DNA of 64,000 nucleotides. It comes from Hypomyces perniciosus (taxonomy: Eukaryota > Ascomycota > Sordariomycetes > Hypocreales > Hypocreaceae). The notes under the pieces were generated by a model. The model ran no database searches and was not told the DNA's origin. It worked only from the letters and a program-made list of their open reading frames with translations. Numbering within the stretch: the stretch's first letter is position 1; each line of letters begins with the position of its first letter. A program made the position numbers and the translations under genes. Shown piece by piece: positions 1 through 64,000 of this stretch. Location of the stretch: positions 1,550,001 through 1,614,000 of the forward strand of contig SPDT01000002.1 of NCBI GenBank assembly GCA_008477525.1. The letters are read 5' to 3'.

Positions 1-133
1 AGTTTAAGGTATTTATATTTATTTTACTTATAATTAGCTTCCTATAAATATAGGGTTTAAAGGATAAAGGCTAGACTATAAAGGCATTATTATAGGTTTA
101 AGAATAAAGGGGGATTTAAGGGAATTTATAATT
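1..133. repeat. RIP-mutated AT-rich DNA flanking element A1
   Basis: AT-rich, stop-filled sequence with no gene, directly left of the first LTR. It resembles the mutated transposon interior to its right and is probably part of an older relic into which element A1 inserted. Its identity cannot be told from the window. Confidence 0.5.
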
Positions 134-536
134 TGTCGAGGGGGAATTGGCACTCCAAAACATACACACAACATACACACACACCCATATATAACGACTG
201 GTATCGAGCGCGGGAACCGCGCTCCTGACAGAACTATGAAGCGGCGATTAAGTAATATAGGGATTAAAAAAGATACTGCAGATTATTTAATTATAATGCC
301 GGCAGCTAAAAGCAACTAACAGTTACCTTTATACGCCTCAGCGACTGTATTTTTATAGGTAAGGTTATATATTAAAGGGGGAAAAAGGTTACTGTTTATT
401 AAACTAGGTCTATTTATATATTTTTATATTCTTATGCTTTCTTAATCTAGTAGCTGCTTAAATAAGTAGCTAACCTTTTTTAGGTAAGTTAATAAGAAAA
501 ATGCTAGTGTGTTAGGTATATTAGTTACCCCTAATA
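134..536 (-). repeat. Family A LTR (3' LTR of A1)
   Basis: A 403-bp LTR aligning over its full length with 18796-19198. Differences are nearly all C/T or G/A transitions. The + strand starts TGTCGAGGGGG; the right end, originally CCCCCGACA, has mutated to CCCTAATA. The central block around 200-300, with an inverted GCGCGG..CCGCGC core, is GC-rich and conserved. Confidence 0.88.
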
Positions 537-2744
537 AAACCCTCTTTATAAATATTTGCGAATGAAAGTAGCAATTCTTAATGAAATACTTTTCCTATTA
601 ATCCCTTTAATACTAGTATAATAATATTTAAAGAAAATGTAAATAATATAGAAAAGTAGCGGAAAGAGTGTTATTAAAAGAAAAAAAAGGGAAAAAAAAT
701 TAAAAGCAGAACTACGGCCGTCTATATTATTAATTCCTCTTTATTTAATCTATATTAAATTATTCCCTTTTTATTAGAATTGTTATAATTAAATAATCCC
801 TTTTTATTAATCTCTTTATTACTAGGTATTTTAAGCTACTATCTGCTTATTTTATATTAATTATCCTATTATTTATATAGGTATATAAACTCGTTTTCGG
901 ATATTATTTTAAGCCGATTTATCTATTATTTTAGGTAGGGTTAGGCTGCAGTATATATTTAAGGCTGTAATTTACTGGACTTAGGAATATTAAAGTGCGG
1001 TTTTCCCTATTACTGCTATAAAAGCTATTATTATAGTTTACCCTCCTTTACCTAGTTTTAAAAGAGCCTTTTTATTATTTTTAGTTGCTTGCCAGTTAGG
1101 TTTAGTAGTAACTTTTAAAACTTTTTTATCCTTTAAGTTTCAGTTATTTTTTAATATATTAAAAGAGTTACTACTTTCTTTAAAGGAAACTGACTTTGCG
1201 TTTAAGGTTTTAGCATTATTAGCGATAGCTGGTATAGTTAGCGGGGGTTTTATAGGTTATAGCGTTACTAAGAAATATATTAATTTACTTTTAATTACTG
1301 GTCCTATTACTGTTTTTATAAAAGATACTGCTTATATTGCTAGGCTAGCAGTATTATTTTGTTTTTTCGCTATTAATACTATTTGTAAAGTAAAGGAGAA
1401 TATTTTTCTTTTCCTTTACTATAACTGGCTTAGCTGTATAGCTAAAGGTGCAGGTATTATTAGTATAGGAAATTGCATTCTAGGTGCTGGCTGCTATTAT
1501 TAGAATCTTTTTTAAATATTTAAAGGTAAAAAAGCAATTAATTATTAAGAAAGATTATTATTATAATAGATTAACCTGTTTTCTTTTATAGGGTTATTTA
1601 CTAGTACTTTTAGGTTAGCTAGGCATTAACTATTAATTTTTATTATATTCTTCCTATAAGTTATTCTAGGAAAAGCTTATTAGCCTTAATTTAACTTAAT
1701 TAAATAGTATTTAATTAAAAAAGGCGGGATATCTTTAATATTTATTTTAGAATTTAGAATAGTAAGTTTATTTACTGTTAAAGATTAGTGCGAAATTTAA
1801 ATTATATTTATATAGCTTTTAGCCGAATATTTAAGGTATAGGTATTAATATTAATCTTAAAGTAAAAGTTTAAATCCTTTTAGGTTAATTGTTTTATGCT
1901 TTTTAAGGCTAAAGGAGATAAAGATTTTACTTAAAGGTTTTGCTAGTTGATTTAATTTAATGCTAATAAGTCTATAAAGCGTTTACTGGATTTAAAATAG
2001 GCTTAAATAGCTATATTTATTAGCTTTAAGTTATTTTATATATACGATTATATAAAAGCTGAATAAATAGGGAAATCCAGCTTTTTTAACTATATAGGCC
2101 TATAAATCGAGGAACTGCTGTACTTAGCGTTTATAGTTATATCTATAAGAGTTAAAGTAGTAAAGGTACCTGCGTTTATTAAAAATATAAATATATTAAT
2201 TTTTAGGGAAATAGATTAACTTTATTAAAATTTATTGTCTTTTAGTGAAATACTGGAAGTTTTATAGTCTATTAAAAATATTAAAAGCTTAAAGTACTAT
2301 TTAATTAAAGGCAAGGGCACCTTTAAAAGTATCTATAAATACTATTATTTTAGTTTAGGCTACTTTAATAGTTATTAGTCTTTTTATTAATATATAGAGT
2401 ATTGCTTTTAAAGTAAAGTTTAATGCTTATCTTTTATAGGAAAGGTTATATAAAAAGTTATAGATATCTTTAATATAGAAGCACTATTTATTTACTTTAA
2501 AGTTAAGTATTAATATAAGATTTTTGTAATAAATATAGCTTAAAGTAATTATTCTTTTAACTAGTAATTATAGGTAACTAGTAGTATATTAATTAAGTTA
2601 AAGGTAGATTTATAATAGTTAATAGCTATATTAATTTATAATAGGACTAATAGTAAGGTTTTATTTGTTTGGCTTAAAGAAGTTCCTAGTGCAGTTTAGG
2701 GATATTTAACTGATATAGTAAAAGAGTAGAGTTCTTAATTTATC

Positions 2745-3006
2745 TGTCAGAGACCCTCTTTAGGGCAGACGGATCGGGCGAGGGGCTGCGACCCTAGGGA
2801 AGAGTAGAGGAGGTTAAAGAGCAGTTACTTGGAGGAGAGATAGATACTAACAAGCAGGTAATAAGCCAGAAACTAGTAGTTAAGTGTAACAGTAGTAGTT
2901 TACTAGTCTCTGAAGTTCTATATCTTCAGGGACTACAGTTACTCTTATATATACATTCCGGCCTATATAATATCATAAAAGCTCCAGAGCTTCCAGTCTC
3001 CTAACA
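2745..3006 (-). repeat. Family B LTR (3' LTR of B1)
   Basis: A 262-bp LTR, + strand TGTCAGAGACC to GTCTCCTAACA, nearly perfect inverted ends. Relatively GC-rich. It matches 9613-9872 and 38719-38980 with mostly transition differences. Confidence 0.9.
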
Positions 3007-6000
3007 GGCTGCCCCCCCTTTTATAGCATTAACTTTAATACCGGCAAGGACCCTATATTTAACTAGCTCCTTTCCAGCTTTTAATACCCTATTACTATAC
3101 TAAGCAGCAACCATTTCCTATATAGACGCTTCTTTAAGCCCTAAACTTAAACACTTCAGCATACATTTAATAGCCTAAGAAATTTCTAACCTTATAGTTT
3201 AAAAGTATACTTTTATATAATTAGACTTAAAGGGTAATAAAGAAATCCCATATAATAAGCTAACCCTTTACTATTAATATATAAGTAATTCACTTTATTT
3301 TTCTTCTTTTAATTTATTACTATATATAAGTATACTGTATATATTCTTACTTTACTTTTCTTTTCTTTTATAACTTTAATTCCTATTTACTTTTTTTTTT
3401 CCTTCTTTTCTTCTTCTTTATCTCTCTCTCTTTCTCGCCCTTTCTCTCCCTATAGGCGCTTTTCTCTATAAATATTCCTTCCTTTTGCTTTTTATTACCA
3501 GCTAATTTATTATATAATAGCAGTTCTCTTTTCTTAATTTAGCCTACCACTATAAATTCTCTTTTTCCTTTTACAATAAACGTCACTACTTTATAAGTTT
3601 TCTATAGCTAATTCTTTACTATAACTTCCTATCTAATACACTTATAGCCTAGTTTCAGAAAATAATAGCAATCCTGCAGTATCTGAGAACTTTAATATAG
3701 TAAGCCTATCTTCGCTTACAGCTAATGCTATCTCAGTTATATCTCTATTAGAACACCCTCCCTTTAAAATTACTATACCTTTACCAGCAAAACGCTATAA
3801 AGCCGCTAGCAATTTAACCTAATAGGTGTTCTTATACAGATATAACTATTAGCTACTGTTAACTCGCTTTAAATACCCTGCCCTATACTATTATTATTTT
3901 AACCTTTTAATTAAATAAAATATAAAATTAAAAAAAAACCTCCTTAATATTATAATAATAAATATAAGTTTTATACTATTAGAAAGTAAAACTTTTTATA
4001 TTAACTTATATTATATTAACTGCTTTTAAGAAATATTTTTATTATTTCTTAAATAATAAATTATATAATCTAATCGCCTATTAATTTATTAATACTATTA
4101 AAGTATTAGTTTAATATTCCTAAAAGTCCTTTATTAATAAAGTAAATACTTTAATATTACTTTTTTATTATATAATAGCAGTTAACAAAAACCTAATCCA
4201 TAATAGTACTATTATAAGTCTAATGCAAAAAAAACCTTATATTAATATAATAAAAGTTAAGCCCAGCTAAAAAGCAAAAAGAAAAAAAGTCCGCAGCAAA
4301 TAAGCAGCATCGCCGCCAAAACTTAAAGCGCTTAAACCTTTAAGTTACTCTTAATTAAGCAAACTCTCTCGCTACTATTACTGCTATTATACATACTCTT
4401 ATTCTAGTATATATTTCTTTATTTATAATAGGCAGTTTTTAGCTAATTACTATATAATATACTAGTATACTGAAATTTTTATATTTCCTTAAGTATATCC
4501 TACTATTATAAAAGATTACGATAAAATACTATTTAAAAATAAAAAGAATTAATTATTATTTAATAGTAATATTGCCGTTTATTTACTGCAAAATATATAC
4601 TATTACAAGTTCATTTTCTATTTTTAATTAATTAATTAAAACTGCGCAGTACCTTACTCCCTTTAACTTTATAATATTTAATAGTAATAGCTAATTATTT
4701 ATTAGTAAATTACTATTTATACTCTTAAATTAACTTAATATTAATAAAATCACTTTTCTTTTATTAAATATTATTAATCTCTAGGTAATCTTTCCACTTA
4801 ATTAAATATAAATATTATATCCCTTTATACTTATAATCAGTAATTTTCTTAACTTTAAATATCTCTTTAACGCTAAAAGGGTAATCTATTAGCTTAAAAG
4901 GTTTTCCTTTACAGCTATAATACAGCTTAAGATTTATAATATTAAAAATATTATAAATTTTAATAGAAAATAAAAGATAAATTTAATATATTAATCCACT
5001 TATTTTAATTTAGCGTTTAATCTAGTAAAGATTAATATACTTTTTAGTAAGCTTTTTACTAGGTTATTAAAGTTTTAGGTATTTTATAGAAAGTAATATT
5101 TAATTGCCTATAGTAAATTTCTTCTTAAGTTAGTAAATATTATACTACTTTTTATATTCTTTTTAGCTTTATTATAGTATTTATTCAGCTATTTTACAGG
5201 TAGTTTAAAGCTCTTTTACCCTTATAATAGTATCGGCATAATATCTATAATAGGTTAGTCTATTATAACCTAAAGTATTAGGCTTATAGCCAAATAGTAA
5301 AAAAGCTGGTAAATAACTGGTTATAGAATATTTGGCATTATTATATATAGACTAAGTAAAAGATAATTTTTATAGCCAGTTATTTTATTATTTACTGCAA
5401 AAAGAATATAAATAATACTTTAAAGTTTAATTTTGCTGTTTAGTTTAACTATTAGTCTATAGGTAAAAAGTAGTATTAAGTCGCTATTTATAAGTAAATA
5501 AATAACAGAAACTTCGCTAAAATCCAGATTTAAATAATTAATCTCTATTAAAAACAATTCTTTATAGTATTTTAAAAATTAAATAAATATATTTTATAAA
5601 AAGGTTAGTAACTTTACTGCTTATAATATATACTATTATAGGTATATATAAGGCATATTTTATATATCGATTAATAATAATAAGAATTATATTATATAGA
5701 TATTTGCCTTTATAGTTTAGGATTTCCAGTAAATCTATAATAAAATCTATAGAAATTTCTTTAAAAGGTTTTTCTAGTATTAATAATAAAGTAAATTCGC
5801 TATAAGGTTAATAGGTTCTCGCTTTTATTGTTTAGTAAATATAATATATAGATATATAACACTTAACATCTCGCTTTATACCTTGCCAATAATAGGTCAA
5901 TATAATGCATTTTAAAGTATAACTAACTCCCTAATATCTAGCAGTTAAATTATTATAAAGTAGCATTAAAATCTTAATATAAAGACCTATTAATATATAA

Positions 6001-9000
6001 ACTCTGCCTTAATAATAAACTAGTTAATTATTACTAATAACCTAGTTATTACTATAAAATATATTAACTACTCCCTAGCTTTAAACCTTCTATTAAATAA
6101 AGTAATCTTTTTATTAAGCTTATAAAACAGTTAAATGCAAGGACTTTTATAGTTCTAGCAGTGAACCTGCAGTAGTCTGCTATATAACCTGCAAACCAGC
6201 AGTTATAACTCTAGCCACTATACTCTGCAGGTAAATTATCTGCTAAATAGTATCTAATCCCTATCCCTTAACCTAAAGTAACGCTAAAGTAATACTCTTG
6301 TCTATAAATAACCTTATATATTCCTAGTTACTATAGTATACTACTGCAAATCCCTTTAGTTTATATAAGCTATCGGCTTTTATACTATAAAAATACTGCA
6401 AAATTATTAATATATAGCCTCACTGCAATTCTTTAATTTTAATAAAATTATAAAAATCAAAGCATTAAGATAAAGCATTAATAGGGTTAAACTTCCCTGG
6501 CCTATATTTAATATAAAAATTAAATAAAGCTAGCTTATTAAAAGCCTCTGCCTACTAGTATAAAAGCTTTTATTTATCTGTAAAGTAACAGTAATTAAAA
6601 TAATCTATTATAACCTAAATCTCTATACCTATATAAGCCAGATAGTGTCTTTATATTTAGAAAGCCTTTATAATAGTAAGAAATTTAGTATTAAAGGTAT
6701 AATAATATAATTTAAAACTATTTAGCTTTTTTAATATATATACTATTAAGTGCCAGGCATCTCGCTAATACTAAGCTAATACTGCCTTAATTATATAGTT
6801 TAATATATCTATCTCTATATAAATCAGCGCCTTTAGGTTATAATATATTAAAACAGGTTTCTCTAAGAACTTTCCTTTAAGCTATTAAAAAGCTTTAAAA
6901 GTGCTAGGCTTTAGCTGCAAAAAACCTTCTCACTTCCTATAAGTAAAATCTATTAAAGGTACTGTAATTTTACTATAATTTTTAATAAAGTAATAGTAAA
7001 ACCCTATAAATCCTAGAAATATAAGGATATTATAGACGCTTTTAAGTATTAGCTATTTAATAATAGCTTAAATATATAACTATTCTATTTTAATTCTATT
7101 AAATATAATAATATATTTAAAGAAAGGTATTAAAGTAATATAAAAGATATATTTATTAATATTAGTATACAGCTTTATATCTTATAACTTCTTAAAAACC
7201 TAGCGAATATACTGCATATACTTTTTAAAGGTGCAGCTATAGATTAGTATATTATTAAGATATATAATATAAATAAAATTAACCAGATCTTATAGCGTAT
7301 TATTAATATATTACTGAAAAGTTATAGGGGAATTTATAAAGCCGAATAGTATAATATTACACTTAAAGTATTTATATTAGCAGCAAAATGCCGTCTTTCA
7401 CCTATCTTCTTTACAGATAGATATCTAGTAATACACGTCCTTTAAATTAAGCTTAGTAAAAATCTTAGTATATAAGAGTCTGTTAAAAATCTCAGAAATT
7501 AATAGTAAAAGAGCGCGGTTTTTGCGAGTTATCTTGTTTAGAGTATAGAAATCGATGCACATTTACAGTTTACCGCCTTTCTTTAGTATAAAGATTACAG
7601 GGGCACTTGCAGGACTAATAGACCGCCGAATCTATATATTCTATAGTGCTTTTTCCAAATATTTACGGAAAGCTTTTAGTTTTTTAGGTGCTAGGTTATA
7701 GATAGGACTCTATAGAGGCATTTTCCTATCTTTTAACTTAATAGTATACTGTCGATTTATTAATATATTAGCAGCTTTTTCTGTAAAGAAGATACTAGTA
7801 AGATTATAATATATAGAAAGTAATTTTAAATATAAGGCTGATTTATAGTCTTCTGGGGAAGTAGTTTTATTTAAATCGGGAGATAGTAAATCTTTTAAAG
7901 CTTTTAACCTAACTTCCAGCTTCTTTTTAGTTACTAATATAAAAGCTACTCAGGCTTCTTTAATAGCTTATTATAACTGCTTTTTAAAGGCTATTAAAGT
8001 AATAGAATTCTTAGTTAAAGGATAATTCTATCAATTATACTTCTATAAAAGGGTAAGATTAGCTTCCTGAAATTAAAGTCTTTTTAAAATAAAGTCTTTT
8101 AAGCTATTAGTAATAATACAATAAAGTAGCCACTTTTTCTTTACTCCCTAGTTATTAACTATCTTTATAAATATATCTATATAGCTATAAATTATAGCAG
8201 AAATACCTAGGAAAATAGCAGTAAGTTTAAAAGCTAGTAATAGATTTCCTAATTAATTCTTTTCTTATAAAGAGATAATATAAATATTACTGCTAGGATT
8301 AAATAAGGCATTTATATATTGCTAATAGCTACTTAGCTGTATCTTCTTTAGTCGTTTTATAGGTAGATTTATATAGTAATTGTATTCTTAAGCTTAATAA
8401 ACTATAGGTTTAGTATTTCCGCTAATAAAGTATAGCTAAATAAAGTTATTATACTTTTCAGTAAAGTAATGCTTACTATTATACTTTATATAATTAAAAG
8501 CTTAATAAAAGGTTTTATAGTAAAGACCACTATATTTTTAATAAATTACTAAGCTAGGGAGGTTTCTTTATTCTCTTAAACCTTTAGATATTTCAGTTAT
8601 TATATTCTTTAAAATATTAGCAGTATAATCCTAGTATAATCCCCGCTAACTAGTAAGTCTAGTCTTCCTGTATTTTCTTTAAAATTAAGATTTTTATTAA
8701 AAGCTATTTATATTACTAGTATAGCTATATATAAAAGTCTCAGCAATTATACTAGTATAAATTAACTCCTGCCAGGTTATAGGGATTCTATAGTAAAGTA
8801 TCTGCTTATTTATTGCAGGGGAAAGGCACTATAAGAATATATAAATCTTAAGCTATAGAAGAGTTGTTTTAAAGAACTCGCTTTTAATAATCTTAAATTA
8901 AAAGAGGAATAACTAAAAATTCTATCTAGCAGTTTAATATAAGCGAAAGATCTATAAAGTCACTTTATAGCATTTAATTAAGCTATCGCGATTATTATCC

Positions 9001-9612
9001 TTAAGCTATTAACGAAATTCGTCCTAAGTAATTAATTTAACAGATCCGCCTTTTTCTTTAAAATAGCTAACCTATTACTATTAAATATCTCCTTTTAAGC
9101 AAGAAACAGTATAAGTAATCTTATAAGCTATTTAAGAAAAGGTATTAAAAGATAATTTAAATTGCCTTTTAATAATAATAAAAAAAATCTATAATTCTTC
9201 TTAAAACTTTCTTTTATAATAAAGAGCTTGAATTTATACTTTACCTTAATTGCCTTTATAAAGTTATTTTAAACTAATAGTGTATAATAAGCTAGTTATA
9301 GGCAATAAACCTTTAATCTCTAAAAGTTTAAAAAAAGGGTTTTCCCTTTAAAAAAGAGTATTTAAATATTTCCTCTTTAAATATACTTGTTGCTTTTCTT
9401 TTATTTATTAAATATAAGCATTAAATTCTTTTTTTATAAATAAAATACTATCTAAAAGGCCTAGTTAACAATCTAAAAGAGTAACTCCATTTAAAGGTCT
9501 TTGCATTTTAAATACAGCCTCTTTACTGAAAGTAAGCTAGTTATTTGCCACTAAAAGTATCTTTAACTTTAATAGTTTTTTTACCTTTACTGGGAATAGT
9601 AAAAGATTAGTA

Positions 9613-9872
9613 TATTAGAGACCCTCTTTAAGGCAGATAGATTAGGTAAAAGGCTGCGACTTTAGGGAAAAGTAGAGGAGGTTAAAGAGCAGTTATTTAA
9701 AGGAGAGATAGATGCTAATAAGCAGGTAATAAGCTAGAAACTAGTAGTTAGGTGTAGCAGCAGTAGTTTACTGGTCTCTGAAGTTCTATATCTTTAGGGA
9801 CTACAGTTGCTTTTATATATATTCCGGCCCATGTAATATTATAAGAGCTCCGGAGCTTCCGGTCTCCTAACA
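9613..9872 (-). repeat. Family B LTR (5' LTR of B1)
   Basis: A 260-bp partner of 2745-3006. The left + strand end has mutated from TGTCAGAG to TATTAGAG; the right end GGTCTCCTAACA is intact and is followed by the target duplication TTATC. Confidence 0.9.
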
Positions 9873-12800
9873 TTATCTTTTATAGGCTAAAAAAATAAAG
9901 TAAGAGGGCAAAGGTCTTTCTTTAAATAGGATATTATAGTAGAGAAGGAAAAAGGGTATAATTAAATAGTTTTAGAGTAGGATTTAAAGTAAAGGCAATA
10001 TTTTAGTTATAGTAAAACAGGATTATATTTAAATAGATAAAGAAAGGAAAGAGAGGCAGAGTATAATATTATTTTTATCCTTTTATAAGAGTAAGTGTAT
10101 AGTTTAGTGTATAGGGTAGTTTCTTTATTATATATGAATTACTGCTCCTTTAAAGTAGCCTTTATAACTTGCTTATTTTTTTTTTAATTTTTCTTTAGCT
10201 ATTATTTGATTATAGAGGATCCTGCTAGAAAAGCCTATTATTAGTTGCTTAATATAGCCGACTTTATTAATATACCTATTATAAGCGAGAAAACCTTTAG
10301 CGAGATTTTTTTATTTTAAAAAAGTTAAACCTAGCTTTATTTCTTATTTAGCTGTCTACCCTAAACAAAGCTTTAGTAAATAGGTATTATTTAATCAGTA
10401 TTTTTATTTTAACTTTATTTAAGTTTAAAAGTATTTTACTGTTTAGATTGTAGGTAGTATTAATATCGGTTAGTTGAATTTGCTAATTTATTTAAAGATT
10501 ACTTTCTCTTTTTTATTTATACTATTTTTATTGCTTTTATTGTTTATAAAAGGTTATACCTTTACAAAATACTTTTAGCGCTATACTTTTAAAGGCTTTT
10601 AGTTATATTTTTAGAATATTATATATACTATTAAAAGAAAGCTTTTTAAGCCTATCTATATCCTGGCAGAGATTTGATATATTTATAGGTAATTCTTTTA
10701 TACTCTTTTTAAGCGGATAGAGTATATTAAGGCCTTATTTATATTATTTTATAGATAATGCAATCCTTAGTTCTATTAAGGGTGCCTTTAAACTTAGTCT
10801 ATTACTATTATAACTATTACAGAATATATTTTATTCCCTTTTTATAACTATATCTTTATTTTAGGTTTTTAATAAAAGGACCATTTAAATTGCCTTTAAT
10901 CTAAGGCCTTTTCTTATATTTAGCGATATCTTTTTAGTTACTAGCTTTAATAAAGTAATTAAAGTATAGCTATTACTTTCTTTAAAAAAAATTAAATATT
11001 TACTTTTATTAGGCTAGTAATCTTTAACTATTTTAATCCTTTAATAGCCCTTTATTTTATAAAGGACTTTCTTTATTTTAAAGGAAATAAAAAGGCAGAG
11101 AGTTAGGCGATTTAGCAGGTTTAAAAATTTATCTTAGCTTTTATTATTAAGAAATAAATGGCTAATAAAGAAATATAGTTAATAAATTATTTAATCTTAT
11201 AGTTTTTTTCCTTATAGTATACCTAGGTTATATTTTTTATAGGCAGGGCAGTAGATTTTAATTAGCAGTTATTTCCTCCCTTTTAAAAACAGTATTTAAT
11301 AGCTATTTTTAAGAATATTACTGCTTATCCTCCCCTATACATTTTTTATATAAAGGTAATTGTCCCGATTTATCTAGTTTATTCTAGGAATAACTACTTT
11401 AAAGTATTATAAGGGACTGCATTTTAATTAAAATATCTCTTTTTCCTTTAATTTATAAATATATACCCTGGTTTTTAGCTAAACTATTTAATCTTATTAA
11501 CTATATATTCCTTTAATAATTAAAGAGTTGCTATAAAGCTTTTTAAGTTTTTAATTATTAATAACTTACTTATCGCTTTATTAACTGTTTTATTTTTAAA
11601 TAAGTCTTTATTTACCTTTAGGTTTTAATTTATAAAAATCTTTTTATTATTTTTAATTACCTATTAGCTAAATTTGTTTTTTATAAACTTCTTTAAATAT
11701 TCGCTTAAATAAATTTTATTAAACAGGACTTTATTTAATATTTTTAGTTTATATACTTTTATTATATCCGCTTAAAACTTAATCCTAAATAGGCCTAGTT
11801 AATATATTTTTAGTTTTATATTTTTTAAAAAGTCTTTTTAGCGCTTTATATTATAAAGTAAAATAAAGTCGCTAAAAAGGAGTAGTTTAGTTATTTTCTG
11901 CAGTAAATATTAATTATTAATATTTATCCTTTTAGCTAATATTTAGCAAAATATAATTACTTTTTCCTAAGCTATTTTAATATTTTCCTTTTTTTTTTTA
12001 AATATATGGATATATACTATTAATTAATCTTTTATTACATAGACTTTATCTTAATTAATTAGCTGCCAGGTAAACAGTTTTACCTTTAAAGGAAAAATTA
12101 GTTTTTAGCTAAATAATAGGTAAAATGTAAAGTACCCTATTAAGCTTTTTACTATATATCTGTTAACTATAATCGCTTTATTTAAGTTCTAGAACTACTT
12201 TTTATTAAACCTAGCTATTTTTATTAGTATTAATATTAAGCTTTAATAGCCGACTTTTACTGCAGTATTAGCTTTAAAGTTATATATTAATATCTAAATA
12301 ATTTTAACTTTTAGATTAATTAATACCTTTAAGAGTATTTTTTTTATTTCTAGTCTTTTATTTATAATAGTTTAAAGTATTATATTAAATCAGTATATTT
12401 ATTTAAGTATAAACCTTATTATTACTGCTAATAATAAAGTGGATATAGGTTTTACTTTTATTTATTTATACAAGTTATATCTTCCTTTAAATAAATAGAT
12501 ATATTTATAGTTATTTAAAATATATTAAGTATTAAAATAAACTTTTTTTATAGGCCTGGTTAGTTTTATTGCGATAACTGGCTTTTTAAGGCAGTGTAGG
12601 TTAAAGCTTTAATATTAGGGGTATAATATAACTGCCTTGTATATATTATTTTATATCTGCGGCTACTAGTATCTTTCCTTTAAAAACCAGAAAGTTACTT
12701 TTTAGCCTTTATAGCCTATTTTAATATAGCACTGCTAAATAGCTATTTTCTTTAAAGTTAAGCTATTAAAGATAAGTATAGGCTGGCAGCAGTATTTTAT

Positions 12801-15800
12801 TAGTTTTGCCTATAATTTCCTATCTTTTATAATAAACCTTTTTACTTTATTCCTAAATTGCTGGAAGTCTATAACTAAGAGATTAAATAGTTTCTATATT
12901 ATCTAAAGGTATTACGCGATTTATGAAAACTTTTTACTATACTTTTCCCCTAATAGTATAAATAAAATTATACTTAAATATATATTTATAAAATCTTTTA
13001 AGTCCCCTTCTTTTTTAGTTTTAGCCTTATTTATAGCAGCTATTAGTTTATAAAATAAAGCGTCGACTATAATATTTTCTTTTTTAAGGATATATTTAGC
13101 AGTAAAGTTAAAAAGAAAAATATAATTAATCTATTAGGTTATATACCTGTTAAAAATATTATTAATTTTATTATTTATTTAATTAATAACTATTTTAATA
13201 TTTATTTTTAATATAAATAAAAGTTTATAGATATAAGTATATAGCCTTTTAAAGGCTTAAAGTAAAGCTTTGCATTCTTTTTTTATAGCATTATACTTCA
13301 TTTTTAATAAAAGCTAGTATTTACTTTTATATTAGATTAGTTGTCTTTTCCTTTTTATAATCTATATTAAAACAGCCCCCTAGCCTATTATATTAGCGTT
13401 AACTATAAAGATTACTTCTTTATATCCTTTATTTACATTTAATATTACTAATATTAAGGCGGAAGTAATAAACTTTTTAAGTTTATTTATAGTTTAATAT
13501 TATTCTTTAATTTTAATAATTTTATTTATAGCCGGTTAATGCCTTTCTATTCTATATAGATACTTTATTAATTTAGTAGATTTTTAATAAAAGATTAATT
13601 TTACTGCTAAAATTATATATCCTAATAGTTTAATATTTATTAAGGTTTTATTTAGGTTTTGCAGATACTTTAAGATATAGCATTAAACCTTAAGTATTAC
13701 TTTTTTACTGCTATATATAGACTTTAAACCTTATACTATAATATTATTTAAAAATAGTCAGTAAACTGTAAGTATAAGATTAAATAGTATTTAAAGAATA
13801 ATATACTGAAATTGCGCTATTAAGTTTATAGCGCTTATTAGAAAAGTGTAGTATCTTAAAAGGCTAATAGGGCTTATAAATATAATTATATCTTGGCTTT
13901 TTTTATTAAAAGGGATTTAATTATAGCCTAAAAAAAGTTTAGTAATAATAGTATTGTATAACCTATAAAGTCTTTACTGAATTAGTCTGCATTTAAGGGA
14001 ATAAAGGCGTCTTTAATAGTTACTTTATTTATTTATATAATAGAGTTAATAAAGTAAAGGCTGCTATTTCTTTTCTATATTAGGAAAAATAGGTTTTTAT
14101 ATACCCTATAGCCGTCCTTTAAAAGATCTTTTTTAATATATATTTATAGTAGATTAATTATTTTCTTCTCTATACCTTTAACGATTAAGATACTGCTGCT
14201 CTATTAAGCGTTATACTTTATTATATAAATAGTTTATAATAGGGCAATTTCAGGGTTTAGCTTTCTATATTCTATAAAATCCCAGGAAAGTGCTATTTCC
14301 CTATTTTTTAAGATCTATATTAAAATCGCAGTTTTTTATATTATTAGTTTCCCTTTTACTGTTTTCAGGATTACTGCTAGACAGTCTAGTATAAGTCTTA
14401 ACTTAGCTTTAATTAATAAGAATTTTAAAGTAATATATTTAATAAATAAAGTATTAAAGTTTAAATTATCTTTAACTTTATCCTATTTCTTTTATTTTTA
14501 ATAAAGATTTTTAGCAGGAATAAAACTATTAGACAGGGTATTATTTACTGGATAGATTTTTATGCCTTTTTTTATATAGTATTAGTTCTAATCTACTTAT
14601 GCTTCCGCGCTCTCTTTTAAGACCTTCTCCTTTATTCCTTTACTTTTTTAAATTCCTTTACTGTTTTCTTTATTGCTTTTATTTAATCTTTTAATTTATT
14701 AGCTAATAGCAGCTAAATTAAATCCTCTTTAGCTTACTTTAATAGTTTATATAAAACCTCCTTTTTAAGAGTAAGGTAAAGGTTTTTTAAGCTTTCTTTT
14801 ACTTTATTAACTTTATGCTTAGATATGAAATTGATATTTATTTTGGCCTTAGGTTATATAATACCTCTGTTTTATATTTTTAATAAATAGCTTTAATAGC
14901 TGAAGTAATAACTTAAATATTCCTTATTTTATATTGTATATATAAATCCCTATTTTTTAATATATAATTAAATGTTAACTGTATAGCCTAAATAAATAGC
15001 ATTTTAAAGATAAAGGGTATTAAGATATTATTAAGTGCAATATACAATCTAGCTGCTATTTAGGCGTTGCCTATATATACCTAAATAATAGTTTCTCTAT
15101 ATATATTTACTTGCCTATTATTACATACAGTATTAACCGCTTTATAAAAGTATATTATTATACTATATTTTATAGTTAGCTAATTAAAGATAATATTTCC
15201 TTTTAACCCTAAGTCTATAAATGCTTTAATAAGTATACTATTAGGCTCTTTTAAATATACTTATATCTGCAGTAAATCCTATAAGTAGTAAAAGATTTTC
15301 CTATTTAAACTATATAAATCTAAATTATAGATTTCTATAACTAATTTACCTTATAGTTAATAGCTATACTTAATTACTTTAACTTATAAAAGTATATCTT
15401 TAAAGGTAATAATAGGTTTAGGTCTTTAAGATTAAATAACTCTTTATTTAATAATCCCTTTACTAGTAGGGGTTATAAGGTTATAGTTTTAAAAGGTTAG
15501 TTTTATAGTAATTAAATAACTTATATAGTTAATTTTGCGCGTATAGCTATTATATTTAGTCTTTTTAATAGTTTTTCCTTTAAAGGGTATTTATATATAA
15601 AGATAAATATTATTTAATGTAAGGTATATTTAAAGATAGTTAAGTTAGTTTTTTTATAAAACTATATTTCAGTAATCCTTTATAATTTTACAATTAAGTC
15701 TGCTTTTAAAGCATTTATAAGTTTTAGAATAGTATTTAAAAGAGTACTAGTTTTAAGTTTAATTATATTATTTAAAATTACTGCTTGGATTATTATTTTA

Positions 15801-18795
15801 GCTTACTTTACTTTTAGTAATTCCTTTTTATTTTTAACGCCTTTAATTCCACTTTCTTTATTATATTATAGTTTAAATAGCGTAGCCTTTAAGGTTATAA
15901 GTATAGGGTTTAAATGCAGTTACTTTTTCCCAATTAGTTTTTTTACTTAGGGCAGTAATAACTCCTTTTTAGTTTATTTATCTGCTTTATTAATTATACA
16001 AATACACTTTTATCCCCTGCCAGTTATAGGGTTAGCGAGGAGAGTTTAATTAAATAATTCCTTAGTTAAGCTGGCCTGGTTATATTTATTTAAGGGTTCC
16101 TTTAAAGAGGCTGCTTTAGCTAGGTTTATAGAAAAGTTCTTAACCCTTTCTATTTATATATTATCCTTTTTATTAGCAATTATTTAATCTGTGCCTATAA
16201 AGTACATAATATTTATTATTAGTCCCTTTACAGGAATTATATCTAACCCTTACAGTGCCTGGATTTTAAATATCTCCCTATATACTACTTTATTATAAAT
16301 AATATTAAAGAGTTTAGCCTTATAAGTAGTCGGTTCTTAATTAAAGAAGCTAGGTCCTATCTTTTTCGCAAATAATAGGCTTAAAGAAACCTTATTCTAA
16401 GTTTTAAATAATTCTACCTAAAGCGCTAGCATTTTTTATATATAAGTTTTAATAGTTATAATTAATATAATAAGTCAAGGCAGGACTAAGGTTTTCTGCA
16501 GGCTTATTTAAGCTATTTTTACTGCTGGGTTATATATTATAAACCTATAGCCTTTATTATAGGCTAATTTAGTACAGTTTTAAGGAGAATAGTCTTTATC
16601 TTTATAATACTAGCAGTATTTAATATTAATAATTGCCTTTAAATAGTTAATAAGGAAAGTATTTAGTATATTATTATATAAAGGGTTTATTATATTAATA
16701 TTATTAATAGCGATTATTAAAGTAAAAGGTCTTTATTTAGGTTTATTGCTATTAATAGTAATGCAATAATGTTCTCTTTCTTTTAAGTTAATTGCTTTTT
16801 TTTCTATTAAAGGATTTAATTATTAGCTTATTGAATTTTTCAGATAAAGTATTTATTTAATCTTTAAGCTGTAAAGTTATAGTTAGTTTTACAGGTTTAG
16901 GCTATTCTTTTTTTCGCTTTTTCATCTTTAGGCTTAACTTTAACTTAAATAAATCTAATAAATTTTTAGTTTTAAATAGTCTTTTATTAAACTTTTAAAA
17001 ATAGGCTCTTTAAATATTCAACTTTATTAGTATTTTGTTATAGAAAAGTGTCTAGATTTTAATATATATTAAATCCTTCAAATTATTAATCTCTTTAATC
17101 CCTTTAAAAGCTATTATTAGCTAAAGCAGCTTTAATAGCATTACTTTCGCGATATTATAAGAATATAGTATCGCTATCCTTTAATTTCTTTTATTAAGCT
17201 TTTAATAAAGATATTAATATTAGAGTGATTAATTTATTATAGACTGTATTTTTATAGGTTTATAGTAATAAAGGTTTTAAAGTTATATTATATATAATTC
17301 TAATTAATCTTTATCTTATTGCTTATAATATTATAAAAGTTTTTATTTTATTTATCTTAACTAATACTTTTTTTAATAAAAATCTAAATTATCTTTTATT
17401 TTTTTACTTTTATAAATAGTTTTAAATACCTTTTTTAGTTTTTAGTTAAAATTCTTTAATCTTTTATTTTTTACTTATAGTTTTTTAAAAATTAAGATAT
17501 ATTTTTATTATGAAATTTACTTATAAGGTTAGTTTTTATTAGTAGCTTTATACCTTAGATATTCTTAAAGGCTTAAGTAAGGAAGAGGAACTTTTAAGAT
17601 AGTAATTTCCCTTTCTCTGCTAAAAAGCTTAATCTTTTTTTAGATTTTATTATAATAAATGTAAATATTATTAATATTAAGTTAAGTGTATAATTAAATG
17701 ATTCTTTAGGTTAAGGGGTTAAGGATAGGGTTATATCTAGTATTCTAGTAAAAGGAGGTTATCGGTTTAATTTAAACTCTTTTACTTTAAATTAAAGTAA
17801 ATTATTAGTCTCGATTAAATGGTTTTTTAATAAAAGAATGCCTTTTCTCCTGCAAATTAAAGTTATCTGATTTAAATAACTAGCTTTTAAAGGAGTATTC
17901 CTCTCTTAGCTAAAAAAGGGATATATTCTTTTAATAAAGGAGCTATAGCGATATATTCTATTAATATAGGGAGTTTTTCTATAAAAAAGAAAGGTTGCAT
18001 TTATTTATTTAAAATAAAAAAATTAGCTGGTCTTTTAAAGATAGTTTCCTATATTAATACTGGTTATAAGATATTAAGTCGTTATCCTTTTTATATCTTT
18101 TTAAATATCTTTAATATAAGCGAAAACGGCTTATATATTAAAGATTATAAAAGTAGTAAAAATAATATTTTTATCTAAAGTTAAGAAAAACCTAGCCAGG
18201 AATATTAATAAAATTAAAATAAAGTCTCTATACTGGGAGATTAAATAATTAAAATATCCTTTATTGGCCCCCTATAGCTATTTTACCTATTAACCTATTT
18301 ACTAGTAAATAAAATAAAAGTTATAATAGTGTATTAATAGTTTAAAGGGGTTTAGGTTATATAATATTAACTATTTTACCTATATATTCGCTTTTGCTAT
18401 AGCGACTAGTCTTTTAATAATTTTCCCTAGGATTTTAACTCTTGATTAATAGGTATTATCGATTAATAGTTTCTTAAAGTTCCGCTCTTTTATTATATTT
18501 TAGCGCGTTATGCCTAGGTTAATTAATTTTAATATCTTTTCGGAAATTGCAACTAGATAACCTACATTTTTAGAGTTAAGTATTATACTAATCTATATTA
18601 AATAGTTATAAAAGGGGTTTTAGGCTATTTCCTTTAGTTAATTGTCTTGTATATATATAAAGACTAAGTAAGGCTAGCCTATGATTCTATTAGTAGTTAA
18701 GTAAAGGTAGGTCTTAGTAGTAATGTAAAAGTCCTTTAGTAATTACTTTTTAAGATATAATCCCCGAGATTTCCCTTTATCTTAGTTACCAGTTT

Positions 18796-19198
18796 TATTA
18801 AAGGGGAATTAATACTTTAAAATATATATATAATATATATATATACCTATATATAACGACTAGTATTAAGCGCGGGAACCGCGCTTTTAATAGAACTATA
18901 AAGCGGCAATTAAGTAATATGAGGACTAAAAAAGATACTGCAGATTATTTAATTATAATGCCGGCAGCTAAAAGCAACTAATAGTTACCTTTATACGCTT
19001 TAACGACTATATTCTTACAGGTAGGATTATATATTAAAGGGGGAAGAAGGTTACTGTTTATTAAACTAGGTTTATCTGTATATCTTTATACTCCTGTGCT
19101 TTCCTAATCTAGTAGCTGCTTAAATAAGCAGCCAACCTTTCTCGGGTAAGCTAATAAGAAAAATACTGGTGCGTTGGGCATGTCAGTTACCCCCGACA
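18796..19198 (-). repeat. Family A LTR (5' LTR of A1)
   Basis: A 403-bp partner of 134-536. On the minus strand it starts TGTCGGGGGTAAC and contains GAGTATAAAG, a likely TATA box, about 120 bp in. The left + strand end has mutated from TGTCGAGG to TATTAAAG, whereas the right end keeps CCCCCGACA. Immediately inside (18781-18791) lies the putative primer-binding site. Confidence 0.88.
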
Positions 19199-20170
19199 AA
19201 ATAATTAGTTAAGTATATACTTTATAATAGCGCAGTTAAATTAAAGGATAGTATAAACTATTATAATATAAAAAGGCAGGTTAAGGCAAATATTATTATT
19301 ATACAGAGTACTGTAGAGAGCGAGAAAGCTTTAAGGCTTTACGGAAAGCTATAGCTAGGAACGCGTTAAGGCCTGGTCACGTAACCGGAGCTTACGTAAC
19401 AGGGCGTCAACATCGCGTCACGGTCGGTGCCGTGACACCGCCTAAATTCATTTAGACGAAAAACAGTAGAATTCTCGGTTTTTTAACAAATTCCTTAGCA
19501 ACTATTCCTCTTATAGGCATTTTGGCGATACTGCAAGTCCCCTACTAGCTCGATATATTGTTTACAGGGGAGGACAGTTACTTCTTACTTTTATACTGCA
19601 GATCCCTATTAATTTAAGTATAGCCTGTCTTTTATAAAAAATTCAAGGCGCCTGAAAAGAATTCAGGCGTTAGGGATCAGAGCCTTACTATCCGAAGTAC
19701 TGACATGTGTAATCCGTATCGTGGCTGAAGAAATTGTACACATAGGACCTGCACAGGGGCCAAATTACTCACGCCCGTGTAGCGACGGTACCTGTCACCA
19801 CAACACGAACTACCGGACATCGTTTCCAGGTGCTTGTAAACCAAAAAGGCGGCTCCGACCCTGGTCAGAGCTTGTCTGACGCTAACAACGGAGGGTCGCC
19901 TGGTTCTTCACACTCCCTACGTGGTATTCCGGACGAGTTGACAATAGACCCCGGAATGCTAGGTTTCTCCTGCGCTGCCGATTACCATGTACTATTAATA
20001 TGCGTTATAGCAGTAATAGTACATAGTATTTACTTTGTACGCAAACCCATCACCGCGTCCAACCAATCAATTCAACTGCAATGCAATTGCGTTTTGCTGC
20101 CTAAGACCCTAGTCCGGAAATTCGCACTACAAAGGTTGAGCCGGGAAGAAAGGCCTTGAACCACACTTGC
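19199..20170. other. Spacer: transposon edge grading into GC-balanced DNA
   Basis: 19199-19310 is still RIP-like. From about 19320 the composition normalises. A perfect 7-bp inverted repeat, GTCACGG (19417-19423) and CCGTGAC (19430-19436), forms a short hairpin. A 109-codon open frame at 19830-20159 has no recognisable domain and I do not call it a gene. Nothing else is supported here. Confidence 0.4.
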
Positions 20171-20177
20171 TATAAAA
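20171..20177 (+). promoter_or_regulatory. TATA box of the hydrolase gene
   Basis: TATAAAA, about 150 bp upstream of the proposed ATG at 20324 and followed by a pyrimidine-rich leader around 20220-20270, as is usual in fungal promoters. No other TATA-like site is nearer. Confidence 0.45.
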
Positions 20178-20323
20178 CCAGGGAAATCTCTAGGTCTGTT
20201 TAAACTGAAGTTCGAGGTAGGGCTTTCACTACTCTTTTTACTTTACAACCCTCATTCTTGTTATTCCTTATTCGTACCTTATCGGCGTCCAAGTTCCAAT
20301 TTGCCTCGATCACTTCCGAAAAA

Positions 20324-21502
20324 ATGGCAAGGCAGACGGTACGATTGCATCAAGAACTACAAGCTAACAATAGTTAGGTTAACACTTCCGGCCTCCTTTC
20401 CACGCTCGCATTTGCAGCCAGTGTGTTGGCTGGTGGCGAGGGTTGTCCCGCGTATCCACCATCGTCGACCAAGACAACTGTGATTGCGACATCGACTCTG
20501 ACACGGACGACAGCTCATACATCGACAACCCGTCCATCCAGTACTGCAGCTCCTGCTGTTCCACCGCCCTGCGCAACCCCTTTCAAGTATGATTTTGGCG
20601 ACTGCATGGTGAAGCTAGGAGGCCTCTCCCACCTGCTTTCGGTTCGAGGCTCCAAGAAGGACAATCCCAGGATTTTCGCAGTTGCACCACCATGGGGAAT
20701 TCATGCTGACTACCACTTGGCCGCAATGAAGCCGCTGGAGAAGGAGTTTTCCTTCGTCTTTCTGACCCCAGCGGGTAACAGCCCGTCTGAACGACCTGCC
20801 AACCCGCTCGACATATCTGTTACTCAAAACGCAAAGGAGCTTGAGCTGTTGCGCAAATTCCTTCGCCTGGACAAGATCCACGTTCAAGGCCACAGCGCTG
20901 GTGGAAGCACTGCACTGCTCTATGCGGAGGAATACCCGACTCGCGTGGCGTCTCTTACCCTACTGGAGACCTGCTTAGAAGACTATGACGACTCGGCCAC
21001 ATTTAGCCAGTTTCTGACCCAGTGGTCTAATGACGCCCGTTACCAGAGCGCAATTTCTGGTCTGCCCGCTGTACTCAACGTATCCGATCCAACCTACCCT
21101 AAAACGGATGCTGAATTCGCGACCGCTCTCATCAACATCCTCCCCCTCTACTTTGCAGAGCCGCAGAAGTATGAGAAGCTGCTCGTCCAGGAATTGTCCA
21201 GCGAGCCTCGTCTTCCCGATGTATACGCGAACACTGAGAATACCCTCTCCATCGGCAGTGGTATTGTGGCTCCGAATCACGCAAAGCTATCGCAGGTCCG
21301 AGCACCCACTTTGGTTTCTGTAGGAAAGAAGGACATGTTCTGTTCGGAGAATGTTGCAAAAATTATCCACAAGGGTGTCCGTTTGAGCCAGCTGCATGTC
21401 TTTGAAGACTCTGGACACTTCCCGTGGTATGAGAAGTCTTCGGAGTTCTACTCTGTGGTGGGTGGATTCTGGAAGACCCATGTGAAGAGGCAAGGGTATT
21501 GA
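20324..21502 (+). CDS. Secreted alpha/beta hydrolase (proline-iminopeptidase-like)
   Basis: Proposed exons 20324-20338 and 20378-21502, with a 39-bp intron 20339-20377 (donor GTACG, internal GCTAAC, acceptor TTAG), giving 379 aa. The main frame is closed by TAG at 20375-20377 and has no upstream ATG. Splicing joins MARQT to a hydrophobic stretch (LLSTLAFAASVLAGG) that makes a good signal peptide, which is why I chose this start. A Ser/Thr/Pro-rich linker follows, then the hydrolase fold. The nucleophile elbow is GHSAGG (Ser178), the acid is in GKKDMF (Asp324) and the base in SGHFPWYE (His352): a complete triad in the usual order. APPWG before the elbow fits the oxyanion region. The family cleaves peptides or esters; the substrate is unknown. 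The intron is at the short limit, so the first exon is the least certain part. Confidence 0.8.
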
Positions 21503-22065
21503 TGGTAACTACATGTCATCTTCTTCTCTTCTTCATGTGCGCGAGGCAGGCAGGATGAGTTGATCCTGGCGGTGGGTTGACAGCTGACATCCATCCCCCG
21601 CTCCGTCAATTACAGGCTTCTCGCCCACCCATGTATTAATAGAGTAGCATGTTGCCCAGAATCCTGGAGCCAAGCTTAGTTTATCTAGTTCGTTGCCTTT
21701 CAACTAACTCAAGTCGCTATCTACACCGTCTTACTCATGTACACCCTATGCGAGACAATCTGTCATGATGAACGTGCGTTTCTTCAGGTATCATATAGCA
21801 TACGCAGCGCTATTGCAGGTCCCAGCACCTGGTCATATTGATATCTACTGCTAAGACACGTGAGATATGCGCACTAGTTATCCATGGAGTGCGCGGCTTA
21901 CTATGGTTGGATGCGATTAGCTTGTGTTTACTATGATATGGCTAACGTCCTCTGATGGCTCTGTTGCCCTTGACCGTAATGCGGGGAAGCTTATCGGGTG
22001 AATACATCCAAAGAACGCGGGCATAAACGTGAAATTCGTTGGTTGCCCTGATTCCTAAATAGGCG
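21503..22065. other. Intergenic spacer after the hydrolase gene
   Basis: GC-balanced, no credible open frame. Presumably holds the hydrolase 3' UTR. No repeat or RNA gene recognised. Confidence 0.5.
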
Positions 22066-22328
22066 CGACCTAATAAACATTAAGCTCGATAAAGATAAAG
22101 CTTTCCTAATTAATAATACTTTATTAATTTATAGTATTTTATTTTTAATTATATTTTTATATTAATAATAAAATGAAATATATATTAAAATACTATTATA
22201 AATTTAAAATAATATTAATAATAATTAAAAACCTTTTAAAGTATATATTATAACTTTTATTAAGGTTATAAGTAAATAGTATAGTAGAGGTAACCAAATA
22301 TATAATATATAATACTAATATAGCAAAG
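22066..22328. repeat. Short RIP-like AT-rich relic
   Basis: About 260 bp of almost pure A/T with sharp edges between GC-balanced blocks. It looks like a fragment of a RIP-mutated transposon, but no coding or LTR motif is left to assign it. Confidence 0.5.
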
Positions 22329-22620
22329 TGCTATGACCGGGAAATGGCAGGGAAATAGAGGAACAATGATTACACGGACATTTCCCCAGCAACTCCCTTT
22401 AGGGACTATATAGGAGAAAGGGGAGATAGAGGGAAAAGGGGCATTAGTTTTTACTCTTTTATTCTATTGTATATTAGTATTTAAGGGTTTCTCTCTGTAT
22501 TTAGTTAAGTCTGTAAAGTTTCTAGCTTATAGACTTGAGATATTAAAACTGTTATATAAGCCTAGAAAAAGTGAAGTATATACCTCGGCAATTATAGCTG
22601 ATAGTGCGGGTTATATTGCA
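22329..22620. repeat. Possible solo LTR
   Basis: A 292-bp block starting TGCTATGACC and ending GTTATATTGCA, so its ends are TG..CA and roughly complementary. It contains ACTATATAGG, which could be a promoter. No target duplication is seen (CAAAG left, TTCTG right) and no second copy lies in the window, so this is only a candidate. Confidence 0.3.
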
Positions 22621-23204
22621 TTCTGAGACGAGAACACTTCGATTCCCCAGGACTGCGAGCTTTTTGTGATGTTCTCCAACCGTAACCCGGGCAAAACCAT
22701 TCTAACTTATAAATGAAAGTTAGATTTAAATACCCACCCTTATATTAATGCATTATCCAACTCAAGTCTATTATTTCAAGCTCCAGAATAAGTGGATTCG
22801 CCTTAACAAGTACCTCGTTCTGCGCTTTTTATTGATGGGACACTAGGATGGTCTCGGGACAGTACAAACAACCAATATCTCCCAATAATCTCTTCAAATT
22901 GTATGCTCTATTTCATTTAAAACTCGGAACCAATACGCACCAGGAACCCTACCACAAGTTGTGAACTTAATATTCGAATTTATACTATTTCACCATCTCC
23001 CTAGCAGAGCGGTGGGGTGTATGTCAGGTTAAGCAACTATGTACAATCTTTATATATAGTCTTCTAATTGTGAAGAAGAGAAGATGTTCAATATCGACGG
23101 AAATTGTCTGAAGATGAGATGACGCTGAAAGTACTCAACTCTTGTTATTCCTGACCCGTAAAAGGTAGAAGTAACGCAAGGGACTAACGCATGCAGTCTG
23201 GTCT
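22621..23204. other. Spacer downstream of the secreted-protein gene
   Basis: No open frame with coding character. It should hold the 3' UTR of the minus-strand gene ending at 23205. Nothing else recognised. Confidence 0.45.
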
Positions 23205-24479
23205 CTAAGTTGAATTTGGTGGGGAGTGAGACCAAACAGTATAGGCCATCCAGTTGCTATAGGCCTTGCATGCCACGTTCGAATATCCTGTACTGCATCC
23301 ATAGTTATAGTTGTCGTTGTTAGCAGGAGCGGCGGCATAGTTAGGGCCTGTTCGGGTGCACGATTTCGAGCCACACCAAAGCCAACACGAGTCTTTGTAG
23401 AGATAGCCTGCGCCAATATATTGCTGCGCATACACCTGCCCGACACTATTGCCTGGAACATTGCATCCATAGGTGAAGGACTTGGAGAATTGTTTGGTAA
23501 GGGTGAATGTAAATGAGGCAGAAAACGCGGAATTAAGAGGAGACCAGCCCCAGTTCCAAGACTCAGCATAAGACATGCTGTAAGCAACATTCAAACTCTG
23601 GGTACCACCAGCAGGGTTGAGGCCAGTATAAAGGCAGCCGCTAGTTGGCAGCCAGTCTCCCCAGTGGGACCACATGCCCTCTCCCGTGTAAGTGTCATAG
23701 CCAACTCCCGAACAAAGCTGACGCCCCTGCAGCTTAGAATTAGGGTCAGGTGGTGCTAGCTTAATAGTCGACGTGTCGATGACCCCGTGATGCTCTTCAT
23801 AGTAGATGAACTGTGGAAGTGTCTTGTTGTTTAAGACCGCTTCCTCCAAGCTGGTGGTATTATAGACGTCGAGATTTAGATGCTTTATAACAGCTTCTTT
23901 GTCACTCCAGTCAAGGGCAGGGCCAACACGGGTAAGGGCGTGCCTTGCACTAAGCTTAACCTCTACAGGGTCAGACTTAGCGCAAGGTTTAAACTTGTTC
24001 ACACAGCCCTTATCCCCATAGACAGTAAGGGTAAGATTGTGAGATCCACCGAGGACGTTGATATACTCTCCAATGAGAATAGATCGGTCCACAGTCTGGT
24101 TTGCGACAATCAGCATCTCGCTAATCAGCCGGCTCCAAACAGCAGCACCTGAGGAGCTAGGACGGCTGTAATTCGAAGAGAAACCCAGCGATAGGGTGTA
24201 AGTGTTGGAGCCAATAGATAGAGGGTTTGCATCCTTATGGCCGCGGGCAGTCGTTTTCTCCTTTGGAATGAGTTTATGAAGTTGTGCTCCAAAGTGTTTC
24301 GAGATTGCTGCGAACTGGGTATCATTCCAGGATCCAGTACAGCCACAGTTCTTCTCAGTAACGATTCTGTTGACGTGCAACTTGCTGAGACTGTTCTTTC
24401 CGTAAAAGAACTCATACTGGGTCGCTGGAGCCGTCGCTGCAGCCAGGCCAAAAAGCCAAAGGAATTTGAATTGAACCAT
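23205..24479 (-). CDS. Secreted, glycosylation-site-rich protein of unknown function
   Basis: An uninterrupted 424-aa frame, no intron needed. The N-terminus (MVQFKFLWLFGLAAATAPA) is a typical signal peptide with cleavage likely near residue 20. I count at least six N-glycosylation sequons (for example NDT, NYS, NQT, NLT, NTT, NKT). Residues 1-250 carry few cysteines; the C-terminal third is rich in Cys, Trp, Tyr and Gly, with an aromatic stretch (SWNWGWSPLNSAF) and paired CWLWCGSKSC, suggesting a disulfide-bonded extracellular fold. I do not recognise the family. Base composition is normal and the frame intact although it lies between transposon blocks. It and the hydrolase are convergent and both secreted, but no shared pathway can be inferred. 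Confidence 0.75.
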   Translation of the reverse strand: MVQFKFLWLFGLAAATAPATQYEFFYGKNSLSKLHVNRIVTEKNCGCTGSWNDTQFAAISKHFGAQLHKLIPKEKTTARGHKDANPLSIGSNTYTLSLGFSSNYSRPSSSGAAVWSRLISEMLIVANQTVDRSILIGEYINVLGGSHNLTLTVYGDKGCVNKFKPCAKSDPVEVKLSARHALTRVGPALDWSDKEAVIKHLNLDVYNTTSLEEAVLNNKTLPQFIYYEEHHGVIDTSTIKLAPPDPNSKLQGRQLCSGVGYDTYTGEGMWSHWGDWLPTSGCLYTGLNPAGGTQSLNVAYSMSYAESWNWGWSPLNSAFSASFTFTLTKQFSKSFTYGCNVPGNSVGQVYAQQYIGAGYLYKDSCWLWCGSKSCTRTGPNYAAAPANNDNYNYGCSTGYSNVACKAYSNWMAYTVWSHSPPNST

Positions 24480-24685
24480 TGGAAGTTCAATTAATTAAAG
24501 GAATATCGTGCTAGAAATATCATGTTAGATTAAGATCCGGAAACTTGTAGGTGCTTTGCTCAAGAATACCTACCTTTTTCAGAGAGAGATAAACTGCCCG
24601 GTGGATAAGAATGAGAGAAGATGAAGAGGATGCTGTCGATTGATCTCTGGAAGAAAGCACAATCACTGGGCCGATGCGAGGTCTC

Positions 24686-24694
24686 TTATATAGA
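24686..24694 (-). promoter_or_regulatory. TATA box of the secreted-protein gene
   Basis: CTATATAAG on the minus strand, about 210 bp upstream of the ATG at 24479. Position and sequence suit a fungal core promoter. Confidence 0.45.
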
Positions 24695-24699
24695 GAGAA

Positions 24700-25359
24700 G
24701 CGATATCATTAAGCCCTACTACTGTTTCTAGGTAAGCGCAGTGCCACATTAGTGATGCTGCATGTAAATCCTTTGGATAATAATTATATGGTAATAATTA
24801 GAAGGATTTCCGAGACCACAAGAGTAGTTCATTACGTGAAATAGTCACTCAATGCGGTGTGAGGCCCACAAGCCCCACCCTATCAGATACAGATAGCCTA
24901 CTCCTACCTGCCAGTAAGCCGGGCATAGGATTTACAGCGTCCTACGCTAAGGCAGTTAAGCGAGGGACCTATCCTATAAAACCCCCTCCGACCACTAAAT
25001 CTAATAGCGTGAAATAAAACAAGAATAAACCCACCGATAAACCAACAAACACTAAAAAGAATAATAAGAAAAGAGATAATATAACTGACACTAATAACAG
25101 GTCTTCCTCTAGGTCCCCTTAGATTACAGTTAAAAGAAGATCTCAGCTATTAGTTTTAAAAATAAAATTATTTAAATATATAATATAAATTATATAGATA
25201 TTATATATATATAAAAGGCATATTCCGGCTTTATACTGCAAACTAAAAACTAGAATATCTGAATAAAGCTACTTTTCTTTAAGTCGGCATTCGCTAAAGA
25301 AGGAATAAAATTAAAAGAAGCAGAAAGTTAATAAACTTTTATAATGTAAGGAGTCCCCC
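24700..25359. other. Spacer with a partly RIP-mutated repeat edge
   Basis: 24700-25130 is GC-balanced without a clear frame. 25140-25340 is AT-rich and RIP-like. It leads into the LINE ORF1 remnant and may belong to its 5' part, but I cannot show that. Confidence 0.4.
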
Positions 25360-26635
25360 GCTACTATACTAACATAAAGGGGACCCACCCTATAGACTCT
25401 ATAATCGCTATAGAGGCTTAACTCCAGGCCAACTTAGCTAACCCCTTTACTTTATATAAACCGTCTTAACACAGCAAGACAATCAATTCACAGAACTGGG
25501 TTATCTCATTCCGAGTAAAAGTTAACCCCGGCTTTAAACTTTTCGGATACTCTGGCCCTGTAAAACGGTTAACTTCGAAGGCGCAAGTTACCCAGTGCGG
25601 CAGATGCATAGGCTTCTATGACCTAAGTGTCACGACCCGACCATTATAAGAACGTGACATGGTACGTACCCGGAGGAACCTCGGATAGACAAACCAATCA
25701 GCATTGGATCACTTGGGTCACCACGAACTATAAAGTGATCCCAGTAAGCCAACGGAAGGACTCACCATGGATCATCAGGAAAACAGGTGTGATCTAAGGT
25801 GATCCACGATTATTCCCTTTGTATATATACGACTGGCTTGTCACTCATTTAGTATAGTTACTTAAACAGTCATTAATTAATTACATTCACTAGAACCGCC
25901 TGTTCTACAGAATCGTGACTACGTTACCCTGCTCAGTATTCATCCCTGACCTCTCTGTCAACATAAACCCACGAACCTCGGTTGATCCCTTGAGAATCAA
26001 CCCGGATCGTCACACTAAGAGCGTGCAGTTGCACGGAACGCTACTTGAGATGCGGCAAACCCGAGCACAGAGAATGCGCTAACCCTAAGCAGTATACTAA
26101 CTGCAATAGACCTTACCCGTCCAATACACTAAACTGCGCAGCACGCCCGAAGCACAAAGATAGCAGGATCAAACAGCCTACTAAAGACTAACTCCAGGCT
26201 ATACAGAAACTCGGAGCGGTCAAGTTCGCGGAGGCTAACTCAGGTATGCCTAAAGAAAGAACTAGAACCAGGACTATACTCTAGAGATCGGCCCGAGGTA
26301 AAGGCACCTGAGCCCTCTCGGCAGGCGCGGCGGGGGCGACTTAGGAACTGCATACAAAAGGCACTCCTACGCCTATACCTACACCCAACCCCCCCTCCGC
26401 GAGCGAGACAACCACCACAAACAGTAAAAAAGAGGGTATCCCTATACCCTTATCGCTAGCAAAAAGCTCTTTCGCCCTATAACCTAAGGGCCTAAGCCTC
26501 CGCCTAAGCCAGTCTCCTGCCCTATCCCTACTAGAGCCAGGAATCTCGATAGAATCCCCTATCTATATCCTATCGGATACCCTATCCCCACTAGTATCGA
26601 CTATCTAGGTCGCTGACGACGATACTAATATAGTT
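25360..26635 (+). mobile_element. LINE ORF1 (gag-like) remnant with zinc knuckles, split by a solo LTR
   Basis: Plus-strand remnant of a non-LTR retrotransposon first ORF. A Cys-rich RNA-binding region starts at 25596 (QCGRCIGF) and continues after the solo LTR at 26015-26150 with CGKPEHREC and CNRPYPSNTLNC followed by AARP, the usual CCHC knuckle pattern of Tad/I-type LINE gag proteins. Removing the LTR and one copy of its CTAAG duplication restores the frame exactly across the break (GAC CTA AGA GCG TGC). Downstream the frame decays with stops. The element is cut at 26635 by insertion of A2. This copy is much less AT-mutated than its neighbours. Confidence 0.75.
25628..26014. repeat. Solo LTR with perfect target duplication CTAAG
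   Basis: A 387-bp block starting TGTCACGACCC and ending GGATCGTCACA (near-complementary ends), flanked by CTAAG at 25623-25627 and 26015-26019. It interrupts a zinc-knuckle reading frame that resumes in phase. No internal element sequence remains, so it is the product of LTR-LTR recombination. It is GC-balanced and little affected by RIP, unlike LTR families A, B and C. Confidence 0.88.
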
Positions 26636-26797
26636 TGTTGGGGGTAACCGATATGCCTAACGCACCTGCATTTTTCTTGTTAGCTTATCCGAGAAAAGTC
26701 AGCTGTTTATTTAAGCAGCTACTAGGTTAGGAAAGCGCGAGAGTATAAAGATATATAGATAGACCTAGTTTAATACAAAGTAACCTTCTTCCCCTTT
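26636..26797 (+). repeat. Family A LTR, 5' piece
   Basis: First 162 bp of the A2 5' LTR. It begins TGTTGGGGGTAACC and includes GAGTATAAAG. It aligns with the complement of 19198-19037. It is broken at a CTTCTTCCCC(C)TTT sequence that recurs at 38126, the target duplication of LINE D. Confidence 0.85.
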
Positions 26798-26947
26798 TAT
26801 TTATTTGTTTGTTTATTTATTTTATTATTTATATCCACTAAGTAAACTAGTTATATAAATCCTTTATAGGCAATAGGATGTTAAGAGCTGGCGGCTTGCG
26901 CTGCTGTTTGCTGAGTTTTAATTTATAAAGGAAAAAAGGGTTAATTT

Positions 26948-27173
26948 TGTAACGGGTGTAGCCTAACTGGAAAGCACGCAGTTAGGGCACCTCTGTATTG
27001 TCTATCTATAGCTGAAGGAAGGAAGCTCTATACTAGCTACGTATATGTTATATAGTTGTGCGTATAGGGTTGTGGCCGAGGTGGTTTCCTAATTAGGTAA
27101 GCGGTCTAGTATTGGTTGTATTTCCGGATTCGGCGTAGTTGTGATTCCGGGAGATATGGCCTAACCTGTAATA
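26948..27173 (-). repeat. Family C LTR (3' LTR)
   Basis: 226 bp, + strand TGTAACGGG to an end mutated from GTGACA to GTAATA. It includes a tRNA-like stretch (TGGCCGAGGTGG at 27073-27084 and GTTGTGATTCC at 27138-27148) that is unusually GC-rich compared with the element interior. Confidence 0.9.
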
Positions 27174-30100
27174 TTACCCCCCTTTTTTACAGTGGCTTTC
27201 TCTTTAGGCGCTATTGCTTCGCTGGCGTATAGCTGTTAAGTGGCCTGTCGTTAGATTTAATTAGGCTATATTTAGATATATAGTTATTAAGGGCTGCTGT
27301 ATCTTTGAGTATATGTATTGGTTTTTAGGTTAGCTTTATATATCCTTTCCACTATATTAATGCTTTGCGGAAAGAGCTGCGACCTTGCCGCTTAGTCTTC
27401 GCGTAGAGGACCTCTTTAATTTCCTATTTATCCTCGCTATCTACTTATATCGGTGGTGGTTAAGGGTTGTCTAAAATCTGGCCCGGAAAAGGGTTATCGG
27501 CTGCTTTTTTTAGCAGGTTAATATAAAATCGCGGGTATATACTAATTAGTACGCCCAGTTCTACTATATAAAGGCTAATAACCTTTATTACTATATACTT
27601 ATAATATAAAGTATTAAGCTTTTTAGAAGGCTAGGGAGTATTATAGTTGCTAAGGTATAGCTAAACATTATCTTTTACCTTATATCTTTTAAAGGGGCCT
27701 CGCTACTAGTTTGCGGAGTCTTTATAGTGTTATTGCGTAGCAGTAAATGCTGCTTAGGTAAAAGCAGTTACTCTTTCTAGTCTTTTAACTACTTCTTTTA
27801 TAGCCTTCTCCTCCTAGTCCTTTAATCTAATAGCTTTATTTTCTTTTATATATAACTAGAGGGGTTTTATATAATAGCTATATTTAAAGAAAAAGGGGCT
27901 TATTTAAATAGCTGTATATTTGCAGTTATTTAAAGCTAGCTATACTGCTAGGAGGAGGTCTCTTTAATTGCTTTAAGAGTAGTCTATATATACTTTAAAG
28001 TATACTTAAATCTTTTAATTACTTTTTTCTAGTCTGCTATTAGTTTATAGGTAATATACTGTACTTAAGTGTTACTGGGTTCCTGCTAGTTTACAGAAAG
28101 CTCTCTAAAAGCAGCTAGTTTAATTAAATCTTTAATTGCTGACTATAAACTAGGGTATTTTATAGAACTAATAATAGTATTAAAAAAACCTTTTTATATA
28201 TACTTTTACCTCTATACTCTCTATTACTTTAAAGGTAATATTTTTAGTAAGCCGGTTAATAATAATTTAAAGGTATTGTACTTATATTAGTCCTATAGGT
28301 AATAGGTTAACTATAAAGTCTATAGTTAAGTTACTGTAGATATACTAGGGAATAGGTAGTAGTTTAAGGAGTTTTCGCTTATAGTTTCTCTATACTTTTC
28401 CTTTTTTATATATACTGCAGTTATAGAGGAATTATTAGACTATACTGCTAATTCCTAGCTAAAAAAACCTACAGGAAATAATAGCTAAGGTTTTATTACG
28501 ACCTAAATAGCCTAAGACTATAGCGTTATATTTTACTTATATAATATAAGTGCGCAGTGTTTTGCCTTCTTTTTCGGTTATAGCCGGTACTTAGATATAG
28601 TCTTAGAATATTAGTTTCTATTTTTTGTTAATTATATATTTTAATATTTATACTTTAAGTTAAAGGTCTATAGGGAGGGAGCGCTTTTCTTTTTTAACTG
28701 TAGTATATATTTATTAATATATTAAGTCTTTTTAAATTATTAGGTTTTATAGGTCCTATAGTTTTTCATTTCCGTTAAATATATGCATTAAAGGGAGATC
28801 AGTATTGCTATCCTTAAATTACTATATTGCTGGTGCAGCTAGGATAAATTGTATATAGCAGCTTAATTTACGTTTATTACCTTTACTAAATAGGAGGTTT
28901 TATTCCCTGCAGTTTAATTCATTAAGAGCGGCTACTTTATTGCCTAGCCTATATTAAATTATAAAATTAAATTAAAAAAGGAATTTTATTTAGTGTATTT
29001 ATTGTTTAGAGAGTTTCCTGCGCATTATAAAAAATTGCAAGTTTTTATAGTTTAAAATAACTATAAAGGGGTTACAGCTATATAGCTTTACTCTTTACTA
29101 TTTTAAATAATAAATTACTACTAGTATTTTTTTATTATAAATAGGATAATTATATTTAATAGGGCTTAGCTTTTATAAATAGTAAACTATAGTATAGCGT
29201 TTTTTTTTATTCTTTTATAAAAGGACTCCTTTTAAAGTGTATTTTAAATAATCTACTTTAATAAAAGTGCGTTTTATAGGATTTTAAGCTTATAGTATAA
29301 AGGCTTTAATAAAGAGGCATTTAAGCTTTTAAAAGGCTGCTTTTTTTATACCTTTCTACTAGAAAGGGGTCTTTTTTTTAGTTAGCTTTATAAGTAAATA
29401 GGCTATCTGAGAGAACTTAAAGATAAATATCTAGTAGTAATTAGCAAAGCTAAAGAAGCTTTAGACTTTTATTACTATTATAGGCGCCTGTTATTTATTA
29501 ATAGCTTACTGCTTTTAAGGTTACAGGCAATTCCTTTACCAGTATATATAATAAACCTAAAGTATTTAATCTCTTTTTGTATAAACATATACTTTTTAGG
29601 ATCTAGGTATAGCCTAATATCGGTAAAGGTATATAAAACTTGCCAGACCTTTTTTATATAGTCTTTTTATAACCTATCAGTATAGATTAAGATATTATTA
29701 AGGTATATAGATGTAAAGTCGTTTAAAAAGGGGTATAGTATTTAGTTAATATACTGTTAGAATACTATTAGTGCGTTAATAAGTTTAAATAGAACTACCC
29801 GCTATTTATATAGGCTATAGCGTATATAGAATACAGTTTTATATTCTTCTCTTTTTACAACTTTAATTTTATAGCATACAGCTATTATATTTAGCTTTAT
29901 AAACTATTTTACTTTTATAAAACTGTTAAGGGTTTCGGAAAAAAGGGGAAAGGGGTAGCAATTTTACTGTATTATTGCATTTAAGGCGCAGTAGTTTATA
30001 TAAAAGCGAATTCCTTTTTTAGGTTTCTGGATAAAAAGGATAAAGGCTGCAGCAGTTAAGCTACTAACTTAAATAAATCCTTTATTAAGTAAATTAAGGA

Positions 30101-32135
30101 GGGTTTTCTATAATATTAATAGTTCTTTATATAATATACTATAAAGGGGGCTTTAAAGGAGTTTTAGTTTTTTACTGTAATTATTGGCTTTTAAGGGAAT
30201 TTATAAATTAACTTTAAGGCAGTATAGTAGAAGCTTAGTAGTTTCTTTTATAGAGAATAGTAAATAAAACTTTTTATATAGTTTAGGGGGAATATATTCC
30301 TAGGGATTTATAGGTTTTTTAAGTTAAAGTGCTTTTTAATATTAAATAAGCTAATAGTTTAAAGGAAATATACTTCCTTTTTGCTATTCTTTTTAATGCA
30401 GCAGTATTCTGTTTATAATATTAAAGCTAATATAAGCCGGGCTTTTTATATAGCTTTAATATTCCTAGGCTCCTCTTTATCTGTAAATTATAGCTGTAAG
30501 CTGGCTTTTCTATAGTTAACTTCCTTTTTAACTATATTATATACTACCTAGTTAGCCTTAGCTTAAGGCTTACCGAAGATTAGGTTATAGTCTAGTTTAT
30601 CTATTATATAAATATATTAATGTTTAATATAGCTGTATAGATCTAGGTAAATAATAGCAATATAGCTGGTTTTTACCTTTTTATAGATTTCGATAAATGT
30701 CTTAATCTTCCTTTTAGTGATTTTAATCTGCAAGAGGTATAACTTTTAGGTAAAGGAGGAGTTTATAATAGTATAAAGGTTATAGCCAGTATTGAATAGT
30801 GCTGTAATAAGTGTATTCTTTATTTTAGCTTATAATATTACTGATTTGCCGGTTATTTACTCTTTAAACTCTTTTTATCCCTTTAATTCTTCTTTTATAG
30901 GCTTTAATGCCTGACTTTATATTAAAGTTAATCTTTTAATTTATTATTAAAGTTACTGTCTTCTTTACTATTAGTATATCAGTTATTATTATTAGACTCA
31001 CAGTCAGCGATCTAACCTAATATACTTAAGCTCTATAGCCTTTCTTGCAAAACCAGACAATATATCCCTTTTTCCTGTAATAGTAATATATAGTCTCTTT
31101 AGCAGTATTTGCCTTACTCGCTAAAAAGCTGCGTTAGCGCTGGTTCTTTATATAGTTTATGCCCTTTATCTAGGTATTACCCTCTTTATTAACTATTTAT
31201 ATATAGTCTTTTAAAGTGCAATATAGTTAAGGCTTATTATATTTTTTCTGCTAAAAGTAGCCTATTAAAGCGGCTCCTACATTCTATTAGTCTAGATTTA
31301 ATTATTTAATACAGCTAGCAATATCCTAGACTTTAGTAAACTATTTACTATAAATAAGCAGCAGGTCTATTATTATTAAGCGGAATTATAGCTCTAAAGA
31401 TAATACTCTTTTAAAGAAAATAATCTTAATTTAGTTAACTTAGTTATTACTGCCTATTTTAAAAAGCTTTTATTTAAAGTAAAGAAAGAAAAATAAAAGT
31501 AAAGTTTTATTTCTTTATTTAAAAGTATATAGCTTTTATACAGTTTAGTTCTAAAGTTTTTAATCTTTATAGGTATAGTCTAGGTATTATATAAATTCTA
31601 TTAGGTTATAGTTCCTGTTAGTTCCTTTTAATATATAAAAGGTAGCAATTACCTGCTTAGGTATAGCATTTAAGTAAAAGTTAATAAAATACTATTATTC
31701 TTTATTGCTATTATAGAATTCTTTATTAAGTTTAAGCTTTTTGCGTATATTTTACGCCTATATAGTATACTCCTTTTACTTTCCTAAGAATTTAAATAAG
31801 TTAAAAAGTAGCTTCCTTTTAACTTTAAAAGCTTATATAAACTCTATTATAAAGGTTAATATAGGCTTTATAGTTACAGCCTACGCAAGTTTGTATTTAA
31901 GTTATAGAAGGAATAATATCTTATTTTCTTAGCTATTTAGCCTTTAAATTACTAATGCTATAGAGTTTAGCTTTTTTATTAATGCAGCTATTTATTCCTA
32001 TAAAGGTAGAATAGCTTACTTAATCTGCGACTATATATTATCGCCTTTAAAGGCTTAGTCTTTAAAATTCGCTATTTTCCTTTTGCAGTAAAAGTTCCGT
32101 TACTTACTGGCTAGGTAGTAGCTGAGCTATAGATA

Positions 32136-32361
32136 TATAATAGGTGTAGCCTAACTGGAAAGCATGCAGTTAGGGCACCTCTATATTGTCTATCTATAGC
32201 TAAAGGAAAGAAGCTTTATACTAGCTATATATACGTTATATAGTTGTGCGTATAGGGTTATGGCTGAGGTGGTTTCCTAATTAGGCAAGCGGTTTAGTAT
32301 TGGTTGTATTTCCGGATTCGGCGTAGTTGTGATTCCGGGAGATATGGCCTAGCCTGTGACA
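32136..32361 (-). repeat. Family C LTR (5' LTR)
   Basis: 226-bp partner of 26948-27173. Here the left end is mutated (TATAATAGG) and the right end intact (GTGACA). The tRNA-like stretch recurs at 32261-32272 and 32326-32336. Confidence 0.9.
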
Positions 32362-35300
32362 AATTTAAGTAATATTAATCTATTTCCGCTAAAGGAGGAC
32401 TATAAAGGTCCGCTTCCTTTACTAGTTTCTAAAAGGCTTTACTTTTTATAGGTTTAAATAAATAAAAAAAGGGGGTCTCTTTTAAAGGGATATTTAAAAA
32501 AAAAGCCTTAATTATTTTATATTCTATAAAATAGCTTTATTTCTTTAATTTACTGCATTTATAAATAAACTCTTTATTATATTTAAAATGTTTATAATAT
32601 TCCTAAAAGTCTCTATATCTTAATCCTTCCGCTAAAAGCTTATAAAAGATAAAGTATAAAATCTTGAATTCTAAAAGGGAAGCTAAAGCTTTAAATCCTT
32701 AATATTTATAGCCCTTTAAGGTTTTATTAAATAGATTTTACTCTTTTACTTTTATAACTTTTTTTTTTAATTTATTTTTTAATATATATAATTATAGCTT
32801 AATTTTATAGTATAATAAAGAAAATTGTATTTTATTTAATTAAATAATTAACTTATTTATTACCTATAATATCTTTATATTTTAAAGTTTATAAAATAAA
32901 AGTTTTATAAAGTAAAATATTTTATATTAATTTCTAGAAATATATATATATTCTTTATATTAAAGGGGGGGATTTATTAAATAGTTTATTAATAATTAAT
33001 AAATTATTTAAAAAAGGAAAGCTATTTAAATTATATAATTTTCCTTTATATATTTAAATATTAACTTTATAGGGTTTAAAGCAGCCTATACCTTTATATT
33101 ATAAACCTTTATATTATTCAAATATTTAATATGTATAATTACTTTTACTTTATAATAAATAACTGCTTTTTAATTTATATTCCCTTTAATTTAAAACCTA
33201 TTAAAATAGGCTAAAATTAAATAAAGGGGGAGGGATGTAATTATTTTTAAATATTTCTGTACTATAATTAATTTACTTATACCTTTTAAATTAAAATCAA
33301 AAAGAATATATAAAAACCTTTTAATAAAAAGTATAGGTTTAATAGTTTTATTAATTAAAGCAGTAATATATTAAAATTTAATTTATAATAGCTAAAAAGG
33401 GAGTTTTTTATTAATATATTAACTAATTAAATAATTTTAATTTAATCCTGTAAATCTTACTATATATTTAAATTATATTTAAGCTAAGGCGATATTAATT
33501 AAGGGGACTTTTTACTTTTTATATAAAATAGGAATATTTATAGTCTTAAATTAAAAAGACTGCTTTTACTATAGCTTTAAAAGCTTTATTTATTTTATTT
33601 ATTAAATTAACTATTTTTACATTTATTTATTTAATAAGGTTAATTTATTATTATTATTTATACTTTAATTACTATATTTTTATTTTATATAAAATAATAA
33701 AGAAGATATAAGCTTTTATAGTTTATATTATAAGTTTAAAATGTAAACCTTTTTAAGTCTTATTAAATAATTTAAAAACGTTAAAGACTTTATATACTTT
33801 ACCTATAAATATTTTTATATATTTCTTAAAGAAAAAGCTTTAAATTACAGTAAACCTTTAACTATTAAATATCTTTTAAGCTAAATTAGTTTTCTTTTTA
33901 TTATAATATTTTTTTTATATATTTACCCTTTTATATAATAAAACTATAGTAATTTAATTTTAATATAATTAAAGAATATTATATTTTTTACTCTTTTTTT
34001 TAATATTTTATTCAATATTTATTCTATAAAAATAACTATTTTTTAGATAAATTTATTTATAATAAATATAGTAATATTATTAATAAATTTAAAGTGAAAT
34101 TATAAATCTTGAAGTTAAAGGATTAGGTTAAAGTATAATATTAATATAATAAAAGAGATAAAGGACTTTTATAAAGCGCTGTATTTAAAGGTAAAGTTTA
34201 ATAAATTAAATTTCTTTTTTTATAAATAAAAGCAGTTTTATTATTTATAAAAAACTTTATTTATTTTATAAATTAAATAAACTAGCTTTATTATTTAAGC
34301 TATAAAACTAATTTATTTTTTATAATAATATTAAAGGCTTTAAAGATATTAAAAGTAAATAAAGTTATAACCTCTTTTGTATTTAAAGTAACTTTAATAT
34401 TATAAATTAGGCAGGTAATTAAATTTATAGCTACTTTTTTAAAAAAGGCTTTAAAGTACTACTTTAAAAAGATTTTATATTTAAATACTAAAAGGGATAC
34501 CTTTTTTATAAATAGCCCTTTAAAGCCTTTTTTATATAAAATAATAGTAAAATAGGCCTAAAAGCTTTATAAATTATATTGTTAAATTGATTAAGTTTAA
34601 GGATAATAGTAATTTTGGCGCTTTTAAAAGGGAGGGGGTAATATTTTAATTTAAAGTAGCCTTTGAAAAGATTTATAATAAACTTTTTAATAGCAGGCTA
34701 TATATAGTATAAAGGATAATTAATATATTATTTATATTAAGTGCAGTATTTCCTATTTTAATTATAGCTTTTTTTACTATTTCTTTAATAACTATTTTAT
34801 TTTATAGTATTTAAGGGTTTTTTAGTATTTAAGGTTTTTATAAAGTTTTAATATTTTTTCTAATTCTTTTTTATTACAGTAGGCGTTTTTTAAAGAAGGC
34901 TATTTACTTTTTATGGTTTAAAATACTTTTGTTACTATTTATTAAAAAAGGGGGTTAAAATTAATTTATAGCTTTATATTATTTAACTCCCTATTAAATA
35001 CTTTTATTTAAATTAACATTAACTATAATTGTATTTTAATAATTATATTTTTTATATTTAATTATATTATATATTCTTTTTTTTTAAATTTATTCATTCA
35101 TTTTAAAAGGTATTATAATAAAAGCTAAATAAACTATTTAATAATCTTTATTTTATTAAAAGGTATTATATTTATTTTAATATCTCTTTTCATTTATTAA
35201 TTATATATAGTCTATAAAAAGGCTTTAAAATACTTATATAGCTGCATTTAAGTCTTTCTTAATTAAATTAATTATCTTTACTTTTAAAAAGAGCTAGGTA

Positions 35301-38125
35301 TATATATATATTAATTGGCTAAACTTTTATAGGCTTTTAAAAAGGATATATTTCTTTCCTGCGCTAGCTATTAGCCTAATAAAGCTTAAAAGTATAGTAA
35401 TAACTATATAATAGTTTAAAACTATATTTAAGGTTTTTATAATAGTTAATAATAATATAAAGCAATTACAGAAAATAAAGTTAATATATTTTCTAAAATC
35501 TTTTATAAAGGTATTTATAAAGGTAAAAACTAAGTTATATTTATTAGCCTATTTAATTAATTTATTATTTATAATATTTAAAATTTAATTTAATTACTAT
35601 ATTTAATATAATATATTAAAGTCTTTTATAATAATTAAATTTAAAAAGGGTTAGCTTTATTTTTTAAAGGCTTTTATTGCAGTATATAAAGAAACTTTAT
35701 CATGAATATTAATAATAATATAACTATAGACTTTTATTTAATAAATATAATTACTTTTTAATTTTAAAGGTAAGAGTTATTAATATAATAAATTTAATAA
35801 TCTTTTAATATATAAAGATAAAAGGTTTAGTTTTTTTTTCAATTATTAAATAGGTTAAATATTTAAAACTTAAAGTAAAATTTTATTTATCTTTTAATTA
35901 ATATAGTATTTTAATAAATTTATAGTTTTTAAATAAATATAATATTCAAGCTATTTCTTTAAGTTAATAAAAGGGCTATATTATAATACTATTTTTATTT
36001 TTTTATATTAACTTAAAAGATTTTTAAGTTAAAATCTTTTTAATAGTTTTAATAAAGTTTATTATTTATAAATTAAATTTATAAAGTTTATTTCCTTTAA
36101 AGGATTCCTTTAAAGTATTATTTATAGTATTATTTAAACTAATAACCTTGACTGTAAAATAGGCTAGTAAACCCTTTTTTAATAAACTATTAAAGATATT
36201 AATTAAATTAATTTTATTTTAAAAAGGCGTTATTATAAAGGTAAAGGGTATTATCCTATTTAAAGGGAAAATTCTTTAAATCTAGGCTTTAAGAACAATA
36301 AAAAATCTAGCTAAAGCAGTTTAAAGAGTTCCTTTTTTAAATATACTTAATTTAAGTTTAAAGGTAAATAGGGTAAGGTTCTTTTTCCAGAATTCTTAAA
36401 TCTTAAGTTCTTTAATACTTTTATATTATTTTTAATAGTTAAATATATATAATAATTTAAAGTATTAAGTTAATAAGGTTTAAGGCAGTTAATATATTTA
36501 ATAAAATTATTATAGTTTTTATTTTTATTAATATCTTAAAAAACAAATTTACTATACTCTTTATATTATATAACTTTAAGATATTTTTAAAAGTTATAAA
36601 AGCTAAAGTATATATTATATTAAATTACCCATACGTTTTAAATTTAAAGTTTTATTAAAGCTAAATAATCAAAAAGTTTAAAGCCTATTTTAATTTCCGT
36701 TTTAAAGGCAATAAAGTAATAGTAAATATTTATAATTTTATTAAAAGGGGCCTTTTAATAAAAGATTAAAAGTTTTTTAAGCCTAATACTTTTTTAAGCT
36801 TTAATTAAAATTAATATATTAATAGGGAAAGTATTTAAAGTATTAATATAGTATATAAAAATACTTTATATAAAAAGACTCTTTTATATATATATTTCTT
36901 TAATCTTTAAGCTATTAACTTTTCTCGTTAAGCTTAAACTTAAGATTTTCTATTTAGTATTTTTTTTATTAACTTTTAATATAAAACTTAACTTTATTTT
37001 TTAAAAGTAAATAATATCTTTATTTTTAAGCTTTTTAATTTTAATAATTTCTTATTTAGCTTTAATAATAATAACTTTCTTTTAATTATAGTTTAAAGGG
37101 ATTTAAAAAAAGATTTTATTATTAAATTTTTTGAAAGTTATATTTTATTTAAAAAGAATTTTATAATAAAAGCTAGCTTTTTATTATTTTATAAAGTAAA
37201 TTTATTTTCTTTTTTATTAAAAGGTTTTTATTTATACTTTTAAGTATAATTATAGCTTATTTAATTTACTTTATACTATTAATTATTAATAAAGCGTTTA
37301 AATTAATTTAAATTACAAGGTAAAGTTAAATTTAATATTGCTTATTATTTTAAGAAGTCTTTTTATTAATTAGCTATATAGTTATTAATTGAAATAAAAA
37401 AGGATTTTTATTTAATTCTTTAAAGTTTATAAAGGCTTTTAAAAAAAGGCCTTTAAATGTATTAATAAATATTTTATTTATTTATAAAGCAGTTAAAAAT
37501 AATATTTTCTTTAATATTTAGTTAAATAGTTATTAATAATTTAAGCTATTGAAAATAAAACTTTTTATTTAACTTTTTAAATTATATTAATTTTTTTAAT
37601 TTATATATAGACTTTATAAACTATAGTAAACTATTTATTATTATTAAAGGCAGGTACTTTTATTAACCTACTTTAAAGGGAAAAAGAAAAGCCTTTTTAA
37701 GTCCCTTTTAAAAAAAGAAAAATATTAAGTTTTATATTAAAACTAAATTTAAATTTCAAGATATTAATTTTAATGTAGTTATTATTAATGCAGTGTTTTT
37801 TAAGCGTAAATAGGAGGACTATAGTCCCTTTTTATCCTAGAAGTAAAAGAGTACCCTTTTTCTTAAATCGCTAAACTACTGCCTGCCTAGCAGTAATAAA
37901 GTTTAATTATCTTTAGTTGACTTAAAGTCTAATAGTATTTACTATCTTTCTTTAAATATTTAAAAAGGGTAAAGGAGCTTTATTAAGCTTGTTTTTCTTA
38001 ATAGCTAGTTAAAAGGTTATGAATTTTAGTGAGTAGGCACCTAAAAGGTAGGGTACCTGTAGGTGTAGGAGGGAAGCTTGTATCTAAATCAGGTGGAAGA
38101 ATATCTCAAAAAGACAGTTCAAGAT

Positions 38126-38395
38126 ACTTCTTCCCCCTTTAATATATAACCTTATATATAACTTTATAGCCGCTAAGGCGTATAAAGGTAACTGTTAGTG
38201 ACTTTTAGTTGCTGGCATTATAATTAAATAATCTGCAATATCTTTTAGTCTTTATATTACTTGATTGCTGCTTTGTGGTTCTGTTAAGAGCGCGGTTCCC
38301 GCGCTTGATACTAGTTGTTGTGTGTGGGTGTATGTGTTTTTGTATGTGTATGTTTTTGTGTGTGTGTGCTTAGGAGTGTTAATTCCCCCTCAACA
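38126..38395 (+). repeat. Family A LTR, 3' piece
   Basis: Remaining part of the A2 5' LTR. It resumes at CTTCTTCCCCCTTT and ends CCCCCTCAACA. It contains the conserved GAGCGCGGTTCCCGCGC block and a (TG)-rich stretch near 38320-38370. Followed by the primer-binding sequence TGGTGACCGAG. Confidence 0.85.
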
Positions 38396-38718
38396 AAACT
38401 GGTGACCGAGATAGGGGGAAATTTCGGGGATTGCATTTTAAAAAGTAATTGCTAAAGGCACTGCCACTAAAACCTACCCTTATTTAACTACTAATAGAAT
38501 TACAGGCTGACCTTAGTAAGTCTCTGTATAAATATAAGACAATTCGCTAAGGGAAATAGCCTAAACCCCTTTCTGCAACCATTTAATATAGATGAGTATA
38601 TTACCTGACTCTGAAAATGTAGGTTATTTAGTTGCAATTTCCGAAAAAGATATTAGGATTAGTTAACTTAAGCGTAACGCGCCAAAATACAATAAAAGAG
38701 CGGAATCTCGAGAAACTA

Positions 38719-38980
38719 TATCAAAGACCCTCTTTAGGGCAGACAGATCGGGCAAGGGGCTGCGACCCTAAGGAAGAGTAGAGGAGGTTAAAGAGCAATC
38801 ACTTAAAGGAGAAATAAGCGCTAATAAGCAGGTAATAAGCCAGAAACTAATAGTTAAATATAACAGTAATAATTTACTAGTTTTTAAAGTTCTATATCTT
38901 TAAAAACTATAATTACGTTTATATATATATTCTAGCCTATATAATATTATAAAAGCTTTAAAGCTTTTAGTCTTTTAATA
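38719..38980 (-). repeat. Family B LTR (3' LTR of B2)
   Basis: 262 bp. The left + strand end has mutated from TGTCAGAGACC to TATCAAAGACC and the right end from CTAACA to TTAATA. Its left half is still GC-rich, its right half strongly mutated. Confidence 0.85.
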
Positions 38981-41900
38981 GGCTGCCCCTCCTTTTATAG
39001 TATTAACCTTAATATTAATAAAGACTTTATATTTAATTAATTTTTTTCTGGCTTTTAATACCCTATTATTATATTAAATAATAACTATTTCCTATATAAA
39101 TACTTCTTTAAGCTTTAAACTTCAATACTTTAATATTTATTTAATAGCTTAAAAAGTTTTTAACTTTATAGTTTAAAAGTATACTTTTATATAATTAAAC
39201 TTAAAAGGTAATAGAGAAATTTTATATAATAAATTAACCTTTTACTATTAATATATAAATAATTTACGTTATTTTTCTTTTTTTAATTTATTACTATATA
39301 TAAATATATTATATATATTTTTACTTTACTTTTTTTTTATTTAGAACTTTAAACTTTTTTTTTCTTTTTTTCTTTTTTTCTCTTTATAGTTACTTTTTCT
39401 ATAAATATTCCCTCTTTTTACTTTTTATTATTAATTAACCTATTATATAATAACAGTTTTTTTCTTTTAGTTTAGCCTATTATTATAAATTTTCTTTTTC
39501 CTTTTATAATAAATATTACTGCTTTATAAGTTTTCTATAATTCATTCTAATACTATAACTTTCTATTTAATATATTTATAGCCTAGTTTTAAAAAATAAT
39601 AATAATTTTATAGTATTTAAAAACCTTAATATAATAAGTTTATCTTTATTTATAGCTAGTATTATTTTAATTATATCTCTATTAAAATACCTTCCTTTTA
39701 AAATTACTATACCTTTATTAGTAAAGCGCTATAAAGCTGCTAATAATTTAGTTAAATAAATATTTTAATATAAATATAATTATTAGCTATTATTAATTTA
39801 TTATAAATACTCTACTTTATACTATCATTATTTTAACCTTTTAATTAAATAAAATATACAGTTAAAAAAAATTACTTTAATACTATGATAATAAATATAA
39901 ATTTTATATCATTAAAAAGTAAAACTTTTTATATTAATTTATATTATATTAACTGCTTTGAAGAAATATTTTTATTATTTTTTAAATAATAAATTATATA
40001 ATTTAATTACCTATTAATTTATTAATATTATTAAAGTATTAGTTTAATATTTTTAAAAGTTCTTTATTAATAAAACAAATATTTTAATATTACTTTTTTA
40101 TTATATAATAGCAGTTAATAAAAACCAAATTTATAATAGTATTACTATAAATTTAATATGAAAAGAAATTTATATTAATATAATAAAAGTTAAACCTAAT
40201 TAAGAAGTAGAAAAAGAAAAAGTTTATAGTAAATAAATAATATTACTCTTAAAACTTAAAACGGTTAAACCTTTAAATTACTTTTAATTAAATAAACTTT
40301 TTTACTATTATTACTATTATTATATACTTTTATTCTAGTATATATTTTTTTATTTATACTAGGCAGTTTTTACTTAATTATTATATAATGCATTAATATA
40401 TTAAAATTCCTATATTTCCTTAAATATATCCTACTAGTATAAAAGATTATAATAAAGTATTATTTAAAAATAAAGAGAATTAACTATTATTTAATAGTAA
40501 TATTATTATTTATTTACTATAAAATATATTATTATAAGTTTATTTTTTATTTTTAATTAATTAATTAAAACTATATAGTACCCTACTTTTTTAACTTTAT
40601 AATATTTAATAGTAATAGTTAATTATTTATTAATAAATTATTATTTATATTTTTAAATTAATTTAATATTAATAAAATTACTTTTGTTTTATTAAATATT
40701 ATTAATCTTTAAATAATCTTTTTATTTAATTAAATATAAATATTATATCCCTTTATATTTATAATTAATAATTCTTTTAACTTTAAATATCTCTGTAATA
40801 CTAAAAAGGTAATTTATTAATTTAAAAAGTTTTCCTTTACAGCTATAATCTAGCTTAAAATTTATAATATTAAAGATATTATAAACTGTAATAAAAAATA
40901 AAAAATAAATTTAATATATTAATTTATTTATTTTAATTTAGTATTTAATTTCGTAAAGATTAATATACTTTTTAATACGTTTTTTACTAGGTTATTCGAG
41001 TTTTAAATATTTTGTTAAAAAATAATATTTAATTACTTATCGTAAATTTCTTTTTAAATTAATAAATATTATATTACTTTTATTATTCTTTTCAACGTTA
41101 TGATAAAGTTTATTTAATTGTTTTATGAATAGCTTAAAGCTTTTTTACCTTTATAATAGTATTAATATAATATTTATAATAAATTAATTTTTTATAATTT
41201 AAAGTATTAAACTTATATTTAAATAATAAAAAAGCTAATAAATCGCTATTCATAAAATATTTAATACTACTATATATAAATTAAATAAAAAATAGTTTTT
41301 ATATTAAATTATTTTAGTATTTATTATAAAAAAATATAAATAATACTTTAAAGCTTAATTTTACTATTTAAGTTATATATTAGTTTATCAATAAAAAGTA
41401 ATATTAAATTGCTATTTATAAATAAATAAAAAATAAAAACTTTGTTAAAATATAGATTTAAATAATTAATCTCTATTAAAGATAATTCTTTATAGTATTT
41501 TAAAAATTAAATAAATATATTTTATAAAGAAGTTAATAATTTTACTATTTATAATAGATATTATTATAGGTATATATAAAGTATATTTTATATATTAATT
41601 AATAATAATAAACATTATATTATATAAGTATTTGCCTTTAAAATTTAAGATTTTTAGTAAATCTATAATAAAATCTATAACGTTTCTTTAAAAAGTCTTT
41701 TTAATATTAATAATAAAATAAATTTACTATAAAGTTAATAGGTTTTCGCTTTAATTGTCTAGTAAATATAATATATAAATATATAGCGTTTAATATCTTG
41801 CTTTATACTCTATTAATAATAGATTAATATAATATATTTTAAAATATAATTAACTTTTTAATATTTAATAGTTAAATTATTATAAAATAGCATTAAAATC

Positions 41901-42484
41901 TTAATATAAAATCTTATTTATATATAAACTTTACTTTAATAGTAAATTAATTAATTATTATTAATAACTTAATTATTACTATAAAATATATTAATTAGTC
42001 TTTAACTTTAAACATTCTATTAAATAAAATAATATTTTTATTAAACTTATAAAATAATTAAATATAAAAACTTTTATAGTTTTAGCAGTAAACCTATAAT
42101 AGTCTACGATATAATATATTAACTAGTAATTATAACTTTAGCTATTATACTTTATAAGTAAATTATTTGCTAAATAGTATTTAATCTTTATCCTTTACTT
42201 TAAAGGCCTATTAAAGCAATACTTGTATTTATAAGTAACTTTATATATTTTTAATTATTATAGTATACTATTATAAATCTTTTTAATTTGTATAAGCTAT
42301 TAGCTTTTATACTATCAAAATACTATATAATTATTAATATATAGCTTTACTGTAATTCTTTAATTTTAATAAAATTATAAAAATCAAAGTATTAAAATAA
42401 AGTATTAGTAAAGTTAAATTTCCTTAGCTTATATTTAATCTAAAAATTAAATAAAGCTAGTTTATTAAAAGCCTTTATTTACTA
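38719..42484 (-). mobile_element. Family B Gypsy element copy B2, truncated, heavily RIP-mutated
   Basis: Begins with a 262-bp B-type LTR (38719-38980) and continues as a co-linear copy of B1 from 3007 to about 6560. It is more strongly mutated than B1: nearly every difference turns a B1 C or G into T or A, and the GC-rich remnants still readable in B1, including the chromodomain WKDY, are gone here. It stops abruptly at 42484. The 5' half, including the reverse transcriptase and 5' LTR, is absent, and there is no target duplication because the other end is missing. Confidence 0.85.
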
Positions 42485-42916
42485 CCTTAAACAATGAGAC
42501 GACGAGTTTACTGCCCGTTCTGGTGGCTTCTGCCGTCCAAGGTAGTGGTCGTTTTGCCAGGAATCCAGCGCCGCTTTAAGGCCAGCAATCAGTCCTGTCG
42601 GCCCAGTTGACCCCTCCTGTGCCACCATGTACCCAACAGGTACCGCATTTATACCCCGCTAATACCCAGGCAGCTCCATGGTCAACACGAGGATAGAGCT
42701 CAAATGTGCGCGCTTCCGGAAACCTCTTTTCGCTGACCCCAGCGACGAGGGCCAACAAACCACCAGAAATGGCGGCATCACGCAGGTTGTACTTAAGGGT
42801 CGCTCGCTCTGCCTCGAGCTTGTCCATCCCTCTCTTCCAACTTGTGTTTTCTCCCACTGCCATACCCACCTATAGAGTGCATCGTCCTCTTCCATAAGCC
42901 CCGGAGGACTTCAACT
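42485..42916. other. GC-balanced leader between the RIP boundary and the DUF3435 gene
   Basis: Non-coding as far as I can tell; the short open frames here lack coding character. The composition change at 42484/42485 is abrupt, from almost pure A/T to balanced sequence. TTAC-N7-A spans the junction (42479-42490). It may hold the promoter of the gene starting at 42917; no TATA box at a good distance is obvious. Confidence 0.4.
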
Positions 42917-45377
42917 ATGGCGCACCGAAAGCGCCGTTTCGACAACCCGTACGATTCAGATGCATCATATTCGCCTGATGAGGAAGACGATGACGACGTC
43001 TTCAGCCAGAGCCAGGCCAATATCTCGGGCCCGGAAACAGAGGCAACGGACGTTGAGCACCTATGCTTCAACGGCGGAGACAGTGATGTCGACGTCGATG
43101 TCGAAGGTCAAGCCCAACTCTTCGGCGGCAATGTCCATCCACCTGCGTATTACCGGCAGGCCATTGAAGAATTTAACGAGAATGCCTACGAAACACAAGA
43201 CTACAGTGACAGCAGCCTGCTGCTCCTAGATGCATGTGAAGAGCAATGGCGCCAGTACGCAGCTTGCCATATAGTTTCCCTTTTCTTTGCTAGTCACTAA
43301 TACGTGTATCTCTCTGAGCTCCAGCTACTGCAATGTTCTGAGGCGCGACCCTCAAGAATGCTTCGAGTCCATCTCCAAGTCCAGCTCTCTGACGCTGCTG
43401 TACAACTTCTTCAACTGGTTACTGAACCAGAAGGTTGGCAAAGATGGCAGGAGGAAGCGAGGAACTAAAAAGAGCAGCTCCTTGAGTACATATTGGAAGG
43501 TCTTCAGGCTCGTCTTCGAGAGGGCTACAGGCAACAAACTCGACCCAAAGATGACTCGGCGTATGCATAAAGTATGACCAATCCTAACCATCACTGGGGC
43601 GCAAGGTTAACCATGCAGGTGCTCCGAGACCTGGCCAAGAAACACGAGTTGAGCGACCAGAAGCGAGCAAATCGTTGCATGACGATCGAAGACTTGAAGG
43701 AACAAATCGAGACAACGATTAGCACAACAGAGAAGTCGTTCAAACTTGGGGAACTCCGAATTCTCGCAGTTCTCTTTCTGTTGCTGCTCGCTCCAGCAGG
43801 AGCTCGTCCCACATCCATCCTACGCATCCGATTTGGAGATATTCAACTTTCGTTGGCAAGAGATCCAGAAGGCGGGCCTCATAAAATCTTGATTCGGTTC
43901 ACCCTGGCCTTCACAAAGACATATCTCGGAGTCAAAGACGCGTATGGACCCGGGGGGCACCTATGGTTGACTCAACAGCGCTGATGTTGTATTAGGAAAA
44001 CTTTCACACTCCCTGAGACTCTGGTTGACCCGTCTCTGCTACTCAACCCACATGTTTTTTTATTGGGTATTCTGTTTCGCCACCGTGCGTTTCAAGCGCC
44101 AAGTCTTATCTCGCCGGAACACCTAGTCAACCTTGACATCCACCCAGGCGAGTCGGAACTGCTGTTGCCACTAAGGGATGATTTGGACCGCATATACATA
44201 TTCCGTCGAGCTGTTCAGACACTTACCGGGTATGAGCTATCTCAGGAAGAGCATATTTCCTACCAGATGATTGCACAGTGGATCAGAAGGATTGGCGAAA
44301 TTTTGGGGTTGGAGTACCCTACTATTCCCTATAACTTGCGCTATAACGCGGCCAACGAGTTCGATCGAAGTGGTCTGTCTGGTCTATCCTTTTTGTTTAG
44401 TCATTTTGCTCACTCTGAATCTAGCCGATATCAGCGAGTCGCTGAGAAATCTTGCGCTAGATCATGCTAACTCGAATCCCTTCCAGCGGCACTATCTAGG
44501 ACGAGAGGTTTGCGCAGATACATGGGCCATCGTTCGACGACAAAAACCGCAGCAGGCACTAATTAGGCAGGCCTGCAGCGTCGGCCATTCGAAAAGCAAA
44601 CGGCGGCCCACGGGCCTTACAGCTGAGCAAGCAGCATCTGTCAATACTGATCCTCTGATCAAGCGATTAGAGCGAGACCTTCGGGGCTTTCCTCAAGGGT
44701 CGGAGAAATACGTCAACGCTCGCCGCGAGCTGAGAAATCAGAAGCAGAGGCTGAAGAGGGTACTGATGCGGGAGATCCGAGAGAAATGGACCCCCAAGCA
44801 GGCAGTTGAAGACATTGAGCAACAATTGCAAGGGACGAAATTCACCAAGCAGGCAGCTGCAAACATATCCTGCAACCCTCGACGACCAGCTCAAAGACGG
44901 CTCGTTGAAGCACTCACAGCCCCACTTGGCGATACACTAGAAGACCAGTATCGGCGGAGAGACAACGCTATTAACTCCGTTGCTACATATTGCTTGATAG
45001 AGGAAGGGAAGATCACTCATCACCTGAAATCTCCATCGACTAAGTCAATCAAGCACCCCCCTGTCGACGAACTTCCAGTCAAAAGCCCTCTATATACAGC
45101 GCTGATATCTATTTTTGTCAAGAACGAGAAGGAAAGACCGAGAATTTGCTTCATATGTGTTGGTAAGGCACTCACCTTGGCACCCGATGACGGAGCTGCT
45201 GGGGATCTCATCCACGAGTTCTATACTCCGGGTGACTTGTCCAAGCACTTCCGACGCAAACACTTATCTAACTTGCGGGATGGCGACGAGGTCAAGTGCC
45301 AGGTTTGTGACTTGCGCCTTGACAACAGGGAACACTTTCAGAACCATGCCCTCCGAGTGCACGGAATCGTTAGTTAA
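42917..45377 (+). CDS. DUF3435 / C2H2 protein with a tyrosine-recombinase signature
   Basis: Five exons (42917-43254, 43325-43571, 43619-43941, 43996-44372, 44425-45377) separated by introns of 70, 47, 54 and 52 bp with GTACGC, GTATGA, GTATGG and GTCTGT donors. They sum to 2238 nt, a 745-aa protein with no internal stop. An acidic N-terminus (DDDDV) is followed by a core with FNWLLNQKVGK and TYWKVFRLVFERATG, then LLLAPAGARPTS (Arg258), YNLRYNAAN (Arg418), LDHANS (His442) and RHYL (Tyr452). This is the R..R..H..Y order of tyrosine recombinases. The C-terminus has a C2H2 finger (Cys720, Cys723, His736, His741) and a second finger-like unit ending HFRRKH. DUF3435 proteins include the captains of Starship elements, although many members, often with C2H2 fingers, have no proven role. 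The frame is fully intact next to heavily RIP-mutated DNA, so it arrived or duplicated recently or escaped RIP. The ATG at 42917 opens MAHRKRRF after in-frame non-conserved sequence. Confidence 0.82.
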
Positions 45378-45971
45378 GCTACGAAGTCCTATCACAAAGA
45401 AACGTGTATATTCGAATCCATGCGTCATCTTTTTCAGCAATAATTGTTCCCTTTTCCAAAATTCGGCCTATCACGCCGATTTTTATTTTATTAGGTAGTT
45501 GGGAGCCTTGTTGCAGTTTCTCATTATTTGATTCGGCTGCATGTGCGGAGCATGGAGGAATAGAATCTAGAGTTGGAGCTAGTACTACCTTTAGCCAATT
45601 AAGCAACTATGTCTCTCCTAGGGTCTCTGTCCACTTATTTGGATGTCGTATTCCTTGAATGTCGGGATGGGTTACCTCTTGTCGGAGATAGCTGCATTAT
45701 GCTAATCAGTGCAATAACTTCTGAATGATGCGATAAACTTCCGTTGTGCAAGGTTGATGTGCCAAAGATACTTCACCGGCTAGGCTAGGGGATCTCCCAC
45801 CCGGGAAATAGTGTGGTTTCGTCGGAAAAAGTTACTCCGTTTCCGCTGGCAGAAAACGCTTGGCAGCATGCACAGTGGCCATTGCACTGTATTCTGCCGG
45901 CAGTAAACGCTTGATTTACGTTCCTGGTTGTTTATTTCTGCCTATTTCGATACAGAAAGTAGACAACACAC
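45378..45971. other. Spacer after the DUF3435 gene
   Basis: No recognised domain in any frame. It may include the 3' UTR of the DUF3435 gene. No repeat identified. Confidence 0.4.
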
Positions 45972-46134
45972 CGAAAAGAGATGCTCCAATGCACGGAAAC
46001 ACAGAGAGGCAACATCTCCTTCTACTTAGGAGGAGAAGTCGCCGTCAGATAACGACAAATGGACACCAAATCTAGAGGCAGTGCGAGGGACAATCCGGTT
46101 CGCGATGGCCACCGGCCGACTGGATGCAAATTAA
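45972..46134 (+). pseudogene. LINE (family F) C-terminal coding fragment
   Basis: The plus strand reads EMLQCTETQRGNISFYLGG and, after a frameshift, a tail ending ATGRLDAN then stop. This matches the last residues of the LINE ORF at 53690-55375. It is 5'-truncated, frameshifted and directly followed by a fragment of the other LINE family. Confidence 0.7.
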
Positions 46135-46189
46135 CGGCGGGGATGAACCCACACCTCTAACCCACTTTACAGCCGACCCAACCCGGCCA

Positions 46190-46419
46190 CTTTGTTGAGG
46201 CGAGGCTTTCCAGAAGCTAGTGGAGGGGGCGAACCCGTATGGGCCCTCTACTCCGTACAAGTAGAATGAGAAAACATACATAAATTTCCTTTGTCCAGCG
46301 AAACGTAGCGAACAGAGGTCTAATCCCCTGGCTCCTACAGACGTATTGCCCATACGAGGCTTTTGTATGTAGATACATAGCGGTCGTAAATAGCAATTTA
46401 AAAAAAAAAGAAAAAAAAA
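46190..46419 (+). mobile_element. LINE (family E) 3' end with poly(A) tail
   Basis: Begins inside the final coding stretch (EAFQKLVEGANPYGPS), runs through the same 3' UTR as the copy at 48264-48683 (shared CCTTTGTCCAGCGAAACG) and ends in an A-tract at 46399-46419 interrupted by one G. A severely 5'-truncated insertion abutting the family F fragment. Confidence 0.75.
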
Positions 46420-47039
46420 GGTTGCGCCATTAGACTGAAGCATGGGCCAGCTGTTTCGACATCCTAACTATGTCAAGGCGATTGGAAAATTGTCCTGACC
46501 TGGCCAGCTCGAGATGAATCTGCAGGGGTTGGCGCAGAGACCAACCGCTTCCCCCACATCCCACCAGGAAAAAAAAACCCTAGTTTTAGACGAATGTTGT
46601 GCCTGAATAGAAGGGCTGAAGATGAAACGAGGGTCACCTACCTCCAGTTTGAGTGCATTCTTAGGATATTACGGAGTACATGTCCAACAGCTGCTCGTCA
46701 AGTAATCCGCCAATGACAGGACACTGGCTCGGCTATATCTCGGGCGATTATTGTCTCAGTATGATGTAATACGTATATCTGGTGGCCACTTACCGCAAGA
46801 GCTATTCATTCACTTGACATTCACCCTCGAGGCGCTCCAGGTTTTCAACATCCACACACAGCGGGAGTCCGAAAATTTTTATGAGCTAATTTGAATAGGA
46901 ATCCGACTGAAAAATTCCCCTTGTTGACGACCAAATGCCGACTTCCAAAGCGCATGAGGATGGCCTGCGCAGTGAGGCTATCATCTCAGCCATTAAAATG
47001 TAGGCTACGTTGTCCAGCGCCTAAATAGGTCGTGGGAGT
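46420..47039. other. Spacer
   Basis: No credible gene. One TACGGAGTA motif at 46670-46678. The rest is unremarkable. Confidence 0.4.
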
Positions 47040-47662
47040 AACTCATTCTGGCGCAGGTCTTTCAACAGCGAAACCCACGCAGACGTCAGGATTAATCTTG
47101 GCGGGAATGAACTTCCGGCACATGGCATCGTGCTTTCGGCTCAGAGTAGATATTTTGAGAGGCCTTAGGATCCCAGATGAAAGAAGGTGCCATGAGGAAA
47201 TTCGAGTACAATGAGGGAAGCATGCAAGCATACTGGAGGGCATTCGAGTACATGTACACTGGGACATACTCGGATCAGCTCGCAATAACTCTGGGCTCGA
47301 CAGGTACGTACTGAAGAGAATAACAGAACTCGACGGCTAACTCGGCTTTTCTAGACGACGATGAACTTTCAAAAGATGTTCGCGTTTACCAGATAGCTGA
47401 TTATTTTGAAATTGAGAGCCTGAAGGATTATGCCTTGCGGAATTTCCAGTCAAAAATCCAGAGGCTCTGGGTTAGTGAGACCTTTGTTGACTGTATACGA
47501 GATGTGTACCAGTCTACGAGCGACTCCAGCTGCAAAATGAGGAAGGCTGTTATCAGTACTACGCGCAGCCATTTGAGTGAGCTGTGGCAGAAGAACCCAT
47601 TTCGTGAGCTTATCCGTGAAGGGGGCGACTTCGTAGTGGACTTGATGGGCGAGCTGGTATGA
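47040..47662 (+). pseudogene. BTB/POZ-domain gene, frameshifted
   Basis: The plus strand reads a BTB/POZ start (HADVRINLGGNELPAHGIVL, then SAQSRYFE), breaks at 47159-47163 where one base appears to be missing (GAGAGGCC for an expected GAGAAGGCC), and resumes one frame over with LGSQMKEG, FEYNEGSMQAYWRAFEYMYTG. An intron at 47304-47354 (GTACGT..CTAG, 51 bp) leads to DDDELSKDVRVYQIADYFEI, ending at 47662. The order matches fungal BTB proteins, which often act as Cul3 adaptors or have no known role. The upstream frame is closed by a stop, so the N-terminus is also lost or lies in an unseen exon. A sequencing error at the frameshift cannot be excluded. Confidence 0.72.
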
Positions 47663-47898
47663 TTAATAATAAGTTGCTCAAGTATTATCCGGAAATGCAC
47701 TGAGTGGCATGTGATTGGGCAGTATGGTGCGATTCACTCCGCAATGCAGCAAAACTGAGTTTCGAAAAACGAGCTAGTTTGAGAACTGCGCTTTTGTTAG
47801 CATTGCGAAGCATGCCAGCACAGAAGACCCGATTGACTCCATTATGAAAGCATAACCGGCCCGCAGTGTTAAGGTATCTCTGCATTACTCCAGCTTCG

Positions 47899-48263
47899 TC
47901 ACGCCCGCCCAGTAGTGCTACAGCGTCTGATACGATGAAATTGACACAAACAATTGTGACTGCGACCTTGTTCGCAGCTTTCCAATAAACCCTTCACTGC
48001 ACGAGCAGAGTCTTGATGCAAAACGTGCTGTTCTGACTGTGGAGCTGCACGAATGATCTCTTCAAATGGTCTAATTGGTCTGCGAGCCCGAACTGATACC
48101 CCCCAGGCGAGATGCGATCCTTTTCCATCAATTTCATTGAAGAGTTCCCATTGGAGATCCACATTTGCATATCCATTAGGCGAGGATACGCGCATAAGAT
48201 AAAGCATACCAGTAACTTCTGGGGCCTGGGAGCACCTGCAAATCTCCCGGAACTGAAACTCCC
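47899..48263 (-). pseudogene. Possible 3' remnant of the gene interrupted by the LINE
   Basis: A minus-strand frame (MLYLMRVSSPNGYANVDLQW, then ELFNEIDGKG) ends at 47899. It lies on the same strand as, and directly beyond, the LINE that cuts the gene at 48684-49459, so it may be that gene's displaced 3' part. No domain recognised and the link is only positional. Confidence 0.25.
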
Positions 48264-48683
48264 CTGACCCATCTTACACAGGCTGCTGGCAGAAAGGTCT
48301 GGTCACGGAGACTTCCAAAGCTACCACGACCGTTTTGGCCACGACACGCAATCCCATTGCAGATGTGGCTCCCCCAAGGAGCCGGGGCACTTTACCGAAT
48401 GCCGCATGACGAGGAGCTTCCTCCCCGAAACACCGAGAGGCGAGAGACCAGTCACATACCTACTAGGACCCAAGGGGAGCGAGGCTTTCCAGAAGCTGGT
48501 GGAGGAGGTGAACCCATACGGCCCCCCTCTACAAGACATAGATTGAGAACACACCAGAACTTTCCTTTGTCCAGCGAAACGTAGCGAACAGGGTCTAGAC
48601 CCCTGGCTCCTACCGACCTGTTGCCCAAACGAGGCTGTTGTACCTAGATACAGAGTGGTCGTAAATAGTATTAAAAAAAAAAA
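48264..48683 (+). mobile_element. LINE (family E) 3' end with poly(A), interrupting a gene
   Basis: The plus strand reads LHRLLAERSGHGDFQSYHDR, then a zinc-binding CRCGSPKEPGHFTEC, and ends SEAFQKLVEE..PPLQDID-stop: the C-terminal end of a LINE reverse transcriptase/RNase H protein. The 3' UTR ends in an 11-A tract at 48673-48683. It is 5'-truncated and little mutated. It abuts the broken minus-strand gene at 48684. No target duplication is obvious, so the insertion may have been accompanied by a deletion. Confidence 0.82.
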
Positions 48684-49459
48684 TTTACACGAGCGCACCG
48701 TCTCCATCAGAGTACTCTCCGCCTCTGTTGGGTAGTCTGCACAAAATCTATCGAATTCCTTCGTACGATAGAACAGCATTTTATCGACGCCGGCTTTTCG
48801 CATATCAGACAGAACCCTCCATAATCTGTGGCAATAACGCTGACTTGTGTAGCTAGTTCCAATACCGGCTTCAACCATGAACCTCTCAGTCGCAACTTTC
48901 TCAGCCATGGTGAAGTCAACTAGACGTCCCTTCATTGGCGGCAACTTTGCTGGATCAAGAAGGCTGGCGCCGTTTTTGATGATGTCCCAGTATATTGCTT
49001 CATTATACCGGGCTTGATATCTTTGCTCGCCGTAATCGAATTCTCCTTCTTCAGTATACGCACCGCAGCATCATATTCAGATCCTGCAATCTTCTCTGCA
49101 AGACTTCGAATCTTCTCGATCTTGGATCTCACCTCGACATATTTGTCCTTGTCGTTCTCTTTGCCACGCGCATCATTGAGTTTCACACAGTCCAGCAATA
49201 TGGTTTCTATTACCTTCATGGCACAAGCAGAGTCTAGCATATTTTGCAGTAACCTTAGCTGGGGATGAAGTAAGGTACTGCGGTTGACATTGCTGTTTGA
49301 GCTAAGAATAGCCTGAATAACGCTCCTGGATTCTGTAGGATGGCTTTCAGGCGGGTATGTATCACTCGCAGCGAATGGCGCCAACGCAGAGGCCTGTTGC
49401 AGACCCGCCTCAGGCACCACAAAGCCAGTGACGGTCGCCGGTGCGATGACATTGCTCAC
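48684..49459 (-). pseudogene. Unknown gene broken by a frameshift and by a LINE insertion
   Basis: Minus strand from 49459: a low-complexity start, then RSVIQAILSS, LRLLQNMLDSACAMKVIETI, YVEVRSKIEKIRSLAEKI, SEYDAAVRILKKE. Around 49040-49052 the coherent reading moves one frame over (GEFDYGEQRYQARYNEAIYW, DIIKNGASLLDPAKLPPMK) and continues as FMVEAGIGTSYTSQRYCHRL and RTKEFDRFCADYPTEAEST to 48690, where LINE poly(A) takes over. I do not recognise the family. The helical, Lys/Glu-rich segment looks like a coiled coil. No good ATG is seen at 49459, so an upstream exon is likely (see 49800-50040). Confidence 0.6.
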
Positions 49460-49799
49460 CGTTCGGTCCTAGGCGGTAGTTTGATCGAGTATGTTCGTGC
49501 AACTGTTTAACTCGTCAACAATCGCGGGATAGTTGGAGGATCAGGCGCCTTCACGCCTGTTCTACATTTTTTTATCTTTGCTTGCTTTCTTCTGAGGCGA
49601 CCCATCCAGCCCTGAATAATCTACCAGATCTCGTTTCAATCTGTACGATCCTCATATTACGTTCGCACATATCTGAGTAGTCGGCCCAGCACTCTGTAAG
49701 AGATAGGCAGGTGGATCTTTTTTCCCAGCATTGAGTCGAGTCTCATGGACTTGAATGTGTGTTAGCATTCCGTAGGGCCCTCTCTGGTCGTGTTGTATA

Positions 49800-50040
49800 C
49801 GTACCAAATTTAGAAATGCCGAGTATATACGGACTTATTGGCTCATGACTGTGATCGCCAATCTCGCAGAGTGCTAACAGCTCTCGGATTTTCTGTGACG
49901 TCAAAGACTGGATTGCTTCCATGGCTCTGGTGTGCGATGCATTAGTACTTTCCTGACGAGCATACAAACTTATATCTGCCTGGCAGATTGCAGAGTCTTC
50001 CAAGCGCCAAAGTGACGAGATGAGTTGGCGGCATTGTACG
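49800..50040 (-). pseudogene. Possible upstream exon of the broken gene
   Basis: The minus strand reads QLISSLWRLEDSAICQADIS, LYARQESTNASHTRAMEAIQ, SLTSQKIRELLALCEIG and meets a good donor (GTACGT) at about 49803, which suggests a real exon rather than chance. A stop lies just upstream and no ATG is in frame. It sits 340 bp upstream of the broken gene on the same strand and could be its first surviving exon. Function unknown. Confidence 0.35.
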
Positions 50041-50487
50041 CTCCACTTTCATAACCACTAGACCTAAAATAGCAACCACAACACATCACACTACACCATC
50101 ACTTAGGAAAATGGCTGAGCGTTCAATATGAATACTCATCAGCTTTCCAGCATTACATATATATAATATTGTGGCGATTTGAAGCATAAGGGAGCTAACA
50201 CAAACGCGTTGCTACTTGCTGTTCTTGGATGGTTGTATATGGCTCCCAATGCGGTGGAGCAAACAAGCCATCATGCTTGGTATAAGTCGGTCTTGCCTTA
50301 AATAGCGTTTTCGAGCTGCTTCAATGATAGTAATGAAATTTCTAGGACTTCCCTTCAAGATTCAACATAAGTTTTACACGGTCTTTTGCCTTTCAAGGAA
50401 CTAATCTTGACGGCGCGTCGTTGTGATACATCACAACCTCTCTTTGCTCCAACGGTGGGTGAGGTACATACGGTGTACTATAGGAAA
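50041..50487. other. Spacer
   Basis: No supported gene or repeat. Confidence 0.35.
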
Positions 50488-50612
50488 TGTTACAATACAA
50501 TACAATACAATTTATTAACGCCCGGCGGCTAACCTGAAAGGGCAACTTTAGCTAATGTGCATGTGTGTTTCTCAAGTTTGTCATATCTCCCAAAAGCCCA
50601 TGCGGTATTTTA
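50488..50612 (-). mobile_element. LINE (family F) 3' UTR fragment
   Basis: About 125 bp nearly identical to the 3' UTR of the LINE at 53349-55373: (ATTGT)n tail on the minus strand, then CGCCCGGCGGCTAA and CCCAAAAGCCCATGCGGTAT. A severely 5'-truncated insertion. Confidence 0.75.
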
Positions 50613-51388
50613 TGGGCTATAATACTGTCTGCTACCCTTGCAAGTAATTATATCGGGGTTGACTGACTGGCGAGCGAATTGCGCAAGTGTTGCTTTATTC
50701 AGCTTGTCTATAGTTGTTAGGGTACATACATAGTAGTGGAGGTTGTTGCTTTGTGGAATAGCGTGAATGCTATGCGTGAGAGAAGGAGGTAGTGGCCATG
50801 GTGAAGGCAGTTTAATAATGTACCAAGATCGGCTCTAGATTGGCTCTTATTACATACTCTGAAGGTCAAGAAATGGGCATTGTCCATTTTTTGACCATTG
50901 TGGGCCACTAATCGTTCCATTTCATGAGCAACTACAGGGTCAACCGAAACGAGTGTCCGCCTGTTTTGGTTCAGAAAATTAGTTAGAGCACAGACTAAAT
51001 GTGCCACATGTGGCTTTTACCGTGCCTCTACTCCGTACTGTGGTCCATATGTACTCACTAAGCCAGAAGTGATCCCTAGGTAGCTTATTGTTCTTTTCGT
51101 TCCTGTTTTTTTCGCGAGGCAATCTTTGAATTCTTTATAATACCACAACTAGGATCGGCTATTGTAAATGACACTAATAGCACGGCAGCTACATCCATAG
51201 TGACCGCAAGTTGTATGTGTGTGCTTTATGTATATGTACTCCGTATCCCGTGCATAACTGGTATGTACTCCGTACACTGAATACTTTTACATAACAGCTA
51301 TGTCGTAAGAAGACTACCGTGTCAATTAGTAAGCATATATTTAACCATTAAATTCTCTGTCCCTTCACTTTATACTTTGCTTGAATGT
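50613..51388. other. Spacer with repeated TACTCCGTA motifs
   Basis: A 96-codon minus-strand frame (50717-51007) has no recognisable domain and I do not call it. TACTCCGTA occurs at 51029-51037, 51237-51245 and 51266-51274. Confidence 0.4.
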
Positions 51389-51860
51389 TTCCCAGGACAG
51401 TATAGATTCCCAGGACAGTATAGATTCCCAGGACAGTATAGATTCCCAGAACAGTATAGATTCCCAGGACAGTATAGATTCCCAGGACAGTATAGATTCC
51501 CAGAACAGTATAGATTCCCAGGACAGTGGAATTTCCCAGGACAGTATAGTTTCCCAGGACAGTGGCATTTCCCAGGACAGTGGAATTTCCCAGGACAGTG
51601 GAATTTCCCAGGACAGTATAATTTCCTAGGACAGTGGCATTTCCCAGGACAGTATAGTTTCCCAGAACAGTATAGTTTCCCAGGACAGTATAGTTTCCCA
51701 GGACAGTGGCATTTCCCAGGACAGTATAATTTCCTAGGACAGTGGCATTTCCCAGGACGGTATAGTTTCCCAGGACAGTGGAATTTCCCAGAACGGTATA
51801 TTTTCCCAGGACAGTATAATTTCCTAGGATAATACAGTTTCCTGGGACAGCACGATTTCT
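51389..51860. repeat. 18-bp minisatellite, about 26 units
   Basis: Tandem array of TTCCCAGGACAG plus a variable hexamer core (TATAGA, TGGAAT, TATAGT, TGGCAT, TATAAT types), 18 bp per unit. Because 18 is a multiple of three, two plus frames (FPGQYR-like and SQDSID-like) and one minus frame (SWESIL-like) stay open across much of the array. Unit types are ordered: the left third is almost all TATAGAT units; the right two-thirds mixes the others, with a two-unit block (TATAAT then TGGCAT) recurring near 51618 and 51723. Units decay at the right end. No evidence of expression. Confidence 0.9.
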
Positions 51861-52036
51861 TAAGAAAGTGCTCTATTACGCCCCAACTATATGTATATAA
51901 AAAAAGCGCTACATATGAGAGGAGCTGAGCGTTTAATATCTTCCAAGTCGCACCATTCGAATCTTCCGCGGTTCCAGATCAGCGCAAGTTGACCCAGCCA
52001 AGTTGCTATCGACATGACCTCGATCCGCAAACGAAT

Positions 52037-52471
52037 ATGCCGAACCCTGAAGACTACACTATTGGGTGGATCTGCGCCATCAGCACAGAGCGCGCCGCAG
52101 AAGCCTTTCTTGACGAAGAGCACGATCCACCCGAATATCTCTCTCCCCATAACAATAATGATTATGCACTGGGCAAGATTGGGAAACACAACGTCGTTAT
52201 TGCCGTATTGCCTGACGGCGATTATAGAATAGCTTCCGCAGCCAGTGTCGCAAGGGACATGCCGCCTACCTTTCCTAATATTAGGATCGGTCAGATAGTG
52301 GGCATCGGCGGTAGTGTGCCAAGCATTAAGCACGATATCCGTTTTGGCGACATTGTTGTTAGTGCTTCTCGCGATGGGGAGGGTGGCGTGTTCTTGTCGG
52401 ATAACGTCGATCTAGTTGTTGGAATAAGCAAAAATGGGTATGCAAGGGAACGCGCGGCGTTCTGTTTCTAG
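52037..52471 (+). pseudogene. Nucleoside-phosphorylase head of an NLR-type protein, truncated
   Basis: From ATG 52037 the frame reads MPNPEDYTIGWICAISTERA, LGKIGKHNVVIAVLPDG, RIGQIVGIGGSVPSIKHDIR, FGDIVVSASRDGEGGVF, the typical start of fungal PNP_UDP domains found at the N-terminus of NACHT/NB-ARC NLR proteins and related with self/non-self recognition and programmed cell death. After GGVF the sequence leaves the family pattern and stops at 52471, about 145 aa, with no NACHT domain following. It is a truncated gene or an isolated first exon. A C-terminal NLR-type WD40 fragment on the opposite strand lies 3 kb away. Confidence 0.72.
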
Positions 52472-52826
52472 GATAAAATGGCTGGAAGAGAATCCAATGA
52501 AGATGGGAGGACCGGAGAGCAGAACAGAGAATATGGAGCAATTGAGTGGAATTCTGGCGCCCGATCTTCATGATGTGAACAAGCTGACTACGTAACTAGA
52601 TTTTCCAACAATAGCCTTGCCAAAGTCTCCCCTTTTGTCACATCCTGGCTTGGGACATTTCATTGGCTTGGTGTGTTTCCTTTTGTGACAACTTTTTGTT
52701 GGAGTTAGCCGTAGTGTGGATGACTGCGATAAGGAAATTAAGGAAAGGGACGGAGAGGTTAGGGAGTAGGTATATCACCACAAGCTGGGAAACAGGGACC
52801 ATACGGATGACCAACTTGAGTAGGTG
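52472..52826. other. Spacer
   Basis: No continuation of the NLR frame found and no other feature supported. Confidence 0.35.
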
Positions 52827-53168
52827 CTAAGCCCGAAAAACACGACCACAGCCTATTTCATCACATGGAAATTCTCTCGCCTCTGACTGAGATTTAAGGG
52901 AGGGTTTGTTATTCCCCGGTTGTTCGGGTTGGCCCATGCTGCGGGAGGGCCCAGTCAGATCTGAGCTAGTGAATTGATGATCCCCGAAAGAATCAGGAAT
53001 AAGAGCATCAAAAGAGAGCGAAGCAGAATATGGAGAAGCAGAAGGAGAAGGATCATCAGGTGATATAGAATAATGATTGTCCTGGCCATCTAAATTGTAT
53101 GTAAAACGCTTTTCGGTATCTTGAAAGGTAAGCCACTTCAGGCTCTTCTGCTCGAAAAGGTGGGCCTA
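52827..53168 (-). pseudogene. C2H2 zinc-finger gene fragment
   Basis: An open minus-strand frame without an ATG at its start begins right after a CTAG, which could be a splice acceptor, and reads FEQKSLKWLTFQDTEKRF, a Ser/Pro-rich stretch (SISPDDPSPSASPYSASL), then FPCDEIGCGRVFRA. The stop TAG at 52829-52827 falls where the family has the residue before HLLK, and HLLK follows it, so a C-x4-C finger is cut by a nonsense change. This looks like the tail of a transcription-factor-like gene. No full gene could be assembled. Confidence 0.45.
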
Positions 53169-53348
53169 GTATGCGGGAGGCCCAGGACGATTGTTAGTGT
53201 TTGGCCTTGGTGGAAGTACTAGGGGTCTCAAGTTCGGCCATACCCTTGCCCACTTCGCTAGGACACGGGGGCCGCGTGAGTAGGAAATTTTGCGGTTGAC
53301 TGGGAAAAGAAGTTAGGTACTTTATTGCTAGTGTAGATAGATAGTACA

Positions 53349-55373
53349 ATACAATACAATTTATTAACGCCCGGCGGCTAAGCCGAAAGGGCAACTCTAG
53401 CTAGTGTACATTTGTGTTTCTCAAGTTTGTCGTATCTCCCAAAAGCCCATGCGGTATCCTTCTCCTATTTATCATGTCTTGCAAGCCTTTTATCTTTCTA
53501 CGTGTTCTCGTGATTTAGTGATATTATATTATTAGCAAGCCAGCTTGGAGGCGATTCTACAAGTGTTCAGTGTCCTATCTTCGGCGACTGAAGCGTTGCC
53601 TGCCGTTCGTGCCACGAGGTGGTGAGTGTGGTTTGGGTCGGCTGTATAGTGTGTTAGTGGGTTTAGAGGTGCGGGTTCATCTCCCGCGATCAATTTGCAT
53701 CTAGTCGGCCTGTGGCTATTGCGAACCGGATTGTCGCTCGCACTGCTTCTAGGTTTGGCGTCCATTTGTCGTCATCTGATGCCGACCTTCCTCCCAAGTA
53801 TAAGGAGATATTGCCTCTTTGCGTTTCTGTACATTGGAGCATCTCTGTTCGGTACGATGTCCACTTTCTGCATCGGAACAGGAAGTGGTCAACCGTCTCT
53901 CTTTCATATCCGCATTCGCACAGATCTGACGGTACTGCGTTGATTCGAGAGAGATACGAGTTCAATCTTATCATGCCTGTCCTGAGTTGGGAAAACACGC
54001 CAGATTCAATCCGCGACAGGCTATCGTAGAGTATTCGAGTGTGCTTTCCCGGTAGTGCTTTATCTATTCTCTTGGAGTACTTTCCGACGTTTTCCGGAAA
54101 ACACCTGTCTTTTCGCTGTTGTGACCGTGCTAAGTTGAGTGTTGTTGACTGCATTCTAGGAAACTGAAGTTGCTGGGTGGCATACTGTTGGGTGGCCTGC
54201 CGCGCCTGCTCTTTAGCTCGTTGAAGCAGTTCGTTTTCTTCGCTTGTAGGGATCAATAGGACTGTCACTGTGTTCCCGTTCTTCCGCAACTCTTTAATCG
54301 AGTCGTAGATACATCGGACATATTCTTGTCCCGACTGTTGGTGCGGTTGTTTGAGCGTGAGCACGGCTGCTTTGTTGCTTGTCAACAGCGCAATGTTCCA
54401 GTGTCTAGCCCTTGGTATGTGTCGTCTTAGAGCGTATGCTATCGCTGCTAGTTCTCCACTGTAAGGGTTCTGTTCCGTTCTCTTGCCTAGTGTGAAGGAG
54501 AAGGTCTCGGTCTTCGGGCCGCCGCGTACGGATACCGGAATTTGGATTGCCCCGCCAACCCCCACTATTTCGTTCCGCGCCGAGCTGCTGACTGCCACGC
54601 GGATGGCCCAGTCTTTATCTGCCTTGGCTGCTGCCGTTTCATCTGCGATAGCATGTATACGTTCTTCCCACGGTGCTAATGTGAATGGATTAATCGTCTC
54701 TAGCTTTTCCATCTCTATATCCTTGAGCGCTATTGTCACTTGGTAAAGCGGCGACCGGTGGGATCTCCTGAAGGCCCGGATGCGAGAGGTTATTCGACGG
54801 AGGGGGTTGGTTTCGGGCAATGTGTGGATATCCGTCCACATTTTGATCGCCTTCCTCCATAACCGTTCTTGTACGGGGACGATATAAGCCTCCGCTTCCG
54901 CCACGCTCGTCGCTACCTTAAGGAACGTCCCGACGATAGCCTGTGCACCTACCCTTTGGACCCGGTTAATAGGCCCCGCGGCTTTGTCCTTGACTGCGTG
55001 CATCCATACATTGGAAGCGTAGTCCACCGCTGGGGCCACGGTAGCTGTGAACAGTTGCCGTGCCGTGGAGGGGGATATATTCCTTAGACGTTTCAGCTCC
55101 ATCGCGGCCCGTAGGCCCTTGGAGGCTGCTTCCGCAATATGCTCCTTGTACTTAAGTTCAGAGTCCATAATCACTCCTAGGACCTTGACGCTCTCTTTCG
55201 GCTCGACAATCCGTCCTTCAATAGTGAAGGGTTCCGAGTCGCTTTTGTACTTTTTCCGGGTAAAGTGTATAATAGCCGTCTTGTTTACTTCAAAAGTTGC
55301 ACCGCTTCTCTTTTCCCACTCTAGGGCGTCCTTGATGATTGCTTCGATGCCCTCGCGGTTGCTTTGAGCTGTC
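53349..55373 (-). mobile_element. LINE (family F), 5'-truncated, with 12-bp target duplication
   Basis: A non-LTR retrotransposon copy of about 2 kb. The target ATAGATAGTACA occurs at both sides (53337-53348 and 55374-55385). The minus-strand 3' end has a (ATTGT)n tail and a 3' UTR shared with 50488-50612. The 5' break lies within the reverse-transcriptase domain. Low divergence and absence of RIP point to a younger age than families A-D. Confidence 0.9.
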
Positions 55374-55375
55374 AT
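53690..55375 (-). CDS. LINE ORF2 C-terminal part: RT end, RNase H-like, zinc motif
   Basis: An open frame of 561 codons with no true start; the first Met spans the truncation point. In order: end of the reverse transcriptase with its thumb (NKTAIIHFTRK, VKVLGVIMDSELKYKEHI, RLRNISPSTARQLFTATVAP, YASNVW); an RNase H-like region (VGVGGAIQIP, SGELAAIAYALR, LLTSNKAAVLTLKQPHQQSG); then the zinc-binding end CECGYERETVDHFLFRC, finishing ATGRLDAN. Where RNase H usually has its first Asp the sequence reads VAVSSSARN, and LLTSNKAA lacks another Asp, so RNase H activity is doubtful. The upstream reverse-transcriptase active site and endonuclease are missing: a dead-on-arrival copy. Confidence 0.85.
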   Translation of the reverse strand: MTAQSNREGIEAIIKDALEWEKRSGATFEVNKTAIIHFTRKKYKSDSEPFTIEGRIVEPKESVKVLGVIMDSELKYKEHIAEAASKGLRAAMELKRLRNISPSTARQLFTATVAPAVDYASNVWMHAVKDKAAGPINRVQRVGAQAIVGTFLKVATSVAEAEAYIVPVQERLWRKAIKMWTDIHTLPETNPLRRITSRIRAFRRSHRSPLYQVTIALKDIEMEKLETINPFTLAPWEERIHAIADETAAAKADKDWAIRVAVSSSARNEIVGVGGAIQIPVSVRGGPKTETFSFTLGKRTEQNPYSGELAAIAYALRRHIPRARHWNIALLTSNKAAVLTLKQPHQQSGQEYVRCIYDSIKELRKNGNTVTVLLIPTSEENELLQRAKEQARQATQQYATQQLQFPRMQSTTLNLARSQQRKDRCFPENVGKYSKRIDKALPGKHTRILYDSLSRIESGVFSQLRTGMIRLNSYLSRINAVPSDLCECGYERETVDHFLFRCRKWTSYRTEMLQCTETQRGNISLYLGGRSASDDDKWTPNLEAVRATIRFAIATGRLDAN

Positions 55376-55522
55376 AGATAGTACAGTAGAGACCGAAATC
55401 AGTGTCCGGCTTTTTTTTCTATTGAACCTCTTTCCGCACGGACCACATCGTGGGGCCTGTGGCTTATACAGTACGAATAAGAATATAGCGACAAGTACTA
55501 TTCATACGCCAGCCTAACGGTT

Positions 55523-55705
55523 TTAGTCCATTTTTGGCTGGATTTCACTTCTGGCTTCAGTTCTGCTCCAAACAGCTGATACATTTGGTCGATACTCTGG
55601 AGGCAACCAAACCAGAGGCTTACTATCTTTTATAATCCATGTCTTGTCAGAGCTTATGCCATAGTCATGAAAGTCCGTATCTCGTGATAAGACTTCTGGT
55701 GGCAT
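55523..55705 (-). pseudogene. C-terminal end of a WD40-type NLR protein
   Basis: A minus-strand frame of 60 codons reads DFHDYGISSDKTWIIKD then LVWLPPEYRPNVSAVWSR. The phrase LPPEYRP after a W-I segment is the usual last blade and tail of fungal NACHT-WD40 proteins. Everything upstream is missing. It lies 150 bp from the LINE, and together with 52037-52471 suggests the leftovers of NLR-type genes. Confidence 0.55.
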
Positions 55706-55799
55706 ATTTATAATAGACGCATTAATTCATAGGACCCATGATCGGTAATGAGACGCAAGTTATCCGTTGCATCGAATTCTAAGTATTGTATAGACTGAC

Positions 55800-55965
55800 T
55801 ACGAGTCAAAGCGGCGCCATCAGACCAATGCGCGTGCGGACAGACCAGAGAAACGGTAGAGCTCTTTCTCTTCAATACACGACAACGCAAAGAGGCAACA
55901 TATCTTTCTGCAGTCAAAGCAAGTATTAGATTCGCAATCGCCACCGGTCGTCTCGATCCGAATTA
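55800..55965 (+). pseudogene. LINE C-terminal coding fragment
   Basis: The plus strand reads DQCACGQTRETVELFLF, then VKASIRFAIATGRLDPN-stop, the zinc motif and tail of a LINE ORF2 related to family F. The 5' part and 3' UTR are missing or unrecognisable. Confidence 0.65.
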
Positions 55966-56268
55966 GGGAGCCATCGGACGACCCACATACCCACTCTCCT
56001 ACACCCACGTACCCTGAACATCTTCAACAGCAGGTTGTCGCTTCAGTTGCCTAGATAGGATGCTGAACACTTAAAAAATGGCCTTTGAGCAGGCCTGCTT
56101 CGTAGAACACGCCCGCGAGGATTTGTAGGAACAAACATGGGGCATAGTGAAGAGAGTAAAGATTGAAGGCGGAACCGCAAGGGCTTGAACGAGATCAAGA
56201 TCATGCTTAAGCAGGGTCATGTACTAAGCAAATAGTTGCCCTCCTGGCTTAGGCCATCGGGCGGAATA

Positions 56269-56271
<3 letters not shown>

Positions 56272-56300
<29 letters not shown>
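56272..56300. repeat. (TG)n microsatellite
   Basis: 29 bp of uninterrupted TG dinucleotides, in a 600-bp stretch (55966-56590) with no gene I can support. Confidence 0.9.
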
Positions 56301-56303
<3 letters not shown>

Positions 56304-56590
56304 ATAAAGATCTAACAACAATTCGGACCTTTCCAAATTGCTCCCTTCTTCACAACTATGTACCAATACTGAGTACTGTATGCAATACGTAAAATAGAGT
56401 CTCAATTGCTTTATATAAAATGTTGCCTACTACTGGAACACTCTATCGGATAGAGAATAAACGGATGTACCTAAGGACGGTTTTATACACTTTGCTCTAT
56501 TCTTCCACTGCTTCTTCTGCTACTATCCGAAATCCAAGATGGCCACCGCCTTAACCAGCCTCTGTATCCTGCCGAGAGTATACGACACAG

Positions 56591-59081
56591 TTATTCCTCA
56601 TTCGCGACGAATGGGCTCCGGTCCCTCTGGCCACCCGTTCGCTGACTATCGTGGTCGTTGTTCCAAAGACTCCGCTCCAAAAGATGCTCAAGATTGGAGA
56701 GATGAACGCCTTGGAATGAACTCCACCCAGACGGCTTCGCGGACTGAACCCCTAGAACTGGTCGTGGCCCCCCAGAGAATGGACGTACCCGATCCATGCT
56801 TAACGTCACGCGATTAAAGTCAAACGGGTTTTCTACCTTGATGCCTGATCCTGGCACTAGGTCTACTTGTTCACCCTTAGGCATTCTTCCTGGCCACCAT
56901 CTATGAACTGAAAGCGCCGGACTGAATTCGACCACATACTGGTCACCTTGGACGTCAACGATTCGAGCAGGAAAGTAGAGTTGCGAGTTGTCAGTAACAT
57001 GGTAATGGAATCGGAAATCCGGGTACATGACGGGTGCCTCGATTGTGTCGCCGATATGGAAGCAACGATAAGGTCGAATGTCGTACTTTATGATGTTTCT
57101 TCGCCATGGTCGCCATAACCGCCGCGTGCCCTTTCCGAGTTGTGTCAACTGTTCTTCGGGAAAGAAAAAGCTGCCGCTATCTGTCTCATCCCCTTGACTA
57201 TCGTATTGAGCTTCTGTAATAATGTTCGGGGCTTGCATCGGTAAGTTGTCCCAATCGATATACTCTATCTCATCGCCGTCCACTGCCGTGACTCTCGCAT
57301 CGTACCAAAATCCGTCGTACTCGATCTGGCCAAAATCACAGAATGAGAATCGCACATTGGTATATGTACTTCCGGTGTTGCAGTAGAAATAATACATACC
57401 TGAACCTTTTCGCCAACTTTCGGTGGGTTGGCGAATACTTTCGACGGCCCCAGAAGAGTACAGTCAAACTCCGGTGTGGTAGAACTCGAAGAGTCGTCGT
57501 CATCACGTAACATCTTGTCGAAGGAATTCTTGAGAGGCCTCGTGGAAAACACAATAGCACTCGAACCCGCACCCGCCGTAATAACGTACTGTCCACCGTA
57601 ACATGCCTTGAACTCGGTGATGTAAAGGTCGCTGCTCCAGGCGTGACCACCTGATTCCAGCTCATACCGGATAGACAATGCAGCGCCGATAGAAATGCCC
57701 CCGATCGGGCGAACTTGCTTCGAGAGACTCTTACTCTCGATTTGACCGGTCTGAAGGTAGCGTACATAAACGTGAACGTCTTGAGTAGTGTTGTTCAAGT
57801 AAGCGAAGAGGGCGTCGCTGCTTGATTCCATGACCTCTCGCTCGGTAACGATTCCAAGTTCCTCAGTTGTTGGAACGGCCACAATTTGGGCAGAGATCCA
57901 ACCGACGTGATCAGAAGGGGACTCAATTGCCGCCGGCAAGGAAAGGTCCCCAGCTGCCCTTTCACATTCGACAAGTGTACCGTAGCCTGCATTTTCGAGG
58001 GCCAATCCTCTAAGCGTGTCAGACAAGGAGGAGTCGTGAAGAAGATTAAAATAGTCCCGAGGCTTGACGTAACCCTTGTGCAGCGGATCCAGAGCAGACC
58101 GAAGAGCTGGAAGCCAGAGAGGCCGGATGGTGGAAAGACGACGAGTGCCACTTTGATCGATGCGATAGCGAGATCCTTGCTTGTGAATGACGCTGATGTC
58201 TCCGGTTTCAAAAATCCCAGTGGGTATCTTTTTGAGAACAAAAGACGTTTCTACCTCATGTACGAAGCGTGCCCAAGATACGTATAATGTCTGTCAAGAA
58301 AGTGAAATGTGGGCATGATGCGGCCATATTGGGAATAGGGGGCTTTAAGCGTCCTTACCTCGTAGCGAAGAGCCGAGGCGCTGAGTTCATCTTTTTGAAA
58401 TCGATCCTTCCAAAATGATGCTCCTTCTGGGTTCTGCGCTTGATACTGTTGCACAGCTGACGTGTCGGGAAATAGAATAGCCTCCTGGAGTCGTTGCTGA
58501 AGGTGTTTGCATTCTTTCATGAGGCTTCCCACCATCTGGTCGATGCTAGCAAAATCCGTGCTGAGGTCCAGGTCAAGCAAGTGTTCATGTATAGCTGACT
58601 TTTTTACAGCGAGGGTGGATTTAACAATTTCCTTCCCACTCGCCCGTTCCTGTTGCGTCCTGATGTCTTGGAGCAGTACAGCATGCACTGCGCTGTATAT
58701 CTTTTGAAGCTGTTCGGCCTTGCGCTGAATTTCAGCGAGAAGGTCGGGGATCCTGTTGAAAGTCCATATTCGCTTGACAAATCTCTTGGTCTTCTCGGTT
58801 GCGGTTGTCGCTCCAGCAAGGTCGGTGTCCAGAGCCTTTGCGCACTCTGTGCACGAATGCGCAATGCTTTGCAGAACATCTAGGATATTCACGAATTCTG
58901 ATAAATTGGTTTTAATGATGTCCCCGTTCACGGGATTCTCAAATACCTTCAACAAAAGTTGAAGATTGGTGGTCAGCAATTGAAGGTCTCCGGCAGCTTG
59001 GTCGAGCGAGTCGAGTCGGGTCTTGATCTCTAACCCTAACTTGATGAGAAAATTCAATGTGGAGAGGATATCCACCGACAT
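56591..59081 (-). CDS. STAND-type N-terminus fused to Tudor/Agenet-like modules, 782 aa
   Basis: Three exons on the minus strand: 59081-58359, 58290-57400, 57325-56591, with introns of 68 and 74 bp (donors GTAAGG and GTATGT, acceptors GACAG and GCCAG), all in phase 0; 241+297+244 aa. Residues 1-241 are helical and coiled-coil-like (LSTLNFLIKLGLEIKTRLDS, AEQLQKIYSAVHAVLLQDI), resembling the helical N-terminal domains of fungal STAND proteins, but no NACHT follows. The middle and C-terminal parts contain repeated beta-rich segments: WISAQIVAV, SIRYELESGGHAWSSDLYI, VGEKVQIEYDGFWYDARVTA with EIEYIDWDN, and GDTIEAPVMYPD..YFPARIVDV. The pattern G-x-V..W/Y-x-A-x-V resembles Tudor/Agenet/chromatin-reader folds. 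The architecture is unusual and the role unknown. Shares a 394-bp divergent promoter with the SET-MYND gene. Confidence 0.8.
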
Positions 59082-59475
59082 GGCGATTGTGTGGCAGAGG
59101 AGTTGTACCGTGGTTTCTGATGGTGTAACTCAACAAGCGTCTCAGCTCTGGCTCCGGTGCAGTTACAGGTTCTGCTTCTTCTATGTAGCACTGGGGAGCG
59201 CTTGATCGGGGAGTGTTGACTGATTCATGAGGCCAAAAGGTGCGGCGGCTATTCGAACCATTAACATGCATTCAAGACATGCTTGGTAGGGGGTCTTGAC
59301 CCCGCCTGTTTGGCTCAATGTACCTATTTCGATGGCGAAGAAAATGTGGTTATGTAATCTCCATCCCACCACAAAAAATCGACGGCGCAAAACGTCTAGA
59401 ACTCCATAGTAGCTGCGAATTAGCTCATTCTTTCCCCCTTGCTTCTTCACTCACACTCTCTCTAATCTGATTCCC
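59082..59475. promoter_or_regulatory. Divergent promoter region
   Basis: The 394 bp between the start codons of the STAND/Tudor-like gene (-) and the SET-MYND gene (+). It must contain both promoters. A pyrimidine-rich stretch at 59430-59460 precedes the plus-strand start. No clear TATA box. Confidence 0.5.
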
Positions 59476-61012
59476 ATGGAAAACTGGCTGAAAGAATCCG
59501 GGGTGGCAGGCTTGGATGACCTGGAGCTTGCCGACTTCCCAGTCACCGGGCGCGGTGCTAGAACACTGCGGCGTTTCAAGCAAGGAGAAAGGATTCTCAC
59601 CATTCCAGGTGACAGCCTCTGGACAGTCGAACATGCATACGCCGATTCCCTTCTTGGGCCAGTCCTTCGCTCTACACAGCCGCCCTTGTCAGTCGAAGAC
59701 ACCTTAGCTATATATCTTCTCTTTGTGCGATCGCGCGAGTCTGGATACGATGGCCCGCGAAGCCATGTGGCGGCGTTACCCGCGAGGTACTCTTCAAGCA
59801 TCTTCTTTGCGGAGGATGAGTTGGAAGTTTGCGCTGGAACCTCACTCTATACCATCACGAAGCAACTGGATCAAAGGATCGAGGACGATTACAGGGGATT
59901 AGTCATGCGAGTGCTTGGACTGCATCCAGATCTTTTCCCACTCGACAAATTCACCATCAAAGACGTAGGTATTATACGCGTGTGATTAATGTTGCGAACC
60001 AACAACTAAAGCTTCTTTCCCTTCTTCTTAGTACAAGTGGGCGCTCTGCACCTTCTGGAGTCGTGCGATGGATTTCGTACTGCCAAATGGAAAATCGCTT
60101 CGAGTTTTGGCGCCCTTTGCAGATATGCTAAACCACTCGCCTGAGGTTAAGCAGTGTCATGCCTACGATCCCTTGTCTGGAAACCTCTCTGTCCTTGCGG
60201 GGAAGGACTACGAAGCCGGAGAACAGGTATGTTCACCTTGTTCCCTGGTGGTACCAACCTGTACGCTTACCTGGAGACTATTCTTCTAGATTTCTATATT
60301 CTACGGGTCCATTCCAAATAATCGCCTTTTACGTCTCTATGGCTTTGTCATACCCGATAACCCTAACGACAGCTATGATCTCGTTCTTTCAACGCACCCT
60401 ATGGCGCCTTTTTATGAGCAAAAGCAGAAACTCTGGGCATCGGCCGGACTCGATTCGACCTCTACCATCTCCCTTACTCTCACCGGTCCTCTACCGAAAA
60501 ATGTCCTTCGATACCTCCGTATTCAGCGATTGGATGAATCAGATCTCGCTGCCATCGCGCTTCAAAAACTCGATACAAATGAGAAAATCAGCGATTCGAA
60601 GGAAGTGGAAGTCTTGCAGTTCTTAGTAGAATCGATTGGTAGTCTTCTGGATAGCTTCGGGACTCAATTAGAAAAGCTACAAGAACAACTCGCGGAGGGC
60701 GTCTATCCTCTAGGAGGGAACGCATGGGCGGCGGCGCACGTTAGCCTGGGCGAACAGCGGGTGTTGAGACTGGCGAGAAAGAGAGCCGAGGATTTGCTAA
60801 CGGCGGTGGAGAGCGGGAGTGGGAGTGGGAGCGGTTTATCATCGCCGCCGGCTCGATGCGCAAATTGCGGAAAGGATTCTGTGCCGTTGATGCTGTGCGG
60901 GAGGTGTAAAGCGGTTATGTATTGCGGGCGGACGTGCCAAGTCGCTCATTACAAAGAGCACAAGGCAATATGTCGAGTTACAGCTTCTAAGAATTGTTCT
61001 GAGATGAAATGA
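59476..61012 (+). CDS. SET and MYND domain protein, predicted lysine methyltransferase
   Basis: Three exons: 59476-59964, 60032-60226, 60290-61012; introns of 67 and 63 bp, phase 0; 468 aa. The SET fold begins near residue 20 (VTGRGARTLRRFKQGERIL), is interrupted by a long insert as in SETD6/Rubisco-methyltransferase-type proteins, and resumes with LAPFADMLNHSPEV (Asn197-His198, cofactor pocket) and ISIFYGSIPNNRLLRLYGF (Tyr233 in the YG motif). A helical substrate-binding-like part follows. After a Gly-Ser repeat, residues 418-457 form a MYND zinc finger (CANCGK, LCGRCKAVMYCGRTCQ, HYKEHKAIC) with all expected Cys/His ligands. Such enzymes transfer methyl from S-adenosylmethionine to protein lysines; the target is unknown. 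A C-terminal MYND outside the SET domain differs from the SMYD family, where MYND sits inside SET. Confidence 0.9.
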
Positions 61013-61575
61013 ATACACATACATAGCAGCGATTGTCTTAGCAGAGAATTCAGTTGGGTTGTAATTCCGTGGATTAGGCACCAAGGCATTTTCCCCGCTC
61101 CCATAGTAGGATAGCGAATACCAACAGTTGTACGTAGTATGACTGTCCACTAACACTTGTCCAATTATGTAAGCGATTATCCGAATACGCTGGATATGCG
61201 CTGTGATGGTTGGCTAGTAAAAAGTACAAATTGGTTGAATTCCACTTCTGGCTCTAGATTTGATTATGTAATTATAGAATAAGTTATGCAATATGATGCT
61301 CATGCTGAGAAAAAGACCACGATTCAACTTCTGGCCAACAGAACCCAGAATCTATTTCTGGATAATGTTAGGCCGAGTTTAATAATGTACGTAGTGTCTC
61401 GACGTCTACACTGTACAAGCCACACTACGCCACATAAATGGTCCGTGCGGAAAGACTTTCGTTATAATGAAAACCGGACACTTATTTCGGTTTCTACTGT
61501 ACATATATCTACATACAAATATACATACTCTAAATCTCATCTGACTCGGCTCCGCCTTCAACATCGCGGACAAGT
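61013..61575. other. Spacer between convergent genes
   Basis: Holds the 3' ends of the SET-MYND gene (+) and the 211-aa gene (-). A 106-codon plus frame (61286-61606) has no coding character. Nothing else seen. Confidence 0.45.
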
Positions 61576-62211
61576 TCATCGCAGTTTCACCTCACCAAAC
61601 ACATAGTTCATCTCCGCCTGTCGCAACAATAACAGCCACATTGGCACATCCCACTTCAGGGAATCCCAACAAGAAATAAGTGGCCATCCACCACTCCGAG
61701 TACAATCAAACAATCCGTTCAATGGATCCGGAAGAAGCACTCTTGTATCAAATGGATGTACCCTCGCCTCCATTTTCACCAAAACAAAATACTCTCCGCG
61801 CGTAGTCAACACTGCATAAAAAAAGAAGGTCTGACCATGTAGTCGACCCCGCAACTCTCGAAGCATCTGTGACGGCATCACAATCCCTGATTCCGATCCC
61901 ACCCATCGGAGAAAGAACCAGCGTCCACTCCACTGGGCCTGCTTCAACGACCCGCATTCTGTATGAAGACAACAGGTCAAACATTCTCCAGACATCTGTT
62001 GACAGTCTTCAATCCTCCGATCACGCTCCATGATCTCCACATCTAATGAGCAGCTCCCGCAGGGCCCGTCCCAACTACTAGCCGATACCACGCGGTGATG
62101 CAGAGGGACGAAGGACCGAACGTCAAATAAGTGCAGCCAAACGTTCCCTCTACCCAATCCAACTTGAGTCAGTGATTGTCTTTCTCTACTAAAGAAAAGA
62201 AGAAAGTCCAT
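61576..62211 (-). CDS. Conserved-looking 211-aa protein of unknown function
   Basis: An uninterrupted 211-codon minus frame with a good TATA box upstream. It starts MDFLLFFSRERQSLTQVGLG and is rich in Trp, Cys and Leu (GPCGSC, CQQM..CLTCCLHTEC, WSGRWFFLRWVG). The N-terminus is hydrophobic but has charged residues close by, so it is a weak signal peptide at best. A beta-rich run (TFFFYAVLTTRGEYFVLVKM) suggests a folded domain. I do not recognise the family; length and context support a real gene. Confidence 0.55.
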   Translation of the reverse strand: MDFLLFFSRERQSLTQVGLGRGNVWLHLFDVRSFVPLHHRVVSASSWDGPCGSCSLDVEIMERDRRIEDCQQMSGECLTCCLHTECGSLKQAQWSGRWFFLRWVGSESGIVMPSQMLRELRGRLHGQTFFFYAVLTTRGEYFVLVKMEARVHPFDTRVLLPDPLNGLFDCTRSGGWPLISCWDSLKWDVPMWLLLLRQAEMNYVFGEVKLR

Positions 62212-62339
62212 ACCTTTTTACAAACGTGGTGAGGACGTGGCGCTTGCGCGGAGTATGCCTTGAGCATAAAAGAACCCCTCCAAAAGAGAAGAGAAAAGAG
62301 GGAACGGTTCTATTTGGTTGATGTGCTATGCCCATGGCC

Positions 62340-62347
62340 TTTATATA
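62340..62347 (-). promoter_or_regulatory. TATA box of the 211-aa gene
   Basis: TATATAAA on the minus strand, about 130 bp upstream of the ATG at 62211. Confidence 0.5.
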
Positions 62348-62402
62348 ACTCTTGGTGCTACAAACCTTACGCAATCACTGTAAAAAATGGGCAACCTCTC
62401 TA

Positions 62403-62506
62403 CAACGCTGCCACCAATTCAATTCAATTTGTCTCAATTCCGAATTGAGGGCATCAGGATCTAAATTCCAATCTGGAAAGTTCAAATTGAATTGTTGGCA
62501 GCGTTG
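62403..62506. repeat. Small fold-back (MITE-like) element
   Basis: About 104 bp with imperfect 25-bp inverted arms: left CAACGCTGCCACCAATTC at 62403 and right GAATTGTTGGCAGCGTTG ending 62506. Between them lies another palindrome, CTCAATTCCGAATTGAG (about 62433-62449). CCTCTC flanks both sides (62394-62399 and 62507-62512), a possible target duplication though 3 bp separate the left copy from the arm. No coding capacity. Confidence 0.55.
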
Positions 62507-63615
62507 CCTCTCCAGACCTTCTGGAGCGCGTGCTTGAAAAGCATGTGAGGCAATACGGTAAACCTTCTTAAAATTATACTGAGGTGCCTAGAGGCTATAC
62601 GAGTATTTCTCCTGAAGAGTAGATGATTCAGGGCAGGGGGCAAGAAACAAATCCTGTCGTCTGCCTGGCAAATCGAAAATGACGCTCGCCATACGGCCGC
62701 CTTAAATTTCAAGCTGACTATTTCCCCACATACTCACGTGCATCATAGAATAACTAAGCAGATTATGTATGTATCTGCAACTGCTTTGTATATACTTTGT
62801 ATATCCGCTTGTTAAAGCATGGAACGGACACCCCAATCCTACAGCGGAGACGGACGATGCTGCAGCTGGCAGTACAGAGTTCCCGGACAAGCGGCCCTTC
62901 CGCCACAGATACAATTCTGGTAATCCACAGTAATGTGCGCAAGACTAGGCTCGGTCTTGCCACAGTACGTTAGCAAACAAAGAACGCTAAAGTGAAAGAG
63001 ACCAATATCTCGAATGGTCATGCTGTGTTAATATGCTTACCCTGCAGGAAATGCTCAACCTCTCTGACTCTTGTCCTTGCCACAGGTAGGGCATATCCCC
63101 GTAACATGTGCACAAGTTTCGCAATCTTCAGCCATCTGTAGTCCTAGGCGTCGGGAGTTGGACAATCGGTGGTCAAGTTGGTCCAGCGACACAACCCTGA
63201 TTTCACGTTATCTTAGCGAGAGATGTTGGCTAAATGAGCTGACATTGATCAAGTGAATAAAAAATTTGTTGACATGTTATGGATGCCCAAGGTGTTTAAT
63301 AGTTCTGGCCGCGTCTGCCACCCGCCACATTAGTAATGGCCCCGGCGTTGCGGGACGTTCCCATCGGATTAAGTATAGCGCCGAAATGGGCTGGACTTAT
63401 AATCCCTTGATTATCAAGGCATCCTTTCGCAACTTCTAACGAAAACGCGTTTGACGCCATGAATATTCACAAAGTCTTGGTATGGTGCCTGAATCATGTT
63501 GATCGACCCCCCTCTTGCATTACCTTGTCTCCGAAAAAAGAACATCCCAGAAGGGCCTGCGTTCTACCGGAGTTTAGCCGCCAGGCTGTTTCACTGTTCG
63601 CAAGGCCATCTTGTA
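62507..63615. other. Gene-poor spacer
   Basis: Several open frames of 60-114 codons overlap here but none has recognisable sequence, a convincing start context or splice support. I see no gene, RNA or transposon. Confidence 0.4.
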
Positions 63616-63720
63616 TAGGGGTCACACCTTGCGATCCTCTCCTTCGTCTGTTGCAGGGTCACACCTTGCGATCCCCTCGGTCGTCCAATGTAGGGGTCAC
63701 ACTTTGCAATCCCCTCCCAA
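63616..63720. repeat. 38-bp tandem repeat, three units
   Basis: GGTCACACCTTGCGATCC starts at 63619 and 63657, and a diverged third copy (GGTCACACTTTGCAATCC) at 63695: an exact 38-bp period. The linkers differ more than the cores. Confidence 0.75.
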
Positions 63721-64000
63721 GTACGGCGACTTGCTATTCGACGCGATCTCCACACGACCCACTTACAGGCTTCACTCACTTAATAAACGAGACTTACATG
63801 TAGAACAATGATCCATATGGAGGAAATTGAAATGTGGGCGTACGTGGTCGGCGGCGACGCGTCAATGTGGGACGGTCACCTTGGGGAGAACAGTCTCTGA
63901 GGCACGGCCCATATCATATGTATGCACGTTGGCCGACATAAACGTGTCTTGCAGGGATAGCTTCGCGACTGCATATCAAGAGTGGGATACGATCTCATCG

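Follow-up and report, generated by a model that had tools for sequence, protein, structure and literature searches.

A Starship-type element in Hypomyces perniciosus with base-exact ends and target-repeat halves located beside different sister copies

Introduction

The window analyzed herein, a 64,000-nucleotide stretch of the Hypomyces perniciosus genome (C5:1550001-1614000 of a 44.0 Mb assembly in 23 contigs), contains a transposon-derived repeat that breaks off abruptly just before a gene for a DUF3435 tyrosine recombinase, which raises the question of whether this break marks the left boundary of a Starship, a captain-driven transposon, and if so, where the rest of the interrupted repeat has gone. 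Starships are described as carrying the captain at the 5' end, being bordered by short direct repeats and ranging from about 20 to 700 kb, and terminal inverted repeats were reported for 18 of 20 in Aspergillus fumigatus (PMC12153272). They are known to insert into transposons and AT-rich DNA, and the question of captain swapping has been posed (PMC12134995).

Results and Discussion

Left end of the element

The GC content per kb rose from 10-13% to the left of the junction to about 50% within the putative element, and the RIP indices were reversed at the same position (TpA/ApT of 1.42 and (CpA+TpG)/(ApC+GpT) of 0.40 in the left flank, against 0.81 and 1.23 in the element), indicating that the left side was mutated by RIP, a host defense against repeats, and that the right side was not. 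The compositional flip described in the first-pass annotation of this DNA was thus reproduced. That annotation also had two transposon copies, B2 and A2, cut at 42484 and never resuming before 64000; B2 indeed stopped at the junction and no A or B match was found within 42485-64000, but A2 was interrupted by B2 at 38719 rather than cut at 42484.

On the forward strand, the junction consisted of a TTAC target core (42479..42482), which was also found at the right end, and a conserved left terminus CTACCTTAAACAATGAGACG (42482..42501), the terminal sequence reading TACCTTAAAC. This 20-base terminus was found exactly at 7 places in the genome, one of which (C3:2190597) had no DUF3435 match, and with 3 mismatches at two more, namely C14:781111, a true RIP-mutated end, and C10:1367108, which was unsupported. 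The first 438 bp of the element matched 10 places, 9 of them left ends and the tenth showing only 70% identity over 125 bp. In five of the six close captain relatives the likeness to the window locus started within a few bases of 42480, and the sixth (C3:4421501) was devoid of the 5' part. The bases preceding the nine left ends were TTAC in six cases, ATAC in two and CTAC in one, and all nine flanks were AT-rich (9-22% GC over the last 150 bp). Three of these flanks, those of the window element, C7 and C3:2190597, lay in repeat B, each broken at its own position, while those of C8:1155705 and C14 lay in the repeat of window 12868-18167, again broken at different positions. Such a base-exact edge, shared by 7 places with differing flanks and accompanied by a matching right end, makes it hardly credible that we are dealing with a solo, non-mobile DUF3435 gene beside an isochore edge, and this interpretation was discarded on account of the same edge at 7 places. 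We are highly confident that a Starship has its left end here, beginning at window position 42483.

Several individual copies deserve mention. The exact left terminus at C3:2190597 (L034), on the minus strand, had no DUF3435 match, and the GC content fell again within about 2 kb, so that it looks like a captain-less stub. At C8:4180181 to the contig end at 4186231 (L018, L019), a captain-bearing Starship left end and a TTAGGG telomere were separated by about 6 kb; this proximity suggests that the copy was shortened by, or healed with, the telomere. The copy at C8:2074039-2112944 (L008, L065, L068) is an older family member, in which the captain part (75% identity) contains numerous stop codons and a right end follows about 39 kb inward.

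Captain gene

As the first-pass annotation had stated, the first gene inward is a DUF3435 gene on the plus strand, which started 434 bp inside the left end. The captain gene (42917..45377) comprised five exons (42917-43254, 43325-43571, 43619-43941, 43996-44369 and 44425-45377), whose four introns were delimited by eye at GT..AG splice sites. The product was intact and showed the expected order of catalytic residues, but it had 744 rather than the formerly given 745 amino acids, which places the catalytic residues previously numbered H442 and Y452 at H441 and Y451. The PF11917 domain spanned residues 218-616 (E=1.3e-106), and R258, K295, R418, H441 and Y451 were invariant in 42 of 42 aligned rows (the window protein and 41 sequences picked from its 141 relatives). 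A homologue among the nearest full-length relatives of the captain was predicted to adopt a Cre-like fold; a sequence search of the PDB with the catalytic part gave no relatives at E values up to 1. The captain thus combines the catalytic residues and the predicted fold of a tyrosine recombinase with the first position at the 5' end, reading inward. The C-terminal part (45147..45374) contained zinc-finger-like Cys/His pairs (C669, C672, C719, C722, H735 and H740) in invariant or nearly invariant columns, and matched solved zinc fingers weakly (best E=0.017).

With the 3' part of the gene (44271-45377) we found six relatives of 94% identity, one of 75% and an 84-bp fragment of 81%. Over the captain-side 3.5 kb, the window element diverged by 9-10% from five sister copies.

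Right end and extent of the element

Beyond the window, the GC content remained at 38-55% per kb up to window-extended position 126120 and then dropped to 11-20% across 3 kb. The junction at this point reads GTCTGAATTT, followed by TTAC and then TATTTATT, with GTCTGAAYTT as the right terminus. The shared left and right ends define an element of 83,640 bp (83.6 kb; C5:1592483-1676122, plus strand), the left 21.5 kb of which lie in the window (42483..64000), and no further ends of the same family were among those listed inside it in the end searches. The expectation of a large insertion whose right end lies outside the window was thus supported by a left end common to 9 places and a right end 83.6 kb inward.

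The last 601 bp of the element occurred at 18 places including itself, nearly whole at 17 and in part on C14, and in all 18 the likeness stopped at one common base and the flanks differed. The bases at this end were TTTTAC in 17 of 18, the exception on C14 being TTTTAT, which is what RIP would make of TTTTAC. The right flanks were AT-rich (5-31% GC) in 17 of 18, C8:2755514 being the exception at 45%; for C5:3513511, the flank used in this count and in the mate search described below was cut 26 bp past the true junction.

The lineage is hence represented in one genome by 18 right and 9 left ends. This disproportion, together with the finding that, in the parts searched, the likeness of several right ends to that of the window element was confined to the terminal 4.4 kb or so, might be taken to mean that 42483-126122 consists of two adjacent elements, the left part of a Starship and an unrelated element to which the right end belongs. 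We regard this as very unlikely, as both ends used the TTAC core and AT-rich targets, and as at C8:1155705 and C8:2074039, too, the left end was followed by a right end of the family, 65 and 39 kb inward, respectively. In a comparison of the two 100-bp ends for terminal inverted repeats, the best local match was 6 bp. The heptamer AGACGGC was present close to either end in sister copies, which was within chance by our estimate.

At least nine right ends had no detectable captain in cis. PF11917 gave no match on C9, which carries two of these right ends, and none in the 900 kb extending to the element side from C5:2948630, 3513511, 3638200 and 3704781, C22:4106403, C8:3023736 and C8:2755514; as this genome search was performed in six frames with introns ignored, its counts are lower bounds. 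Possibly, the left ends of these nine were lost through the exchanges discussed below, or their captains are too decayed or too different to be detected. Ends of a large element without a captain in cis recall Icarus of Pyrenophora, described as a putative Starship without a captain (PMC9594970), but unlike in that description, right ends without a captain and copies with one are here members of a single lineage. Contig C9 (1.36 Mb), with its two right ends, the absence of a DUF3435 match and many copies of short repeats that also occur in the Starships, could be an accessory chromosome.

Target site and RIP

The left target half was B2 (38721..42478, plus strand), a truncated, RIP-mutated LTR-type repeat as judged from its RIP indices and its alignment to B1 (82% between 38721-42474 and B1 2747-6547, ending at the junction). 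A loose BLAST search with pieces of B1 and A1 yielded mostly composition noise and was used only to establish that B1 reached the junction. B1 and fifteen other B copies ran uninterrupted through the site, commonly as GCCTCTGCCTGCTAG, whereas B2 read GCCTTTATTTAC and then stopped. Insertion of this lineage at several sites is documented by its 9 left and 18 right ends, and the B relatives represent the uninterrupted target; an uninterrupted B2 would read TTTACTAGTATAAAAG. At the position of the B2 site, TTTACTAG was present in one of the 16 B copies (L046), indicating that RIP-type changes can make the B2 target, and the copies L035-L037 and L049 had a TTAC at another position. RIP probably converted CCTGCTAG into the B2 site TTTACTAG, and we infer that these changes preceded the insertion.

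Inspection of the 18 right target halves by eye revealed a T next to TTAC in 17, from which we conclude that the insertion target is TTAC(T), nearly always within DNA mutated by RIP. The pattern TTAC-N7-A formerly noted across the junction does span 42479-42490 and its TTAC is real, but the N7A part lies inside the element, and the distal A was found in 8 of 18 right halves, about the expectation for AT-rich DNA, so that TTAC(N7)A was rejected as the target rule. The element therefore shares the TTAC core with the Hephaestus family, whose target was given as TTAC(N7)A, but differs from it in the distal A at chance level and in the T after TTAC (PMC12153272). Likewise, the TTACT core agrees with the predicted target of Janus, of the Phoenix family in A. 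fumigatus, A(N3)TTACTA(N2)A(N15)CT, with TTACTA(N2)A being present in the B half on C9 as well, but unlike in that prediction the sixth base was A in just 10 of 18 right halves (PMC12153272). TTACT occurred 9.7 times per kb in AT-rich DNA and 1.4 times in element DNA (about a sevenfold difference in 144 kb), and the preference for AT-rich targets is thus partly due to base composition.

Separated target halves

Although TTAC was present as a direct repeat at both ends of the element, the flanks were different repeats, B on the left and, on the right, repeat X from window position 34932, and a clean two-sided test of a single insertion therefore failed at this locus. None of the nine left flanks ended in X at 34932, so that the pairing of the element's right end with any known left end was rejected. 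A half of B cut at exactly the base where B2 stops, such as the first-pass annotation proposed to seek farther to the right on the same contig, does exist, but on contig C9, where it adjoins the right end C9:1086473 (82% to B1 6553-8590). As this piece ends after 2.0 kb, before the second LTR, the B2-C9 link rests on the exact cut base, and the target duplication of the LTRs was dropped as a test.

Two other left ends behaved in the same manner. The left half at C8:1155705 (repeat up to window 18167) resumed at the right end C8:995716, on the other strand, from 18166, the two sharing only TAC, and that at C7:1333860 (B up to 4745) resumed beside the right end C3:162621, from 4747. The latter separation may be a contig break, given that C7 ends 49 kb past the left end and C3 starts 163 kb before the right end. 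In total, exact mates were found among the 18 right ends for three of nine left ends, and in no case was the mate the right end that came next inward on the contig concerned. No mate of the remaining six was present in the right flanks compared, which covered about 300 bp each for 17 of 18, so that mates may have been missed. In both collinear pairs checked (the window element and C8:1155705-1220545), the flanks did not match as one target. It is unlikely that target halves were matched by chance; B1 contains 119 TTAC sites on both strands, and a strong site preference could raise the odds of chance matches.

Mosaic arms and exchange between sister copies

Comparison of sister copies revealed a sharp step in identity inside the element, about 33 kb from its right end. 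In the pieces searched, C5:1644001-1676120 was 100% identical (rounded) to C8:995716-1027854, apart from an inverted piece of 3.4 kb at 98%, whereas the adjoining C5:1634001-1642000 was just 85-94% identical to C8:1029824-1039223. The arm on C9 was likewise common over the last 16.2 kb (99-100% in the pieces searched) and divergent beyond. The separated halves and the identity step together point either to an exchange between sister Starships, which explains both, or to switching by the assembler.

In the latter case the Starship would be genuine but its crossed halves and mosaic arm would be artifacts among sister copies, the real span starting at B2 and reaching the B half that was placed on C9. 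The right arms at C9 (16 kb), C3:162621 (about 19 kb, with gaps) and C8:995716 (32 kb) were 98-100% identical to that of the window element in the pieces searched, and such near-identical arms are long enough to mislead an assembler, so that we give this explanation an appreciable, though lesser, chance. The C8 pair is harder to account for in this way, at least for the piece searched: the right arm at C8:1220545 was only 93-98% like that of the window element, against 98-100% for C8:995716, and a search with one 9.9-kb piece of the C8:1155705 element found no near-identical inverted partner tract, which removes such a tract as the explanation there and leaves no obvious switch point in this part. 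On balance, we lean towards a real exchange between sister Starships over an assembly error.

As to how such an exchange would proceed, the captain might have joined the right ends of two Starships at TTAC in a site-specific translocation, exchanging everything beyond. The exchanged pieces started at TTAC cores, the right ends had the terminus and core in common, and the captain homologue is predicted to be Cre-like, all of which would suit this route; homologous exchange within the near-identical right arms would nevertheless yield the same outcome, and is favored by the location of the identity step about 33 kb inside the element, so that captain-mediated translocation appears unlikely.

Starship regions of Verticillium were described as rearrangement hotspots (PMC12289983), and the present case resembles them in that breaks of chromosomal rearrangements fall within Starships, but here, unlike in that description, both halves of individual target repeats were identified to the base. 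Cargo exchange between Starships has also been inferred, and one family was reported to target AT-rich sites (PMC11623301); mosaic elements and AT-rich targets are shared with the present lineage, in which, unlike there, the partners are close sisters and the exchange would extend to the right end together with the sequence flanking it. In the open Starship literature searched, we found no report that assigned the halves of a target repeat to different Starships, and in literature on insect-pathogen genera retrieved with Starship terms, the word starship was absent among the matches listed. With Starships in general, the lineage shares the 5' captain, direct repeats, size, cargo and AT-rich or transposon targets, but it is set apart from those described by the number of ends within a single genome (9 left, 18 right) and by target halves lying apart (PMC12153272, PMC12134995).

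Proposed mechanism

In the proposed mechanism, the product of the first gene, a Cre-like and presumably active tyrosine recombinase, would bind both ends of the element, cut at the TTAC core and excise the element, probably as a circular intermediate, which would be re-inserted at another TTAC(T), with RIP-mutated repeats as the usual landing sites. Once the element had spread, arms or flanks would be swapped between sister copies whose right arms were near-identical, thereby separating the target halves. The imbalance of 9 left and 18 right ends lies outside the prediction of this simple model. A broader and rather doubtful extension is that the captain, or recombination in the shared right arms, generally swaps all that lies beyond the right end between sisters, so that Starships would reshape the genome without moving, right ends would accumulate apart from captains, and RIP would create the TTAC sites at which they land.

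The lineage is of value because both Starship ends are known to the base, 9 of the left and 18 of the right kind occur in a single genome, and the RIP-mutated target repeats reveal which halves were once joined. Two questions are thereby made testable in one strain, namely by what means Starships bring about translocations and inversions, and whether a captain located elsewhere is still able to move captain-less right ends.

Cargo and internal structure

Accessory genes frequent in Starships are those for DUF3723, ferric reductase, patatin and NLR proteins. A domain scan of the 83,640 bp, covering 20 of the 64 stop-to-stop frames of at least 140 aa (one partly; 3 of the 64 are captain frames), identified HET, AAA/BCS1, HSP20, PNP_UDP, IBR, MYND and DDE transposase domains, PNP_UDP being of the kind found in NLRs. 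Among these, a Rubisco-LSMT substrate-binding domain with a MYND finger was located in the window at 60290..61012 (plus strand). Two further pieces on the minus strand, recognized by eye and giving no Pfam match, resembled the end of a LINE reverse transcriptase/RNase H (a 561-aa open frame, 53690..55375) and an NLR-type N-terminus (58251..59081). The size and variable cargo of the element are within the Starship range (about 15-700 kb). None of the 23 genome-wide DUF3723 matches fell in the element; one DUF3723 gene (C3:104179-105808) was located to the left of the right end C3:162621, just beyond the element-like part.

The element also contained an inverted duplication of 3.1 kb with 99.5% identity (C5:1614087-1617217 and 1638224-1641354; 64087-67217 and 88224-91354 in window-extended numbering), which holds a BCS1-like AAA ATPase frame. 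In its left part, a tandem array of about 26 copies of an 18-base unit was found at 51387-51850, and similar arrays were present in the C4 and C8:1155705 sister copies.
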